Positions 1-64,000 of a stretch of DNA of 64,000 nt are shown here, one piece after another. The notes beneath the pieces were generated by a model that was given only the letters and a program-made list of their open reading frames with translations, had not been told where the DNA came from and searched no databases. Origin of the DNA: an uncultured Chitinophagaceae bacterium (GTDB lineage: Bacteria > Bacteroidota > Bacteroidia > Chitinophagales > Chitinophagaceae); NCBI GenBank assembly GCA_903884185.1, contig CAISDV010000132.1, forward strand, positions 1-64,000, in the 5' to 3' direction. The position numbers and the translations under genes are program-made. The first letter of the stretch is position 1; every line of letters begins with the position of its first letter.

Positions 1-1
1 A

Positions 2-101
2 AATTATGAGTTATAAGTTAGGAGAGTATTCCAATTTCCCTGGGAGATTTGCGATGTATAAAGAATCTTATAGCGCATTCAACAACTCATAACTCATAAT
101 T
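2..101. repeat. Inverted pair of an AT-rich word repeat
   Basis: A 13-base word at 2-14 (aattatgagttat) recurs as its exact reverse complement at 89-101, about 30 bases before the first gene. The same vocabulary (aactcataattcataact) reappears at 62252-62282 and, more loosely, at 20479-20506, so it is a dispersed intergenic repeat. No promoter box was recognised here. Confidence 0.6.
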
Positions 102-130
102 CATAACTAATACTTACAGAATTTTGAGAT

Positions 131-2128
131 ATGAAATCATTGTTTGTAATAATATCACTCTTCATATCCCTAACAACTTTCTCTCAAAAACAGTACAATG
201 TTCTTGACTGGAAAGCAGATGTATCTGTCAATACTTTTCTTGTGCAGAAAATGCACCAGCAATACAATGAACGCCGGGCTGTGCTTGAAAAAGCATTGAG
301 TTCAAAACAATTACTGGCGGCATACATTGATAATACAAGAAAAAAATACTTACAGGTATTGGGGAAACTTCCGGAAAGGACATCACTCAATGCAAAAATT
401 ACCGGTACCATACAACAGGATGGATACACGATCGAAAAGATCATATATGAAAGTACCCCACACCACCGTGTAACATCCAACTTATATATTCCCAAAGGCA
501 AAGGCCCTTTTCCAGCAGCATTATTATTCTGCGGGCATGAAGATGTTTCTAAAGCAACAGAATCATACCAGAAAACCGCGATACTATTTGCAAAGAATGG
601 ATTTGTTGTTTTTGTGATAGATCCCATCTCGCAAAGCGAACGCTGGCAGCTAACAGATGCCAATGGCAAAGGACTGACGCGCGGCGGTACTACCGAACAT
701 ACTTTATTAAATCAAGCATCCAATCTATTGGGTACATCCACACCTGCGGATGAACTATGGGACAATGAACGCGGACTGGATTATTTAGTTACCCGCCCGG
801 AAGTAGACACAGCCAGGATCGGGTGCCTGGGAAACTCAGGTGGTGGAATGCAGACGATCTATTTTGCAGGGTTTGATAAACGAATAAAAGTAATTGCGCC
901 CTGTAGTTATCTCGCCGACCGTGAACGCACACTGGAAATGACCGGTCCTGCAGACGGCTGCGCACAAATGCCCGGTGAAGGAAAAGCGCAATTAGAGTTA
1001 GATGATTATTTAATTGCTGCTGCACCAAAGCCATTGCTGGTATTGGCCGGCAGGTACGATTTTATTGATTACAGCGGAGCATTGATAGCAAGCAATGAAT
1101 TAAAGAAAGTATATACGGCTTTAGGACAGCCACAAAAATTCCAGTTGTTCAGTTATGACGACGGGCATGGTATATCCCAGCCAAAAAGAGAAGCTGCGGT
1201 TACATGGTTCAGAAGATGGCTGTGCAATGATCCCACACCGATCAAAGAGCCTGACTTAAAAGTATTGACAGATAAAGAATTGTTCTGCACCAAAACAGGG
1301 CAGGTGAATACAGAATATGTTGATGAAATAGATATTGCAAAAAGAAATCTGCAGTTATTTGATGAATACAAGGTAAAGAGAACAGCGTTTATCAGCCAGG
1401 ATAAGAGTATCATCAGAAAAAAAGTAGCAGAGTTGTTATCTCTTGATTTAACAAATAATAATATTGATGTTGAGAAAAAAGGGCTTGTAGTTAACAATGA
1501 CGGGATAGTAGAAAATTTGAATACTAACCCTAAAAAAATTATCATCCGAAAAAAAGGTGAAGTTCCTCTTCCTGTATTACATAAAAAATCAACCCAAGCA
1601 ATACCCAGCAAGATAATTATCTGGTTAACTGAACGGGGTAAGAATGCTATTGCTGATAGTGTAGCAAATTATCACACCATACCAGAAGGAGCGTCTATTA
1701 TTTTATGTGATTTGAATGGTATCGGCGAAACAGCAGATAAACCCGAACTCAATGACGCAAAATTTTACAATAAAGAATACCGCAATGCCATGTTAGCCCT
1801 GCATATTGGCGAATCAATGGTAGGACAACGCGCAGCCGGTATTCTTGCACTGATGGATTTTATTGCTTCTATTCCTGAGTACAAAAATGTGCCCGTAGAG
1901 ATCAATGCTACCGGTATAGCAACGCTCCCAGCCCTGCATGCTGCTTTATTAAACGATAATATAAAATCTGTCAAATTGTTTGGAGGAATCAATTCCTACA
2001 AAGAGATATTAGACCATCCTTTAGAGAAAAATTGGTATTCATATGTAATACCCGATGTGCTTGAATTCTATGATATCCCTGACCTGGTAAAACTGGTAGG
2101 CGCTGAAAGAGTGAAGATTATTCAATAA
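131..2128 (+). CDS. Secreted two-domain alpha/beta hydrolase, acetylesterase-like
   Basis: The 665-residue protein starts with a Sec signal peptide ending near TTFSQ (residue 19), so it is exported. Residues about 90-370 form an alpha/beta hydrolase of the acetylxylan-esterase/dienelactone-hydrolase type: nucleophile in GNSGGG (Ser236), candidate acid Asp310 or Asp313 in the GRYDFID stretch, and His346 in DDGHG. Residues about 380-665 look like a second hydrolase-like half with a GESMVG stretch but no clear full triad. The next gene, 37 bases downstream, is a GH28 polygalacturonase, so the likely role is removing acetyl groups from pectin or its oligosaccharides. This is inference from context; substrate and CE family are not readable from the sequence, and other ester substrates are possible. 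Confidence 0.7.
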   Translation: MKSLFVIISLFISLTTFSQKQYNVLDWKADVSVNTFLVQKMHQQYNERRAVLEKALSSKQLLAAYIDNTRKKYLQVLGKLPERTSLNAKITGTIQQDGYTIEKIIYESTPHHRVTSNLYIPKGKGPFPAALLFCGHEDVSKATESYQKTAILFAKNGFVVFVIDPISQSERWQLTDANGKGLTRGGTTEHTLLNQASNLLGTSTPADELWDNERGLDYLVTRPEVDTARIGCLGNSGGGMQTIYFAGFDKRIKVIAPCSYLADRERTLEMTGPADGCAQMPGEGKAQLELDDYLIAAAPKPLLVLAGRYDFIDYSGALIASNELKKVYTALGQPQKFQLFSYDDGHGISQPKREAAVTWFRRWLCNDPTPIKEPDLKVLTDKELFCTKTGQVNTEYVDEIDIAKRNLQLFDEYKVKRTAFISQDKSIIRKKVAELLSLDLTNNNIDVEKKGLVVNNDGIVENLNTNPKKIIIRKKGEVPLPVLHKKSTQAIPSKIIIWLTERGKNAIADSVANYHTIPEGASIILCDLNGIGETADKPELNDAKFYNKEYRNAMLALHIGESMVGQRAAGILALMDFIASIPEYKNVPVEINATGIATLPALHAALLNDNIKSVKLFGGINSYKEILDHPLEKNWYSYVIPDVLEFYDIPDLVKLVGAERVKIIQ

Positions 2129-2165
2129 ACATATCATCATCATAAATAAAATAAAACCTTTCACA

Positions 2166-3566
2166 ATGAAAAAATGCCTGCTCCCATTATTAATAATAAT
2201 TCTTGCCTGTTTCAATGTTACGGCACAGGAAACGGAAAAAGTCTGGACATCATCTGCCGAGCCCTTAAATGAAATAAAACTGCTCAGGCAGCAAATCAAA
2301 GCACCTGTTTTTGCTGCTAAAGAATTTTTAGTTACAAAATATGGTGCGGTCGGGGATGGTAAAACCCTGAATACACAGGCATTTAAAAAGGCCATTGAAG
2401 ATTGTTCTAACAGCGGTGGTGGAAGGGTAGTAGTACCTGATGGAAACTTTCTTACAGGCGCTATCTACTTGAAAAGCAATGTTGACCTTCATTTGGCCGA
2501 TAACACAAAGATCATTTTTAGCACTGATCCTAAAGATTATCCAATAGTTTTCACCAGATGGGAAGGAATGGAACTGATGAATTATTCTGCATTGATCTAT
2601 GCCTACGGCGAAAAAAATATAGCAGTTACAGGAAAGGGAATCCTTGATGGCAATGCAAGCAAAGAAAACTGGTGGGCATGGAGCTCAGGAAGGCCGTCTA
2701 TGCAGACAAAAGCAAGAGATATGCTGCATGACATGAATCACAATCAGACAGATCCTGCAAAGAGGGTATTTGGTGAGGGTAGTTTCTTACGCCCCAATTT
2801 CTTTCAGCCATATAATTGTAAGAACATTTTAATTTCAGGAGTAACGATCCTCAATTCACCCATGTGGAATGTGAACCCGGTATTATGCGAGAATGTGACC
2901 ATAGAAAATCTAAAGATCATTTCACACGGCCCCAATACAGATGGTGTTGATCCGGAATCATGTAAAAACGTACTCGTCAAAAATTGTTTTTTCGACACGG
3001 GTGATGATTGTATTGCAATAAAATCAGGGCGCGATGAAGATGGAAGAAGGATCAACCGCCCCGCTGAAAATCATATCATAGAAGATTGCCTGATGAAAGA
3101 TGGTCATGGAGGCGTAGGAATCGGAAGTGAAATTTCGGGTGGGGCAAAAAACATCTATGCAATCAATTGTAATATGAGCAGCCCTAATTTAAACATTGTC
3201 TTGCGACTGAAAACGAGTTCCAGTAGGGGTGGGATCATTCAAAACATCTTTATGAAAGATATTAAAGTGGGAACCTATAAAGATGCTGCCATCAGTTGTA
3301 ATATGTTTTATGAACAGCCCGGAAATTTTATGCCCACCATTCGTAATATCTGGGTAGAAAATATGGAAGTAGAAAAAGGCGGAAATTTTGGTATATCTGT
3401 GGCCGCCTACCAGCAGTCGCCGGTAAAGAATCTGAAAGTGGTAAATTGTAATATGATGGGAGTAAAGACGCCTATGAAGGTTGATTACCTGACAGGCTTT
3501 AAACTGGTGAATGTAACTATTAATGGAAAGTCAGCTGAAGTTCCTGCTGAACTACAGGGCAAATAA
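2166..3566 (+). CDS. GH28 polygalacturonase (first of three)
   Basis: A 466-residue secreted beta-helix enzyme that hydrolyses alpha-1,4-galacturonide bonds of pectin. A signal peptide ends near residue 20 (VTAQ). The N-terminal pectate-lyase-like strand (VTKYGAVGDGKT) begins around residue 56. All GH28 catalytic motifs are present: NTDGVD (257-262), the Asp pair (280-281), GHG (313-315) and an R-x-K triplet RLK (347-349). The gene lies 37 bases after the esterase and is probably co-transcribed with it. It is shorter than the two other GH28 genes here, lacking their insertion of about 60 residues before the catalytic coils, so it may act on another pectin region or chain end. Confidence 0.92.
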   Translation: MKKCLLPLLIIILACFNVTAQETEKVWTSSAEPLNEIKLLRQQIKAPVFAAKEFLVTKYGAVGDGKTLNTQAFKKAIEDCSNSGGGRVVVPDGNFLTGAIYLKSNVDLHLADNTKIIFSTDPKDYPIVFTRWEGMELMNYSALIYAYGEKNIAVTGKGILDGNASKENWWAWSSGRPSMQTKARDMLHDMNHNQTDPAKRVFGEGSFLRPNFFQPYNCKNILISGVTILNSPMWNVNPVLCENVTIENLKIISHGPNTDGVDPESCKNVLVKNCFFDTGDDCIAIKSGRDEDGRRINRPAENHIIEDCLMKDGHGGVGIGSEISGGAKNIYAINCNMSSPNLNIVLRLKTSSSRGGIIQNIFMKDIKVGTYKDAAISCNMFYEQPGNFMPTIRNIWVENMEVEKGGNFGISVAAYQQSPVKNLKVVNCNMMGVKTPMKVDYLTGFKLVNVTINGKSAEVPAELQGK

Positions 3567-3590
3567 TTAATAAAAAGATAAAACGACCTT

Positions 3591-3752
3591 GCTTGGTACT
3601 CGCACTTTCCACCAGCATCCGCGTTAGCCGCCTCTTTTTGTTCGGTCCCGCCTAGGCGGGATTGGAAAAATCCGCCTAGGCGGATAATTTTTCCAAAGAA
3701 CAAAAAGCAGCGGCGTTGCGGATGCGAAGCCTCCCGGCTCGAGGGAAAAGAC
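3591..3752. repeat. CCTAGG-core palindromic element, copy A
   Basis: This non-coding block follows the first GH28 gene. It contains two 14-base palindromes, cccgcctaggcggg (3647-3660) and tccgcctaggcgga (3671-3684). The second is nested in ttggaaaaa...tttttccaa (3662-3696), and outer arms gcatccgc...ctttttgttc (3615-3644) pair with gaacaaaaag...gcggatgc (3697-3725) with few mismatches. The whole can fold into an arm of about 110 bases. It opens with tggtactcgc and closes with cccggctcgagggaaaag (3733-3750). The same opening and closing words occur at 13168-13236, and the opening again at 59855-59890, which shows a dispersed family. It could terminate transcription after GH28 or be a non-autonomous mobile element. 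Confidence 0.75.
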
Positions 3753-3848
3753 TAAAAAATCAGGCTGTGTTATTTTTTTAAGATTTTAGACTAAATTTTC
3801 ATAATGACAAAAGAAGAACACAATAATTTTAAATCAAAAAATGCTACC

Positions 3849-4877
3849 ATGAGCCGAATAATTTTCGTTCTTATAGCTTTTCTTTTAACAGATATTGAAA
3901 CAATTGTTGCCCAGTCATCCACACGCCCAGCCCCGCCCGCGTTTATATCAACCATAACAGTAGCCAAAGATGGCTCAGGCAATTATAAAACCATCCAGGA
4001 AGCAGTAAATTCTGTGCGTGACCTCGGCAAACAACGCGTAACGATCTATATCAGGAATGGAGTGTACCATGAAAAATTAATTATGCCTTCCTGGAAAACA
4101 AATATCTCTTTGGTGGGAGAGAGCGAGGATAGTACCATCATCAGCTATAATGATTATTCAGGAAAGGCATATCCAGGAACAGATGCATCGGGGCTGGATA
4201 AATTTGGCACATTTACTTCTTACACTGTTTTTATAAAGGGAAATGATGTGGTGATAGAAAATCTTACAATTGAAAATACAGCCGGCCGCGTTGGACAAGC
4301 TGTTGCATTACATGTAGAAGGCGACAGGTTCGTGATCAAGCATTGCAAACTACTGGGTAACCAGGATACCTTGTACACAGCAACAGACCAAAGCAGGGAA
4401 TTGTATTTGGATTGTTATATTGAAGGAACAACCGATTTTATTTTTGGCGAAGCCACTGCTGTATTTCAAAACTGTATTATTAAAAGCAAGGTCAATTCTT
4501 TTGTAACAGCTGCGGCCACAAGAGAAGGACAGCCCTATGGATACGTGTTGATCAATTGTAAACTAATCGCAGATACAGCTGCAAAAAAAGTTTTTCTTGG
4601 TCGCCCGTGGCGGCCTTATGCAAAAACGGTTTACATCAATTGCGATCTTGGCAGCCATATTCTCCCCGAAGGTTGGAATGCATGGCCGGGTGATGCCATG
4701 TTCCCTAATAAAGAAAAGACCGCTTTCTATGCAGAGTATGGCAGCAAGGGCCCCGGTGCTTTTACAAAGGAGCGTGTGCCATGGTCTAAACAACTAAGCG
4801 AAAAGGATGCGGGATCATATACAGTTAAAAATATCTTAGGGGGAAGGGATAATTGGGATCCATTTAATATTCAATAG
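3849..4877 (+). CDS. Pectinesterase, CE8 (first copy)
   Basis: Secreted pectin methylesterase of about 342 residues. It removes methyl esters from homogalacturonan so that lyases and polygalacturonases can act. The start chosen is the Met that opens a signal peptide (MSRIIFVLIAFLL...VAQ); an in-frame start at 3804 would add 15 polar residues. CE8 signatures are intact: GNQDTLY (first catalytic Asp about residue 173), TTDFIFG (second Asp about 196) and LGRPWRPY (Arg about 252, Trp about 254). The right-handed beta-helix begins with TVAKDGSGNYKTIQ. It follows GH28 and the palindromic element; a hairpin with a T-run lies just after its stop. Confidence 0.92.
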   Translation: MSRIIFVLIAFLLTDIETIVAQSSTRPAPPAFISTITVAKDGSGNYKTIQEAVNSVRDLGKQRVTIYIRNGVYHEKLIMPSWKTNISLVGESEDSTIISYNDYSGKAYPGTDASGLDKFGTFTSYTVFIKGNDVVIENLTIENTAGRVGQAVALHVEGDRFVIKHCKLLGNQDTLYTATDQSRELYLDCYIEGTTDFIFGEATAVFQNCIIKSKVNSFVTAAATREGQPYGYVLINCKLIADTAAKKVFLGRPWRPYAKTVYINCDLGSHILPEGWNAWPGDAMFPNKEKTAFYAEYGSKGPGAFTKERVPWSKQLSEKDAGSYTVKNILGGRDNWDPFNIQ

Positions 4878-4882
4878 TTGTT

Positions 4883-4956
4883 TCACGCAAAGAGGCAAAG
4901 GAGCAAAGCTGCAAAGGGTTTCTGCAGTTACTTTGCGCTTTTGCGTGATTTTTTTT
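4883..4956 (+). terminator. Hairpin with T-run, built from a cgcaaag repeat
   Basis: Arms tcacgcaaagaggcaaag (4883-4900) and ctttgcgcttttgcgtga (4931-4948) pair with three mismatches, and eight T follow directly (4949-4956). The position, right after the pectinesterase stop, fits a factor-independent terminator. The arms belong to a dispersed 'tttcacgcaaag' repeat that also occurs near 11100, 22020 and 27800, so a repeat may have been reused as a terminator. Confidence 0.6.
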
Positions 4957-4971
4957 AATAAATTACGCTTC

Positions 4972-5325
4972 ATGAAAAGATTCTGCCTTGCTTTCGACCT
5001 GAAAGATGACCCCAACCTCATCAAAGAATACGAGGCACACCATCAGCGCGTATGGCCCGAAATACTAAACAGCATTACTGCAGCCGGAATATTAAATATG
5101 GAGATCTACCGAACCGGCAACAGGATGTTCATGATCATGGAAACAAATGATGACTTTTCTTTTGCTGCTAAATGGCAATTGGATGAGCAAAACCCTAAAG
5201 TGCGGGAATGGGAACAACTCATGTGGAAATACCAGCAGGCATTACCTCTCGCAGCAAGTGGTGAGAAATGGAAACTAATGGATAAAATATTTTCTTTACA
5301 GGAACAGCTAACTTCGGTAAAATAA
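4972..5325 (+). CDS. rhaM: L-rhamnose/L-fucose mutarotase (RhaM family)
   Basis: A small cytosolic protein of 117 residues, close to the usual length of about 105-115. It has the family layout: MKRFCLAFDLKDD at the start, EYEAHHQRVWPEI with the candidate catalytic His24, then NMEIYRTGNRMFMIMET and a WEQLMWKYQQALP end. It interconverts alpha and beta anomers of L-rhamnose or the related 6-deoxy sugar L-fucose. The start is the ATG at 4972; an upstream in-frame ATG at 4933 lies inside the terminator-like hairpin and adds nothing typical. It leads an operon of five genes for oxidation of a 6-deoxy sugar; the next gene begins 5 bases after its stop. Confidence 0.85.
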   Translation: MKRFCLAFDLKDDPNLIKEYEAHHQRVWPEILNSITAAGILNMEIYRTGNRMFMIMETNDDFSFAAKWQLDEQNPKVREWEQLMWKYQQALPLAASGEKWKLMDKIFSLQEQLTSVK

Positions 5326-5330
5326 AAAAT

Positions 5331-6095
5331 ATGTTCAGCCTCGAAAATAAACATGCAGTGATAACCGGCGGCGGAAGTGGCATTGGCAAAGCTGTGTCGT
5401 TATTGTTTGCCGCACGGGGCGCGGTGGTTCATGTGGTGGATGTTAATGAAATGAACGGCAACCAAACTGTTTCAGAAATAAAATCAGCACAAGGAAAAGC
5501 ATTTGAATATACCTGCGATGTAACCAACCAGCCCGAAGTGATCAAAGTGTTTCAAAAGATAAGCCAGGTAAATATTTTGGTGAACAGTGCAGGCATCTCG
5601 CATATTGGTAAAGTGCATACTACCAGTGAATCGGACTTCGACCTGGTTTATCGTGTAAATGTAAAAGGTGTATACAATTGCTTATATGCTGCTATTCCTC
5701 TGATGAAAAAAAATGGTGGTGGTGTGATATTGAACATGTCGTCAATTGCGGACAAAGCCGGTTTGTCCGACAGGTTTGCTTATTCCATGAGCAAGGGCGC
5801 AGTTTCCGCCATGACATTGTCCGCAGCAAAGGATTATCTCGAGGACAATATTCGTTGCAATTCCATTTCACCTGCAAGAGTGCACACGCCGTTTGTAGAT
5901 GAATTCCTTGCAAAGAATTATCCCGGTAAGGAAAAAGAAATGTTTGAAAAATTATCAAAAGCGCAGCCGCTTGGAAGAATGGGAACGCCCGAAGAAATAG
6001 CACACCTCATTTTATATCTCTGCAGCGATGAAGCTTCTTTTATTACCGGAACAGATTACCCGATAGACGGGGGATTCCTCACACTCAAATCTTAA
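5331..6095 (+). CDS. SDR dehydrogenase, probable 2-keto-3-deoxy-L-fuconate/rhamnonate dehydrogenase
   Basis: A classical 254-residue short-chain dehydrogenase with the NAD(P) loop TGGGSGIG (12-19), NSAG (85-88), catalytic Ser137/Ser138 and Y151-S-M-S-K155, and the C-terminal GTDYPIDGG. It sits between the mutarotase and a fumarylacetoacetate-hydrolase-family gene (3-base gap). In the known non-phosphorylating L-fucose and L-rhamnose pathways an SDR oxidises the 4-hydroxyl of the 2-keto-3-deoxy acid, and an FAH-type enzyme then cleaves the diketo acid. The substrate assignment is by that context; family membership is certain. Confidence 0.75.
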   Translation: MFSLENKHAVITGGGSGIGKAVSLLFAARGAVVHVVDVNEMNGNQTVSEIKSAQGKAFEYTCDVTNQPEVIKVFQKISQVNILVNSAGISHIGKVHTTSESDFDLVYRVNVKGVYNCLYAAIPLMKKNGGGVILNMSSIADKAGLSDRFAYSMSKGAVSAMTLSAAKDYLEDNIRCNSISPARVHTPFVDEFLAKNYPGKEKEMFEKLSKAQPLGRMGTPEEIAHLILYLCSDEASFITGTDYPIDGGFLTLKS

Positions 6096-6098
6096 ATA

Positions 6099-6956
6099 AT
6101 GAAACTGGTACGTTTTGGCGAGTTGAATAGAGAAAAACCCGGCATCATGATCGGGGATGACTATTATGATGTGTCTGGTCTTTGTGAAGATTATAATGAA
6201 TCTTTTTTTGAAGGAGGCGGATTGGAGAAACTGGCAAAAGATGTTGAATCCAATAAAGACAAGTTGAAGAAAATACCTGCTGGTACAAGGATGGGGTCAC
6301 CTGTAGCACGCCCTTCTAAAATTGTTTGTATTGGGTTGAACTATATTGATCATGCAAAAGAGACCAATCTTGCAATCCCTGCCGAGCCGGTAATATTTTT
6401 AAAAGCTTCCACTTCACTATGCGGGCCTTTTGATGATATCATGATCCCTAAAGATTCTGTGAAGACCGATTGGGAGGTGGAGCTGGCATTAGTGATCGGT
6501 AAAAAAGCACAACACGTTTCTGAAGCCGATGCCATGAATTATATCGCAGGTTATTGTGTGCATAATGATGTAAGCGAAAGAGAATTTCAACTGGAAAGAA
6601 GCGGCACATGGGATAAAGGCAAAGGCTGTGATACATTTGCGCCGCTTGGTCCCTGGCTGGCAACAACAGATGAGGTGAAGAATACAAATGATCTTCGTTT
6701 ATGGCTCACAGTCAATGGAAAGACAATGCAGAACGGAACAACTGCTAACCTCATTTTCAACATACCTCTTTTAGTTTCCTATACCAGCAGGTTCATGACC
6801 CTACTGCCGGGTGATGTAATATCTACGGGCACTCCGGCTGGTGTAGGAATGGGAATGAAACCGGCTGTTTATTTAAAGCCCGGCGATATAGTTGAGCTCG
6901 GTATTGATGGTTTAGGAACCTCAAAGCAAAAGGCCATCGCGTATGCTGCGCATTGA
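6099..6956 (+). CDS. Fumarylacetoacetate hydrolase family, probable 2,4-diketo-3-deoxy-L-fuconate/rhamnonate hydrolase
   Basis: A 285-residue cytosolic enzyme of the FAH superfamily. The C-terminal catalytic domain begins around residue 72 (KIVCIGLNYIDHAKE). Metal ligands are visible as W-E126-V-E128 and Asp157 in HNDVSERE, and the family's STGTPAGVGMG stretch is near residue 245. The predicted reaction is hydrolysis of a 2,4-diketo-3-deoxy acid to pyruvate and L-lactate, the last step of the oxidative L-fucose or L-rhamnose route. The next gene (lactonase) starts 14 bases before this stop, which indicates translational coupling. Specific substrate is inferred. Confidence 0.8.
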   Translation: MKLVRFGELNREKPGIMIGDDYYDVSGLCEDYNESFFEGGGLEKLAKDVESNKDKLKKIPAGTRMGSPVARPSKIVCIGLNYIDHAKETNLAIPAEPVIFLKASTSLCGPFDDIMIPKDSVKTDWEVELALVIGKKAQHVSEADAMNYIAGYCVHNDVSEREFQLERSGTWDKGKGCDTFAPLGPWLATTDEVKNTNDLRLWLTVNGKTMQNGTTANLIFNIPLLVSYTSRFMTLLPGDVISTGTPAGVGMGMKPAVYLKPGDIVELGIDGLGTSKQKAIAYAAH

Positions 6957-7773
6957 TTCACACCAGCATTTCTGGAAATTTGATCCTGTGCGTGATAGCT
7001 GGATCAATGATGATATGAAGGTGATCAGAAAAAATTTTACTCCTGAAGACCTTGAACCTATACTTCAGCAAAATAATATTGACGGATGTGTTACCGTTCA
7101 ATCTGACCAGTCCGAAAAAGAAAATGATTTCCAGTTAAACAATGCTTCACAACATGATTTTATAAAAGGAGTAGTAGGCTGGGTAAATCTAAGGGACGAA
7201 AATGTAGAGGAACGTTTAGCCTATTACAGCCAATTCAAAAAAATGAAGGGCTTCCGCCATGTATTGCAGGGCGAGGTGAACAGAGCTGCCATGCTGGAAC
7301 CTGCATTTATGAAAGGGATTGGCTTATTAAATGAATATCACTTCACTTATGATATTCTTATTTATGCCGACCAGTTAAAATATATTCCAGGATTCGTGGC
7401 AAATTTTCCGAACCAGCTATTTGTGATAGATCATATTGCCAAACCATTTATTGGCAACGAAATGAAGGACTGGAAAAAAGAAATGGAGGCAGTGGCAAAA
7501 TATGAAAACGTATATTGTAAGATATCCGGAATGGTAACAGAAGGGGACTGGAAACAAGGGCATAAAAAACAAGTATTTACTCCTTACCTTGATACGGTAG
7601 TGAATGCATTTGGAACAAAGCGTATCATGTTTGGGTCTGATTGGCCTGTTTGCCTGATAGCGGCGGAATACAAAGAAGTGATAGATATTGTAGAAGAATA
7701 TTTTTCAGCATTCTCTACAACAGAACAGGATGATTTTTTTGGAGGGAATGCTTCTGAATTTTATCATCTTTAA
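6943..7773 (+). CDS. Amidohydrolase-family lactonase, probable L-fucono-/L-rhamnono-lactonase
   Basis: A 276-residue metal-dependent hydrolase of the COG3618 amidohydrolase_2 group. The N-terminal metal motif is D5-S-H7-Q-H9-FW; later FVIDHIAKP and MFGSDWPVC supply a conserved His and the C-terminal Asp. Such enzymes hydrolyse the lactone made by the sugar dehydrogenase. It overlaps the FAH gene by 14 bases, so the two are translated together. In this operon the expected product is L-fuconate or L-rhamnonate; the dehydratase that should use it is not encoded in the window. Confidence 0.82.
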   Translation: MLRIDSHQHFWKFDPVRDSWINDDMKVIRKNFTPEDLEPILQQNNIDGCVTVQSDQSEKENDFQLNNASQHDFIKGVVGWVNLRDENVEERLAYYSQFKKMKGFRHVLQGEVNRAAMLEPAFMKGIGLLNEYHFTYDILIYADQLKYIPGFVANFPNQLFVIDHIAKPFIGNEMKDWKKEMEAVAKYENVYCKISGMVTEGDWKQGHKKQVFTPYLDTVVNAFGTKRIMFGSDWPVCLIAAEYKEVIDIVEEYFSAFSTTEQDDFFGGNASEFYHL

Positions 7774-7780
7774 GAGTTTT

Positions 7781-7856
7781 ACCGGGGAGTCGGAGAGACA
7801 GGGAGGTTCGCAGAGATAAATCTCCCCGTTTCTCTCTGTCTCTCCGTCTCTGCGGT
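7781..7856. repeat. Imperfect hairpin of the 'cgcagagac' repeat
   Basis: Arms at 7781-7806 (accggggagtcggagagaca and 6 more bases) and 7831-7856 (ending tctccgtctctgcggt) pair imperfectly around a loop holding cgcagagataaatctcccc. A close relative lies at 22643-22750. It fills the gap between the lactonase and the next dehydrogenase gene. It has no T-run of note, so a terminator role is unproven. Confidence 0.6.
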
Positions 7857-7917
7857 GAAAAAAAGAGAAAATTTGTACCTTGAAATATATCAATCACACA
7901 ACCTATTCAATCTTATT

Positions 7918-8697
7918 ATGGACCTCCAATTAAAAGATAAACTCATCATTATAACCGGCGGCGCCAAAGGCATTGGTGAAGGAATTGCCCAGGTACTCGC
8001 TGCCGAAGGCGCCAGCGTTGTAATCGTTGGCAGAAATGAACAAGACAATGATAAGATTGTTGAAAGCATTCTATCAAATAATGGCAAAGCATTCGCTATA
8101 ACAGCAGAGCTTACAAACCCCGAAGAATGTGAAAATGCAGTACAAACAATCCTGCAGAAATTTGGTAAGATAGATGGATTGGTAAATAATGCCGGAGTAA
8201 ATGATGGTATCGGCCTGGAAAAAGGTTCTTATGAAGGATTCATGAACTCGCTTCATAAAAATGTTGTGCATTATTATTTGATGGCGCATCATGCTTTGCC
8301 TGCATTGATAAAATCGAAAGGTTCTATTGTAAACATCACATCTAAAACAGCAGAAACAGGCCAGGGCGGTACTTCAGCTTATGCCGCTGCCAATGGTGCC
8401 CGCAATGCACTCACGCGCGAATGGGCCGTTGAGTTATTGAAATATGGAATTCGTGTAAATGCTGTAGTAGTGGCAGAATGCTGGACACCTTTATACGAAA
8501 AATGGATCGCTACTCTTCCCAACCCTGAAGAAAAATTGGCTTCCATCATAAAAAATATTCCACTAGGAAACAGGATGACCACTGCCGAAGAGATCGCTAA
8601 TATGACAGCCTTTCTCTTATCTGAAAAGTCAAGTCATACCACGGGACAGTTGATACATGTGGATGGGGGGTATGTGCATTTGGATAGGGCGTTGTAG
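7918..8697 (+). CDS. SDR dehydrogenase, probable L-fucose/L-rhamnose 1-dehydrogenase, with Asn at the usual Lys
   Basis: A 259-residue short-chain dehydrogenase with a cofactor loop TGGAKGIG (13-20) and NNAG (89-92). The start at 7918 gives the usual SDR N-terminus (MDLQLKDKLIIITGG). The SKTAETGQGGTS segment before the active-site Tyr resembles L-fucose dehydrogenases. The catalytic motif reads Y155-A-A-A-N159 instead of YxxxK; the codon is aat, so Lys is truly absent in the sequence given. Together with the three upstream genes it would oxidise the sugar to its lactone. Its last 100 bases are overlapped by an antisense reading frame. Confidence 0.72.
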   Translation: MDLQLKDKLIIITGGAKGIGEGIAQVLAAEGASVVIVGRNEQDNDKIVESILSNNGKAFAITAELTNPEECENAVQTILQKFGKIDGLVNNAGVNDGIGLEKGSYEGFMNSLHKNVVHYYLMAHHALPALIKSKGSIVNITSKTAETGQGGTSAYAAANGARNALTREWAVELLKYGIRVNAVVVAECWTPLYEKWIATLPNPEEKLASIIKNIPLGNRMTTAEEIANMTAFLLSEKSSHTTGQLIHVDGGYVHLDRAL

Positions 8698-9223
8698 CCG
8701 CCAGCCCATTCCTAAATCCCCGAGTATAACTTAATACTATTCCCTGGCCAACTCCTTTATTATTTACAGCTTCTTGTTCAATTTCCAACACTTGTTTAAT
8801 ATGACTTTCTGCTGTCTCCTTTTTTACAGTAAGTTCTTCAACTGTATCGACCATTCCACTGCGACTTCTACTATCTATATGAAAATCAATTTCTTTAATA
8901 AAGTCTTCGTAAAATGTTTTTACTTTTCTAAAAGTTATTTCAAGATCATTTTTTAATACTTTGACATTTTCTTCAAGGTGAGTATTGTCGGGATTTATTA
9001 AGGCGTCATCATATCCCTTGCCTTCGTGATTTTTTTCTAGAAATTGAAAAAGTAAATTGATTCCATAATTAGAAGCAATTAAGCTATTAGTATCTCCATT
9101 AGATGCTTCTATAGGCTTCTCCTTTTCTACAAATACCGTTTCAGGAATTTCTGGCAAACCTCTAGACGCGTCTATTCCGTTAGAATGCCCGTTTTTTTGG
9201 CTAAAAAAACTAAATAGTCCCAT
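8597..9223 (-). CDS. Unrecognised coiled-coil protein encoded with an HNH nuclease
   Basis: A reading frame of 208 residues that I do not recognise. It opens with MGLFSFFSQKN, continues with a low-complexity acidic stretch to about residue 45, then a helical, charged region (about 80-155, e.g. ENVKVLKNDLEITFRKVKTF) that looks coiled-coil, then GQGIVLSYTRGFRNGL (about 158-173). The last 33 or so residues are encoded antisense to the end of the SDR gene, are rich in Pro, His and Thr, and are probably not part of the original protein. Its start overlaps the HNH gene stop by 14 bases, so the two are coupled. The region is AT-rich compared with its neighbours and looks acquired. Confidence 0.6.
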   Translation of the reverse strand: MGLFSFFSQKNGHSNGIDASRGLPEIPETVFVEKEKPIEASNGDTNSLIASNYGINLLFQFLEKNHEGKGYDDALINPDNTHLEENVKVLKNDLEITFRKVKTFYEDFIKEIDFHIDSRSRSGMVDTVEELTVKKETAESHIKQVLEIEQEAVNNKGVGQGIVLSYTRGFRNGLAATTPYPNAHTPHPHVSTVPWYDLTFQIRERLSY

Positions 9224-9626
9224 AATTTTTTTTTAAAATGTTTATAGTTGGTACTTTAAATTTTCCATGTCCTCTTTTATGACAAGACTCGCATAAGGTT
9301 ATTAATAAATTCCCCGAATATTCCCAAGGTAATTTGAATTGATTTTTTGTTACTAAAAAATGATATTGACGATGATGTACTTGCAATCCTGAATTTTCTT
9401 TACAAATGGTACATCTATAATTATCTCGGTTTAATATTTCTTCTCGCCTTGCTCTCCATTGTGGAGTAAATAATAGAGCTCCATAGGTCCCATGAGCTGG
9501 AATATCTAAATCATTCTGAATTAATCCAAAATGCTGTAATTTTTTATCTCCTTGGACAAATCTCCGATAAATTAGATTGCTTTTTAATTTTAAAAACCTG
9601 TAACGAGAATTTGTAGGATCATTCAT
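9210..9626 (-). CDS. HNH endonuclease domain protein
   Basis: A 138-residue protein with an HNH/treble-clef nuclease domain in its second half. C72-x2-C75 starts the zinc site, LQVHH (84-85) provides the catalytic His, Asn106 lies in SGNLLITLC, and C112-x2-C115-H116 closes the site. The N-terminal 55 residues are basic with no recognised domain. It is the promoter-proximal gene of a two-gene minus-strand cassette lying between the 6-deoxy-sugar operon and the LacI gene. Likely a DNA-cutting enzyme of a mobile or defence module; the specific role is unknown. Confidence 0.78.
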   Translation of the reverse strand: MNDPTNSRYRFLKLKSNLIYRRFVQGDKKLQHFGLIQNDLDIPAHGTYGALLFTPQWRARREEILNRDNYRCTICKENSGLQVHHRQYHFLVTKNQFKLPWEYSGNLLITLCESCHKRGHGKFKVPTINILKKNYGTI

Positions 9627-10043
9627 TTATTAATAGTTTTAAGCCCTATTTTTTCGGACTTCCTATCAAATTCCTCAGTTACATTAACGTGCCGAATTTT
9701 CGAACCTTTTATGCGAGACTTAAAAGTACACTTCTTTTAATAATCTAAATGCCCATTTTTCACGCCTTGGAGCCCTGAAATCCGCTATATAGTTGATGGT
9801 AGAGATTCCAAAAAGCCATCTTACTCCTAAGATTTCTCACCCCGAAATCATACTTACAGGAAATATTAGAGTAAACGTTTATCGGGATTCGAAATGACGA
9901 TCATAGCTGAATAGCGAACAGAAAGCATAAGCGAGCGTGGCAACCACAGCTCAACAGAATTACCTCAGCTCAAACAGCAAACCAATCCTACAATCCCCGT
10001 CCGAACGACTTAGCCGGGCGGGTTCTAATCCTTTTATCTTAGT
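9627..10043. other. Gene-free interval upstream of the HNH cassette and downstream of the LacI gene
   Basis: I see no convincing gene in this 417-base interval. It should hold the promoter of the minus-strand HNH gene, but no clear box was found. It contains the perfect palindrome taaacgttta (9872-9881), a fragment gggattcgaaatgacgat (9884-9901) of a common Bacteroidota intergenic word, and one copy of the cccgtccg/cgggcggg repeat (9996-10022). Confidence 0.5.
9996..10022. repeat. cccgtccg...cgggcggg repeat, copy 1
   Basis: The word cccgtccgaacgacttag followed by ccgggcggg can form a short GC-rich hairpin. Near-identical copies are at 11254-11282 (reverse orientation) and 22041-22069, all intergenic. 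Confidence 0.7.
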
Positions 10044-11084
10044 TTATTTCTTAACCTTCCTCGCAGATGATTCCCTCACAAACAACTCCGCAGGCAATAC
10101 AATATTTTCAAATTCTGTTTCGGGCCTTTTGCTCTCGATCATTTTGATGAGCAGTTCCGCAGCAATACGCCCCATCTCAAATGCGGGCTGGCGCACTACG
10201 GATAGTGAAGGAGAAAGTAATTCGGTGAGATCAAGGTTGCTGAAACCTATCACAGCCATGTCTTCGGGAATATTGATATTATGCGCCTTGCAATAACGCA
10301 TGCAGTTGGTAGTGAGTTTATCGGCGGATGCAAAAATGGCATCGGGCTTTTGTTTCATCTTAAACAATTCATCCATGGCCTCATCCACTTCTTCATATAT
10401 CATCCCGCCATGCGGACAGGCCTTGATATATTTTTCATCTACCTTAATATTGTTGTCTTCTAATGCTTTTTTATAACCTGCCAATCTTTCTTTGGTGATG
10501 GAGAGAAATTCTGAATTGGCAAGGATAGCTATCTTTTTAAAACCATTCTTCGCCAAATGATCCGTAGCATCATACGCACCTTTAAAATTATCTACGATCA
10601 CTTTATGCGTATCAATATTTTCTATGATCCTGTCAAAGCAAACGATCGGTAGATTTCTGTCGTACAGGTCTGTGATATGTGCAAAATCTTCCGTCTCCGT
10701 AGAAACAGATAAAATACATCCATCAATAGAACGTGACGATAAGAACTGCATGTTCATTACTTCGCGCTCATAATTTTCGAGACTCTGCGTAATGATCACA
10801 TGATAACCCTTGCTGTACGCGATGGATTCTATTCCGTTGATGGCCTGCGAAAAAAAACTGTTCGCAATTTCCGATACCACCACACCAATGGAACGACTGC
10901 GTTTTTCTTTTAAACTTAAAGCAATGGGGTTGGGGCGGTAATTGATCTGCTTGGCATACTCAAGCACCAGGTTTTTTGTCTCGGGGCTGATCTCATAGCT
11001 ATCACGCAAAGCACGGCTTACCGTGGAAGTGGACAGTCCAAGTGCTTTGGCAATATCTTTTATGGTAACCGCTTCAAATTTCAT
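10044..11084 (-). CDS. LacI-family regulator of the pectin/galacturonate genes
   Basis: A 346-residue LacI/GalR-type regulator. The N-terminal helix-turn-helix and hinge are VTIKDIAKALGLSTSTVSRAL (about residues 6-26), followed by a periplasmic-binding-protein-like sensor domain (SIGVVVSEIANSFF from about 66; PDAIFASADK and DMAVIGFSN near 250-280). The start at 11084 (MKFEAVTIKDIA) is preferred; a longer frame would run into the cgcaaag repeat. It is divergent from a GH28 gene. A TATCTTTG box on its own strand (11334-11341) and an operator-like site (11363-11374) suggest autoregulation, and the same site occurs at two more pectin-catabolic promoters. The ligand is probably a uronate, which is an inference. 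Confidence 0.85.
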   Translation of the reverse strand: MKFEAVTIKDIAKALGLSTSTVSRALRDSYEISPETKNLVLEYAKQINYRPNPIALSLKEKRSRSIGVVVSEIANSFFSQAINGIESIAYSKGYHVIITQSLENYEREVMNMQFLSSRSIDGCILSVSTETEDFAHITDLYDRNLPIVCFDRIIENIDTHKVIVDNFKGAYDATDHLAKNGFKKIAILANSEFLSITKERLAGYKKALEDNNIKVDEKYIKACPHGGMIYEEVDEAMDELFKMKQKPDAIFASADKLTTNCMRYCKAHNINIPEDMAVIGFSNLDLTELLSPSLSVVRQPAFEMGRIAAELLIKMIESKRPETEFENIVLPAELFVRESSARKVKK

Positions 11085-11110
11085 TATCGGTATTTGTTTC
11101 ACGCATTTCA

Positions 11111-11158
11111 CGCAAAGGGGCAAAGGGGCAAAGGGGCAAAGTCGCAAAGTCGCAAAGT
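11111..11158. repeat. Six tandem 8-base units (cgcaaagg/ggcaaagt)
   Basis: Six consecutive 8-base units of the form [cg]gcaaag[gt] run without interruption: three variants of gcaaagg and three of gcaaagt. It is an expanded form of the dispersed cgcaaag intergenic word and sits just upstream of the LacI start, in its 5' leader. Confidence 0.8.
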
Positions 11159-11253
11159 GTTTCTAGAATCCCAGCCTCTTTGTTCATAAGGCTGCGTTAT
11201 TCAGAAAACATATCCAAAAAATAACTTGGCGCCTTTTTTAACTTGGCATCTTT

Positions 11254-11282
11254 GCCCGCCCGGCTAAGCCGTTCAGACGGGC
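11254..11282. repeat. cccgtccg...cgggcggg repeat, copy 2 (reverse orientation)
   Basis: gcccgcccggctaagccgtt followed by cagacgggc is the reverse complement of the copy at 22041-22069, with two mismatches over 29 bases. Confidence 0.7.
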
Positions 11283-11362
11283 GTGAAATTTCCCTGGAAA
11301 TAAGCAGAATATTGGCAATATTCGGGCTTCTGCCAAAGATATAGAAAAATGAGCACGATGTC

Positions 11363-11374
11363 GGGAACGATTGC
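11363..11374. promoter_or_regulatory. Predicted LacI operator, pectin regulon site 1
   Basis: GGGAACGATTGC has the CG-centred imperfect palindrome typical of LacI/GalR operators (half-sites GGGAA and GCAAT). The identical 12-mer, extended to cGGGAACGATTGCrTA, occurs at 23870-23881, and a variant GGGAACGTTTTC is at 26029-26040. Here it lies 22 bases upstream of a minus-strand TATCTTTG box (11334-11341), at the -33 region of the LacI gene's own promoter, and about 100 bases before the GH28 start on the other strand. Confidence 0.65.
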
Positions 11375-11473
11375 GTAAAAAAAAGACCCTAAAGCCTTTC
11401 CCATGAATGAATATGTGTGTAGAATCGTTAGTTGGAATAGCCGATTTTTGGGTTAGTAAACGCCGTACCGCGC

Positions 11474-13111
11474 ATGAAACGATTTTGCCATAACTTATTG
11501 CTGCTCATAGTGAGCGGGATATCGCTGCCATCCATTGGACAGCCGCTGCCGAAAGTGCAAGTCCCCACTTTTAAAAAAGACACATTTAATATCAAAAAAT
11601 TTGGAGCCATTGCCGATGGTATGACGCTGAATACAGTAAGCATCAACTCGGCCATTGATGCCTGTAATAAAAATGGCGGAGGCACTGTTTTGGTTCCAAA
11701 TGGATTTTGGCTCACCGGCCCCATCGTTATTAAAAGTAATGTTGATCTTCATATTTCGAGGGGTGCGGTTTTGCAATTCACTTCCGACTTTGATCAGTAC
11801 CCATTGGTGGAAGGCAACTTTGAAGGTGTTCCTGCTTTCAGGAATCAATCTCCTCTTTCCGCTACCAATGCAGAAAATATTGCTGTCACCGGTGACGGTG
11901 TGATAGATGGAAATGGTGATGCCTGGCGGATGGTGAAAAGAGATAAGCAGACAGAAACGCAATGGAAAAAATTAGTTGCTTCCGGCGGATCTTTAAGTGA
12001 AGATGGTAAGACATGGTATCCCACTCAAAAAACAGTGCTGGGTTCAAAAACGAAAGAACCCGGTGTAATTAAACCAGGGGTCACACGTAAAGATGTGGAA
12101 GCGTATAAAGATTTTCTGCGCCCCAACTTATTTGTACTCACCCGTTGTAAAAAAATATTATTGCAGGGGGTTACTTTTCAAAACTCTCCAGCATGGGACC
12201 TGCACCCTTTGATGTGTGAGGACATGACCGTGCGTGAGATATATGCCAAGAATCCTTTCTATGCACAGAACGGAGATGGTATTGATATTGAATCCTGCAA
12301 AAATTTTATTGTAGAGAACAGCACATTTGATGTAGGCGATGATGGTATCTGCATTAAGAGCGGCCGTGATGCAGAAGGCAGGAAAAGAGGTATGCCAACC
12401 GAGAATGGTATCATCCGAAATTGTATTGTGTATCATGCCCATGGCGGATTTGTGATAGGCAGTGAAATGAGTGGTGGCGCAAAAAATTTATATGTGAGCA
12501 ATTGCACCTTTATTGGAACTGATGTAGGCTTGCGTTTTAAAACAGCGCGCGGCCGTGGTGGTATTGTTGAGAAGATATATGTGAGCCATATCAACATGAA
12601 AGATATTGCCGGCGAAGCCATTTTATTTGATATGTATTATATGGCTAAAGATCCGGTGCCATTGGCAGGTGAAAAAAGGGATGCACCAAAAGTGGAACTG
12701 CTTCCTGTAACCGAAGGCACGCCGCAGTTCAGGGATTTTCATGTAAAGGATATTGTATGTGATGGTGCAGAGACAGCCATCCTTATCCGCGGGCTGCCTG
12801 AAATGAGCATTAAGGATATTGATCTCCAGGATATGGTCATTAAATCAAGGATAGGAGTGGTATGTGAAGAAGCATCGGGCATACAAATTAAAAATCTAAA
12901 CCTGGTAACAACGGGTTCGGGCCCTCAGATCAATATTCTCAATGGCAACAATATCAGTTTTGAAGGAATGAAATATAAAGACGGCGCCGATCTGCTCATC
13001 AGCCTCAATGGCGAGAGAACAGCACATATCAGCCTGAAAAATATGGATACCTCCAAAGCCAAAAAGAAAGCACAATTTGGTAATGGAGTAAAGGAAAGTG
13101 TTTTGAATTGA
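11474..13111 (+). CDS. GH28 polygalacturonase (second, long form)
   Basis: A 545-residue secreted enzyme with signal peptide to about residue 22 (SIGQ). The beta-helix starts with FNIKKFGAIADGMTLNT. Catalytic motifs are NGDGID (266-271), Asp pair 289-290, HAHGG (His323) and RFK (354-356). An insertion at about 150-215 (after DGNGDAWR, up to LRPNLF) is shared with the third GH28 of the window but not the first. Long Bacteroidota GH28 proteins of this type include exo-acting forms; mode of action is not decided by the sequence. The gene is divergent from the LacI regulator and has a predicted operator upstream. Confidence 0.92.
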   Translation: MKRFCHNLLLLIVSGISLPSIGQPLPKVQVPTFKKDTFNIKKFGAIADGMTLNTVSINSAIDACNKNGGGTVLVPNGFWLTGPIVIKSNVDLHISRGAVLQFTSDFDQYPLVEGNFEGVPAFRNQSPLSATNAENIAVTGDGVIDGNGDAWRMVKRDKQTETQWKKLVASGGSLSEDGKTWYPTQKTVLGSKTKEPGVIKPGVTRKDVEAYKDFLRPNLFVLTRCKKILLQGVTFQNSPAWDLHPLMCEDMTVREIYAKNPFYAQNGDGIDIESCKNFIVENSTFDVGDDGICIKSGRDAEGRKRGMPTENGIIRNCIVYHAHGGFVIGSEMSGGAKNLYVSNCTFIGTDVGLRFKTARGRGGIVEKIYVSHINMKDIAGEAILFDMYYMAKDPVPLAGEKRDAPKVELLPVTEGTPQFRDFHVKDIVCDGAETAILIRGLPEMSIKDIDLQDMVIKSRIGVVCEEASGIQIKNLNLVTTGSGPQINILNGNNISFEGMKYKDGADLLISLNGERTAHISLKNMDTSKAKKKAQFGNGVKESVLN

Positions 13112-13167
13112 TTAGGATAATTTGTCGATAAATGATGACGACTAATAAGTTGATTAAAAAAACGGAT

Positions 13168-13236
13168 GCCTGGTACTCGTACCTGCTACCAATCAGCCTA
13201 GGCTGATGAACGCCCCCCGGCTCGAGGGAAAAGATC
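13168..13236. repeat. CCTAGG-core palindromic element, copy B
   Basis: The block begins with tgcctggtactcgt, has the perfect 16-base palindrome atcagcctaggctgat (13192-13207) and ends with cccggctcgagggaaaag (13216-13233), the same 18 bases as in copy A at 3733-3750. Like copy A it lies directly downstream of a GH28 gene. The arms differ from copy A while the CCTAGG centre and the flanking words are conserved. Confidence 0.72.
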
Positions 13237-13308
13237 GGTTATCAGTGTCTTAGATTTTATAAACTTTTTTGAATTCGAAATATAAAATTGACAGCAACAA
13301 ACAATAAA

Positions 13309-15210
13309 ATGAAAAAGAATTTAATCATAGCATTCCTTCTACTCTCATTACATTCCTTCTCCCAGTCCTGGAGCGAACGCGTCGGCAAAACCGTAATGAC
13401 AGTTTGGAAAGACTCTCTTTCATCCGATGGTAAACCCGTCAGATGGACCTACGACCAGGGCGTTGTCCTAAAAGGCATAGAAGGCTTATGGAAAAGCACC
13501 GGCGACGGAAAGTATTTTGATTACATGCAGAAGAGCATGGACTATTTTGTAAACGACAAAGGCGATATCCGCACTTACAAACTCGAAGATTATAATTTAG
13601 ATAATGTTCTATGCGGGCGCATCTTGTTAACACTTTACCGCGTTACCGGAAAAGAAAAATATTACAAAGCAGCATCCATACTGCGTGAACAATTAAAGAA
13701 ACAACCCCGCACAAATGAAGGCGGCTTCTGGCATAAGAAACGTTATCCTTATCAAATGTGGCTCGACGGATTATATATGGGTGAAGCGTTTTATGCTGAA
13801 TATGCATACGTATTTCATGAGGATGCTGCATTTGATGATATCGCCAACCAGTTTATGTGGATGGAGAAAAATTCGCGCGATAAAAAAACAGGCTTGTTGT
13901 ATCATGCATGGGATGAAAGTAAAAAAGAAAAATGGGCAGATAAAACAACAGGTACATCTCCTAATTTCTGGGCGCGTGCAATGGGCTGGTATGGACTAGC
14001 ATTAAATGATGTGCTGGAACAATTTCCGCAGCAACATTCTAAAAGAGATTCGCTAGTAAATATTTTAAAAAGATATGCTGCTGCTATCCAGAAAGTGCAG
14101 GATCCTGCAACAGGCTTGTGGTGGGATGTTTTGAACAGGCCTAATGATAAAGGCAATTACCTGGAAGCATCTGCCAGTTGCATGTTTGTTTGCACCATTG
14201 CAAAAGGAGTGAGAATGGGTTATTTGCCCGCATCATATTTAACTGTTGCCAAAAAAGGATATGAAGGCATTCTCAAGAATTTTATTGAAACAGATGCAAA
14301 CGGACAGGTGAACCTGAAAGGCACAGTGAGTGTAAGTGGATTGGGTGGCGAGCCTTACCGCGATGGCAGTTATGAATATTATGTTGGCGAAAAAGTAGTG
14401 GTCAACGATCCAAAAGGCGTTGGCGCTTTTCTCCAGGCTGCGAATGAAATGGAATTAGTGCCAACACTAAACGTTGGAAAAGGAAAAACAGTAATGCTGG
14501 ATGATTTCTATAATGCCGAAAGAAAAAAAGATATCACAGGCCTTGCCATACCCTTTCATTATAAATGGGAAGAGATGGACAATAACGGATCTTCTTTGCT
14601 GGGATTTGTTTTCAATAGCTATGGCGCGCAAACAAAAACATTAAGCGAACAACCAACGGCTGTAAAATTGAAGAACTCAGACATATACATTATTGTAGAT
14701 GCGGATACAAAAGATGAGAGTCCGGCCCCAAACTATATGAACGCAGCAGATGCCAATGAAATATATAACTGGGTGAAAGCAGGTGGGGTGCTTGCCATCT
14801 TTCACAACGACAAAGGCAATGCGGAGTTTGAACATTTTAATCTCTTGCCAGAGAAATTTGGCATTCACCTCAATGAAGACAGTTATAACAGGGTAACGGG
14901 AAGCAATTATAGTGTGGGCGCTGTTGAGATCCCTGCAGGTAATGAAATATTGCCGAACGAAAAGAAAATTTATCAGAAAGAAATTTGTTCTATCGATACA
15001 AAAGCTCCGGCTGTGGCCATGCTCAAGAAAGATAACGTAACAGTATTTGCTGTTGCGAAGGTTGGAAAAGGAACTGTATTTGTTACCGGTGATCCCTGGT
15101 TATATAATGAATACACAGACGGAAGAAAACTTCCTCTTGAATACGAAAACTATAAAGCGGCAAGAGACCTGGTGCAATGGCTGATCAAACAAACACAACA
15201 CAAGAATTAA
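13309..15210 (+). CDS. GH105 unsaturated uronyl hydrolase with extra C-terminal domain
   Basis: A 633-residue exported protein (signal MKKNLIIAFLLLSLHSFSQ). Residues about 20-380 form the alpha/alpha-barrel of GH105, which removes the 4,5-unsaturated uronic acid left by lyases. Candidate catalytic Asp residues are D98 (YNLDNV) and D153 (MWLDGLYMG). From about 390 to the end there is a second domain (YIIVDADTKDESP, WVKAGGVLAIFHND, VGKGTVFVTGDPW) resembling the Rossmann-like, glutamine-amidotransferase-type or DUF4350 domains found on some Bacteroidota GH105 proteins; its role is unknown. The start at 13309 is chosen because it opens the signal peptide. The next gene begins 3 bases after the stop. 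It is the first gene of the GH105-PL10-CE8-uxaB-uxaA-uxaC run. Confidence 0.88.
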   Translation: MKKNLIIAFLLLSLHSFSQSWSERVGKTVMTVWKDSLSSDGKPVRWTYDQGVVLKGIEGLWKSTGDGKYFDYMQKSMDYFVNDKGDIRTYKLEDYNLDNVLCGRILLTLYRVTGKEKYYKAASILREQLKKQPRTNEGGFWHKKRYPYQMWLDGLYMGEAFYAEYAYVFHEDAAFDDIANQFMWMEKNSRDKKTGLLYHAWDESKKEKWADKTTGTSPNFWARAMGWYGLALNDVLEQFPQQHSKRDSLVNILKRYAAAIQKVQDPATGLWWDVLNRPNDKGNYLEASASCMFVCTIAKGVRMGYLPASYLTVAKKGYEGILKNFIETDANGQVNLKGTVSVSGLGGEPYRDGSYEYYVGEKVVVNDPKGVGAFLQAANEMELVPTLNVGKGKTVMLDDFYNAERKKDITGLAIPFHYKWEEMDNNGSSLLGFVFNSYGAQTKTLSEQPTAVKLKNSDIYIIVDADTKDESPAPNYMNAADANEIYNWVKAGGVLAIFHNDKGNAEFEHFNLLPEKFGIHLNEDSYNRVTGSNYSVGAVEIPAGNEILPNEKKIYQKEICSIDTKAPAVAMLKKDNVTVFAVAKVGKGTVFVTGDPWLYNEYTDGRKLPLEYENYKAARDLVQWLIKQTQHKN

Positions 15211-15212
15211 TT

Positions 15213-16250
15213 ATGAAGTTGAATTTCCGTCATATTGTAACGGGCTGTATTGTTGTCTGCGGGCTTTTCTGCTCGTCTAATTTACAGGCGCAGGATGAAG
15301 TGGCAGATAATATGCTTTTATACCAGCGAACAGTTGGTGGCTGGCCAAAACATATTGGTAATGTGAATATTGATTACACAAAAAAATTATCTGCCGGAGA
15401 GAAAGCAGGGTTAATAGATGATGCATCCATGAATGATGCCACAATAGATAATGACGCTACCAACAAAGAGATCAGGTATTTATTAAAAGCATTTAAACAG
15501 ACGAGCAATAAAGCCTATCTCGCTGGCGCTGAAAAGGGAATACATTATTTGTTGACAGCCCAATATGCTAATGGAGGATGGCCACAATTTTATCCTGATA
15601 AAAGCCTGTACAGGAGCGAGGTTACTTATAACGACAATGCGATGGTGAATACGCTGAATGTATTGCAGGACCTGTCGTTACGGATCAATAATTTTGAAAC
15701 AGTAGACCCTGCACTCGTTCCCCTTGCAGCCAAAGCAGTGAAGAAAGGGATTGAATGTATTCTAAAGACACAGGTAAAAGTGAATGGTAAATTAACGGTC
15801 TGGTGCGCACAATATGATGCTAAAACATTGTTACCTGCCAAAGCAAGAAGTTATGAACTGGTATCATTAAGCGGCAGTGAAAGTGTGGGTATAGTTGAAT
15901 TCCTGATGCGGCAGGAACATCCCTCAGCAGAAATAAAGAATTCCATCAACAGCGCAGTTGAATGGTTTAAAAAAGTAAAGATCGTTGGATACAAATTTGT
16001 GAATGTGCCTGATGCCACACAGCCTAATGGGCGTGACAGGGTAGTACTTCCAGATCCGAATTCTACTATCTGGGCAAGGTTTTATGAGATAGAGACCAAT
16101 GAACCTTTCTTTTCAGGAAGAGATGGTATCAAGAAAAAAGCAGTGGCTGAGATAGAACATGAACGCAGGACAGGTTATGCCTGGTATGGCAACTGGCCAC
16201 AAGAACTAATCGATAAAAAATATCCCGAATGGCTGGCAGCAAACAAATAA
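15213..16250 (+). CDS. Pectate lyase, PL10
   Basis: A secreted 345-residue lyase that cleaves polygalacturonate by beta-elimination, giving unsaturated ends for the GH105 upstream. A signal peptide ends near SNLQAQ (residue 27). PL10 hallmarks are VGGWPKH, the TIDNDATNKEIRYLL stretch, YANGGWPQFYP and VTYNDNAMVN, the last carrying calcium-binding acidic residues. Length agrees with single-domain family members. The start at 15213 is 3 bases after the GH105 stop, and its 3' end overlaps the next gene by 22 bases, so the three secreted pectin enzymes are tightly coupled. Confidence 0.92.
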   Translation: MKLNFRHIVTGCIVVCGLFCSSNLQAQDEVADNMLLYQRTVGGWPKHIGNVNIDYTKKLSAGEKAGLIDDASMNDATIDNDATNKEIRYLLKAFKQTSNKAYLAGAEKGIHYLLTAQYANGGWPQFYPDKSLYRSEVTYNDNAMVNTLNVLQDLSLRINNFETVDPALVPLAAKAVKKGIECILKTQVKVNGKLTVWCAQYDAKTLLPAKARSYELVSLSGSESVGIVEFLMRQEHPSAEIKNSINSAVEWFKKVKIVGYKFVNVPDATQPNGRDRVVLPDPNSTIWARFYEIETNEPFFSGRDGIKKKAVAEIEHERRTGYAWYGNWPQELIDKKYPEWLAANK

Positions 16251-17293
16251 AACACAGTGCTTTTGTACAAGCAGCAAAATTCTTGCTGTTGATGGGAATG
16301 GCTGTATGCTTGTCATTTAATGTACTTGCAAAAAAACCAGGGGTAAGGATAGTTGTAGATGCCAGTGGCAAAGGAGATTTTAAAACGATTGGGGAAGCAT
16401 TGAAAAGTTTGAACGATGATGTTTCATCTCCGCGTGTCATCTTTATTAAGAAAGGTGTGTACAACGAAAAAATATTCATCGAAAAAAATAATATTGTACT
16501 CGAAGGTGAAGAAAGGAACAGCACTATCCTCACACAAGCAATTGCAAGAGATATCTGGCGTTGCACCGATCCAACAGATTGGGGAGTAGCTACTTTGAAT
16601 TTGAGAGGAAACGATATCACCCTGCAAAATCTCACCATACAAAATACCTATGGGTTCGATAATACTGAAGCAACGGTTCCTTGCGCCAATGATACTTCGG
16701 CCACTCATATGAAAAAAGTGAGTAAAGCCGGCCACCAGATGGCATTGCGTTCTTTTGGTACCACAAGAATGAAAGTGATCAATTGCCTTTTCCGCGCATT
16801 TGGTGGTGATACGGTGAGTCCATGGAATATTGAAGACGGCATGTTTTATTTTAAAGATTGTGTGATGGAAGGTGGCGTTGATTTTTATTGCCCGCGCGGA
16901 TGGGCCTATGCTGAGAACTGTGAATTCATTGCACACAATGGCCCTGCAAGCATCTGGCATGATGGTTCTAAATACGAGGATTCAAAAACGGTATTGAAGA
17001 ATTGTACTTTCAAAGGATATGATGGTTTTTTGTTAGGCCGTTATCATCGCGATGCGCAGTTCTATTTATTGGATTGTTCTTTTGCTGATAATATGGCAGA
17101 CAGGGCTATTTATCTTGTTCCCACAACGAATAAGATACAATGGGGCCAAAGAATTTATTATTATGATTGCCACCGCAAGGCAGGCGATTACAAATGGTTC
17201 GCAGATAATTTGCAAACAGCGAAAGGATCGCCAAAGGCAAGTGATATCAATACAAAATGGGTCTTCGGCGACAGGTGGAACCCCCTGAAATAA
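16229..17293 (+). CDS. Divergent CE8 pectinesterase-like protein
   Basis: A 354-residue secreted beta-helix protein; the N-terminus has a long basic n-region followed by FLLLMGMAVCLSFNVLA. The CE8 fold is evident (VVDASGKGDFKTIGEAL at the start, the VYNEKIFIEKNNIVLEGE strand). Both Asp positions are kept (FGGDTVSPW, D194; GGVDFYCPRG, D218), but the usual QDTLY, VDFIFG and LGRPW contexts are altered: Gln is Gly, IFG is YCP and RPW is RYH (Arg271 kept). It may be a pectinesterase with changed specificity or a different esterase. It overlaps PL10 by 22 bases and is 9 bases before uxaB. Confidence 0.75.
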   Translation: MAGSKQIKHSAFVQAAKFLLLMGMAVCLSFNVLAKKPGVRIVVDASGKGDFKTIGEALKSLNDDVSSPRVIFIKKGVYNEKIFIEKNNIVLEGEERNSTILTQAIARDIWRCTDPTDWGVATLNLRGNDITLQNLTIQNTYGFDNTEATVPCANDTSATHMKKVSKAGHQMALRSFGTTRMKVINCLFRAFGGDTVSPWNIEDGMFYFKDCVMEGGVDFYCPRGWAYAENCEFIAHNGPASIWHDGSKYEDSKTVLKNCTFKGYDGFLLGRYHRDAQFYLLDCSFADNMADRAIYLVPTTNKIQWGQRIYYYDCHRKAGDYKWFADNLQTAKGSPKASDINTKWVFGDRWNPLK

Positions 17294-17302
17294 AAGAGAA
17301 AT

Positions 17303-18820
17303 ATGATCTTATCAAAACAGAATTTAGCAAGTATTCGTAATAACCCGGCAGTAGTTGCCCCGGCAGATGCAATTTTTTCACTCCCTGAAAAAGTATTGCA
17401 GTTTGGTACCGGTGTATTATTGCGCGGGCTGCCCGATCATTTTATTGACAAGGCCAACCGGCAGGGTTTATTTAATGGAAGGGTAGTGGTGGTAAAGTCA
17501 ACCAGTACCGGCGGCACAGATGCTTTCAATACGCAGGACGGATTGTTCACGCTTTGCATAAGAGGTATTGATGGAAGCAATAAAGTAGATGAAATGGTGA
17601 TCAATTCTTCTATCAGTCGCGTATTGTCCGCCAAAGAAGAATGGAGCGAAATATTAAAATGCGCAGCCAATCCCGAAATGCAAATAGTTATTTCCAATAC
17701 AACGGAAGTGGGTATTCGTTTAGTGGAAGATGATATCAATGCAGCCCCACCTGTTTCTTTTCCGGGAAAACTCCTGGCATTTTTACTGGCGAGGTATAAA
17801 GCATTTAACGGAAGTGCAGAAAGTGGAATGGTGATCATTCCAACAGAACTGATCATTGGCAATGGAACAGAATTAAAACGTATTGTACTGGAACTCGCAA
17901 AGATGAATGCACTGGATGCTGATTTTGTTAATTGGCTCAATACTGCCAATGATTTCTGCAATTCGTTAGTGGACAGGATCGTTCCGGGTAAACTTCCGGC
18001 TGCAGATAGTGAGGAAGCAGAAAAAAAGATCGGCTACAAAGATGAACTGATGATCATGAGCGAATGTTATAGCTTATGGGCCATTGAAACATCTTCCCAA
18101 AGAACAAAAGACATTTTATCATTTAGCAAAGCAGATAAAGGAGTGGTGATAGCAGAGGATATTTCACTCTTCCGTGAATTGAAGCTACGTTTATTGAATG
18201 GTGCACATACTTTCACTTGCGGGCTGGCATTTTTATCGGGATTCAAGATCGTGAAAGAAGCAATGGATGATGCTTCCTTCCTGGCATTTATCACCAGCCT
18301 CATGAATGAAGAAATTGTACCGGCGATCACGGGTAAGAATTTGCCTGCATCACTCGCACATGAATTTGCAGGGAAAGTGATAGACCGTTTCCGCAATCCA
18401 TATATCCAGCACCAGTGGCTGAGTATTACCGTGCAATATTCTTCTAAAATGAAGATGCGCAATGTGCCCGTGATAGGTCAGTATTATCAGAATAAAGGAA
18501 CTGTGCCACAACGTATGGCATTGGGTTTTGCTGCTTATATGCTGTTTATGAAAACAGAAAAAAATGCGGAAGGGCAGTTTATTGGACAACTAAACGGGCA
18601 AGACTATACAGTACAGGATGATCATGCCGGAGTGATACAGGAGATTTGGGAAAGGGCAGCAGGACCAGAAGATGCAGCCAATAAGATATTAAAAGAATCA
18701 AACCTTTGGGGAACCGATCTTTCGCAAATGGAAGGGTTTTCGAAAGCGGTAATAAGCTACTTGCAATCGTTTATAAAAGACGGAGTTGTCGTAACTTTAA
18801 GAAAGTTTATAAAAGCTTAA
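17303..18820 (+). CDS. uxaB: Tagaturonate reductase (altronate oxidoreductase)
   Basis: A 505-residue cytosolic NAD-dependent enzyme of the mannitol-dehydrogenase family. It reduces D-tagaturonate to D-altronate in galacturonate catabolism. The cofactor loop is LQFGTGVLLRG (about 30-40), and the family's catalytic K294-x4-N299-x2-H302 is present (KLRLLNGAH). Slightly longer than the usual 480 or so residues. It lies 9 bases after the CE8 gene and 14 bases before uxaA. UxaB rather than UxuB is chosen because of the direct uxaA and uxaC neighbours; a dual role cannot be excluded. Confidence 0.9.
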   Translation: MILSKQNLASIRNNPAVVAPADAIFSLPEKVLQFGTGVLLRGLPDHFIDKANRQGLFNGRVVVVKSTSTGGTDAFNTQDGLFTLCIRGIDGSNKVDEMVINSSISRVLSAKEEWSEILKCAANPEMQIVISNTTEVGIRLVEDDINAAPPVSFPGKLLAFLLARYKAFNGSAESGMVIIPTELIIGNGTELKRIVLELAKMNALDADFVNWLNTANDFCNSLVDRIVPGKLPAADSEEAEKKIGYKDELMIMSECYSLWAIETSSQRTKDILSFSKADKGVVIAEDISLFRELKLRLLNGAHTFTCGLAFLSGFKIVKEAMDDASFLAFITSLMNEEIVPAITGKNLPASLAHEFAGKVIDRFRNPYIQHQWLSITVQYSSKMKMRNVPVIGQYYQNKGTVPQRMALGFAAYMLFMKTEKNAEGQFIGQLNGQDYTVQDDHAGVIQEIWERAAGPEDAANKILKESNLWGTDLSQMEGFSKAVISYLQSFIKDGVVVTLRKFIKA

Positions 18821-18834
18821 ATAGTAGTGTGAGT

Positions 18835-20478
18835 ATGAAGCAAAGTGTTTTACAGGTACACCCGGGAGATAACGTGATCGTTGCACTGCGCGACCTCAAA
18901 AAGGGCGAGGAAGTGCAATTGAATGGCAGTGCCTATACATTACAGGATAATATTGGTGCGAAGCATAAATTTTTCAAACACGATATGCAGCAGGGTGATA
19001 AGATCATCATGTATGGTGTGTTGGTGGGAAAGGCACAAAATTTTATCCCTGGTGGTGGATTGATGACCACAGAAAATGTAAAGCATGCTGCAGATCCGTT
19101 TGAATTCAGGCCATCGCATTATGAATGGCATGCACCGGATGTGTCAAAGTACAAAGGGCGCAAGTTTAATGGTTATCATCGCAATGATGGCCGCGTAGGA
19201 ACGGCCAACTACTGGTTATTTGTCCCAACGGTTTTTTGTGAGAACAGGAACCTGGATGTTATCCGCGAAGCATTGCACACAAAGTTGGGATATGAAGTGA
19301 GCGACAAGTACAAACAGAAAACGCAGATGCTGGTTGAGTTATATAAAAAAGGCGCTGATATTTCTTCTGCGAATGTGGACATCAAAGAATCAAATGTTAA
19401 TACCAATCGCATATTTAAAAATGTGGATGGGATTAAATTTTTAAATCACCAGGGTGGTTGTGGCGGAACAAGACAGGATGCAGCGATACTAAGTAAATTA
19501 TTAGCTGCTTATGCAGATCATCCAAATGTAAGTGGGGTAACTATTCTCAGCCTGGGTTGCCAGAATCTTCAGACAAAGAATCTATTGGATGATATCAAAC
19601 AACACAATCCTCATTTTGATAAACCTCTGCATGTTTTTGAACAGCAGCAATCACAAAGTGAAGAGCAGTTGATCACAGAAGCCATCAGGCAAACATTTTT
19701 GGGATTGATAGAAATAAATAAACTGGAAAGAAAACCTGCCACACTCGATAAATTATGTATTGGTGTGAAATGTGGCGGTAGCGACGGATTTAGCGGGATA
19801 TCTGCTAATCCTGCTGTGGGCTATTGTTCTGATCTCGTTGTAGCATTGGGCGGAAAAATATTGCTGGCCGAATTTCCAGAACTCTGTGGAACAGAACAGG
19901 GATTGATCGATCGCACAACTGATGAAGCAGCAGCAAAAAAATTCATTCACCTCATGCGCAGTTATAATGAAGCTGCACATAAGGTAGGATCAGGTTTTGA
20001 AATGAACCCTTCGCCGGGAAATATAAAAGACGGGTTGATTACCGATGCCATCAAAAGCAGCGGTGCAGCAAAAAAAGGAGGTACATCGCCTGTAGTAGAT
20101 GTATTGGATTATACGGAACCTGCAACAAAACCGGGGTTAAATTTAGTTTGTACACCGGGCAATGATGTAGAAGCAACAACAGGTAAAGCGGCAAGTGGAG
20201 CGACATTAATTTTATTTACAACCGGATTGGGAACGCCAACAGGTAACCCGGTTTGCCCGACAATAAAAGTTTCAACGAATTCAAGACTGGCAAAAAAGAT
20301 GGGCGATATCATTGATATTGATACAGGCCCGATCATTGAAGGCGATAAAACAATTGAGCAGATGGGCGAAGAGATACTGGAATATTGTATCAAAGCAGCG
20401 GGTGGTGAAGTGATCCCGAAAGCGGTACTGCTAAACCAGGATGATTTTATTCCGTGGAAACGTGGCGTAAGTTTATAA
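18835..20478 (+). CDS. uxaA: Altronate dehydratase
   Basis: A 547-residue cytosolic dehydratase that turns D-altronate into 2-keto-3-deoxy-D-gluconate. The first 95 or so residues form the SAF-like domain (VLQVHPGDNVIVALRDLKKG). The large domain carries GGCGGTRQDA, GVKCGGSDGFSG and TTGLGTPTGNPVCPTIK, typical metal-site and substrate segments of UxaA. The start at 18835 is 14 bases after uxaB; a longer frame would overlap uxaB with no homologous sequence. The next gene, uxaC, follows after about 100 bases of repeat words. Confidence 0.93.
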   Translation: MKQSVLQVHPGDNVIVALRDLKKGEEVQLNGSAYTLQDNIGAKHKFFKHDMQQGDKIIMYGVLVGKAQNFIPGGGLMTTENVKHAADPFEFRPSHYEWHAPDVSKYKGRKFNGYHRNDGRVGTANYWLFVPTVFCENRNLDVIREALHTKLGYEVSDKYKQKTQMLVELYKKGADISSANVDIKESNVNTNRIFKNVDGIKFLNHQGGCGGTRQDAAILSKLLAAYADHPNVSGVTILSLGCQNLQTKNLLDDIKQHNPHFDKPLHVFEQQQSQSEEQLITEAIRQTFLGLIEINKLERKPATLDKLCIGVKCGGSDGFSGISANPAVGYCSDLVVALGGKILLAEFPELCGTEQGLIDRTTDEAAAKKFIHLMRSYNEAAHKVGSGFEMNPSPGNIKDGLITDAIKSSGAAKKGGTSPVVDVLDYTEPATKPGLNLVCTPGNDVEATTGKAASGATLILFTTGLGTPTGNPVCPTIKVSTNSRLAKKMGDIIDIDTGPIIEGDKTIEQMGEEILEYCIKAAGGEVIPKAVLLNQDDFIPWKRGVSL

Positions 20479-20581
20479 TTATGAATGATAAATTATGAAT
20501 GGAAGAAGCGAATGTGGGTGAAAGCACATCTTACATCCGACATCGTACATCTTACATAGCCTAACGATTTAAAGCAGACAT
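20479..20581. repeat. Degenerate word repeats between uxaA and uxaC
   Basis: The gap contains aattatgaatgataaattatgaatgg followed by variants of 'acatcttacatc' (20524-20560: cttacatccgacatcgtac, then atcttacat). Both vocabularies recur at 62182-62286, in the opposite sense for the second word. No promoter box is clear, so uxaC may still be read from upstream. Confidence 0.5.
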
Positions 20582-22018
20582 ATGAAAAAATTCCTGGACG
20601 AAAATTTCTTGCTTGCCGGCAAAACGGCGCAGATGCTGTATCATGAGTATGCGAAAGACATGCCCATCATAGATTACCATTGCCATTTGCCCCAGCAGCA
20701 GATTGCCGAGGATAAAAATTTCGATAACCTTACGCAGATATGGCTCTATGGCGACCATTACAAATGGCGTGCGATGCGTGCCAATGGCATTGATGAAAAA
20801 TATTGCACAGGCAAAGCCAATGACTTTGAGAAATTCAAACAGTGGGCTGGCACCGTTCCATATACATTGCGTAACCCGTTATACCACTGGACGCATCTGG
20901 AATTGCAGCGCTATTTTGATGTGCACGACCTGTTGAATCCAGATACTGCAAAGGCTATTTATGATGACTGCTCTGCAAAGTTGCAAACCAAAGAGTTTTC
21001 AGTGAAGAGCCTGCTGCGGAAGATGAATGTAAAAACGATCTGTACTACTGATGATCCAATAGACGACCTGGCATTTCATGCAAAATTAAAAGCAGATGAA
21101 TTTGAGATACCTGTTCTTCCTGCTTTCCGCCCCGATAATGCAATGAATGTAAGTGATACAGAAAAGTTCAATGCGTATGTGAAAAAGCTGGAAGGGATTA
21201 CCAATATTTCCATTTCTTCTTTTGATGATTTCTTGTTTGCATTACAAGGGCGGCATGATTTCTTTGCTTCGATGGGCTGTAGTGTCAGCGATCATGGGCT
21301 GGAAGAATTGTATGCTGATGAATTTACCGGTTCAGAGATCGATGCCATTTTTAATAAGATACATTCCGGCAAACATTTGAATGAAACTGAGCAGCGGAAA
21401 TTCAAATCGGCAATGCTGCTTCATTTTGCTGAATGGGATTGGGAAAAAGGATGGGTGCAACAATTTCACCTTGGCGCTTTGCGTAATAATAATTCGCGCA
21501 TGCTCCAGCAGTTGGGGCCTGATACCGGCTGGGATTCTATTGGTGATTTTTCACAGGGAAGGGCATTGGCAAAATTCCTGAACAGGCTGGATAGTGAAAA
21601 TAAACTGAGTAAGACCATCATCTATAATCTCAACCCAGCAGACAATGAACTGATGGCAACCATGACCGGTAATTTTAATGACGGTTCTGTAGCAGGCAAG
21701 ATACAATTTGGCGCAGCCTGGTGGTTCCTTGACCAGAAGGATGGAATGGTGAAACAGGTGAATGCATTATCCAATATGGGTTTGCTGAGCAGGTTTGTAG
21801 GTATGCTCACTGATTCAAGAAGTTTCCTTTCTTATCCAAGGCATGAATATTTCCGCAGGATATTGTGTAATTTATTTGGTTCGGAAGTAGAGAGTGGTGA
21901 ATTGCCAAATGATATTAAATGGATCGGTAAAGTGATCCAGGATATCTGCTACTACAATGCAAAGAATTATTTTAACTGGCAGGCAGTGAATGAAGAAGTG
22001 ACGGCGGATAAGGCGTAG
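20582..22018 (+). CDS. uxaC: Glucuronate/galacturonate isomerase
   Basis: A 478-residue cytosolic isomerase of the amidohydrolase superfamily, converting D-galacturonate to tagaturonate and D-glucuronate to fructuronate. The metal motif D31-Y-H33-C-H35 is at the N-terminus (PIIDYHCHLP). Other typical segments are IWLYGDHYKWRAMR, NPLYHWTHLELQRYF, CTTDDPIDDL and TDSRSFLSYPRHEYFRR. Length fits the family. It ends the GH105-to-uxaC gene run and is convergent with the YhcH-family gene. It is the entry point shared by pectin galacturonate and xylan glucuronate. Confidence 0.95.
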   Translation: MKKFLDENFLLAGKTAQMLYHEYAKDMPIIDYHCHLPQQQIAEDKNFDNLTQIWLYGDHYKWRAMRANGIDEKYCTGKANDFEKFKQWAGTVPYTLRNPLYHWTHLELQRYFDVHDLLNPDTAKAIYDDCSAKLQTKEFSVKSLLRKMNVKTICTTDDPIDDLAFHAKLKADEFEIPVLPAFRPDNAMNVSDTEKFNAYVKKLEGITNISISSFDDFLFALQGRHDFFASMGCSVSDHGLEELYADEFTGSEIDAIFNKIHSGKHLNETEQRKFKSAMLLHFAEWDWEKGWVQQFHLGALRNNNSRMLQQLGPDTGWDSIGDFSQGRALAKFLNRLDSENKLSKTIIYNLNPADNELMATMTGNFNDGSVAGKIQFGAAWWFLDQKDGMVKQVNALSNMGLLSRFVGMLTDSRSFLSYPRHEYFRRILCNLFGSEVESGELPNDIKWIGKVIQDICYYNAKNYFNWQAVNEEVTADKA

Positions 22019-22020
22019 TG

Positions 22021-22154
22021 TTTCACGCAGCCAGTTTCACGCCCGTCCGAATGGCTTAGCCGGGCGGGCAAAGACGCCAAGGAGCCAAGAAATCTTGAAA
22101 ATTCTTTGCGTCTTATTTTTTCCTTGGCTCCCGAAGTTTCGGGATTGCGTGAAA
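22021..22154. repeat. Large imperfect hairpin between convergent genes
   Basis: Outer arms tttcacgc (22021-22028) and gcgtgaaa (22147-22154) enclose agacgccaaggagccaag (22072-22089) facing ccttggctcc (22122-22131), and a small cccgaagtttcggg hairpin (22130-22143). Embedded in it is copy 3 of the cccgtccg repeat (22041-22069). Placed between convergent uxaC and the YhcH-family gene, it could act as a two-way terminator. Confidence 0.6.
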
Positions 22155-22158
22155 CAAA

Positions 22159-22611
22159 TTAGATCTTCACTTTGATCACCAATTTCTTTATCAACCCATC
22201 ACCGATCATCGGTGCATGCACATCTTCAGGGTAAAAGATCACAAACTGTGCATCTGTCAATCCAAAAAACATATCGGGTGCATCGCCGTAGAATAAAACA
22301 TCTTTTTCAGGATTGTATTCTCCTTTTGGTTGCACACAGCTCCCGCGCGGCTTCCAGCCAATAGTTTCTTTCCCCCTGATACAAACCTGTATATCAATAT
22401 GAAGATTGTGACATTCAAATTTGGCAGTGCTTTCCGCAGCAGGAACTCCATTCTTATCTGAGACGATGCCACGAAGGTTATCACCATCAATATCAAATTT
22501 TCCAACTTCTAAACCAGCTAAATCGACACTGCTGATATAAGCAAATGCTTTTGCAAAATGCGGATGAAGGGAAATGTATTTGGATGCATTGGATAAGCTA
22601 TCTATGATCAT
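22159..22611 (-). CDS. YhcH/YjgK/YiaL (DUF386) family protein
   Basis: A 150-residue cytosolic cupin-like protein of the YhcH/EbgC type. The start MIIDSLSNASKY is chosen at 22611; a longer frame adds only a basic Lys-rich tail from repeat DNA. Conserved features are DIDGDNLRGIV, the ESTAKFECHNLHIDIQVC stretch with candidate metal-binding His residues, and the C-terminal FYPEDVHAPMIGDG. Members occur in sugar-acid and sialic-acid operons and are often proposed to handle sugar anomers or lactones. Its nearness to uxaC and kdgK suggests a helper role in uronate catabolism; the reaction is unknown. Confidence 0.85.
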   Translation of the reverse strand: MIIDSLSNASKYISLHPHFAKAFAYISSVDLAGLEVGKFDIDGDNLRGIVSDKNGVPAAESTAKFECHNLHIDIQVCIRGKETIGWKPRGSCVQPKGEYNPEKDVLFYGDAPDMFFGLTDAQFVIFYPEDVHAPMIGDGLIKKLVIKVKI

Positions 22612-22642
22612 GTGATGCTTTTTAATGGTAAATATTTTTTTC

Positions 22643-22750
22643 ACCGCAGAGACTGGGAGACAGGGAGTAACGCAGAGGTAATTGTATATAACCTGATTAA
22701 ACGAGTGACAAATAACTCAGCGAACCTCTCCGTCTCCCCGCCTCTGCGGT
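22643..22750. repeat. Imperfect hairpin of the 'cgcagagac' repeat, second copy
   Basis: Arms accgcagagactgggagaca (22643-22662 and on to 22667) and 22725-22750 (ending cccgcctctgcggt) pair with a few mismatches around a loop of about 57 bases. Same family as 7781-7856. It lies between the YhcH-family gene and kdgK on the minus strand. Confidence 0.6.
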
Positions 22751-22769
22751 AATTCTTTCTGGCTTAAAC

Positions 22770-23795
22770 TTATCTCTGCACCCGCCCACTACCATCACCC
22801 TTCACCAGTTCTTTTACTTCTGATAATGTAGCATGGTTCAAATCTCCCGGGATAGTATGTTTCAATGCAGAAGCGGCAACACCAAACTCAGCAGCATCAG
22901 GCATTTTCATTCCTGTAACAAGTCCATATATAAATCCGCTGGCAAAAGAATCACCACTGCCTACACGGTCAACGATGCGTACTTCGTATTGTTTGGTATG
23001 ATAAAATTCAGTGCCATCATATACCAGTGCACTCCACCCATTATCCGACGCGCTATGGCTTTCACGCAAGGTGGATGCGATGTATTTAAAACCGAACTTA
23101 TCCTTCATTTGTTTGAAAACATCTTTATAACCATCCAGGTTCAGTTCGCCTTTTGTTACATCTGTTCCTGCGCTTTTGAAACCTAATGTAGTATCCGCAT
23201 CTTCTTCATTTCCGATACATACATCCACATACTGGCAAAGCCGTGTCATTACTTCACGCGCTTTTTCCTTGCTCCATAATTTCTTGCGGTAATTTAAGTC
23301 AATGCTGGTGGTAATACCTTTTGCTTTGGCGGCTTTTAATGCGGCTTCAGTTAATGCAGCTGCTTTATCGCTCAATGCCGGCGTAATGCCGGTTGTATGA
23401 AACCAGTCGGCACCTTCAAATATTTTATCAAAGTCAAAATCTTTTCCTTCTACTTCTGCAATCGATGCTCCCGCACGGTCGTACACCACTTGAGATGCCC
23501 TCATAGAAGCGCCTGTCTCCAGGAAATAAATCCCTATCCTGCCACCACCTCTCGCAACAAATTGAGTGTCCACCCCGTAACGGCGCAAATGGTTGATCGC
23601 AGCCTGGCCGAGTGGATTATCAGGTACTTTAGAAACAAAAGTTCCCTTCAATCCATAATTACAGAGCGCTGCAGCCACATTGGCTTCACCGCCTCCGTAG
23701 GTAACATCGAAACTATCGCTTTGAACAAATCTTTTGAAATCAGGAGTTGATAAACGCATCATAATTTCTCCCAGGGTGACTACTTTTTTTGACAT
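22770..23795 (-). CDS. kdgK: 2-keto-3-deoxygluconate kinase
   Basis: A 341-residue PfkB-family sugar kinase that phosphorylates KDG to KDPG in the cytosol. The N-terminal GGGEANVAAALCNYG and the C-terminal PfkB signature VGSGDSFASGFIYGLV, with its catalytic Asp, are both intact. It is divergent from the KDPG aldolase gene, and a predicted LacI site (23870-23881) lies between them. It is followed by the YhcH-family gene on the same strand. In E. coli-type pathways this is the step between UxaA/UxuA and the aldolase, so the assignment fits the context fully. Confidence 0.92.
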   Translation of the reverse strand: MSKKVVTLGEIMMRLSTPDFKRFVQSDSFDVTYGGGEANVAAALCNYGLKGTFVSKVPDNPLGQAAINHLRRYGVDTQFVARGGGRIGIYFLETGASMRASQVVYDRAGASIAEVEGKDFDFDKIFEGADWFHTTGITPALSDKAAALTEAALKAAKAKGITTSIDLNYRKKLWSKEKAREVMTRLCQYVDVCIGNEEDADTTLGFKSAGTDVTKGELNLDGYKDVFKQMKDKFGFKYIASTLRESHSASDNGWSALVYDGTEFYHTKQYEVRIVDRVGSGDSFASGFIYGLVTGMKMPDAAEFGVAASALKHTIPGDLNHATLSEVKELVKGDGSGRVQR

Positions 23796-23869
23796 GGCCG
23801 TTAGTTGAGTGGTTTGATATTTAAGCCTGTAAAAATAAGTAATCAGCCAGTAAATGGGGAGAAAAATGC

Positions 23870-23881
23870 GGGAACGATTGC
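23870..23881. promoter_or_regulatory. Predicted LacI operator, pectin regulon site 2
   Basis: GGGAACGATTGC is identical to the site at 11363-11374, including the preceding C and the trailing TA with one base between. It sits in the 189-base divergent region between kdgK and the KDPG aldolase gene, about 75 bases from kdgK and 104 from the aldolase start, where one site could control both. A weak TATTTTTA box for kdgK is at 23830-23837 on the minus strand. Confidence 0.65.
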
Positions 23882-23984
23882 ATAGAAAATGAGTCCTTGC
23901 CGGCAGCGAAACCTATTGTTTTGAGTTGTATCTTACGGGCTGCATCCAAACGATGAATTGCGTCATTTATCACTCAACTGCTAT

Positions 23985-24647
23985 ATGAATAAGAAATCAG
24001 AAATCCTGAAACTGATCCCTGAACAGGGCATTCTCCCATTGTATTTTCATAAAGACCTTGAAGTAAGTATTAACGTGTTAAAGGCACTTTTTGCGGCCGG
24101 TATCAAGACTGTGGAATATACTAACCGTGGTGAAGCCGCATTGAAAAATTTCACTGAAATGCGCAAAGTGTGCGATACGGAACTCAAGGGCATGTACCTG
24201 GGTGTAGGCACCATTAAAAATGCAGCATCTGCACAGGCATTTATAGATGCCGGCGCTGATTATATCATCTCTCCAGGTCTTGCCGAAGATGTGGTAAAAA
24301 CTGCCGACAAAAATGATATGCTTTGGGTGCCGGGTTGTATGACACCTTCTGAAATTATCCGCGCAGAACAATTGGGTGCTGTCATGATAAAATTATTTCC
24401 GGGTAATATTTTAGGCCCCGGCTTTTTAAGTGCCATTAAAGAATTATTCCCAGGGCTTTTATTTATGCCAACAGGCGGAGTAGAACTGGATAAAGAAAAT
24501 ATAGGTTCCTGGTTCAAAGCAGGAGTTTGTGCTGTAGGAATGGGAAGCAAACTCATTACTAAAAAAGTGCTCGAAGAAAAAAATTACACACAAATAACAG
24601 AACAGACAAAACAGGCATTAGAGATCATTCAATCAGTTAAAAATTAA
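23985..24647 (+). CDS. kdgA: KDPG (2-keto-3-deoxy-6-phosphogluconate) aldolase
   Basis: A 220-residue cytosolic class I aldolase splitting KDPG into pyruvate and glyceraldehyde 3-phosphate. The Schiff-base Lys136 lies in VMIKLFPGN, Glu44 in KTVEYTNRG, and the phosphate-binding FMPTGGVELD is near residue 163. The start at 23985 (MNKKSEIL) gives the normal length; in-frame extension upstream has no homologous sequence. The MFS transporter gene begins 2 bases after the stop. It completes the lower part of the uronate route. Confidence 0.92.
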   Translation: MNKKSEILKLIPEQGILPLYFHKDLEVSINVLKALFAAGIKTVEYTNRGEAALKNFTEMRKVCDTELKGMYLGVGTIKNAASAQAFIDAGADYIISPGLAEDVVKTADKNDMLWVPGCMTPSEIIRAEQLGAVMIKLFPGNILGPGFLSAIKELFPGLLFMPTGGVELDKENIGSWFKAGVCAVGMGSKLITKKVLEEKNYTQITEQTKQALEIIQSVKN

Positions 24648-24649
24648 CC

Positions 24650-26011
24650 ATGTCCGAATCCAAGATGACCAAATACAGGTGGGGCATAGTTGCCTTGCTG
24701 TTTTTTGCTACCACGATCAATTATATGGACAGGCAGGTGATCGGTTACCTGAAGCCATTATTTTCGAAGCCATCTTCAGAAGGAGGATTAGGTTGGACAG
24801 ATACAGATTATTCAATAGTGACCTCATGGTTCATCGGTTTCTATGCTGTGTTCACTGTGTTTGCTGGATGGTTCATTGACCGCATTGGTACCAAGATAGG
24901 CCTCGCTGTGTCTTTGATCATCTGGTCATTCTTTGGAATGCTCAATGCATTTTGTAATGCTTCTGTTTTTCAGCATGCTGCGGTGAGAAGTTTATTTGGA
25001 ATTGGCGAAGCCGGAAATTTTCCAGCGTCGATTAAAACAGTTGCGGAATGGTTCCCTAAAAAAGAACGCGCATTGGCAACAGGTATATTTAACAGCGGAT
25101 CAAATATTGGTGCGATGATCGCATCGCTCACTGTTCCCGTCATTGCATATACTGTATGGTTTAATGGAGCGATCAAAGGTTGGCAGATGGCATATCTTCT
25201 TACAGGAGCAGTAGGATTGCTCTGGCTGATATTCTGGTTTATTTTCTACCAGACACCTGCCAAACACAAAAAAATATCGCAGTCCGAATACGAGCATATT
25301 CATAGTGATGATATTGGCCAACCCACACCAACAGCAGAAGAAGACAAAGCAAAGATATCCTGGTTCAAATTACTTGGGTTTTCTCAAACATGGTCTTTTG
25401 CAGTAGGAAAATTTATGACCGATGGGATCTGGTGGTTCCTTCTTTTTTGGTTGCCTGATTATATGAAAAAACAATTTCACATGGAAGGCCACGACATCAT
25501 AGCCCCTTTATTCACGGTGTATGGTGTAGCCATCATTGGAAGTGTTTGGGGAGGGGGTTTACCCATGTTTTTGATCAACCGGGGGATGGCTGTTAAAAAA
25601 GCAAGGATGACTGCAATGCTGATGATAGCGATATTACCATTAACTCTTTTATCTACACAATACTTTGCCAATATTCAGCAATTCGGCAGCAACGCTTACA
25701 TACTTGCTTTATCGGTTATTTGTATTGGCGCTGCGGCGCACCAGGCATGGTCGGCCAACCTGTTCACCACCGTATCTGATATGTTCCCCAAAAAAGCGAT
25801 CGCCTCTGTTGTTGGCATTGGTAGCCTCGCAGGTGGTGTGGGCGCTATTGTGGTACAGCAATTGGCAGGAAGGTTATCACAGCATTACCAGGCAGCAGGG
25901 CATGTGGAAACAGCCTATTCATTCATGTTTGCTATCTGTGCCTTTGCTTATATCATCGCGTGGTTTATCATGAGATCACTGCTGAAGGACAAACAGCCCA
26001 TCACCATTTGA
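24650..26011 (+). CDS. exuT: MFS hexuronate transporter (ExuT type)
   Basis: A 453-residue inner-membrane carrier of the anion:cation symporter branch of the major facilitator superfamily, with about 12 hydrophobic segments. The N-terminal TTINYMDRQVIGYLKP motif and VAEWFPKKERALATGIFNSGSN (written here as VAEWFPKKERA plus TGIFNSGSN) match hexuronate transporters, and a DRIGTKIGLA loop gives the MFS motif A position. It starts 2 bases after the KDPG aldolase gene, so they share a transcript. Likely substrates are galacturonate and glucuronate. Confidence 0.88.
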   Translation: MSESKMTKYRWGIVALLFFATTINYMDRQVIGYLKPLFSKPSSEGGLGWTDTDYSIVTSWFIGFYAVFTVFAGWFIDRIGTKIGLAVSLIIWSFFGMLNAFCNASVFQHAAVRSLFGIGEAGNFPASIKTVAEWFPKKERALATGIFNSGSNIGAMIASLTVPVIAYTVWFNGAIKGWQMAYLLTGAVGLLWLIFWFIFYQTPAKHKKISQSEYEHIHSDDIGQPTPTAEEDKAKISWFKLLGFSQTWSFAVGKFMTDGIWWFLLFWLPDYMKKQFHMEGHDIIAPLFTVYGVAIIGSVWGGGLPMFLINRGMAVKKARMTAMLMIAILPLTLLSTQYFANIQQFGSNAYILALSVICIGAAAHQAWSANLFTTVSDMFPKKAIASVVGIGSLAGGVGAIVVQQLAGRLSQHYQAAGHVETAYSFMFAICAFAYIIAWFIMRSLLKDKQPITI

Positions 26012-26028
26012 TTGAAGCACTAATCTTC

Positions 26029-26081
26029 GGGAACGTTTTCGTAATTATCCACGCACTTTCCTTGTGTGATGAATAGATTTG
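26029..26081 (+). promoter_or_regulatory. Predicted LacI operator (site 3) and -7 box before the third GH28
   Basis: GGGAACGTTTTC (26029-26040), extended to CGGGAACGTTTTCGTA, matches sites 1 and 2 in the left half and the GTA tail. An exact TAnnTTTG box, TAGATTTG (26074-26081), follows 33 bases later, about 45 bases before the start codon. No good TTG was seen at the proper -33 distance, so the promoter call is moderate. Confidence 0.55.
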
Positions 26082-26125
26082 CTTCTGAAAGCCATACCCA
26101 TTCTTACTCAATAAAACGTTTAACG

Positions 26126-27639
26126 ATGAAAGCCGGATACTTCAAGCCCTTACAGCTATTAGTTATTTTTTGTTTTGGCGTGATAGGACTATCTGCCCAG
26201 GACAAAAATGAGCAGTATTATGTTTCCAATGCGCCATTTAAAATGCCAACAGTAGTTGTTCCAACTTTTACTGCGAAAACATTTTCTATTAAAGATTTTG
26301 GTGCGGTGAGTGATGGGCAAACATTGAACACTGTTGCATTTGCAAAAGCAATAGATGCCTGTTCAAAAGCCGGTGGCGGTAGAGTAGTGTTTCCTGCGGG
26401 ATTATGGCTTACAGGCCCCATACAATTACAAAGCAATATTGATCTGCATATTGAACGTGGTGCGCTGGTACAGTTTACTGCAGACCATACACAATACCCA
26501 TTTATAAAAGCAGGTGGCGGTAGTGGTACATTAACACCCGCTTCTCCTGTTTACGGATACGACCTGAAAAATATTGCTATCACAGGTGAAGGCGTATTGG
26601 ATGGTGCAGGTGAAACCTGGAGGCCTGTAAAAAAAATGAAAACCACAGATGCGCAATGGAGAAAATTATTAACGAGCGGCGTTGTCAGTAAAGATGGAAC
26701 CATCTGGTGGCCTACAAAAGAAGCGATGGACGGAGAGGATTACCTGAAAAACTTAAAAAATAAAACTGCCAAACCAACACCCGAAGATTATTTGCCTGCA
26801 AGAGATTTCTTACGGCCGTATATGGTGTATCTCGTGAACTGTGAGAATGTATTACTGGAAGGAGTGACCATTCGCAATTCACCCAAATTTGTTTTCTATC
26901 CCAATCATTGCAATAATCTAACCATGCGCCATGTGACCATCTTCAACGAATGGTGGGCGCAGAATGGAGATGGGATCGATATCAGCGCCTGCAAAAATGT
27001 TATGATCTACAAATGCACGGTGAGTGCAGGTGATGATGGTATCTGTATGAAATCAAGCGCAAGCAAAAATGACCAACCCGGCACTTTTGCACTTGAAAAT
27101 ATTGTCATAGCTGGATGTACTGTCTATCACGCACACGGTGGTTTTGTAATAGGAAGCAATACAGATGGTGGTATGCACAATATTTTTGTAAACGATTGTA
27201 ATTATATCGGAACAGATATTGGTATACGCGTAAAAAGCAATGCAGGAAGAGGCGGATTGGTAAAAGATATTTTTATCAAAGACATCTTCATGACAGATAT
27301 TGTAACCGATGCCATTTCATTTGATACTTATTATGAAGATGTGCCTGCGGGAAAGACAATTGATTCTGTGAGAACAACAATCCGCGATAAAACACCCAGT
27401 TCCGAGATTTTCATATCAGCAAAGTGTATTGTAAAGGAGCTGCCAGGGCCATTTCTATTACCGGATTGCCGGAAATGCCTGTGCACTATATCTTTTTTGA
27501 AAATATGGCCATTTCCGCCGATAAAGGATTTGTCTCAACAGATGCATCCGATATCGACCTCAAAAAAGTAAAACTCATTATTGCTAAACTTCCGCTGATG
27601 ACGCAAACAAGGTCGAAGAATATTACTGTAACTGAGTGA
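26126..27639 (+). pseudogene. GH28 polygalacturonase (third), disrupted by a one-base frameshift
   Basis: Secreted GH28 with signal peptide (MKAGYFKPLQLLVIFCF...SAQ). The start at 26126 is preferred over an upstream in-frame ATG at 26066. All catalytic motifs are intact: NGDGID, AGDDGIC, HAHGGFVIGS and RVK. Near 27395-27397 the frame breaks. As written, aca-ccc-agt-tcc reads TPSS and the frame ends at 27571 after about 58 unrelated residues. Adding one C to the CCC run restores TPQFRDFH, the same words as in the second GH28, and continues in the other frame through VYCKGAARAISITGLPEM to a stop at 27639. The break lies after the active site, so a truncated protein might fold poorly. A sequencing error in the short C-run is the main alternative. 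Confidence 0.82.
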
Positions 27640-27663
27640 TACTTCAACTACAATTTTAAAGTT

Positions 27664-27730
27664 GCCACAGAAACACAGAGGTTATTTCAATTCCTCTGCT
27701 TCTTCCTCTGTGTTTCTGTGTCTCGGTGGC
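27664..27730. repeat. Imperfect hairpin of the 'cacagaaacacagagg' repeat
   Basis: gccacagaaacacagagg (27664-27681) faces cctctgtgtttctgtg (27705-27720) plus tctcggtggc (27721-27730). It lies after the third GH28. A half-copy of the tttcacgcaaag family (ctttgcgcc...ctttgcgtgaaac) follows at 27791-27831 without its partner arm. The 235-base gap to uxuA holds nothing else I can name. Confidence 0.6.
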
Positions 27731-27874
27731 TATTATTCTTTATTTATTACTATTATCCAATTTCTCATAGAACTGATTTTAACCAAAATACTCTTTGCGC
27801 CTTGGCTCCTTAGCCTCTTTGCGTGAAACAAAAAATTATTATTTATACTTAAATGCTCTTCTTAATTTAGGAGC

Positions 27875-29059
27875 ATGAAAGTACATCCCCTCTTAGAAAC
27901 ATGGCGCTGGTATGGCCCCAATGATACCGTTACCCTCCAGGATATCAAACAGGCAGGTGCCGCCGGTATTGTTTCTGCCATGCACCATATCCCGCACGGA
28001 GAGGTATGGCCAGTAGCTGACATACAAAAACGCAAACAGGAAATAGAAGCTGCCGGGTTGGTATGGAGTGTGGTGGAAAGTATTCCCGTTCATGAAGATA
28101 TCAAGACAAGAAGCGGCGCGTATCAAAAAAAGCTCGACAATTATCGCCAGAGCCTGGTGAATGTAGCTAAAGCCAGAGGGATTAAAACTGTATGTTACAA
28201 TTTTATGCCCGTGCTCGACTGGACACGCACGCAACTGGATTATACTTTTTTTGATGGATCGAAAGCATTGCGGTTGGAGTGGACTGATCTTGCAGTATTT
28301 GATGTACATATTCTCAAAAGAAAAGGCGCTGAAGCAGATTATGATGCAGCCACATTGGTAAAAGCAGAAAAGAAATTCACTACAGCAGAGAAAAAATGGA
28401 TCGATATATTAACTGAAAATGTATTGATGGGTGTTCCTGGTGAAGCAAGCATATCCATTCCGCAATTACTGGCAAGTATTGAGACCTATAAAAATATTGG
28501 CGCTGATGGATTGCGTGATAACCTGGCATTCTTTCTCGAATCTATTATGGATACCTGCGAAGAGAACGGTATCAATATGACCATCCATCCCGATGATCCG
28601 CCATTTGATATACTTGGGCTTCCAAGGATCATGAGTAGCAAAAAAGATATGTTATACATGCTTGACCGTGTGAACAGGCCAGCTAATGGTATCTGTTATT
28701 GTACCGGTTCATTAGGTGCGGGTAAGCATAATGACTTGGTTGATATTTTAAAAGCAGTAGGAGAGCGCGTGAATTTTGTCCATCTCCGGAATGTGACCAA
28801 AGAACCTGACAATAGTTTTTATGAAGCAGATCATCTCACGGGCGATACGGATATGTATGCTGTGATGAAAGAACTGCTTGCAATCCAGCAAAAAAGAAAA
28901 GAACCCATCCCTTTCCGCCCTGATCATGGGCACCAGATGCTGGATGATCTGAATAAAGAAACATTCCCGGGTTATTCTGCTATTGGAAGATTAAGAGGAC
29001 TGGCGGAGTTGAGAGGATTGGCGTTGGGGATTCAGAGATCGGGTATGAATGATATGTGA
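27875..29059 (+). CDS. uxuA: Mannonate dehydratase
   Basis: A 394-residue cytosolic dehydratase converting D-mannonate to 2-keto-3-deoxygluconate, the glucuronate-branch counterpart of UxaA. Typical segments are TWRWYGPNDTVTLQDIKQAGA at the N-terminus (RWYGPND motif), NMTIHPDDPPFDILGLPRI with metal-binding His, CYCTGSLGAG and PFRPDHGHQMLDD near the end. The start codon is part of a small inverted repeat (atgctc 27853-27858, gagcat 27871-27876). The fructuronate reductase (uxuB) that should precede it in the pathway is not next to it; a candidate SDR lies in the xylan arm at 35947-36690. Confidence 0.93.
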   Translation: MKVHPLLETWRWYGPNDTVTLQDIKQAGAAGIVSAMHHIPHGEVWPVADIQKRKQEIEAAGLVWSVVESIPVHEDIKTRSGAYQKKLDNYRQSLVNVAKARGIKTVCYNFMPVLDWTRTQLDYTFFDGSKALRLEWTDLAVFDVHILKRKGAEADYDAATLVKAEKKFTTAEKKWIDILTENVLMGVPGEASISIPQLLASIETYKNIGADGLRDNLAFFLESIMDTCEENGINMTIHPDDPPFDILGLPRIMSSKKDMLYMLDRVNRPANGICYCTGSLGAGKHNDLVDILKAVGERVNFVHLRNVTKEPDNSFYEADHLTGDTDMYAVMKELLAIQQKRKEPIPFRPDHGHQMLDDLNKETFPGYSAIGRLRGLAELRGLALGIQRSGMNDM

Positions 29060-29060
29060 T

Positions 29061-29150
29061 GGGGGATTGGAGATTTGGAATAGGGGACGGGGGATACGGG
29101 ATGAAGACATGCTTTTTTCGTCATATCGAACGAAGTGAGATGTCTCTGAA
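29061..29150. repeat. G-rich word repeats and a 'cgtcatatcgaacgaagtgag' fragment
   Basis: Starting at the uxuA stop, four G-runs occur (29061-29065, 29083-29086, 29089-29093, 29098-29100) inside a repeated 'gggga-t-gg' word. Then comes cgtcatatcgaacgaagtga (29119-29138), a word related to 9884-9901 in opposite sense. No gene is supported before 29204. Confidence 0.4.
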
Positions 29151-29203
29151 AAAATTCCAGCGTGAATTACAGGCGATAGCTAAATTTAATTTTAAAAGAC
29201 AAA

Positions 29204-30301
29204 ATGAAAAATTTGAAAGTATTTCAAACCATCAATGACAAAAGCAGGGTTTCGAGTATTGATATCTTTAGGGCGGTTGCTATTATTTCAGTTGTATTAT
29301 TTCATTTTGATGAGCGTTTGCCATTTGGTTTTTTAGGTGTGGACCTGTTTTTTGTTATTTCAGGGCTTCTTATAGGGGGATTATTAACTAAAGAGTTTAA
29401 GAATAAAGGGAAAATATCCTTTTTTAGATTCTTTTTATCAAGAGGATTTAAAATATGGCCATCTTATTATTTTTTTATTCTTTTTGGCAGTTTAGTTGCC
29501 TTTTGTTTTTATAGGACAAGTAACCCAGGTCAGATAATTCCTTTTTGGGATATTAAGAGATACCTATTTTTCTATCAGAATTATACCGGCGTACCGTTTC
29601 ATTGGAGTTTTGACCATGTTTGGTCCTTATGTGTTGAAGAACACTTTTATGTGCTGTTGCCAATAATGTTTTTAATAGTTCAAAATTTTTTTCCTGAAAA
29701 GGTTAGACTGAAGGCCCTCTTCATCTTTGTGATCTTGACCATCATCTCAGGGATGTTATTTAAATATTTGTCTTTTATTTTTACCCATAGTAAAGACACC
29801 TATTCCGGCACACATAATAGAATTGATTCATTAGCATGGGGTGTCCTGTTAAACTTTATCCTAATGTATTACAGAGAAAAAATGAAAAATAAAAAATTCG
29901 CTTTTTTTGCTTTTTTTTCAGGCTTGGTAATATTGATTGTTTCAATCTACATTGACAGCAATCCTAAAAATTTCTTATTTGACAAAATATATTTTCATTC
30001 AGTAACACCAATTTCCTTTTTTTTGATGTTAGCTGGTTTGTATTTTGTGGATTTTAGCAGAATGAAATTTCTTCGGGTTATTGCGTATTATAGCTATAAC
30101 TGGTATTTGTGGCATCCGGTGTTCGTTATTTTTATAACTCAAAAGCTAGGAAACACAACATTTGGCCTCCTGGCATATTTGATGATCACATTTGTAGTAG
30201 CAGTAGCGGCTACGATGCTAATTGAAGAAATGGCCTTAAAAAAGAGAAAAACTGTTTTGAATAAAATATTTAAGCAAGTACAAATGAAAAAGGACAAATA
30301 A
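29204..30301 (+). CDS. Acyltransferase family 3 membrane protein (OafA type)
   Basis: A 365-residue polytopic inner-membrane protein with about ten hydrophobic segments. The N-terminus SSIDIFRAVAIISVVLFHF contains the family's R-x10-H signature, and GVDLFFVISGLLIGG follows. WSLCVEEHFYVLLPIMF (near 150) is another conserved segment. Such enzymes O-acylate surface polysaccharides or other exported molecules. The gene is clearly AT-rich compared with its neighbours and sits alone between uxuA and the convergent xylanase, so it was probably acquired separately and has no clear link to pectin or xylan use. Acyl donor and acceptor are unknown. Confidence 0.85.
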   Translation: MKNLKVFQTINDKSRVSSIDIFRAVAIISVVLFHFDERLPFGFLGVDLFFVISGLLIGGLLTKEFKNKGKISFFRFFLSRGFKIWPSYYFFILFGSLVAFCFYRTSNPGQIIPFWDIKRYLFFYQNYTGVPFHWSFDHVWSLCVEEHFYVLLPIMFLIVQNFFPEKVRLKALFIFVILTIISGMLFKYLSFIFTHSKDTYSGTHNRIDSLAWGVLLNFILMYYREKMKNKKFAFFAFFSGLVILIVSIYIDSNPKNFLFDKIYFHSVTPISFFLMLAGLYFVDFSRMKFLRVIAYYSYNWYLWHPVFVIFITQKLGNTTFGLLAYLMITFVVAVAATMLIEEMALKKRKTVLNKIFKQVQMKKDK

Positions 30302-30335
30302 AATAAGCATTCGGCACATCACGGATAAACTTATT

Positions 30336-31430
30336 TTAAAACTTCACCACTTCCCAATACGCTTTTTTAGGTTTATTATTTACATCAAATAACAAAGGAT
30401 AATTTTTCCTTCCCGGTACCGGGTAACCATCCAGCCAGGTACGTTTGTCGGATATATTCCAAAACGTAATACCTGTAATTGTTTTTTTGTTGTGCCTGAA
30501 AATATCAAATACCATTTTGTATTGTTCTGTCTGCCGGCGTTCGGCATCTTCTGTATATGTGTCTATTTCTCCAGGACGTTTTTGCCTGCGTTCTTTTTCC
30601 CAGGGATAAACAGACATATCCAATTCAGTTATCTGTACTTTCAAACCCAATGCTGCAAAGCGTTTGATGGCATCAGTGAGTTCTTTTGCAGAGGGTTCAT
30701 AGATTGACCAATGCCCTTGTAATCCTACTCCATTTATCGGCACTTTGGCATCCACTAATTTCTTCAGCAACTGGTAAACACGTTCCCTTTTTTCGGGACG
30801 TTCTGTATTATAATCATTATAAAAAAGAACAGCATTAGGGTCGGCCTCATGTGCATATTCAAATGCTTTAATGATAAAATCCTCTCCGCATATTTTATAC
30901 CAGGTCGAGTTGCGCAGGAACTTTGTACTGTCATCATCGATTGCTTCATTCACTACATCCCAGGCGTAAATCTTGCCTTTGTAACGGTTTACAACATTGG
31001 TAATATGATCTTTTAAGCGTTGCAATAAAACTATCTTGGTAACAGTATCTCCTTTTGCATCTTTAAATAACCAGTTGGGTGTTTGTTCGTGCCAGCATAG
31101 ATTATGCCCGCGCACTTTCATTCCATGTGCCACAGCAAAATCAACAATAGCATCTGCATCTTTCCAGTTATATACATTTTCAAGTGGGTGGATAGGCCCC
31201 ATCTTCATCGCATTCTCAGGCGTGAGGCTATTGAATTGCTGAATGATCAGTTGTGTATCTGCAGTTTGTAATGAACGTGGCGATACAGCCACACCCATAT
31301 TAAAATACTTTTTATAATAATCTTTCAACCCCTTGCCGGTTGAATCGGGTTGGGCTATGCACGAAGAATGAAGGAGCAGGGTAGCGATAAAAGCTGTTGC
31401 CACCCTGCTCATCTTAAAAATAATATTCAT
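30336..31430 (-). CDS. GH10 endo-1,4-beta-xylanase
   Basis: A 364-residue exported single-domain xylanase that cuts the xylan backbone. Acid/base Glu162 lies in WDVVNEAIDD and nucleophile Glu269 in ITELDMS. HNLCWHEQTPNWLF gives the conserved -1 subsite His residues. The signal region MNIIFKMSRVATAFIATLLLHSSC ends in a possible lipobox (HSSC), so it may be a periplasmic or lipid-anchored enzyme. It is the last gene of the minus-strand xylan arm, 10 bases after the GH51 gene. Without a binding domain it probably acts on imported oligosaccharides, complementing the CBM-bearing GH10 on the other arm. Confidence 0.94.
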   Translation of the reverse strand: MNIIFKMSRVATAFIATLLLHSSCIAQPDSTGKGLKDYYKKYFNMGVAVSPRSLQTADTQLIIQQFNSLTPENAMKMGPIHPLENVYNWKDADAIVDFAVAHGMKVRGHNLCWHEQTPNWLFKDAKGDTVTKIVLLQRLKDHITNVVNRYKGKIYAWDVVNEAIDDDSTKFLRNSTWYKICGEDFIIKAFEYAHEADPNAVLFYNDYNTERPEKRERVYQLLKKLVDAKVPINGVGLQGHWSIYEPSAKELTDAIKRFAALGLKVQITELDMSVYPWEKERRQKRPGEIDTYTEDAERRQTEQYKMVFDIFRHNKKTITGITFWNISDKRTWLDGYPVPGRKNYPLLFDVNNKPKKAYWEVVKF

Positions 31431-31440
31431 AATGTTATGT

Positions 31441-32976
31441 TTATTTCAATTCCAATACCACTACAGAGAATGGTGGTAATGTTACCTGCAATTGATCACC
31501 TGAAAATTTTGCACCAGTAAATGGTTGCGGTTTTACTTTAGTAGGCTCTTCAAATGTATTGTGGTCTGTTATTTTAGAAGAACTCAGTATCCGCCCGGTA
31601 ATACCCTTTGCAGCAACACCTTGCAGCGTTAATGAAATATCCTGTGATTTAGCTGCATCAATATTCACCAATGAAATATGGATCGTGCCATTTTTATCTT
31701 TAGATGCTGAAGCTGATACTGCGGTCAGTTTGGTTGTATCCATCACATAGTTATTGCTTTTAACGGTGAGTGGTAACATCGTTGCATCCTGGTGCACATT
31801 GTACATTTCCATTACATGGTATGTAGGAGTGAGTATCATTTTTTCTTTGTTGGTTAGTATCACCGCCTGTAAAACATTCACTGTCTGCGCCAGGTTGGCC
31901 ATCCTCACCCTCTCACAATGGTTATTGAAAATATTGAGCGTAACCCCTGCTATCATTGCATCTCGCATGGTGTTTTGCTGGTATAAAGTTCCTTTGCCGG
32001 GCTCTGAATCATACCATCCACCCCATTCATCCACCACTAATGCGATCCTTTTCTGCGGATCATATTTATCCATAATGGCAATATGTTTTTCCACCAGTTC
32101 ATTCATTGCCAATGCGCGTTTCATGATCGTGAAATATTCCTTTTCAGAAAAATTATCGGCAGAGCCTTTTTTATTCCAGTCGATCACTGAATAATAATGC
32201 AACGCGATACCATCAAACAGATCTCGTGGTATATCACGCATCAGCACTTCCGTCCAGTGATAATCACCGGAATTTGCGCCAGATGCCACACGGAAAAGCC
32301 TTGGCCCGCCATTTACATCTTTCATGAAAGATGCATATTGTTTGTAGATATTGGCATAATATTCAGGTTGCATATTCCCACCACAACCCCATGCTTCATT
32401 TCCTATTCCCCAAAATTTTACTTTCCATGGTTCTTTGCGGCCATTCTCTGCCCTTAGCTGTGACAGAGAAGAAATTCCCTCTTTTTGATTAACATAACTC
32501 GCCCAATCTGCCAGTTCCTGCACAGTGCCACTTCCTACATTGCCTGCCAGGTAAGGCTCTGCGCCAATCAGTTCACACATATTTAAAAAGTCATGTGTGC
32601 CAAATGAATTGTTTTCAGGAACACCGCCCCACCAGATATTTGTTGTACCCGGTCGTTTGTCTTTGGGGCCAATACCATCTTTCCAATGGTATGAATCTGC
32701 AAAGCAGCCACCTGGCCAGCGCAGTTGGGGAACTTTTAATTTTTTAAGTGCATCAATGATGTCTAAACGCACACCGTCTTTATTAGGTATGGTGGTATTT
32801 TTTTCTCCCACATAAAAACCGTCATAAATACAACGGCCTAAATGTTCAGCAAAATGACCATAAATATTACGGCTGATAATGTCTTTTCCGTGATCGGCAT
32901 TGATGGTGATCGTGTTTTGCGCAGTTAATTGCAAACACAAAAACAGGGTACTAAGAAATACAAGTGTTTTTCTCAT
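31441..32976 (-). CDS. GH51 alpha-L-arabinofuranosidase
   Basis: A 511-residue exported enzyme (signal peptide to LTAQ, residue 20) that removes arabinofuranosyl side chains from arabinoxylan or arabinan. Catalytic residues are Glu194 in GIGNEAWGCGG (acid/base) and Glu317 in VDEWGGWYD (nucleophile). Other family words are IYGHFAEHLGRCIYDG and LRWPGGCFADSYHWKDGIGP. The C-terminal beta-domain ends with the FSVVVLELK strand. It lies between GH115 and GH10 in the minus-arm operon. Length fits the family. Confidence 0.94.
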   Translation of the reverse strand: MRKTLVFLSTLFLCLQLTAQNTITINADHGKDIISRNIYGHFAEHLGRCIYDGFYVGEKNTTIPNKDGVRLDIIDALKKLKVPQLRWPGGCFADSYHWKDGIGPKDKRPGTTNIWWGGVPENNSFGTHDFLNMCELIGAEPYLAGNVGSGTVQELADWASYVNQKEGISSLSQLRAENGRKEPWKVKFWGIGNEAWGCGGNMQPEYYANIYKQYASFMKDVNGGPRLFRVASGANSGDYHWTEVLMRDIPRDLFDGIALHYYSVIDWNKKGSADNFSEKEYFTIMKRALAMNELVEKHIAIMDKYDPQKRIALVVDEWGGWYDSEPGKGTLYQQNTMRDAMIAGVTLNIFNNHCERVRMANLAQTVNVLQAVILTNKEKMILTPTYHVMEMYNVHQDATMLPLTVKSNNYVMDTTKLTAVSASASKDKNGTIHISLVNIDAAKSQDISLTLQGVAAKGITGRILSSSKITDHNTFEEPTKVKPQPFTGAKFSGDQLQVTLPPFSVVVLELK

Positions 32977-33039
32977 AAGAGGTATTTAAGCATGGTTAGT
33001 TGCCGGCAAAAAATAACCAGTATTCTTATCGCAATAAAG

Positions 33040-35877
33040 CTAAGGTTTTTTATAAGCTATCGTTTCAGGCGGACCCAAATAACTTTGTTTTACTCCACCC
33101 ATATCCAATACGATCTTTTGCAGCACCACACCCGGATCTGCCATCCAGAATTTGAGTACATGCGCACCCGGTTTTTTTACCTGGTGTTCTGATACCATGA
33201 TCCGGATATTATCGCCCACCGATTGTTCCCAGGTACGGTTGGTCTTTTCTATATCAAGATGAATGATCTGTGGCGTTTCATTGTCAATGGATATTCCGTA
33301 ACTCAAACCCTCTTTTGTTTTAAAATCAAGTGTCGGAGAGAAATAAGCATCCACTTTTATTTTACCTGTGTCGGTGATAAATACATCATACTCCAACCGC
33401 GGACTGTTGCCACCCGGAACAACAGGTGTGGCAGTTACAGGTAGCACTGTCATGGCAGATAATGTTCTTCCAAGCCCGGGAATGCGTTCCCAACTGATGG
33501 GTGATGCTGCAACTGCACGTGAGTAATGTTCTGCTTCAATTGAAATATATCCATTGCTTTCTGCAAATCCTTTTTCCTGCCCGGTTGCACGGGTTATCAC
33601 AGCAGTTACTACTAATGATTTTCCATCGGGCCCGGCAATTGTTATGGGCACACGTTGCGTGCCTGCAGGAGCTTTCTGCCAATCAACACTAATCCATAAT
33701 TTTTGTTCTTTTTGCAATTTGGTGGGAGTCGTGATATGTACCCACGCTGCACCACTTGTTGCTTTGTAATCAAAAGATGCCTGCCCCCGATTGAATACTT
33801 CTATATAATGTTTGGGTTGCGATACAGTAAAACCAGGTAGCACCGCTTCAGTGGTTTCTTTTGGCCACCAGGCAGTAGATCCTTCTATCGCTACACCCAT
33901 ATCTGCCGCATCAGGCACAACTATATTTTTTAATGCAGGCATGGCATTCCTTCTCGGTTCCTGCCAGATAACATAACCAATATGCGTTTGATCCATCATG
34001 TGGCTCCACTTGCCACCAGATAGCGTTGTGTTATAATATTTTGAAATGAGAGAATCCTTGATGAATAAGGCTTTCACGCTGTCTGCAAAATCATTGGTGG
34101 CCGCTCTTCCTTGTGCTGCATACCAACTATTTTTTGCTGCGTTCAAATATAATTGATTCAAATTCGCACATGCCTGAACAGGATGAAGCACCAGTTGGTA
34201 GTAAGCATCCTTGTATTCAGCAGGCATTAGTTTGTTCAATGCCTCAGCTTGCTGTAACAATTTATTATAATCGTTCACTACTGTTTCAGCTTCATTATAA
34301 TTAACAAGGCTGTAAGTAGCAGGCGTTAATAATTCAGGTTTGCGACGAGCATTATAGCTGGTGTATTTTGAAACGATATCTGCGATGGCTGTTGCATGGC
34401 TATCTCCAAATTGTTCAGCCGCCCAATGTTTTGTATACTGGCCTAAATTATTTGCATTCCACTTTTTTGTATCCCATGCATAGTCAAGAAAAAAGTCAAT
34501 AGGATATTCCATCGGTTTCAAATCGCCCACATTCACCACCCAGATACGGTCAACCCCATATTCATAAGCAAGATGCATCTGTTCCCATACGCGGGGAATA
34601 GAATTTGTGTTCAGCCATTTATAATTTCTTGGTCCGCCCACATAATCAAAATGATAATAAATACCATAACCACCTGGCCTGTTCTTTTCAGATGATTTGG
34701 GAAGTTTGCGGATATCACCCCAGTTATCATCGCATAGTAATAAAGTCACATCATCGGGTACGCGCATTCCCTTGTCGTAATAGTCCTGCACTTCTTTATA
34801 CAATGCCCATACCTGCGGAGTGGCAGAAGCCGGTTTGCATGTAACATCAGCGATGATCTTGCGCTGGTCGGCAACGATCCTCTCAAGTAATTCCACATTG
34901 CTTCCCTGAGTCATTGGTTTATCTCCATCGCCCCGCATGCCAACGGTAACAATACTTTCATGATTGCCCATGTTCTCGATTCCTTTTCTCCAGAAATTCC
35001 GTAAGATGGTATCATTGGTGGCATAATTCCATTCTCCTTTGCCATATCTTTTCCATTCCTGCTGTGCACGCAGCATGGGCTCATGATGTGAAGTGCTCAT
35101 CACAATTCCATATTGATTTGCCAACACAGGATTCAACTTGTCATCATCATTAAACGCATTGCCCCACATCGCAGGCCAGAGAAAATTGCCCTTCATACGC
35201 AATATCAGTTCAAACATTTTTTCATATACATTATGATTCACGCCACCGAACTTTTCTTTTGTCCAACCCGAAAATGCAGGCGCTTCATCATTAATAAAAA
35301 TGCCCCTGTATTTTACTGAGGGAGGACCGTATAAATGAGCGCCTTTTTTTAAAAACACTTCCGGTTTTTTCTTTACCGGAACATCGGCCCACCAATACCA
35401 GGGCGATACACCCATTTGCTGCGATAATTCAAACACACCATAAGCGGCGCCTCTTTTATCGCTACCTACAATAACAAAAGCATTGTCCACTCCTTTACAG
35501 GGATGATCCACCATTTGCAGTTTAAAAGTTTCCCATTTTCCTTTTAATTGACTCACATCAATTTTTTTCTGCTCAACGAGGCTGCGTATGAGAGGTGACC
35601 CATCTAATGTTCCAATGATGATGAGATTTTTTGCAGAGGAAGGAAGTGCATGCAATGTATCGGGCTTGCTGCCAGTTACCTGTAATACATCAGCCTGCAA
35701 AAACGCCGCAGCTTTCTTTACCAGCCAGTCGTCATTATCGTCAACATAAAGAGAAGTGGCGTGTGCGTTTGCAACAACAGGAAAACCACCCGGCTCCATT
35801 TTAGTTGATATAATTTCCTGTGCCTGGATGGCGAGTACCGGGAAAAGGGTAACTGCCAATACGATCAGCTTTTTCAT
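33040..35877 (-). CDS. GH115 alpha-glucuronidase
   Basis: A large exported enzyme of 945 residues with signal peptide MKKLIVLAVTLFPVLAIQAQ. It has the GH115 domain order: N-terminal alpha/beta domain, central barrel with FLWPAMWGNAFNDDD, GIVMSTSHHEPM, NHESIVTVGMRGDGDKPM and DNWGDIRKLP, helical region, then C-terminal beta domains (from about 700) with YISIEAEHYSRA. GH115 enzymes remove (4-O-methyl)glucuronic acid from internal residues of xylan, unlike GH67. It lies between the SDR and GH51 genes of the minus arm. Confidence 0.93.
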   Translation of the reverse strand: MKKLIVLAVTLFPVLAIQAQEIISTKMEPGGFPVVANAHATSLYVDDNDDWLVKKAAAFLQADVLQVTGSKPDTLHALPSSAKNLIIIGTLDGSPLIRSLVEQKKIDVSQLKGKWETFKLQMVDHPCKGVDNAFVIVGSDKRGAAYGVFELSQQMGVSPWYWWADVPVKKKPEVFLKKGAHLYGPPSVKYRGIFINDEAPAFSGWTKEKFGGVNHNVYEKMFELILRMKGNFLWPAMWGNAFNDDDKLNPVLANQYGIVMSTSHHEPMLRAQQEWKRYGKGEWNYATNDTILRNFWRKGIENMGNHESIVTVGMRGDGDKPMTQGSNVELLERIVADQRKIIADVTCKPASATPQVWALYKEVQDYYDKGMRVPDDVTLLLCDDNWGDIRKLPKSSEKNRPGGYGIYYHFDYVGGPRNYKWLNTNSIPRVWEQMHLAYEYGVDRIWVVNVGDLKPMEYPIDFFLDYAWDTKKWNANNLGQYTKHWAAEQFGDSHATAIADIVSKYTSYNARRKPELLTPATYSLVNYNEAETVVNDYNKLLQQAEALNKLMPAEYKDAYYQLVLHPVQACANLNQLYLNAAKNSWYAAQGRAATNDFADSVKALFIKDSLISKYYNTTLSGGKWSHMMDQTHIGYVIWQEPRRNAMPALKNIVVPDAADMGVAIEGSTAWWPKETTEAVLPGFTVSQPKHYIEVFNRGQASFDYKATSGAAWVHITTPTKLQKEQKLWISVDWQKAPAGTQRVPITIAGPDGKSLVVTAVITRATGQEKGFAESNGYISIEAEHYSRAVAASPISWERIPGLGRTLSAMTVLPVTATPVVPGGNSPRLEYDVFITDTGKIKVDAYFSPTLDFKTKEGLSYGISIDNETPQIIHLDIEKTNRTWEQSVGDNIRIMVSEHQVKKPGAHVLKFWMADPGVVLQKIVLDMGGVKQSYLGPPETIAYKKP

Positions 35878-35946
35878 TTGTCTGTAAAATTAGAATGTGT
35901 AATAATCTTCAACTAACAGCAGGTGGTTACAATTTTTCAGTTCAAT

Positions 35947-36690
35947 TTAAAACCCAACAGAGTTGCCCCCGTCTACAGGAAGAACAACTCCTGTAATATA
36001 TTTTGCTGCAGAAGAAGCAAGGAATAGTGCAGCATCACCAATATCTGATGGTTCTCCCATTTTTCCCATCGGTGTTCTTGCAAACACTTTATTTTTCCTT
36101 TCTGCATCACTGTTCAATGCCTTTGCCGACATATCTGTAGCGATAAATCCTGGTGCAATACAATTCACGCGGATCCCTTTGGGGGAAAGCTCTACAGCCA
36201 TTGCTCTTGTCATGCCTTCGATGGCAGATTTGGATGCAGTGTATGCGATCACTTTTGGAATTCCATATTGCGAAGCCATGGAACTAATATTGATGATGCA
36301 ACCTTCGCCATGCAACAACATATGTTTTACCACTTCTCTTGAAAGCGAGAATGCCGCATTCACATTGGTGTTGATGATCCGCTGGAATTCTTCATCTGTT
36401 ACTTCTTCAAAATTCTTTTTTTGGTTGATGCCTGCATTGTTCACCAGGATAGATATCTGTCCGTGTTGGCTTATAATCTTTTCTACCAGTGCAGGAATGG
36501 AAGTAAGATCAGTCAGGTCTGATGAAATGGCAATGCAATTTTCGCCAAACTGTTCTTTGGCCGCGGCTAATTTATTTTCATCCCTTCCAATAATGATAGT
36601 GCGAATATCATTCTCAATAAATTTCTTTGTAATAGCGAGGCCGATGCCCGAACCACCACCCGTTACTATTGCTAATTTTTTATTGCTCAT
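35947..36690 (-). CDS. SDR oxidoreductase in the glucuronoxylan arm, candidate fructuronate reductase
   Basis: A 247-residue classical short-chain dehydrogenase without signal peptide, hence cytosolic. The cofactor loop is TGGGSGIG (10-17) and NNAG is near 86-89. ISSMASQYGIPKVIAYTASK provides Ser, Tyr and Lys of the active site. GMTRAMAVELSPKGIRVNCIAPG and the final LPVDGG are typical of the gluconate-5-dehydrogenase/KduD-like group. It sits between the GH115 and GH67 alpha-glucuronidase genes. The window has uxaC and uxuA but no fructuronate reductase of the mannitol-dehydrogenase type apart from uxaB, so this SDR is the best candidate for that step. KduD activity or action on 4-O-methylglucuronate are alternatives. 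Confidence 0.7.
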   Translation of the reverse strand: MSNKKLAIVTGGGSGIGLAITKKFIENDIRTIIIGRDENKLAAAKEQFGENCIAISSDLTDLTSIPALVEKIISQHGQISILVNNAGINQKKNFEEVTDEEFQRIINTNVNAAFSLSREVVKHMLLHGEGCIINISSMASQYGIPKVIAYTASKSAIEGMTRAMAVELSPKGIRVNCIAPGFIATDMSAKALNSDAERKNKVFARTPMGKMGEPSDIGDAALFLASSAAKYITGVVLPVDGGNSVGF

Positions 36691-36740
36691 TTTTATTATT
36701 TATTTCTATGACAAAATATACAAATTGGGCTTAATAACCA

Positions 36741-38885
36741 TCATGGTGCTTTCAGGGCACGGTACTGTTCATAAAACTGCAGCGTATACTTTGGCTTTTC
36801 ATAAGCAGCCGGGATGGGCATCTTCGAAAATGTCTGAAAATACAGCAGGCAGGCATCTCTCCACCACACCGCTTCTTTTTCCTGCGTAGCCAATAATCCC
36901 TGCACTTTTTGAAACCTGTCTTTGTCAATAAATTTTTCCAGGCTGTTCCAGGTTTTTTGCATGTCTCTTACACTGTCAACGCCCTCATTATATTTATAAC
37001 ACATTTCATCCCATAATGTCCGGCCCGATTTCATTACATGTTTCCAGCTTACATGATGAAACCATAATAAATATTTTTCGGGGCAAGTGGCAGGGTCTTC
37101 AAATTGTTTGCGCACTTCGGGAGTATACTGTGCAAGCCCATTGCTTCCTGTAGGTTTTCTGTCGAAGCCTATACCAATAGAATCTGCTTTATGAAAATAG
37201 ACAGGGTTCCAATCGGCCCTTGATGCTTTATCATACCAGGGTGCAGGCCCGTAATGATTGCCATAACCCATGATATGATGCAATCCCAATGGTGTCATAT
37301 AGTTCACTATGGCTTCGCGCGAGCCCATCATTATTTTTTTTGTTGCTGATATGAATTGCGGATCGTTGGTAAATGTTTGCCTGATCCATTCATCTGCGAT
37401 CTGTTCTGCACTTAGGTTGTGGTTCCATGCCAGTCTCCCCAGTGCATACCAGTTTGCTTGTCCGAATGGATGGCCGCACCAGTTGGTATCGCTGCCTATG
37501 TTGGCAACACCAGCCATTCCTGTGTTGGAATAATTATCCAGTGAACCGTCAACTACTTTTGCAACGGTAGAACCTTTTCCTTTTGCATAAGTATCGGCAT
37601 CCAGGCATTCTTTAAATAAGGTAGCGAGATAGGCGAGGTGTGTAGAGAAACCCAAATATTCCTGTGTTACCTGGTATTCCATCACCAGCGGAGTTTTAGG
37701 CATTGCACCAAATAATGGATGGAAAGGTTCTCTTGGTTGAAAATCAATAGGCCCGTTCTTTACCTGTATCACCACATTTTTTCTAAAATTTCCATCCAAT
37801 GGTTTGAATTCATCATAAGCCTGTTTAAAACGGTCTTCCGGTTTATCATTACTGTAAACAAAGGCGCGCCAGATAACCATTCCATTAAATGGTGCCAGCG
37901 CATCGGCCAAAAGATTAGCGCCTTCTGCATGTGAGCGATTATATGTTTGCGGGCCGGGCTGTCCTTCTGAATTTGCTTTTACAAGAAACCCTCCAAAGTC
38001 GGGGATAGATTGATAGATCTCTTTTACTTTTTCCTTCCACCAGTTTTGTACCTGTGGATCAAGCGGATCTGCAGTTTTTAATCCGCCCATTTCTACCGGC
38101 GCGCTGAATCTTGCAGTGAGAAATAATTTTATTCCATAAGGGCGGAATATATCAGCCAGCACTTTGGCTTTTAAAATATAATCTTTTGATAGCGATAAAA
38201 CATTTGAATTCACATTGGTCACAGATGCTGCATTAATACCAATCGATGCATTCGCTCTTGCATAATCTGTATAACGCTGAGAGATCGTGTCGGGTAATTT
38301 TTTCCATTCCCAGATGGATCTTCCTGCATAACCACGTTCCACACTTCCATTTAAATTATCCCAGTGATCCAGCATTCGCAGCTTGATCTTTGGAGTGGAA
38401 CTGATATTTAATTGATGAATACTTTGTTGTGTTTGTAGTAATCGTAAAAAATGAAATACGCCATACAGTACGCCCATATCAGTATTTGCAGTGATGATCG
38501 TATAATGCTTGCCTGCTATGGTTTTGGAGAGAATCAAAAAACCTTCATTGCCCAATTGTGCCAGTTGTTTTTTATCAACTGCTGATGCAATAAAAGAAGA
38601 TGTTGCACTTGTGCCAGCAATTAAAGTGGCATCATTTTGCGTAGAAGAAGAGTTGCTGATTGTTTCCGATAAAAGCCCTTGCAATCCTTTCAGTAATTCA
38701 TCTGTGGCAACTTTAATGGTAGGGGAGTTGCCGGCAACAACAATATGCTGTAAATTATTTTTGTAATCACTTAATAATCTTGCATCACTCACTTTTTCAT
38801 ATCGCAGCCATAAACGATAACCATCTTCTGCAAAGGAAATTTGCAAACACATGGCCAGTATAAAAAATAGTATCGTTTTTTTCAT
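36741..38885 (-). CDS. GH67 alpha-glucuronidase
   Basis: A 714-residue exported enzyme (signal MKKTILFFILAMCLQISFA) that removes (4-O-methyl)glucuronic acid from the non-reducing end of xylo-oligosaccharides. Family words are EDGYRLWLRYEKV at the N-terminus, LRMLDHWDNLNGSVERGYAG, GGFLVKANSEGQPGPQTYNR with a catalytic region, MEYQVTQEYLGF and LGLHHIMGYGNHYGPAPWYD. The full family length is present. It follows the LacI gene by 18 bases and precedes the SDR by 50, in the minus arm. Confidence 0.94.
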   Translation of the reverse strand: MKKTILFFILAMCLQISFAEDGYRLWLRYEKVSDARLLSDYKNNLQHIVVAGNSPTIKVATDELLKGLQGLLSETISNSSSTQNDATLIAGTSATSSFIASAVDKKQLAQLGNEGFLILSKTIAGKHYTIITANTDMGVLYGVFHFLRLLQTQQSIHQLNISSTPKIKLRMLDHWDNLNGSVERGYAGRSIWEWKKLPDTISQRYTDYARANASIGINAASVTNVNSNVLSLSKDYILKAKVLADIFRPYGIKLFLTARFSAPVEMGGLKTADPLDPQVQNWWKEKVKEIYQSIPDFGGFLVKANSEGQPGPQTYNRSHAEGANLLADALAPFNGMVIWRAFVYSNDKPEDRFKQAYDEFKPLDGNFRKNVVIQVKNGPIDFQPREPFHPLFGAMPKTPLVMEYQVTQEYLGFSTHLAYLATLFKECLDADTYAKGKGSTVAKVVDGSLDNYSNTGMAGVANIGSDTNWCGHPFGQANWYALGRLAWNHNLSAEQIADEWIRQTFTNDPQFISATKKIMMGSREAIVNYMTPLGLHHIMGYGNHYGPAPWYDKASRADWNPVYFHKADSIGIGFDRKPTGSNGLAQYTPEVRKQFEDPATCPEKYLLWFHHVSWKHVMKSGRTLWDEMCYKYNEGVDSVRDMQKTWNSLEKFIDKDRFQKVQGLLATQEKEAVWWRDACLLYFQTFSKMPIPAAYEKPKYTLQFYEQYRALKAP

Positions 38886-38903
38886 AGCCGTGGAACTTTA
38901 TGG

Positions 38904-39932
38904 TCAGTGAGTTTTTCTTAGTGATGAGGCCCTGATGATCAACTCGGAACGAACGATGATCGTATTGGTCTGTTTTAAATTATTCAATCCTTTCAAATGA
39001 TTCACAAGAGAACGAGCTGCTATCTCTCCCATATCAATACCCGGGTAATCAACAGTGGTTAGTTGCGGTTCAACAATTTTACAGATGGCATCATTATTAA
39101 AGCCCGCAACTGCAATATCTCCCGGAATAGAAACGCCATGTTCTTTCAATATTTGTATACATACTGCTGCAGCAAAATCATTTGTTACAAAAACTGCGTC
39201 CGGCAAAGGTTTGATGGAGAGTATCTGCAAAGCTGCTTCCTTACTGGCTTTTTCGCTCAGGTCGTTTACAAGTAATAATTTTTTATCGAGTGGGATGCCG
39301 TTATCGAAGAGCGCATCTTTATAACCCCTGTAACGCTGGCCATATACATTTCGTTTCAGGTTGGCTGTAATGTGTACGATCCTTTTACAGCCCTGTTCTA
39401 TTAAATGCTGTGTTACCTGGTAGCCACATTTGTAATTATCAATTACCACAGAAGTGTGGTTGCTGTTCTCTTCTACGCGGTCAAAGAATATCACCGGTAT
39501 CCCTTTATCGAAATAAGGCTGGAAATGTGAAAGGTCATTGGTGTCGAATGCCAGGGAGGCGATCAGCCCATCCACTCTTTTATGAAAAAGGTTAAGGGTA
39601 TTGGCTGCTTCCTTTGTATAGCTTTCGGATGAGTGGGCTATGATCAGGTCGTAACCCGCTGCTGTAGTCACTTTTTCAATGCCTGCCAGTACAGAGGTAA
39701 TGAAATTACTGTTCAATTCATGGACAATCAAACCGATTGTATTGCTTTGCTGCTTTCTGAGGCTGCTGGCAAAATTATTATACCTGTAACCCAGCTCTTT
39801 GGCGGCATCAACTATCTTCTTCCTGGTGTTTTTATTGACTACAGGATCGTTTTGGAGCCCACGGCTCACAGTAGAAGTGGAAATACCCAGGTTGCGGGCA
39901 ATATCATATATAGTCACTTCCTTTTTCGTCAT
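38904..39932 (-). CDS. LacI-family regulator, xylan arm (downstream paralogue)
   Basis: A 342-residue LacI-type regulator. Helix-turn-helix EVTIYDIARNLGISTSTVSRGL occupies residues about 5-26, the hinge follows (GYRYNNFASSLRKQQ), then the sugar-binding domain (VDGLIASLAFDT, VIFFDRVEENSNHT, DAVFVTNDFAAA, DIAVAGFNND). It is similar along its full length to the next gene upstream (39986-40999), so the pair arose by tandem duplication. A predicted operator lies 7 bases before its start. Likely effector is xylose or a xylo- or glucurono-xylo-oligosaccharide, by context only. Confidence 0.88.
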   Translation of the reverse strand: MTKKEVTIYDIARNLGISTSTVSRGLQNDPVVNKNTRKKIVDAAKELGYRYNNFASSLRKQQSNTIGLIVHELNSNFITSVLAGIEKVTTAAGYDLIIAHSSESYTKEAANTLNLFHKRVDGLIASLAFDTNDLSHFQPYFDKGIPVIFFDRVEENSNHTSVVIDNYKCGYQVTQHLIEQGCKRIVHITANLKRNVYGQRYRGYKDALFDNGIPLDKKLLLVNDLSEKASKEAALQILSIKPLPDAVFVTNDFAAAVCIQILKEHGVSIPGDIAVAGFNNDAICKIVEPQLTTVDYPGIDMGEIAARSLVNHLKGLNNLKQTNTIIVRSELIIRASSLRKTH

Positions 39933-39938
39933 GGCATT

Positions 39939-39952
39939 ACAATCGGTTGCGT
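39939..39952. promoter_or_regulatory. Predicted LacI operator, xylan site 2
   Basis: ACAATCGGTTGCGT shares the core CAATCGGTTGC with the palindrome at 41059-41072. It lies in the 53-base gap between the two lacI-type genes, only 7 bases upstream of the second one's start codon, where a bound repressor could block transcription through the minus arm. Confidence 0.6.
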
Positions 39953-39985
39953 AAAAATCTTAAATAAAAAGGTAACAGCAAATTT

Positions 39986-40999
39986 TTATTTTAAAGACGA
40001 ACCGCGAATGATCAGTTCGGAAGATAAAATGATCTTGTTGGTGGTCTTCATATCAGACCTGCCACTGAGGTGGTCGATCAGGCAGGAAGCGGCTGCTTTG
40101 CCCATTTCATAACCGGGATAACTTATTGTGGTGAGGTTGGGTTGCACTACCTGGCTGATAGGGTCATTATTAAAACCTGCAATGGCAATATCCTGCGGAA
40201 CACGTATCCCCGCTTTCAATAATGTGAGCATACAAAAGACCGCACAGATATCATTGGCGGCAAATATGCCATCCGGGCGATGCTGCATATTCAAGATATA
40301 TTCTCCTGCCTGCGTACCTGCCTGTTCACTTAAGTTGCTTGTCTGTACCAGGCTTTCGTCGAATGGGATATGGTATTCTTTTAATGCCCGTTTATACCCT
40401 TTCAATCGCTCTTCATATACGTTACGGCGAGTGTTCCCTGCCAGGTGCATGATACGCTTACAACCTTGTTGCAGTAAGTGTTTGGTGACCTCATACCCCG
40501 CTTTCAGGTTATCAATAACGATGCCCGTGGACTGGTCATTATCAAAGACCCTATCGAAGAAAATAACGGGAACATTCTTATTGACAAAAGCTTCAAAATG
40601 CGCATTGTTTTCTGTGTCGGAAGCAAGTGATGCGATCAGTCCATCTACCCGGTTCGTAAACATCGTATGGGCATTGTCGATCTCTTTTTTGGTGCTTTCG
40701 AGCGACTGGCTGATGAGGAGATGATAGCCTTCCTCGTTGGCAACATTTTCCATTCCGGCAATGGCGGCGGACATGAAATGACTGTTTAGCCTGGGAACAA
40801 TAATGCCGATGGTATGGGTCCTTTTACTTCTTAGGCTGCTTGCGAAAGTGTTGGAGCGGTAGCCGAGTTCCTTCGCTATATCAACTATTTTTTTCTTTGT
40901 TTTCTTATTGATGGAGGGATGGTCCTTGAGGCCACGGCTCACTGTTGTAGCAGAAATATTCAGGTGTTTCGCAATATCATATATCGTTACTTCCTTCAT
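39986..40999 (-). CDS. LacI-family regulator, xylan arm (first gene)
   Basis: A 337-residue LacI-type regulator leading the minus arm. The DNA-binding part is EVTIYDIAKHLNISATTVSRGL (about 3-24) and the hinge is YRSNTFASSLRSKR; the sensor domain has VDGLIASLASDT, VIFFDRVFDNDQST and DIAIAGFNNDP. The recognition helix (SATTVSRGL) differs from the paralogue (STSTVSRGL) by one or two residues, so both may bind similar sites. Its promoter region is shared with the divergent GH3 gene and holds an operator-like palindrome. Confidence 0.9.
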   Translation of the reverse strand: MKEVTIYDIAKHLNISATTVSRGLKDHPSINKKTKKKIVDIAKELGYRSNTFASSLRSKRTHTIGIIVPRLNSHFMSAAIAGMENVANEEGYHLLISQSLESTKKEIDNAHTMFTNRVDGLIASLASDTENNAHFEAFVNKNVPVIFFDRVFDNDQSTGIVIDNLKAGYEVTKHLLQQGCKRIMHLAGNTRRNVYEERLKGYKRALKEYHIPFDESLVQTSNLSEQAGTQAGEYILNMQHRPDGIFAANDICAVFCMLTLLKAGIRVPQDIAIAGFNNDPISQVVQPNLTTISYPGYEMGKAAASCLIDHLSGRSDMKTTNKIILSSELIIRGSSLK

Positions 41000-41030
41000 T
41001 ATGCAAGCAGTTTTTTCAGGGCCAGAAAAA

Positions 41031-41098
41031 CAAAAATACCTTTTTTTTTAAAAAAAATTGCAATCGGTTGCATTTTTTCAAAATTCCCCCTATATTTG
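41031..41098. promoter_or_regulatory. Divergent promoter pair sharing one LacI operator
   Basis: The palindrome tGCAATCGGTTGCa (41059-41072) is CG-centred and nearly symmetric. On the plus strand its TTG (41068-41070) is followed after 20 bases by TATATTTG (41091-41098), an exact Bacteroidota -7 box. On the minus strand its other TTG (complement of 41061-41063) is followed after 22 bases by TATTTTTG (complement of 41031-41038). Each operator arm therefore supplies the -33 element of one promoter. It would drive the plus arm from GH3 (41170) and the minus arm from the LacI gene (40999), both closed by one bound repressor. Confidence 0.75.
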
Positions 41099-41169
41099 TT
41101 AAAGCGATTAACTAAATAACGATTCGGTTTTTTTTCGATGGGTATTGTGCAGTTGCCAAAACATGCTAT

Positions 41170-43353
41170 ATGAAAAGAGCAGCTTGTCTTTTATTCTTCT
41201 CAGCAACCATCTGCGTGGCCGTAGCCTCCCGTGCACAGCAGGCATCCTTATATCTTTCTACCTCTGCCCCAATTGAAAATAGAGTTAATGACCTTATCTC
41301 AAAACTGACATTAGAAGAGAAGGTTGGACAAATGATGTATAACAGTCCGGCCATCACTCGCCTCAACATCCCTGAATACAACTGGTGGAACGAAGCATTG
41401 CATGGAGTTGCGCGTTCAGGCGTTGCTACTGTATTCCCTCAAGCTATCGGTCTTGGTGCCACTTTCGATGATGCACTCGCTTTAAAAGTGGCTACTGCTA
41501 TTTCTGATGAAGCAAGGGCTATGTATAATGCAGCTGTTGCAAAAAATTATCGCTTAAGATATGAAGGGCTGACTTTCTGGACGCCTAATATCAACATCTT
41601 CCGTGACCCTCGCTGGGGGCGCGGACAGGAAACATATGGTGAAGATCCTTTTCTTACTTCAAAGATGGGAGTGGCTATTGTAAAAGGTTTGCAGGGCAAT
41701 GATCCTAAATATTTAAAAGTAGCGGCATGTGCCAAACACTATGCCGTGCATAGCGGGCCTGAAAGATTGCGCCATGAATTTAATGCAGTGGCCTCGCCAA
41801 AAGACCTGCGCGAAACTTACCTGCCTGCATTTAAAGCATTGGTTGATGCAAAAGTGGAAGCTGTGATGTGTGCATATAATAGCACCAATGGCGAACCCTG
41901 CTGTGGAAATACTTTTTTATTACAAGATGTTTTAAGAGATGAATGGAAATTCAAAGGCCATGTGGTTTCTGATTGCTGGGCTCTCAGAGATTTTTACGAG
42001 GGGCATAAAGTAGTAGCCAATACTGCACAGGCTGCAGCCCTTGCGGTAAAACGTGGCGTGAACCTGAATTGCGGAGATGAATTCCCTGCATTGAATGATG
42101 CAGTAAAACAAAAACTCATCACAGAAAAAGAAATTGATAATTCACTCGCTATATTATTAAGAACAAAATTCAAGCTGGGGCTTTTTGATCCGCCTTCCAT
42201 GAATCCTTATAGCAAACTTGGCACAGATGTGATCAATAGCCAGCAGCACCGCGACCTGGCAAAAGAAGTGGCATTGAAATCCGTTGTGCTTTTAAAGAAC
42301 AACGGAGCGCTTCCATTAAAGAACGACCTGAAAAAATATTTTGTTACAGGCCCTAATGCAGCCAACATAGATGTATTGATAGGAAATTATTATGGAGTGA
42401 ATGATAAGATGTCAACCATTCTCGAAGGGCTGGCATCACATATCAAACCTGGTAGCCAGATGCAATACAGGCCAGGCGCTTTGCTTGACAGGGATAATAT
42501 CAACCCAATAGACTGGACAACAGATGAAGCAAAAAATTCCGATGCAGTTGTAGTGGTGTTAGGATTATCTGGTGTATTGGAAGGTGAAGAAGGCGAATCT
42601 ATTGCTTCTCCGTCTTTTGGCGACAGGCTTGATTATAATCTCCCTAAAAATCAAATTGACTTTTTAAGAAAGATGCGCCAGGGAAATAATAAACCGATCA
42701 TTGCTGTGATCACTGGTGGCAGTCCAATGAATTTATCCGAGATACATGATCTCGCAGATGCTGTATTACTTGTTTGGTATCCGGGTGAAGAAGGTGGCAG
42801 CGCAGTAGCGGATATTGTCTTTGGTAAAGTTTCCCCCTCCGGAAAATTGCCGATCACATTCCCCAAATCATTATCACAGTTGCCCGATTATCAAAATTAC
42901 TCTATGGCAGGCCGTACTTACAGGTACATGACCGCAGAACCGATGTATCCATTTGGATTTGGTTTGAGTTATGCAAAATTCAGTTATTCAGGATTGGCCC
43001 TGTCTAAAAAAACAATCTCTAAAGATCAATCCACACAGGCAGAAGTGGTATTGAAGAATTCAGGAAAATACGAAGCAGAAGAAGTAGCGCAATTATATGT
43101 AACGCATATGGATGCTGCTAACTCACCATTATATTCTTTGAAAGGATTCAAACGAGTAAAAGTGCAGCCGGGCGCTTCAGTGAAAGTGGTATTCAATATT
43201 ACACCTGATATGCTGACAGTAGTAAATGATAAAGGAGAGATCAAAGCCGAAGCAGGAAAAGTGAAAATAAGTATAGGGGGTTCATTGCCTGGAAAAAGAA
43301 GTGAAGACCTGGGTGCGGCAAAAGCAGAAGAAACAATATTGACGATTCAATAA
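41170..43353 (+). CDS. GH3 beta-xylosidase-type glycosidase (first copy)
   Basis: A 727-residue exported GH3 enzyme; the signal peptide ends near VASRAQQ. The TIM-barrel has TLEEKVGQMMYNSPAI, the YNWWNEALHGVARSG motif, a RWGRGQETYGEDPFLTS-type loop and the nucleophile D268 in HVVSDCWALRDF. The second domain (about 370-570) and a C-terminal fibronectin-III-like domain (EVVLKNSGKYEAEEVAQLYV) are present. The YNWWNE/GVAR context is typical of xylan 1,4-beta-xylosidases, so release of xylose from xylo-oligosaccharides is likely; arabinosidase activity is possible. It is the first gene of the plus arm. Confidence 0.9.
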   Translation: MKRAACLLFFSATICVAVASRAQQASLYLSTSAPIENRVNDLISKLTLEEKVGQMMYNSPAITRLNIPEYNWWNEALHGVARSGVATVFPQAIGLGATFDDALALKVATAISDEARAMYNAAVAKNYRLRYEGLTFWTPNINIFRDPRWGRGQETYGEDPFLTSKMGVAIVKGLQGNDPKYLKVAACAKHYAVHSGPERLRHEFNAVASPKDLRETYLPAFKALVDAKVEAVMCAYNSTNGEPCCGNTFLLQDVLRDEWKFKGHVVSDCWALRDFYEGHKVVANTAQAAALAVKRGVNLNCGDEFPALNDAVKQKLITEKEIDNSLAILLRTKFKLGLFDPPSMNPYSKLGTDVINSQQHRDLAKEVALKSVVLLKNNGALPLKNDLKKYFVTGPNAANIDVLIGNYYGVNDKMSTILEGLASHIKPGSQMQYRPGALLDRDNINPIDWTTDEAKNSDAVVVVLGLSGVLEGEEGESIASPSFGDRLDYNLPKNQIDFLRKMRQGNNKPIIAVITGGSPMNLSEIHDLADAVLLVWYPGEEGGSAVADIVFGKVSPSGKLPITFPKSLSQLPDYQNYSMAGRTYRYMTAEPMYPFGFGLSYAKFSYSGLALSKKTISKDQSTQAEVVLKNSGKYEAEEVAQLYVTHMDAANSPLYSLKGFKRVKVQPGASVKVVFNITPDMLTVVNDKGEIKAEAGKVKISIGGSLPGKRSEDLGAAKAEETILTIQ

Positions 43354-43488
43354 CAAGACCGAAACAAAAAATAAATATTTCCGGGTATCATTCATTTCTT
43401 AAAAGTATAAACTACCTGCCATATGAATACAAGTTAATGATTTTGATAACCCAATCTAAAACGACAACTTGAAAACTTGCCTGTTTGC

Positions 43489-43506
43489 TTACAGGCATAA
43501 TATTTA
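43489..43506 (+). promoter_or_regulatory. Small hairpin in the susC leader
   Basis: gcctgt-ttgctt-acaggc forms a 6-base perfect stem with a 6-base loop, 18 bases before the SusC start codon. No T-run follows, so it is not a terminator. It could affect translation initiation or mRNA stability; no exact TAnnTTTG box was seen in the 171-base gap. Confidence 0.35.
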
Positions 43507-43524
43507 TCTTAAAACTACAGCATT

Positions 43525-46500
43525 ATGAAACGTTTGGTTACGAAACAACTTAAAAATTCATTATCACGGATAATGAATTACTCAGCTAAGGCAACAGCAC
43601 TGGCCTTACTGATGATTTTCCAGGTTCTGATATTCCAGAGCCCGGTGTATTCACAGGCAACACAAACAAAGACGGTAAAAGGGAAAGTAACCGATGAAAA
43701 AGGCGCAGCTGTTCAGGGTGCATCCGTTACTATACGGGGCACGAACAGGGGTATCAACACCGGCGCCGACGGTACCTATTCCCTTAACGTTACCAACAAC
43801 GCAGTACTGGTTGTTTCTATCGTAGGATATGAAACAAAAGAAGTTCGTGTTGGAGCAAGCAATACTTATAATGTTCAGTTGAACAGTGTAAGTAAAGACC
43901 TCGACCAGGTAGTAGTAGTGGGTTATGGTACACAGAGAAAGAAAGATGTTACCGGCTCTGTTGTTTCAGTGAGCGGACAAACACTCTCTGAAGTTCCAAC
44001 AGCCAATATTGTTAGTGAATTAAAAGGCCGCGCTGCAGGTGTGGACATTGTGAGCAACAGTGCAACACCAGGTGGTGGTGGTTCTGTGCGTATCAGGGGT
44101 AACCGTTCTATTACAAATAACTCAGGTTCAAGTGATGGACTGGATCAACCCTTGTATGTAGTGGATGGTATTCCTTTCGGAGGAAGTATCAATGATCTTA
44201 ATCCTGATGATGTATTGAGCCTTGATATATTAAAAGACGCTTCTGCAACTGCGATCTATGGTTCCAGGGGTTCAGGTGGTGTGATCCTTATTACAACGAG
44301 GAGAGGTACCAAAGGAAAAGCTGTGATGAGTTTAAATTCTTATTATGGTATTTCGCAAGTGATGTCTGAATTGCCTGTTTATAGTGGAGCCGGGTATGCA
44401 CAATTAAAAATTGATGCAGCAACTTATAACAGGTCAACACCAGGAACTACTGCTTATGGCCCTACTAACGCGGAATTAGCAGGTATTGCTGCCGGAACAA
44501 ACACAGACTGGCAAGGTTTAATCTACCAGAATGGTTATACTACCAGCAACACTTTGAGCCTTTCAGGTGGTAACGAAACCACCCAGTACGGGTTAAGCGG
44601 TGCTTACTACGCTGAGACAAATGAAATCCCTAACCAAAGGTTTGAACGTTATTCTTTACGTACTACGATCGATCACCAGGTAAATACTCATTTAAAGATT
44701 GGCTTCAACAGTTTCAATACGTTGACCTTTAGTAATAACCCAGGAGGCGGCGGTGTTCCCGGTACACTGTTAAGGGAAAGCCCATTGACAGCACCTTATA
44801 ATCCTGATGGAAGTGTTAACCTGTTACCATTGGTTGGTTCAACAGATGCTGCTTTTGTAAGCCCGCTTACTTTGAAAACAGCTTCCCAGGCTATTTTGGC
44901 AAAGACCCGCAGGATCAGGACACTGAATAGCCTTTACGCCGAATGGTCTATTCCATGGGTGAAAGGTTTGAAATACAGGATCAATGTGGGATTGGATTAT
45001 ACACAGAGCCAGGGTGATAGCTATAGCGGACCAAATACTTATGTGAACAATGCTACATCCCAGTCACAATCAAGTGCAACAGTAAGTAATAGTGAAGCAT
45101 CACGTTATACGCTTGAAAACTTGCTGACATACGATAAAACGATCAAGAAGCACAGGATAGGATTCACTGGTTTGTTCAGTGTTCAAAAAGACCACAACCA
45201 GAACAGCAGTACTACAGCGCTGGGTGTTCCTGCCGATTATATACAGGATGCAAATCTTGCATTAGCAGGTGGTTCTGTTACATCGAACGGTGGGTTTAGT
45301 GAACAAGGATTGATCTCCTATATGGCGCGTTTGAATTATGCATACGATAATAAATACCTGTTGACCGCTACTATAAGAACAGATGGTTCTTCGGTTCTTT
45401 CTCCAGGATATCAATTCTACTCATATCCTGCCGTTTCATTGGGCTGGGTAATATCCAATGAAAAATTCATGCGTGGAGTAAGTTTTGTTTCCAACTTGAA
45501 ACTAAGAGGTGGTTGGGGTAAAACATCCAACCAGGGTGTTTCTCCTTATACTACATTGGGAGCACTTTCTGCTACAGCGTATGATTTTGGACAACAGGCA
45601 GCCGGCCAGCAATCAGGATATCTTGTAACTACTTTGCCGAACACAAGTTTGCATTGGGAGTCAACAGCACAGACAAATATTGGCCTTGATTTCGGTTTAT
45701 TCAAGAACCGTATCACAGGTAGCTTTGAATGGTACCAACAAAACACAAGCGACATTCTGTTACCAGTAAATCTTCCCCCAAGTAATGGAGCAGGCAGCAC
45801 TACCCAAAACCTTGGTAAAACACAGGGAACAGGTATCGAGCTTAGCCTGAGCACAGTGAATATTCAGAACAAGAATTTTACATGGAGTACAGATTTCAAT
45901 TTCTTCCTGAACAGGGAAAAAATTACACAGCTCACAACACCTACAGAAGTAAGCAATATCGGTAACGGATGGTTTGTTGGCCAACCACTGACAGTTATTT
46001 ATGACCTCAAAAAAGTGGGTATCTGGCAGACAGCAGATTCTGTAAAAGGAACGATCGCTGCACAAACATCGCCTTCACAGTTCCCTGGCCAGATCAGGAT
46101 TCAGGATCTGAATGGTGATGGCAAGATCGATGCAAATGACCGCCAGATCATCGGTAACTTCCAGCCACAATGGGAAGGTGGATTTACTAGCCGTATGACC
46201 TACAAGAATTTTGATTTTTCATTTGTGATCTTTGCAAGAATGGGAATGAAGATGCTGGTTCCTTATATTACTTCTGATGGTTCGGCAAGCGGTTATGACT
46301 TTTTCAACCAGAGCCGTAATAACCAGATAAGAACTAATTATTGGACAAGGAATAATCCTTCCAATGATTTCCCTGCACCTGATGCCAGTTTGCAGAATGT
46401 ACCTTTTGGTTCTACATTACAGTATATGGACGGATCATTTATCAAAATGAGAAGTATAAACTTAGGCTATACATTCTCTTCTAAGGTGTTGGCCAAAGCA

Positions 46501-46728
46501 GGTATCAGTTCTTTAAGGATATATGTGACCGCAGAAAACCCATGGGTGATCTATTCACCATTTGTTTCAAACGGTTTTGGTCCTGATCCTGAAGGTAATG
46601 GTTATGGTGGTGCAGTAAACAGTACTGGTAGTGGTAACGTTACTGGCTCACTTAACCGCCAGATCAGCGTAAGTGCCAATAACCCATCAATGCGGATGTA
46701 TAATGTAGGCCTAAACTTAAAATTCTAA
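43525..46728 (+). CDS. susC: SusC-type TonB-dependent outer-membrane transporter for xylo-oligosaccharides
   Basis: A 1067-residue outer-membrane transporter. After a long signal region (ending PVYSQ near residue 47) comes a carboxypeptidase-like domain (VKGKVTDEKGAAVQGASVTI, about 53-130), the TonB-box-like VVVVGYGTQRKKDVTG, then the plug domain with LYVVDGIPFGG and DASATAIYGSRGSGGVILITT words (SusC/RagA signature) and a beta-barrel to the C-terminal Phe (MYNVGLNLKF). It pairs with SusD 19 bases downstream. Substrate is inferred to be glucuronoxylan oligosaccharides from the neighbours. Confidence 0.94.
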   Translation: MKRLVTKQLKNSLSRIMNYSAKATALALLMIFQVLIFQSPVYSQATQTKTVKGKVTDEKGAAVQGASVTIRGTNRGINTGADGTYSLNVTNNAVLVVSIVGYETKEVRVGASNTYNVQLNSVSKDLDQVVVVGYGTQRKKDVTGSVVSVSGQTLSEVPTANIVSELKGRAAGVDIVSNSATPGGGGSVRIRGNRSITNNSGSSDGLDQPLYVVDGIPFGGSINDLNPDDVLSLDILKDASATAIYGSRGSGGVILITTRRGTKGKAVMSLNSYYGISQVMSELPVYSGAGYAQLKIDAATYNRSTPGTTAYGPTNAELAGIAAGTNTDWQGLIYQNGYTTSNTLSLSGGNETTQYGLSGAYYAETNEIPNQRFERYSLRTTIDHQVNTHLKIGFNSFNTLTFSNNPGGGGVPGTLLRESPLTAPYNPDGSVNLLPLVGSTDAAFVSPLTLKTASQAILAKTRRIRTLNSLYAEWSIPWVKGLKYRINVGLDYTQSQGDSYSGPNTYVNNATSQSQSSATVSNSEASRYTLENLLTYDKTIKKHRIGFTGLFSVQKDHNQNSSTTALGVPADYIQDANLALAGGSVTSNGGFSEQGLISYMARLNYAYDNKYLLTATIRTDGSSVLSPGYQFYSYPAVSLGWVISNEKFMRGVSFVSNLKLRGGWGKTSNQGVSPYTTLGALSATAYDFGQQAAGQQSGYLVTTLPNTSLHWESTAQTNIGLDFGLFKNRITGSFEWYQQNTSDILLPVNLPPSNGAGSTTQNLGKTQGTGIELSLSTVNIQNKNFTWSTDFNFFLNREKITQLTTPTEVSNIGNGWFVGQPLTVIYDLKKVGIWQTADSVKGTIAAQTSPSQFPGQIRIQDLNGDGKIDANDRQIIGNFQPQWEGGFTSRMTYKNFDFSFVIFARMGMKMLVPYITSDGSASGYDFFNQSRNNQIRTNYWTRNNPSNDFPAPDASLQNVPFGSTLQYMDGSFIKMRSINLGYTFSSKVLAKAGISSLRIYVTAENPWVIYSPFVSNGFGPDPEGNGYGGAVNSTGSGNVTGSLNRQISVSANNPSMRMYNVGLNLKF

Positions 46729-46747
46729 CCTGATAAAATTTATAATT

Positions 46748-48565
46748 ATGAAACGTTATTTAAACATAATAAGCTGCGCAGGGATATTAGCCCTGACACT
46801 TATTTCTTCCGGCTGTAATAAAGTGTTGGAAGAACATCCTCAGTCACAAATCGTTCCAGCATTCTTTAATACTCCTGCAGGTGTGCTCGGAGGAATAGCC
46901 GGTGTATATAATGAAATCCGCAACCTTTGGGGTACCGAAGGCTGGTCCATGCAGTTGACTGCCGGTACTGATGAGGTATTGGAAGGAGCAAGTGCCACCA
47001 GTACGGATTTCTTTACATATAACCCTTTGAGCTCTAATGATGAAAGTGGTGGTATCTGGACAACTGCTTACACTGACATTAATACACTGAATGGGGTATT
47101 GCAATTCGGTGCAGCTCTTACCGGGCTGGATGCAGCTACCAAGGCGCAATACCTGGCACAGGCAAAATTCCTGAGAGCATTTTACTATTTTTATTTGGTA
47201 CAGAACTGGGGTGATGTGCCTTTGCATCTTACTTATATTACAGCTCCTTCTACGGCCGACTCTCGCCAGCCAATGGCTGATGTGTATACTCAGATCATCA
47301 AGGACCTCACAGATGCCTCTACACAATTACCGGCAATTTCTCCGGTCATAGCCACAGCCGCTAATCCTTTTGGCGGTAAAGCTGCAGCCCAGGGGGCAGC
47401 ATTGTATCTTTTAGGTAAAGTGTATCTTACACGTGGATATACTGCTGCCGGATCTGCTGCCGATTTTACGCAGGCTGCTACGATCCTTTCAAACCTGATC
47501 ACCAATAAAGCTACTTATGGATTTAACCTTTATCCCGATTTTGCTCAGGCATTTTGGAAAGCAAATGACTATGGTACAGAAGTGATATTTAACAGCGATC
47601 ACAGCAGCGATACCAAATATGGTGAGTATATAGCCGGTTCATCGGGCAACAATGGTAATAACCTGCTGCCATGGTTCAACAGGCCTAACTATCCAACTTT
47701 CGCAATCAATGCAAGTATCAATGGTTCAGGTGCATTGGCACTCAGCGGTTCTACTATGATGACAAGGGATGTGAACAATGGACGACCTTATATCCGTATG
47801 AGGCCTAATAATGCCTTACTGTCTAATCCAACACTTTCATCAGTTACCGGTTATGTTGTTGGACAGGCTTTTGCAGACATCGTGAATGATTCACGTTATG
47901 ATAAGACTTTCCAGACAGTTTGGATCGCTAATACTGCCAATGTTACAGGTACACGTGGTACCTTAACAGTAGGCGTGGATACAGCTATATGGATACCTCC
48001 TTATGAAGTAGCAGGAGCACCAACAGCAAGAAATGGAGCACCATTTAAAGGTATTATCATTCCGCCTAGCCTGCAGTCAAACAGTTTTTTTCCAGCAGTA
48101 AGGAAATTTGATGACTCTACTAGGACAGGAGTAAATGACCCTTCAACAAGAACAGTACAGATATTCAGGTTCTCGGATGCTTACCTGCTTTGTGCAGAAG
48201 CTTATTTTAAAGCAGGTGACAATGTTAATGCTGCCAAATACCTGAATGTAGTAAGGGAAAGAGCAGCATTTAGAACTACCAATACGGCTGCGCAAAATGC
48301 TGCCGCAGCACTTGCAATGGACATTCTGCCTTCACAGGTTACAATAGATTTTATTCTGGACGAACGTACCCGTGAATTGTACGGAGAAGGCTCACGCTGG
48401 TGGGATTTGCAAAGAACAGGCCAGTTGGTAGCAAGAGTAAAAAAATGGAACCCGGTTGAGGCAGGTGGCCATATCCAGTCATTCCATGCATTAAGGCCAA
48501 TACCACAAAATGAAATTGACCTTGTTACATCGGGTCCTAAATTCCCTCAGAACCCAGGATATTAA
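46748..48565 (+). CDS. susD: SusD/RagB-family surface glycan-binding lipoprotein
   Basis: A 605-residue lipoprotein with lipobox ISSGC (Cys23), anchored on the outer-membrane surface. The SusD fold is shown by the N-terminal helices (FFNTPAGVLGGIAGVYNEIRN), LAQAKFLRAFYYFYLVQNWGDVPLHL, and the C-terminal RFSDAYLLCAEAYFKAG, FILDERTRELYGEGSRWWDL and ALRPIPQNEIDL. It forms the lid of the SusC transporter and captures xylan fragments. A hairpin terminator follows at 48603. Confidence 0.95.
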   Translation: MKRYLNIISCAGILALTLISSGCNKVLEEHPQSQIVPAFFNTPAGVLGGIAGVYNEIRNLWGTEGWSMQLTAGTDEVLEGASATSTDFFTYNPLSSNDESGGIWTTAYTDINTLNGVLQFGAALTGLDAATKAQYLAQAKFLRAFYYFYLVQNWGDVPLHLTYITAPSTADSRQPMADVYTQIIKDLTDASTQLPAISPVIATAANPFGGKAAAQGAALYLLGKVYLTRGYTAAGSAADFTQAATILSNLITNKATYGFNLYPDFAQAFWKANDYGTEVIFNSDHSSDTKYGEYIAGSSGNNGNNLLPWFNRPNYPTFAINASINGSGALALSGSTMMTRDVNNGRPYIRMRPNNALLSNPTLSSVTGYVVGQAFADIVNDSRYDKTFQTVWIANTANVTGTRGTLTVGVDTAIWIPPYEVAGAPTARNGAPFKGIIIPPSLQSNSFFPAVRKFDDSTRTGVNDPSTRTVQIFRFSDAYLLCAEAYFKAGDNVNAAKYLNVVRERAAFRTTNTAAQNAAAALAMDILPSQVTIDFILDERTRELYGEGSRWWDLQRTGQLVARVKKWNPVEAGGHIQSFHALRPIPQNEIDLVTSGPKFPQNPGY

Positions 48566-48602
48566 TTTTTTCTCATAATAGCAGGGTAGCAATTGTTAAA
48601 AC

Positions 48603-48637
48603 AAACAGGGGGGTGAGTTAACTCACCCTTCCTGTTT
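48603..48637 (+). terminator. Hairpin after susD
   Basis: aaacagg-ggggtgagtt pairs with aactcaccc-tt-cctgttt to give a strong stem with almost no loop, ending in TTTT. It lies 38 bases after the SusD stop. It could end part of the transcripts so that susCD is made in excess over the enzymes downstream. Confidence 0.7.
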
Positions 48638-48732
48638 TACTTAACAAAAAGATGCATCCCTTAACCTCTGTTTTGAGTAATGCTCCTCTGCAGGAAATAA
48701 AACAATACTTGTTTTACTTACTCAATACTTAA

Positions 48733-50142
48733 ATGAAGAACGCTATGAAAAAGTTATCATATCTTTTTTTAGTAGCAGTGATTGCCTGCACTAATTCTCA
48801 TGCGCAATTTGGAAGGCCAGGTGGTGCAGACAGTGCGCAAAGAAGAAAAACACAGGATAGCATTCGCCAGTTGACAGAACAGGATCATCAGAATATGATG
48901 GACCAGTTGCATATTACTTCTATCAGGCAGGGTGCAAATGGTAATGATCCCAAGGCACCCAATGCTGCGAATTATGATGAATCAAAAGCCAACCCTTTTC
49001 CAAATCTGCCTGACCCATTGGTATTAAAAAATGGCAAACCAGTTACCACCGCTAAAATTTGGTGGGACAAACGCCGCCCTGAAATTGTTGAAGATTTTGA
49101 TCGTGAAATATATGGAAGGATGCCTAAACATATTCCTAAAGTAACATGGGAAGTAACGAGTACCACCAATGAAAAAAACGGTGACGTTGATGTCATCACA
49201 AAAAAATTAATAGGGCATGTTGATAATTCTTCATACCCGGGTATTACAGTTGATATTCAATTAAGTGTATCAACTCCTGCAAATGCAACAGGACCTGTGC
49301 CTGTGATTATGCAGTTTGGTTTTATATTTCCCGGTGGCGCACGTCCGCCCGCACCGCCGCCAGTTGCAGGCGCTCCCACACGGCCCGCAGGACCTACTAC
49401 ACCAAGCTGGCAGCAACAGGTTCTTGCAAAAGGTTGGGGTTATGCGATTATTGTTCCCGGAAGTATCCAGGCAGATAATGGCGCTGGGCTTACACAAGGA
49501 ATCATCGGACTTGTGAATAAAGGACAACCACGCAAACCGGATGATTGGGGTTCACTTCGTGCATGGGCATGGGGTGCCGATCGTGCAATAGATTATTTTG
49601 AAACAGACAAAGCAGTGAATGCAAAAGAAATAGCGATCGAAGGCCATTCACGTTATGGCAAAGCTGCCATTGTTGCGCTTGCTTATAATCCACGTATGGC
49701 AACTGCTTATGTAAGTTCTTCGGGAGAAGGTGGTGCTAAACTTCATCGCCGCAATGCCGGAGAGATTGTAGAAAATGTTGCAGGCTCCAATGAATATCAT
49801 TGGATGGCAGGCAACTTTATTAAATATGCAGGTCCATTGAACTGGGGCGATATGCCGGTAGATTCTCATGAACTCATCGCTATGTGCGCACCACGCCCTG
49901 TGTTTATTAGCGGTGGTGAAAAAGGAGACGGATGGGTTGATGCAAGAGGAATGTTCATGGCAGCGGTTGCCGCAGGCCCGGTATATAAATTGCTGGGTAA
50001 AAAAGAAATGGCCATCACACAATTTCCACCTGTCGAAACTTTGGCAGATGGCGATGTGGCTTTCAGGCAACATAGCAGCGGGCATACGGATGTTCCTAAC
50101 TGGCCAACATTCTTGACGTTCGCAGGAAGATATTTTAAATAA
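48733..50142 (+). CDS. CE15 glucuronoyl esterase-like protein
   Basis: A 469-residue exported alpha/beta hydrolase; the signal peptide ends near NSHAQ. The CE15 nucleophile motif is G-H-S306-R-Y-G-K-A, and His451 lies in QHSSGHTDVP. WNWGDMP-type (LNWGDMPVDSHELIAMCAPRPVF, given as separate words LNWGDMP and IAMCAPRPVF) segments are also typical. Glucuronoyl esterases cut the ester between 4-O-methylglucuronic acid of xylan and lignin alcohols, which fits the two alpha-glucuronidases nearby. A Pro-rich loop (about 203-225) interrupts the core. A start at the second Met (residue 5) is equally possible. Confidence 0.85.
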   Translation: MKNAMKKLSYLFLVAVIACTNSHAQFGRPGGADSAQRRKTQDSIRQLTEQDHQNMMDQLHITSIRQGANGNDPKAPNAANYDESKANPFPNLPDPLVLKNGKPVTTAKIWWDKRRPEIVEDFDREIYGRMPKHIPKVTWEVTSTTNEKNGDVDVITKKLIGHVDNSSYPGITVDIQLSVSTPANATGPVPVIMQFGFIFPGGARPPAPPPVAGAPTRPAGPTTPSWQQQVLAKGWGYAIIVPGSIQADNGAGLTQGIIGLVNKGQPRKPDDWGSLRAWAWGADRAIDYFETDKAVNAKEIAIEGHSRYGKAAIVALAYNPRMATAYVSSSGEGGAKLHRRNAGEIVENVAGSNEYHWMAGNFIKYAGPLNWGDMPVDSHELIAMCAPRPVFISGGEKGDGWVDARGMFMAAVAAGPVYKLLGKKEMAITQFPPVETLADGDVAFRQHSSGHTDVPNWPTFLTFAGRYFK

Positions 50143-50151
50143 CGTACTAGT

Positions 50152-50181
50152 TACCGGTTGCTAGTTGCTGGTTGCCGGTTA
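50152..50181. repeat. 'ggttgctagttgctggttgc' repeat left of the GH10-CBM gene
   Basis: The word taccggttgctagttgctgg, then ttgccggtta, is the inverted partner of 51864-51890: over 23 bases the reverse complement matches with three mismatches. It lies 22 bases before the GH10-CBM start. Confidence 0.6.
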
Positions 50182-50202
50182 GTATTCGTAACTAACTTAT
50201 AA

Positions 50203-51858
50203 ATGAAACTGATTTCTTTTTGTTCTGTAGTATGTGTTATCACACTTGTATTCGGATCATGTTCCAAAACCAATGACAGCGGCACCACTACTGGTGGTGG
50301 TACTGGTGGAGGATCGGGCGGTGGAACAACTGTTGATACCACAGGCCCATTGAAAGCTTCAGCACTTACATTTCCTTTTGGCTTTGCAGTAGATTATACA
50401 TTGATGAACAATGATGCCACCTATGCAGGCATCGTAAAAGCACAGGCAAGCAGTGTTACATTTGGTTATGAAATGAAACACGGTGCGCTTGTAAAAAATG
50501 ATGGCAGCGAAGATTTTACAAGGGCCGATGAACTTTTTAATCTCTGCACTACTGGCGGATTAGTAGTATACGGCCATACACTCGCCTGGCACCAGAATCA
50601 AAATGCGAGTTATTTAAATTCATTAACTGTTGGTGGTGGCGCAGGTTCACCCAATCTTTTATCTGCCGGTGATTTTGAAGCAGGCACCGGTACCACTGGT
50701 ACAGGAAGTACATTATTTACAGGATGGAATAACCTGGTAGGCGGAACAGGCGCAGCAACATTTTCTGCCGTTGCAGGAAATGGCAGTACCCGCGCTATGC
50801 AGGTAACTGTTACAACAGCTGGCGCCAATGCGTATGATATACAATCCATCGGACCATCATGGACAGCAACTGTTGGAGATAGTTATAAAGTTTCAGTAGA
50901 CATTAAATCTTCCGTGTCCGGGGGTAAAGTAAGGCTGGTAGCACAAAATAGTTTATACCAGCAAAGCGATATCACACCTACCACATCATGGGCAACCTAT
51001 ACATGGACATTGACCGCCGGTGAAAGTTCTCCCATATTCAGGCTAAATTTTCCTAATACCGGAACATATACAATTGATAATGTAACCATTGTTGATCTAA
51101 CTACATCGCCGGCACCAACACCTGCACAAGTGGCTGTTGCGGTTGATACTGCACTCAGCAGGTTTGTAAGAACAACAGTTACTCACTATGCGGGAAAAAT
51201 AAAAGCATGGGATGTGGTAAATGAATCTATGGCAGACGGGGCCAGCGGATTACGCACAGCCGCGAATACAAGCGTTGCAGCGGGTGCTACTGATGTTTTT
51301 TTCTGGTCGCAATACCTGGGAAGAAATTATGCATTAAAAGCATTCCAGTATGCAAAAGCCGCAGATGCCGCAGCATTACTTTTTATCAATGATTATAATC
51401 TCGAATCCAATAGTGTAAAGCTGGATTCATTAGTTGCTTTTGTAAATGAACTCAAGGGAAAAGGTGCACAGATAGATGGGATAGGAACACAAATGCATAT
51501 CAGTATTAATACATCTTACTCGGCAATCGATAATATGTTTAAAATATTGTCAGGAACCGGATTGAAGGTGAGGGTATCAGAACTGGATGTGCGTGCGAAC
51601 CCGAGCAATGACCCAAGTTTCAGTGCAACAACTAATATACTAAATACGCAGGCCGCCATGTATAAATATGTAGTGAGTTCATATATGGCAAACGTGCCCG
51701 TTGCACAGAGATATGGAATTACAATTTGGGGAGTATCAGATGCAGACAGCTGGATCGTAACAACACAGAAACAGGTAGATGCCCCACTGTTGTATACTGG
51801 CAGTTATAGTAAGAAAACTGCTTATACATCGTTTTTGCAGGGATTGAGGGGGCAGTAA
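50203..51858 (+). CDS. GH10 xylanase lipoprotein with a CBM-like domain inserted in the catalytic domain
   Basis: A 551-residue lipoprotein (lipobox VFGSC, Cys20) followed by a Gly/Thr-rich linker (27-44). The GH10 barrel starts near 50 and holds GYEMKHGALV and HTLAWHQNQ. At about 146-300 it is interrupted by a beta-sandwich of the CBM4/CBM22 kind (NLLSAGDFEAG, WNNLVGG, TIDNVTIVDL). The barrel resumes with acid/base Glu341 (WDVVNESMADG) and nucleophile Glu460 (VSELDVRAN). The insertion in the beta3-alpha3 region is the arrangement known from Bacteroidota surface xylanases, usually with two CBMs; here there is one. It probably makes the first cuts in xylan at the cell surface for SusCD. Confidence 0.92.
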   Translation: MKLISFCSVVCVITLVFGSCSKTNDSGTTTGGGTGGGSGGGTTVDTTGPLKASALTFPFGFAVDYTLMNNDATYAGIVKAQASSVTFGYEMKHGALVKNDGSEDFTRADELFNLCTTGGLVVYGHTLAWHQNQNASYLNSLTVGGGAGSPNLLSAGDFEAGTGTTGTGSTLFTGWNNLVGGTGAATFSAVAGNGSTRAMQVTVTTAGANAYDIQSIGPSWTATVGDSYKVSVDIKSSVSGGKVRLVAQNSLYQQSDITPTTSWATYTWTLTAGESSPIFRLNFPNTGTYTIDNVTIVDLTTSPAPTPAQVAVAVDTALSRFVRTTVTHYAGKIKAWDVVNESMADGASGLRTAANTSVAAGATDVFFWSQYLGRNYALKAFQYAKAADAAALLFINDYNLESNSVKLDSLVAFVNELKGKGAQIDGIGTQMHISINTSYSAIDNMFKILSGTGLKVRVSELDVRANPSNDPSFSATTNILNTQAAMYKYVVSSYMANVPVAQRYGITIWGVSDADSWIVTTQKQVDAPLLYTGSYSKKTAYTSFLQGLRGQ

Positions 51859-51863
51859 AATAG

Positions 51864-51890
51864 AAACCAGTAACCAGCAACCAGCAACCA
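51864..51890. repeat. 'accagtaaccagcaaccagc' repeat right of the GH10-CBM gene
   Basis: Inverted partner of 50152-50181, starting a few bases after the GH10-CBM stop and ending just before the GH39 gene. Three internal variants of 'aaccagc' follow one another. Confidence 0.6.
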
Positions 51891-51899
51891 AGATGCTTT

Positions 51900-53471
51900 A
51901 TGAGAAAAAGGAGAATACATTTTTACATAACAACAATTCTTTTATTTGCGTTGGCAACTTTTTCCAATGCGCAACGATTGATAACAGCGGATTACAATCA
52001 TGTGAAAGGCCCGCTGAATACGTTCTTTAAAGAATGCATAGGTGCAGGCAGGGCCAATGAGGGATTGCGGGCAGACTGGCAGAAGCAATTGGCTTTTGTA
52101 AAAAAAGAATGTGGGTTTGAATATATCCGGATGCATGGTTTGCTGCATGATGATATGGGTATTGTGTACAAGGAAGATAAAAATGGGAATGCTATTTATA
52201 ACTGGAATTACATTGACTTGTTATACGATTATTTACTAAGCATAGGAATGAAACCATTTGTAGAATTATCTTTTATGCCATCAGCACTTGCTTCCAATAA
52301 GCAGACAGTTTTTTGGTGGAAGGGAAATATTTCCTATCCAAAAAACGAAACTGCATGGTATAAACTGATCAATGAATTGGTGAAACATCTCACACAACGA
52401 TACGGAAAACAGGAAGTGGCCAAATGGTATTTTGAAGTGTGGAACGAACCCAATCTCAAAGACCTTTTTTTTGCCGGCACCATGCAGGATTACTTTAAAT
52501 TATATGCACTCACCGCAAAAGCAGTAAAGGATGCAGACGCTGGTTACAAAGTAGGAGGGCCCGCAACTGCCGGAAGCGGATGGATCACAGAGTTCATTGA
52601 TTATTGTTCCACCAATAAAGTGCCGGTTGATTTTGTTGCAACACATACTTATGGGGTTAAGAATGGTTTTGTTGATCTTGACGGACAACGTGGTCATATA
52701 ATCGATAATAAATATTCCTCTCTCTATTCAGAAGTGATCAGTACAAAAAATAAAATAACACAATCTGCTTTACCTGCATTGCCACTACATTACACTGAAT
52801 GGAGTTCTTCTTATTCTTCACGCGATCCAATTCATGACAGTTACCACCAATGCGCTTATATACTCGATAAATTAAAGAACACAGGCGATGCTGTCAACTC
52901 TATGAGCTACTGGGTATTCACAGATATCTTTGAAGAGAACGGCCCTGGTGCCACACCTTTTCATGGGGGCTTTGGCTTATTAAATAATGATGGTATCACC
53001 AAGCCCGCGTTCTATGCCTATCAATATTTAAACAAACTGGGGGCCACTGAATTAAACAATTCAGATAAGGCATCATGGGTATGTAAAAGTGCTTCGGGGA
53101 ACGTGCAGGTCTTGTTATGGGATTTTACGATCACTCATCCCGGTGATTCTGTCAATAATGAGACCTATTACAAAAGAGACCTCCCTTCTAAAAGAAAAGG
53201 GCATACCAGTATCAGCCTGAAAAATATCCCTTCAGGAAACTACCGGCTCAATATATATAAGACAGGATACGGTGCCAATGATGCTTATACGGCCTGGTAT
53301 AAAATGGGTTCGCCAATTTTTCCAACCCCGGAGCAGATTAGTACTCTTAAACAGGAGAATAATGGCAAACCTGCTTTATCTTCAGTCGTCCATATTAATG
53401 ATGGCATTTTTAAGAAGGATATTTCAATAAATGAAAACGATGTATATCTTATCGACCTTATAAAACAATGA
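51900..53471 (+). CDS. GH39 beta-xylosidase
   Basis: A 523-residue exported enzyme (signal MRKRRIHFYITTILLFALA, then FSNAQ). The GH39 acid/base is Glu183 in FEVWNEPNLKDLFF and the nucleophile Glu300 in HYTEWSSSYSSRDP. The N-terminal GRANEGLRADWQKQL and MHGLLHDDMGIVYKED match family members. A C-terminal beta-domain follows from about 390. It hydrolyses xylosides to xylose in the periplasm and precedes xylA by 29 bases. Confidence 0.92.
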   Translation: MRKRRIHFYITTILLFALATFSNAQRLITADYNHVKGPLNTFFKECIGAGRANEGLRADWQKQLAFVKKECGFEYIRMHGLLHDDMGIVYKEDKNGNAIYNWNYIDLLYDYLLSIGMKPFVELSFMPSALASNKQTVFWWKGNISYPKNETAWYKLINELVKHLTQRYGKQEVAKWYFEVWNEPNLKDLFFAGTMQDYFKLYALTAKAVKDADAGYKVGGPATAGSGWITEFIDYCSTNKVPVDFVATHTYGVKNGFVDLDGQRGHIIDNKYSSLYSEVISTKNKITQSALPALPLHYTEWSSSYSSRDPIHDSYHQCAYILDKLKNTGDAVNSMSYWVFTDIFEENGPGATPFHGGFGLLNNDGITKPAFYAYQYLNKLGATELNNSDKASWVCKSASGNVQVLLWDFTITHPGDSVNNETYYKRDLPSKRKGHTSISLKNIPSGNYRLNIYKTGYGANDAYTAWYKMGSPIFPTPEQISTLKQENNGKPALSSVVHINDGIFKKDISINENDVYLIDLIKQ

Positions 53472-53500
53472 TCAGTTAAACGCAGTTAAACAATAGAGTT

Positions 53501-54829
53501 ATGAAAGTATTGACAGGTTCCAAAGAATATTTTAAAGGCATCTCGCAAATAAAATACGAAGGCACGGAAAGCGACAACCCGCTGGCATTCCGCTGGTATG
53601 ATGAAAATAAAATTATCGGCGGCAAGACCATGAAAGAATACCTGCGTTTTGCCTGCGCTTACTGGCATTCTTTCTGCGGCAATGGTGGCGATCCTTTTGG
53701 CGAGCCAACACAATTATATCCCTGGAATGAAAAACAGGATGCAGTTGAAAGAGCAAAAGATAAAATGGACGCGGCCTTTGAGTTCATCACCAAAATGAAC
53801 ATGCCTTATTATTGTTTTCATGATGTGGATGTGGTGGACTACACCAACGATATCACCGAAAATGAAAGAAGGCTGCAGGCATTGGTAGAATATGCCAAAC
53901 AGAAGCAGGACGCAAGCGGTGTAAAACTATTGTGGGGAACAGCCAATCTGTTTTCGAACAGGAGATATATGAACGGCGCGGCAACCAACCCCGATTTTCA
54001 TGTGCTGGCCCATGGCGGTGCACAGGTAAAAGCGGCTTTGGATGCAACCATTGCATTGGGCGGAGAGAACTATGTTTTCTGGGGCGGCCGCGAAGGGTAT
54101 ATGAGTTTGCTCAACACCAACATGAAACGCGAACAGGAACATTTGGCCAAATTCCTGCATACAGCAAAAGATTATGGAAGGAAGAATGGCTTCAAAGGAA
54201 CATTCTTTATCGAACCAAAACCATGCGAGCCCAGCAAACACCAATATGATTATGATTCTGCTACCGTCATTGGATTTTTGCGGCAGTATGGACTACTCGA
54301 TGATTTTAAATTAAATATTGAGGTAAATCATGCAACCCTTGCCGGACACACGTTCCAGCATGAACTACAGGTTGCAGTTGATTGTGGTGCATTGGGATCG
54401 ATGGATGCCAACCGCGGCGATTACCAAAATGGCTGGGATACCGATCAATTCCCAAATAATATCACCGAACTCGTGGAAGCGATGCTTGTGATAGTAGAAG
54501 GTGGCGGCTTCAAAGGCGGAGGAATTAATTTCGATGCAAAACGCAGAAGGAATTCAACAGACACTGCCGACCTCTTTCATGCACATGTAGGTGGTATGGA
54601 TGCATTTGCAAGGTCGCTCGTGATCACGGATGCCATTTTACAAAAATCAGATTACAAAAAAATACGTACCGACAGGTATGCATCTTTCGACAGCGGCAAA
54701 GGGAAAGATTTTGAGGCCGGGAAATTATCACTCGAAGACCTGCGCAAGTTTGCCCTGGAAAATGGCGAACCCGAAACAAGAAGTGGCAGGCAGGAATACC
54801 TTGAGAATATCATTAACAGATATATTTAG
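53501..54829 (+). CDS. xylA: Xylose isomerase
   Basis: A 442-residue cytosolic isomerase of the longer class II type, converting D-xylose to D-xylulose. Conserved words include [24 protein letters not shown] (given by its parts FACAYWHSF and GGDPFG), [23 protein letters not shown], the metal-site [16 protein letters not shown] and [19 protein letters not shown] (parts IEVNHA and GHTFQHE), and [19 protein letters not shown]. Length is normal. It lies in the plus arm with xylB and two symporters, so the whole xylose route is in this operon. Confidence 0.96.
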
Positions 54830-54890
54830 TCCGCTTATCACGGATTGATTTTCGATTTGCATAATTATTCACCAACCAAAACCGACTAAC

Positions 54891-56516
54891 ATGCATTTCC
54901 TTGGACCCATTGACATCGTCTTCGTTGTACTGTATCTCCTGATCATTGCCGGTGTTTCGGTATGGTCTATCAGGAAAAGTAAATCATCTCCATCTGATTA
55001 TTTTCTTTCCAACCGAAACCTCGGCTGGTGGGTAATCGGTGCGTCCATACTCGCGTCAAATGTAGGCTCAGAGCATATTGTAGGGTTAGCAGGTACTGCG
55101 GCAAGTTCCGGCTTGGTAATGGGGCATTATGAATTGCATTCATGGATCGTACTCTTGCTTGGCTGGGTATTTGTTCCTTTTTATATGCGCAGCATGGTAT
55201 ATACTATGCCCGAATTCCTGGAAAGAAGATTCAATGCAAAAGCAAGAAGGTTATTATCCATCATACAATTATTGAGTTATGTTATTGCAAAAGCATCGGT
55301 AACAATTTTCGCCGGTGCGCTTGTATTTAATTCTTTTTTAGGAGTTGATTTCTGGACAGGTGCTATTATTTTGGTAGTGGTAACAGGTATCTATACCATA
55401 TTAGGCGGTTTGCATACCGTGATGTACACAGAAGCTATCCAGGCCATCATATTATTATTAGGTTCTGCAGTATTATTATTTATTGGATTGGGCAAAGTAG
55501 GTGGATGGGAAGGAATGATCAACTCCATACCCAAAGAAAAACTGAATATGTTCAGGCCATTGAGCGATCCTGATTTTCCATGGCTCGGAATACTGATCGC
55601 CTCACCCATTGTGGGGGTCTGGTATTGGTGTACCGACCAGCATATTGTGCAGCGTTGCCTTGCAGGCAAGAACGAGCAGGAAGCAAGAAGGGGAACCATT
55701 TTTGCTGCGTATTTAAAATTATTCCCATTCTTTATCTTCCTTGTTCCGGGATTAATTGCAGTAGCAATGGTGAACCAGGGTAAATTGGTTTTGACTGATA
55801 ATAATGCAGCTTTCCCAACATTGGTAAAAGAGATCATGCCATTGGGTTTGCGCGGATTGCTTGCAGGAGGTTTATTAGCTGCGCTGATGAGTTCACTTGC
55901 ATCAGTCTATAATGCATGCTCTACTCTATTCACCATGGACATTTACCAGAAAATAAAACCACAGGCAAGTAATAAAGAGCTCGTGAAAGTGGGGCGTATC
56001 GCAACAGGTGTAGTGGTGATACTGGGTATGGTATGGATCCCGTTAATGGGAAGGATATCCGGCACATTGTATCAATACCTCCAAAGCGTACAGTCATACC
56101 TTGCGCCACCAATAGCCGCGGTCTTTTTACTTGGCGTGTTTTTTAAACGCCTCAATGCACAGGGCGCATATACGGCAATGGTAGTGGGCTTTATACTCGG
56201 TATCATTAAACTTTCATTAGAATTATTTAAGGGAGACCTTACGGGGATATTATACCAGTTTGCAACGATCAATTTCCTCTATTTCTGTATTTACCTGTTC
56301 CTGTTCTCTATTGCAATAATGGTGATCGTAAGCCTGTTGACGCCAAAACCGGATGCAGCGCAGATCAATGGTTTGACCTTTGCCACAACCGTTGCAGAAG
56401 ACAGGGCGGCATCGCGTGCAAGCTGGAATAAATGGGATGTTATTTTATCATTAATAGTGGTGGCGATCATAGTATCCGTATTTGTTTACTTTTCGCCGTT
56501 AGGGATAGCTAAATAA
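54891..56516 (+). CDS. Sodium/solute symporter (SSS/SGLT family), first copy
   Basis: A 541-residue inner-membrane symporter with about 14 hydrophobic segments. Family features: the start IDIVFVVLYLLIIAGV, DYFLSNRNLGWWVIGASILASNVGSEHIVGLAG (parts SNRNLGWW and ASNVGSEHIVGLAG), FVPFYMRSMVYTMPEFLERRF and WYWCTDQHIVQRCLAGKN. By position between xylA and xylB it probably imports xylose with sodium; a sugar-specific motif cannot be assigned from sequence alone. Confidence 0.9.
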   Translation: MHFLGPIDIVFVVLYLLIIAGVSVWSIRKSKSSPSDYFLSNRNLGWWVIGASILASNVGSEHIVGLAGTAASSGLVMGHYELHSWIVLLLGWVFVPFYMRSMVYTMPEFLERRFNAKARRLLSIIQLLSYVIAKASVTIFAGALVFNSFLGVDFWTGAIILVVVTGIYTILGGLHTVMYTEAIQAIILLLGSAVLLFIGLGKVGGWEGMINSIPKEKLNMFRPLSDPDFPWLGILIASPIVGVWYWCTDQHIVQRCLAGKNEQEARRGTIFAAYLKLFPFFIFLVPGLIAVAMVNQGKLVLTDNNAAFPTLVKEIMPLGLRGLLAGGLLAALMSSLASVYNACSTLFTMDIYQKIKPQASNKELVKVGRIATGVVVILGMVWIPLMGRISGTLYQYLQSVQSYLAPPIAAVFLLGVFFKRLNAQGAYTAMVVGFILGIIKLSLELFKGDLTGILYQFATINFLYFCIYLFLFSIAIMVIVSLLTPKPDAAQINGLTFATTVAEDRAASRASWNKWDVILSLIVVAIIVSVFVYFSPLGIAK

Positions 56517-56627
56517 ATGGGTTGGCTATTCAGCCCGCTGGTAAAAGGTTATTATTTCCCGGTAAACAGGAATGCTGTGAAATACAATAACCGTTATATT
56601 TAGCATTCAATTTAAAAACCACCAGAT

Positions 56628-58301
56628 ATGCAAGGCTTACATACCCTAGATTACCTCGTATTCCTGTTTTATTTTGTTATCGTAGCCGGTTATGGCTATT
56701 GGGTTTACAGAAGAAAAAAACAATCTTCGATCACTGCATCGCATGATTATTTTTTGGCTGAAGGCTCCCTCACCTGGTGGGCCATTGGTGCATCTCTCAT
56801 CGCATCCAATATTTCTGCAGAACAATTTATTGGTATGAGTGGAAGCGGTTTCAAAATGGGCCTCGCTATTTCTACTTATGAATGGATGGCAGCTGCCACA
56901 CTCATGATCGTTGCCATATTTTTTATCCCCGTTTATTTAAAGAACAAGATATACACCATGCCGCAGTTCCTGAACAAGCGGTATAACAGTACAGTTGCTA
57001 TGATCATGGCAGTGTTCTGGTTATTATTATATGTGGTGGTGAACCTTACTTCTATATTGTATCTCGGTGCATTGGCTATTAATAGTATTTCGGGTATTGA
57101 TACAACGCTTTGCATGTATGTGCTTGCCATATTTGCCATCTTTATTACGCTGGGCGGAATGAAGGTGATTGGTTATACAGATGTGGTACAGGTTTTCTTT
57201 TTGATATTAGGCGGATTGGTAACGACCTATATTGCCTTGAACTTGGTATCTGATAAATTTGGCGGCACAGGAACAGTAAGTGGATTTAAATTAATGATGC
57301 AGCATGCCAATGACCATTTCCACATGATATTGAAAAAAGACAATTCCAATTATATGGACCTGCCGGGATTGACAGTATTAGTGGGTGGTATGTGGATCGT
57401 GAACCTGAACTATTGGGGTTGTAACCAGTATATCACACAAAGAGCGCTGGGCGCGGATTTGAAAACTGCGCGCAGTGGTATCCTCTTTGCCTCTTTCCTT
57501 AAATTATTAATGCCTGTGATAGTAGTGTTGCCTGGTATTGCGGCTTATGTATTACACCAGCAGGGAAATTTCCAAACTGACCTTTTACAAAACGGGGAAG
57601 TAAATCCCGATAAAGCATATCCTGTATTATTGAACCTGTTGCCTATTGGTTTAAAGGGGCTTGCTTTTGCAGCGCTGACAGCTGCAGTGGTAGCATCGCT
57701 TGCAGGAAAAGCAAACAGTATTTCAACCATCTTCACACTGGATATTTATAAAAAGAAACTAAAACCCGAAGCTTCTGAAAAAGCATTGGTAAACACCGGT
57801 AAGATCGTTGTGGTAGTGGCCATGATATTGGCAGTAATTATCGCTCCGCTCCTGGGAATTGATAAAAAAGGTGGCTTCCAGTACATACAGGAATACACAG
57901 GCTTTGTATCGCCTGGTATTTTTGCCATGTTCATTCTTGGTTTCTTCTGGAAGAAAGCTACTTCTAATGCGGCTCTCTTTGCGACCGTGGGAGGCTTTGC
58001 ATTTTCATTGTTCTTTAAATTCTTACCAAAGATCATGGACCTCTCATTCCTGGCGCCAATGGGATTTGCAAAGGCAAATGATAAAGGTGTTTTCGAAATA
58101 CCTTTCTTAGACAGGATGGGTTTTGTGTTTATTATTTGTGTGGTAGGAATGTTCCTGATCAGTTTGATCGATAACCGCAGAGGTGTTACGCCAAATGGTT
58201 TGGAAGTGGATAAGAAAATGTTCAAATTATCACCGGGCTTTGCTGTGGGTGCTTTGATCGTGTGCGGAATATTGGCAGCTTTATATACGATCTTCTGGTA
58301 G
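56628..58301 (+). CDS. Sodium/solute symporter (SSS/SGLT family), second copy
   Basis: A 557-residue inner-membrane symporter, related to the preceding gene but clearly distinct in sequence. The N-terminus is LDYLVFLFYFVIVAGYGYWVYRR; then ASNISAEQFIGMSGSGFKMG, FFIPVYLKNKIYTMPQFLNKRYN and WGCNQYITQRALGADLKTAR, with about 14 segments. A TATATTTAG stretch (56595-56603) in the 111-base gap before it may be a weak promoter. Two symporters in one operon suggest different substrates, for example xylose and a uronate, arabinose or xylo-oligosaccharide. Confidence 0.9.
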   Translation: MQGLHTLDYLVFLFYFVIVAGYGYWVYRRKKQSSITASHDYFLAEGSLTWWAIGASLIASNISAEQFIGMSGSGFKMGLAISTYEWMAAATLMIVAIFFIPVYLKNKIYTMPQFLNKRYNSTVAMIMAVFWLLLYVVVNLTSILYLGALAINSISGIDTTLCMYVLAIFAIFITLGGMKVIGYTDVVQVFFLILGGLVTTYIALNLVSDKFGGTGTVSGFKLMMQHANDHFHMILKKDNSNYMDLPGLTVLVGGMWIVNLNYWGCNQYITQRALGADLKTARSGILFASFLKLLMPVIVVLPGIAAYVLHQQGNFQTDLLQNGEVNPDKAYPVLLNLLPIGLKGLAFAALTAAVVASLAGKANSISTIFTLDIYKKKLKPEASEKALVNTGKIVVVVAMILAVIIAPLLGIDKKGGFQYIQEYTGFVSPGIFAMFILGFFWKKATSNAALFATVGGFAFSLFFKFLPKIMDLSFLAPMGFAKANDKGVFEIPFLDRMGFVFIICVVGMFLISLIDNRRGVTPNGLEVDKKMFKLSPGFAVGALIVCGILAALYTIFW

Positions 58302-58358
58302 GACGGGAAGTGTATGTATTGATGTCAATAATTATTATTTATTCAACAAGTAAGTAGT

Positions 58359-59837
58359 ATGCTTTTATTAGGCATCGATATAGGCACATCCTCTATTAAA
58401 GTATCTGTAGTTGATGCAGCAACACGCCATTGCATTGCTTCGGCACAATATCCTGAAACGGAATCAGAGATCAGTTCTCTTCATCCCGGCTGGGCCGAGC
58501 AGTCACCCGAAATGTGGTGGCGCCATGTGCAGTCCGCCATTGAAAAAGCAAACGCCACAAAAGAATATAAGCCCCAGGATATTGGCGCGATAGGTATCTC
58601 TTACCAGATGCATGGATTGGTATTGATAGACCAGTACCAGGAAGTATTGCGTGATGCCATCATCTGGTGCGATAGCCGCGCCGTAGAAATTGGCGAAGAA
58701 GCATTTGATGCAATAGGTGAGGAGAAATGTTTATCTCATCTTCTCAATTCACCCGGCAATTTTACTGCATCCAAACTTGCCTGGGTAAAAAGAAATGAGC
58801 CTCATATTTACGAGAAGATCCATAAAGTATTATTGCCGGGTGATTTTATTGCCATGAAATTAACCGGTGATACGACTACTACCATTTCTGCATTGTCAGA
58901 AGGCATCTTCTGGGACTTTAAAGAAAACAAATTATCCGATGATGTATTGAATTATTACGGATTGAACAGGGAACATTTTCCTGCCATTCATGATGTGTTT
59001 TCTACGCATGGTTTATTAAAAGGCGATGTGGCAGAAACATTATCATTGAAAGCAGGCATCCCTGTTACCTACAAAGCGGGCGATCAACCCAACAACGCTT
59101 TATCATTAAATGTGCTCGAAGCCGGTGAAGTGGCTGCCACAGCGGGTACTTCGGGTGTGATCTATGGGGTTTGCGATGGATTGGTGTATGACAAACAATC
59201 ACGCGTCAACACATTCGCGCATGTAAATTATACAAGTCAACATAAAAGAACGGGTGTTTTATTATGTATCAACGGTGTGGGTATTTTGAACCGATGGATA
59301 AAAAATATGACAGGCACTGATCTTACTTACCGTGAAATGAATGATGCTGCCAAGCTCATTGATGCAGGCAGCAATGGATTAAAAATACTCCCATTTGGAA
59401 ATGGTGCAGAAAGAATGCTCAGCAACAGAACCATTGATGCGCATATTCATCATATTGATCTCAACGTACATACACAGGCGCATGCCTGGCGTGCGGCGCA
59501 GGAAGGTATTGCCTTTGCATTCAGGTATGGGATGGATATATTAAGAGAGAATGGAATGAATCCTTCGGTCATAAAAGCCGGCAAAGCAAATATGTTCCTT
59601 AGTGATGTATTTGCCGATGCATTTGTAAATACCGTAAATGTTCCTGTTGAATTATATAATTGTGATGGGAGCGTAGGTGCAGCCATGGGGGCGGGTTTGG
59701 GCGCAAAGGTGTATGCCTGTTCAAAAGATGCATTCGCAGGGCTAAATGCATTGCAGTTGATTGAGCCCACTGACACAAAAAGATATGACGAATTATATCA
59801 AGAGTGGAGAGAATTACTAAACATGCAAATGAAATAA
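58359..59837 (+). CDS. xylB: Xylulokinase
   Basis: A 492-residue FGGY-family cytosolic kinase phosphorylating D-xylulose to xylulose 5-phosphate. The phosphate loop LLGIDIGTSSIKVSVVD opens the protein. ISYQMHGLVLID and IIWCDSRAVEIG are typical for xylulokinase, with the catalytic Asp expected in KAGDQPNNAL. The C-terminal half has FGNGAERML and VIKAGKANMFLSDVFADAF. It follows the symporters by 57 bases and completes the xylose route to the pentose phosphate pathway. Confidence 0.94.
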   Translation: MLLLGIDIGTSSIKVSVVDAATRHCIASAQYPETESEISSLHPGWAEQSPEMWWRHVQSAIEKANATKEYKPQDIGAIGISYQMHGLVLIDQYQEVLRDAIIWCDSRAVEIGEEAFDAIGEEKCLSHLLNSPGNFTASKLAWVKRNEPHIYEKIHKVLLPGDFIAMKLTGDTTTTISALSEGIFWDFKENKLSDDVLNYYGLNREHFPAIHDVFSTHGLLKGDVAETLSLKAGIPVTYKAGDQPNNALSLNVLEAGEVAATAGTSGVIYGVCDGLVYDKQSRVNTFAHVNYTSQHKRTGVLLCINGVGILNRWIKNMTGTDLTYREMNDAAKLIDAGSNGLKILPFGNGAERMLSNRTIDAHIHHIDLNVHTQAHAWRAAQEGIAFAFRYGMDILRENGMNPSVIKAGKANMFLSDVFADAFVNTVNVPVELYNCDGSVGAAMGAGLGAKVYACSKDAFAGLNALQLIEPTDTKRYDELYQEWRELLNMQMK

Positions 59838-59854
59838 ATAGTCATGGCTTTGAA

Positions 59855-59890
59855 GATGCATCCCTGATACTCGCACTTTTTAGCTACTGC
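59855..59890. repeat. Partial copy of the 'tactcgcacttt' element
   Basis: gatgcatccctgatactcgc followed by actttttagctactgc matches the opening part of the elements at 3591 and 13168 (tggtactcgcacttt). The CCTAGG palindrome and the closing word are missing here. The rest of the 121-base gap before GH3 shows nothing I can name. Confidence 0.5.
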
Positions 59891-59958
59891 AATACGAAAA
59901 TGTCCCAATAGTCGCAAGAGTCCCTTTTATATTTAATCAAACGAATAAATTTATAGTT

Positions 59959-62181
59959 ATGACCAAATACACCCTATCAATGAAAACCAATTTCTTAATT
60001 TTTACCGCATTACTTTTTTCTTTATCCTCTTTAGCGCAGTCAACTACAAAAAAATACGATTTCCCATTTCAAAACCCCTCTTTATCAACTGAAGCAAGGG
60101 TCAATGACCTGGTAACAAGACTAACACCCGAAGAAAAAGTAGCCCAGATGCTCAATTCCGCCCCAGCTGTTCCAAGATTAAATATCCCCGCATACAATTG
60201 GTGGAACGAATGCCTGCATGGTGTAGCCCGTACAACATTTAAAGTAACTGTTTACCCCCAGGCCATCGGTATGGCTGCAACCTTTGATGCCAATTCACTC
60301 CACACCATGGGTGATTATACTGCTGAAGAAGGACGAGCTATTTATAATGAAAGTATCCGCAACGATAAACACGCTATTTATTTGGGCGTTACTTACTGGA
60401 CACCGAACATTAATATTTTCAGGGATCCACGCTGGGGCCGCGGACAAGAAACATATGGAGAAGATCCATACCTCACCGGTACTTTGGGTAAGGCATTTGT
60501 AACCGGCTTACAGGGCAATGACCCGAGATATTTGAAAGCTGCAGCATGTGCTAAACATTATGCAGTGCATAGCGGGCCAGAACCTACAAGACATGAATTT
60601 AATGCTGTGATCAGCGATCATGATCTCTGGGATACTTACTTGCCTGCATTCCGCGAACTGGTAGTAGATGCAAAAGTAGCCGGAGTGATGTGTGCGTATA
60701 ATGCGCTTGAAGGACAGCCTTGCTGCGGCAACGATCTCTTGATGACAAACATTCTCCGCAATCAATGGAATTTTACAGGATATGTTACTTCTGACTGTGG
60801 TGCGATAGATGATTTTTACGAGAGGCATAAAACACATACTGATGCAGAAAGCGCTGCAGTAGATGCTGTTTTGCATGGCACAGACGTGGAATGTGGAAGG
60901 GTCACTTATAAATCTCTTGCACAGGCCATGAAGGATGGAAAAATAACAGAAAAACAAATTGATGTATCCATCAAAAGATTATTCACCATCAGGATGCGTT
61001 TGGGAATGTTCGACCCTTCTGAAATGGTGAAATATTCACAGATACCACTTTCGGTATTGGAAAGCAAAGAACACAAAGACCAGGCAGAAAAGATGGCGCA
61101 TCAATCAATGGTATTATTAAGAAATGAAGGCCATGTACTTCCCCTCAGCAAAAAAATAAAAAAGATCGCTATCATCGGGCCCAATGCAGACAATGCCAAT
61201 ACAGAGCTTGGTAATTATAATGGTTTCCCAACGGTGGTTACTACGCCTTATAAATCTATTAAAGATAAACTCGGAGATGGGGTTGAAGTTTTCTATTCAA
61301 AAGCCATTCCATTTGTAGATTCTAATTATGCGCAAAATAAATTCCCTGTAATAGACAGCCTCAAAGATGCGGATGTGATTGTTTATGTTGGAGGAATTTC
61401 TCCAAGACTGGAAGGTGAAGAGATGCGAGTGAGCCAACCAGGGTTTAAAGGCGGCGACCGCACTTCTATTGCATTGCCTGCTGTGCAGACTGCTTTTCTG
61501 AAAGCATTGAAAGAAAGAACCGGCAAGCCCATTGTATTTGTTATGATGACCGGAAGTGCCATTGCCATTCCGTGGGAAGCGCAAAATATTCCCGGTATTG
61601 TTAATGCATGGTATGGCGGACAAGCAGCAGGAGATGCCATTGCAGATGTATTGTTTTGTGATTACAATCCAGCCGGAAGATTACCTGTTACGTTTTATAA
61701 GAGCGATAACGACCTTCCTGCTTTTGATAATTATTCAATGGAGAACCGCACCTACCGTTATTTTAAAGGAGAAGCTTTATACGGATTTGGTTATGGATTG
61801 AGTTATACCAGTTTTAAATATGATCAGTTAAATGTACCCGCTACCGCAACCGCAGGAAAGAAAGTAACTGTAACAGCGCGTATCACCAATACCGGTAAAA
61901 TGGATGGGGAAGAAGTGGCTGAGTTATATGTTTCTCATCCCGGGCAATCCGCTCAGGCACCTGTGAGAGCTTTGAAAGGATTCAAAAGATTATTCTTAAA
62001 AGCAGGTGAAAGCAAGATGGTCAGTTTTGAATTAAGTGCAGGTGATCTTTCCACCATTGACGATAAAGGACATTCAAAAGAGCTTGCAGGCAAAGTGCAG
62101 GTGAGTGTTGGTGGTAGTCAGCCTGATGCACAAACGAAAGCAAGTGGGAAGACGGTGGATGCAGTATTTAAAGTGATATAA
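59959..62181 (+). CDS. GH3 beta-xylosidase-type glycosidase (second copy)
   Basis: A 740-residue exported GH3 enzyme; a start at the Met of MKTNFLIFTALLFSLSSLAQ (59980) is equally possible. It has LTPEEKVAQMLNSAPAV, YNWWNECLHGVARTT, a RWGRGQETYGEDPYLTG-type loop and the nucleophile Asp in YVTSDCGAIDDF (about residue 279). The C-terminal fibronectin-III-like domain is ARITNTGKMDGEEVAELYVSHPG. It resembles the first GH3 of the operon across the whole length, so the two are paralogues, perhaps with different chain-length or side-chain tolerance. It is the last gene of the plus arm; a strong terminator follows. Confidence 0.9.
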   Translation: MTKYTLSMKTNFLIFTALLFSLSSLAQSTTKKYDFPFQNPSLSTEARVNDLVTRLTPEEKVAQMLNSAPAVPRLNIPAYNWWNECLHGVARTTFKVTVYPQAIGMAATFDANSLHTMGDYTAEEGRAIYNESIRNDKHAIYLGVTYWTPNINIFRDPRWGRGQETYGEDPYLTGTLGKAFVTGLQGNDPRYLKAAACAKHYAVHSGPEPTRHEFNAVISDHDLWDTYLPAFRELVVDAKVAGVMCAYNALEGQPCCGNDLLMTNILRNQWNFTGYVTSDCGAIDDFYERHKTHTDAESAAVDAVLHGTDVECGRVTYKSLAQAMKDGKITEKQIDVSIKRLFTIRMRLGMFDPSEMVKYSQIPLSVLESKEHKDQAEKMAHQSMVLLRNEGHVLPLSKKIKKIAIIGPNADNANTELGNYNGFPTVVTTPYKSIKDKLGDGVEVFYSKAIPFVDSNYAQNKFPVIDSLKDADVIVYVGGISPRLEGEEMRVSQPGFKGGDRTSIALPAVQTAFLKALKERTGKPIVFVMMTGSAIAIPWEAQNIPGIVNAWYGGQAAGDAIADVLFCDYNPAGRLPVTFYKSDNDLPAFDNYSMENRTYRYFKGEALYGFGYGLSYTSFKYDQLNVPATATAGKKVTVTARITNTGKMDGEEVAELYVSHPGQSAQAPVRALKGFKRLFLKAGESKMVSFELSAGDLSTIDDKGHSKELAGKVQVSVGGSQPDAQTKASGKTVDAVFKVI

Positions 62182-62286
62182 TTATGTACGATGTTAGATG
62201 TGAAACTATGTTAGATGTATGATGTGGGATGTACGATGTATACTGCATCTACAACTCATAATTCATAACTTATAATTTATAATTCC
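62182..62286. repeat. Word repeats after the last xylan gene
   Basis: Variants of 'atgtacgatgttagatgt' fill 62183-62242, then 'aactcataattcataact' words follow to 62282. Both match words at 20479-20560 and 1-110. No coding potential was seen. Confidence 0.5.
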
Positions 62287-62313
62287 AGCCCTCTCAACAG
62301 GAGGGCTTTTTTT
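62287..62313 (+). terminator. Strong factor-independent terminator closing the xylan operon
   Basis: agccctc (62287-62293), loop tcaacag, gagggct (62301-62307), followed by a run of T. Perfect 7-base GC-rich stem with a T-tract: a textbook intrinsic terminator, about 105 bases after the GH3 stop. Confidence 0.88.
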
Positions 62314-62339
62314 ATTATCTTACAATCTAAACCACCCTC

Positions 62340-62594
62340 ATGGAAACCCATCACCACGCTGCTAAATCCGGCCATGAAAAAAAATGGCAGGTGTATTTAT
62401 CCGAATTCATCATGTTGTTTCTTGCGGTCTTCGCAGGGTTTATTGCAGAAAATATCAGGGAACATTTTGTAGAAAGGGCAAGGGAGAAGGAATACATCGT
62501 TAGTATGGTAGAAGACATGAAGTATATCAAAGCGGATAAAGTGCAGAAAGCCCACATGATTAAAAAACTTTGGGACAGCAGGCCCGGCCTGTAA
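62340..62594 (+). pseudogene. N-terminal remnant of a small membrane protein (DUF6090-like)
   Basis: Only 84 residues: a His-rich start (METHHHAAKSG), a basic stretch, one membrane segment (FIMLFLAVFAGFIAENI, about 23-39), then EHFVERAREKEYIVSMVED and an abrupt end. In Bacteroidota this start belongs to proteins of about 230-260 residues with the same 'LAVFAGFxAEN...EREKEYI' pattern. The rest is missing, and an AT-rich toxin-antitoxin cassette starts within 90 bases, so the gene was probably cut by that insertion. The family name is from memory and less certain than the truncation. Confidence 0.65.
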
Positions 62595-62630
62595 GTAAAG
62601 GTTTAAATACATTTTTGGCTAAATAACATT

Positions 62631-62683
62631 TGTTCGCTATTTTTGATTGTTCGTTTTTTACGAACATTAATGAAAAGCGAACA
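62631..62683. promoter_or_regulatory. Four TGTTCG half-sites before the antitoxin gene
   Basis: Two nested inverted repeats: outer tgttcgct (62631-62638) with agcgaaca (62676-62683), inner tgttcg (62649-62654) with cgaaca (62661-62666). The last half-site touches the ATG at 62684. This layout is typical of an autoregulated antitoxin operator to which two dimers bind. Confidence 0.7.
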
Positions 62684-63688
62684 ATGGAAACAAATATTAT
62701 AAAGGAGGCACTGCAAAACTTTGAAAAGAATACAGGTATTAAGAGTACTTGGAAAGAACCAAAGCCAACCGCAAAGGATAATGGTATGGAAGGGGGACTG
62801 TATTTCATTTTTGATAAAAAAAAGTTATTGCTTCCAATGCAGGTCAGCAAAAAAATAGGGCCACAGCATTTACCAGCTATAACCGAAAGGCAAAAGCATG
62901 TGAAAGACCTGGTGTTATTAGCGTTAGACATTCCTGAACAAGTGGCAAAAAATCTGCGGGAGAAGCACATTAATTATATAGATGCTGCCGGTAATGCTTT
63001 TATCAACAGCCATGATATTTTAATATTGATTGAGGGAAATAAACCTGTAAAACCACAACACGGATTTCAGGCAAAGGCATTAAGTAAAACAGGGTTAAAA
63101 GTGGGTTTTCAATTTTTACTGTATCCTGAGTTAATTAATGAGACAATAAGAAGCATAGCTAATAAGGCAGATGTGAGCTTAGATACCGTTCATAAGACAA
63201 TTCAGGTATTGAAACAATTTGGGTATATAATTCCTTTAGGTAAGAAAAACATGGGATGGAAAAATCGAAAAGAATTGTTTGAAAAATGGATTGGAGAGTA
63301 TGATGCAAGGTTGAAACCGGGCTTGCATATTGGTAACTTCCGGTTTGTAAAAGAAACAGGATTTTTGCAATGGAAAGCAATTCATTTAAAGGATAATGCT
63401 TGTTGGAGCGGAGAACCAGCCGGAGATTTGCTTACCAATTATTTAAACCCGGAAATACTCACTCTTTATACAAAAGAAACCAAAATGGAAGTGATAAAGA
63501 ATTACCGGGTAATACCTGATCCTAATGGCTATATCAGGATATATCAAAAATTTTGGGAGGGGAATGAAACACAAAATGTTACAGCACCCCCTTTATTAGT
63601 ATATGCAGACCTTATTAACACAGGCGATAAAAGAAATATAGAAACTGCACAAAAAATATATGGACAATTCATACAAGATAAGTTTTAA
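62684..63688 (+). CDS. AbiEi-like antitoxin/transcriptional regulator of a type IV TA system
   Basis: A 334-residue cytosolic protein. The start METNIIKEAL is chosen because it follows the operator; an upstream TTG-type start would lie inside it. Residues about 80-120 carry the family's LREKHINYIDAAGNAFINSHD pattern (parts INYIDAAGNAFI), and 150-184 look like a winged helix (INETIRSIANKADVSLDTV, LKQFGYIIP). Such proteins precede AbiEii-type nucleotidyltransferase toxins in Bacteroidota. The next gene overlaps its end by 29 bases and has the toxin motifs, which supports the pairing. It probably represses its own operon and counters the toxin. Confidence 0.75.
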   Translation: METNIIKEALQNFEKNTGIKSTWKEPKPTAKDNGMEGGLYFIFDKKKLLLPMQVSKKIGPQHLPAITERQKHVKDLVLLALDIPEQVAKNLREKHINYIDAAGNAFINSHDILILIEGNKPVKPQHGFQAKALSKTGLKVGFQFLLYPELINETIRSIANKADVSLDTVHKTIQVLKQFGYIIPLGKKNMGWKNRKELFEKWIGEYDARLKPGLHIGNFRFVKETGFLQWKAIHLKDNACWSGEPAGDLLTNYLNPEILTLYTKETKMEVIKNYRVIPDPNGYIRIYQKFWEGNETQNVTAPPLLVYADLINTGDKRNIETAQKIYGQFIQDKF

Positions 63689-64000
63689 GGCACTCCGCCA
63701 GGAAGGGGCAAAAGATGTATTTGCGTCACTCAACAGGGCATTAAAAGTTTTAGAAATAGACTTTTATCTGATAGGGGCACTGGCGAGAGATACATGGTTT
63801 GCCCAAAAAGGTATCAGGGCACTAGGAACAAAAGATATAGATTTTGCCGTGTTGGTATCGGATGAAAGCAAATACCAGAGCCTCAGACATTTTTTAATAA
63901 AGGAAGAAGAATTTACAGAATCATCGTCGAATGAATATGTTTTATTCAATAAGCAAGGCAAACAGATTGACTTATTGCCGTTTGGCGCTGTAGAAATAGA
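63660..64000 (+). CDS. AbiEii-type nucleotidyltransferase toxin, 5' part (runs off the window)
   Basis: An open frame from ATG 63660 to the right edge, 113 residues so far, with no stop. It has the minimal-nucleotidyltransferase pattern of AbiEii toxins: FYLIGALARDTWF (GALARD near 39-44), TKDIDFAV with Asp59 and Asp61, and a third acidic residue Asp104 in QIDLLPFGA. It overlaps the antitoxin gene by 29 bases, indicating coupled translation. AbiEii toxins transfer nucleotides to RNA or other targets and act in phage defence or plasmid upkeep. The C-terminal half is outside the window. Confidence 0.78.
   Translation, partial: MDNSYKISFKALRQEGAKDVFASLNRALKVLEIDFYLIGALARDTWFAQKGIRALGTKDIDFAVLVSDESKYQSLRHFLIKEEEFTESSSNEYVLFNKQGKQIDLLPFGAVEI

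Follow-up and report, generated by a model that had tools for sequence, protein, structure and literature searches.

The 64,000-nucleotide stretch of DNA from an uncultured Chitinophagaceae bacterium that was analysed here (the window) most likely carries an autoregulated divergon of the LacI family, which controls a locus for glucuronoxylan utilisation, and from the sequence we put the probability of this reading at roughly 0.78. One operator, op1, located between the operon of the two lacI genes and the GH3-SusC-SusD operon, would block both divergent promoters, and a second operator, op2, lies before lacI2 (Table 1). The minus arm comprises 7 and the plus arm 11 genes, so that the count of about 17 given in the earlier note was close but has to be raised to 18. 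The 16 intergenic gaps inside both arms contain no further TAnnTT[TC]G box, which makes the single control region for both arms proposed earlier plausible, and one divergent region probably drives all 18 genes. The gaps that precede SusC and follow SusD contain hairpins, and there is therefore room for attenuation. Downstream of the locus, positions 62630-63688 encode an AbiEi-type antitoxin-like regulator domain.

Table 1. Features of the xylan locus and its predicted control elements, in positions of the window
Feature	Positions	Strand	Basis
GH10 xylanase	30336..31430	-	domain search
Alpha-L-arabinofuranosidase (GH51-type)	31441..32976	-	domain search
GH115 alpha-glucuronidase	33040..35877	-	domain search
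SDR oxidoreductase	35947..36690	-	domain search
GH67 alpha-glucuronidase	36741..38885	-	domain search
lacI2, second LacI/GalR-family repressor, 342 aa	38904..39932	-	Pfam; tree
op2 (operator 2), CGCAACCGATTGTA	39938..39951	-	sequence; second full genome match; conserved in tandem-lacI loci
lacI1, LacI/GalR-family repressor, 337 aa	39986..40999	-	Pfam LacI and Peripla_BP_3
TATTTTTG, possible -7 element of the lacI promoter	41031..41038	-	sequence and relatives
op1 (operator 1), TGCAATCGGTTGCA	41059..41072	+ (sequence)	sequence, genome matches, conservation upstream of lacI1
Left-arm TTG, possible -33 element of the lacI promoter	41061..41063	-	spacing 22 here; relatives at 22-23
Right-arm TTG, putative -33 element of the GH3-SusC promoter	41068..41070	+	TTG-N18-21-TAnnTTnG in relatives
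TATATTTG, putative -7 element of the GH3-SusC promoter	41091..41098	+	sequence and relatives
GH3 glycosidase, first plus-arm gene	41170..43353	+	domain search
SusC-like TonB-dependent transporter	43525..46728	+	Pfam carboxypeptidase-regulatory-like domains; SusD neighbour; matches SusC genes there in relatives
SusD-like lipoprotein	46748..48565	+	domain search
Remaining plus arm: glucuronoyl esterase-like, GH10, GH39, xylose-isomerase-like, two SSF symporters, FGGY kinase, GH3	48733..62181	+	
Terminator-like GC-rich hairpin with T7 tail, past the last plus-arm gene	62288..62313	+	read from sequence

The palindrome GCAATCGGTTGC at 41060-41071 can be extended to TGCAATCGGTTGCA at 41059-41072. 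Rereading the sequence confirmed the coordinates of the earlier note as well as its two spacings, namely 20 bases from the right-arm TTG to TATATTTG on the plus strand and 22 bases from the left-arm TTG (41063-41061) to TATTTTTG (41038-41031) on the minus strand. By inspection op1 is a near-palindrome in which 12 of the 14 positions are symmetric; the central CG that had been described is present, but the imperfection of the symmetry, a T/G mismatch at the pair flanking this CG, had gone unmentioned. Half sites of the PurR type read GCAA-N-CG-N-TTGC, a form that op1 resembles, and in LacI/GalR proteins the leucine of the hinge helix intercalates at the central CG. The characteristics of a LacI operator, an even palindrome with a central CG near the start codon of the regulator, are all found in op1 except at the CG-flanking positions. 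In the 2.95 Mb genome GCAANCGNTTGC occurs a single time, and YRCAACCGATTGYR has exactly two full matches, op1 and op2, both within the xylan locus. When one mismatch was allowed in a search of the same genome for a wider regulon, ten further places besides op1 and op2 were obtained. For one of the ten, C122:96418, the surroundings were examined, and this site is not a clear member of the regulon.

An operator-like site could be aligned upstream of lacI1 in 53 loci, typically 55-95 bases from the start; these loci are related and not independent of each other, and 45-47 are left after dropping those with flanks at least 70% alike. A recognisable op1 was not found in about 14 further LacI1-like loci. 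According to the column counts over the 53 loci, AA-C-CG-ATT is nearly invariant and the outer arms co-vary symmetrically (TGC/GCA, TGT/ACA, TGA/TCA, TAC/GTA), as recognition by a dimer predicts. Because the site is conserved beside lacI1 orthologues, the comparison supports op1 as a genuine conserved operator of the LacI family, predicted from sequence, and the identity assigned to it earlier is borne out. Of the 20 loci that were compared over a wide range, most have the lacI pair or a single lacI1 and at least part of the set GH67-SDR-GH115-GH10 on one side, opposite SusC-SusD or GH3-SusC-SusD. In one locus (L057) the divergent arm is a kinase-isomerase-symporter set with the same operator. 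A phylum-wide scan for operator plus box returned mostly chance matches, and among the 30 loci examined from it a recognisable LacI helix was encoded beside the site in two only, both of the same family.

Both repressors contain PF00356, the N-terminal LacI helix-turn-helix domain, above the cut-off and the periplasmic-binding-protein-like effector domain (PF13377/PF00532), and a FASSLR motif can be read by eye at the expected place of the hinge helix in the two sequences. LacI1 and LacI2 form separate orthologous groups in the tree, and LacI1 orthologues within the same family are 57-67% identical. The same operator is also found at the promoters of LacI2-clade singletons (e.g. L087, L097, L102, and L104), and therefore both proteins probably recognise it. 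The whole genome encodes only four LacI proteins. Another LacI-family gene of the window, at 10044-11147, is divergent from 11474-13111, and its product (L106) has a long branch in the tree, at a great distance from both LacI1 and LacI2. About 40 bases past the stop of the fourth lacI gene there is an operator-like ATGTAAACGATTGCAC (L115:17646-17661, contig C89), located 13 bases before the ATG of the next gene, and thus in an op2-like layout of an operator before the next start.

The form expected for promoters of the Bacteroidota primary sigma factor, a TAnnTTTG-type -7 box with a TTG about 19-21 bases upstream, is found on the GH3-SusC side. A TAnnTTnG lies 18-21 bases past the right-arm TTG in 34 of the 53 related loci, compared to a mean of 0.5 and a maximum of 3 in shuffles of their flanks. 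The earlier claim that the right arm of op1 provides the -33 element on the plus strand agrees with this. The -7 box is mostly TATATTCG in the relatives and TATATTTG here. For the gap-free subset with a spacing of 19 bases, which consists of 22 non-redundant loci, the majority base has a mean frequency of 0.94 over the operator, 0.67 over the spacer, 0.87 over the box, and 0.45 over the bases that follow. A real promoter on the GH3-SusC side, with the right arm of op1 at the expected -33 position, is well supported as a prediction.

On the lacI side, TATTTTTG matches TAnnTTTG in full, and a TAnnTTnG at 22-23 bases is present in 13 of the 53 relatives compared to 0.24 expected (shuffle mean), with none at 18-21 bases in any of the 53 loci. 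In another group, to which the closest relatives belong, a TTnnTTTG is found at 26 bases, a spacing that is too far for the left arm to serve as the predicted -33 element. To judge from the distances, a -33 role of the left arm is possible in this genome and in about a quarter of the 53-locus set. Because the spacing on the lacI side scatters in this way, an operator that forms both -33 boxes, as the earlier note had it, is consistent with this genome but no fixed or conserved rule; the proposal stands for the GH3-SusC side and is weaker for the lacI side. Alignment of the intergenic region in relatives, which had been suggested as a check, shows that the symmetry of the outer arms is kept and the SusC-side spacing mostly so, but that the lacI-side spacing is variable. 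TTG is mildly enriched 19-22 bases upstream of other -7 boxes (15 seen and about 7 expected in a sample of 80 boxes, which is small, as was that of 16 boxes in a strict test). A spacing of 22 is therefore permissible although not optimal, as it is at the edge of this weak enrichment. The -33 TTG had been taken as general for Bacteroidota, which is less secure than stated, since the motif is present in Bacteroides thetaiotaomicron but could not be found in Flavobacterium johnsoniae (PMC7366714).

The earlier note knew of only one palindrome and overlooked op2, which lies in the gap from lacI1 to lacI2, 5 bases ahead of the lacI2 ATG. This placement directly before the lacI2 start is kept in 14 of 15 tandem-lacI loci. 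Given that lacI1 and lacI2 are presumably co-transcribed, op2 would most simply block read-through or a weak internal start, and its action would most simply separate lacI1 from lacI2 and the enzyme genes. Just upstream of op2, at 39952-39982, a TTTG is followed after about 19 bases by GAnnTTT[AG]; this arrangement is present in many tandem loci and is possibly a degenerate internal promoter of lacI2. The conserved position of op2, past lacI1 but before lacI2 and the enzymes, lends some weight to an alternative that we regard as possible but on the improbable side, in which essentially the GH3-SusC promoter alone is controlled by op1, and the enzymes downstream of lacI1 have their real control point in op2. 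The lacI promoter would then use another -33 position or none, and partial repression would leave it weakly active, with a permanent supply of repressor. The tight spacing on the SusC side as opposed to the scatter on the lacI side points in the same direction, as do two single-lacI loci (L027 and L070) in which the operator lies between lacI and the enzyme genes. However, the minus-strand box is a full match in this genome, its counterparts at 22-23 bases far exceed the shuffled expectation, and a dimer bound to op1 would probably still block a polymerase so near.

The core of the operator is not symmetric. When sites in the op1 zone were chosen by perfect complementarity of the outer arms with the core disregarded, all 38 read [C/A/G]CGAT toward lacI and none was symmetric; in the window the core of op1, AACCGATT on the minus strand, reads in the direction of lacI1. 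The same polarity is found in all 14 op2 sites, and four of the five far sites are mirror-oriented, toward SusC. Extra mirror-oriented operator copies are present on the SusC side of L014, L069, L089, and L105, at about -285 to -350 from lacI. Selection clearly maintains the asymmetry of the core. However, the common orientation of the op1 cores may have been inherited from one ancestral site, and 38 of 38 is therefore not equivalent to 38 independent cases. For this reason we consider it rather unlikely that the core is functionally polar in the sense that AACCGATT must read one way. If it were, this might mean a directional roadblock or a heterodimer of LacI1 and LacI2 instead of a simple symmetric dimer site. 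Such a heterodimer, oriented by the fixed asymmetric core (C-CG-A), would account for the uniform polarity of the op1-zone and op2 sites and for the pairing of two lacI genes in many genomes. It is nevertheless quite improbable because the same asymmetric core is found in single-lacI loci (e.g. L015, L024, L087, and L104), and the possible inheritance of one op1 orientation and the homodimeric nature of the LacI relatives of known structure also speak against it. Finally, TTG and A/T-rich boxes are common and TAnnTTTG boxes show only a modest excess in sense over antisense orientation (32 and 19), but a chance origin of palindrome and boxes in AT-rich sequence between genes is hardly credible given the conservation in 53 loci, the unique genome matches, and spacing counts far above those of the shuffles.

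Under the preferred reading, the autoregulated divergon with two operators, a dimer of LacI1 and/or LacI2 would sit on op1 when inducer is absent, as we infer from the conserved site. The -33 TTG of the strong promoter of GH3-SusC-SusD would come from the right arm of op1, and the left arm would coincide with the -33 position of the weaker promoter of lacI or lie immediately upstream of it. Bound repressor would thus exclude sigma factor and RNA polymerase from both predicted promoters. Repressor at op2 would block transcription from lacI1 into lacI2-GH67-SDR-GH115-GH51-GH10 or, alternatively, a weak internal start. A breakdown product of xylan, to judge from the genes only, might release the repressor, and xylose, a xylo-oligosaccharide, or an aldouronic acid would be candidates.

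Autoregulated divergons of the LacI family are already known, and with dozens of relatives the type of switch described here is well conserved and fairly ordinary. The form of the motif, its position, and the autoregulation match the local sugar regulons of the LacI family (RegPrecise-type divergons) compared in PMC4052901, a study whose Bacteroidota sample is one taxonomic group and whose text does not mention xylan. In contrast to those regulons, the operator of the xylan locus coincides with the -33 element of a promoter of the Bacteroidota type, and two LacI paralogues are encoded by tandem genes, the second of which is closely preceded by an operator. The closest solved structures by sequence are CcpA (3oqm, E 1e-53) and PurR (E about 1e-39), which have the full-length LacI/GalR architecture in common with LacI1 and LacI2. 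However, CcpA and PurR are global catabolite or purine regulators, whereas LacI1 and LacI2 would be local xylan repressors for which neither HPr nor a purine co-repressor is implied. The xylose regulator of Bacteroides thetaiotaomicron belongs to another family, NrtR (PMC3878776). The available parts of PMC12125979 and PMC10766802 report xylan genes with TonB-dependent transporters under the control of LacI-family regulators, describe LacI or hybrid two-component regulators for the xylan systems of Bacteroides/Prevotella and Xanthomonas, and treat XylR/AraR regulators alongside the LacI-type ones; for beta-1,4-xylan loci, LacI-type or hybrid two-component control is given in the part of PMC12125979. 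The tandem-lacI, two-operator layout is not described in the available parts of the literature on LacI-type and xylan regulators.

The general understanding of LacI regulation is unchanged by this divergon. It does offer a testable switch, defined by its sequence, for an entire xylan locus, and this in a phylum whose usually discussed regulators are hybrid two-component systems, and it would be a clean natural case of an operator that doubles as a -33 element. Through the conserved operator, the regulon should be predictable in dozens of genera.
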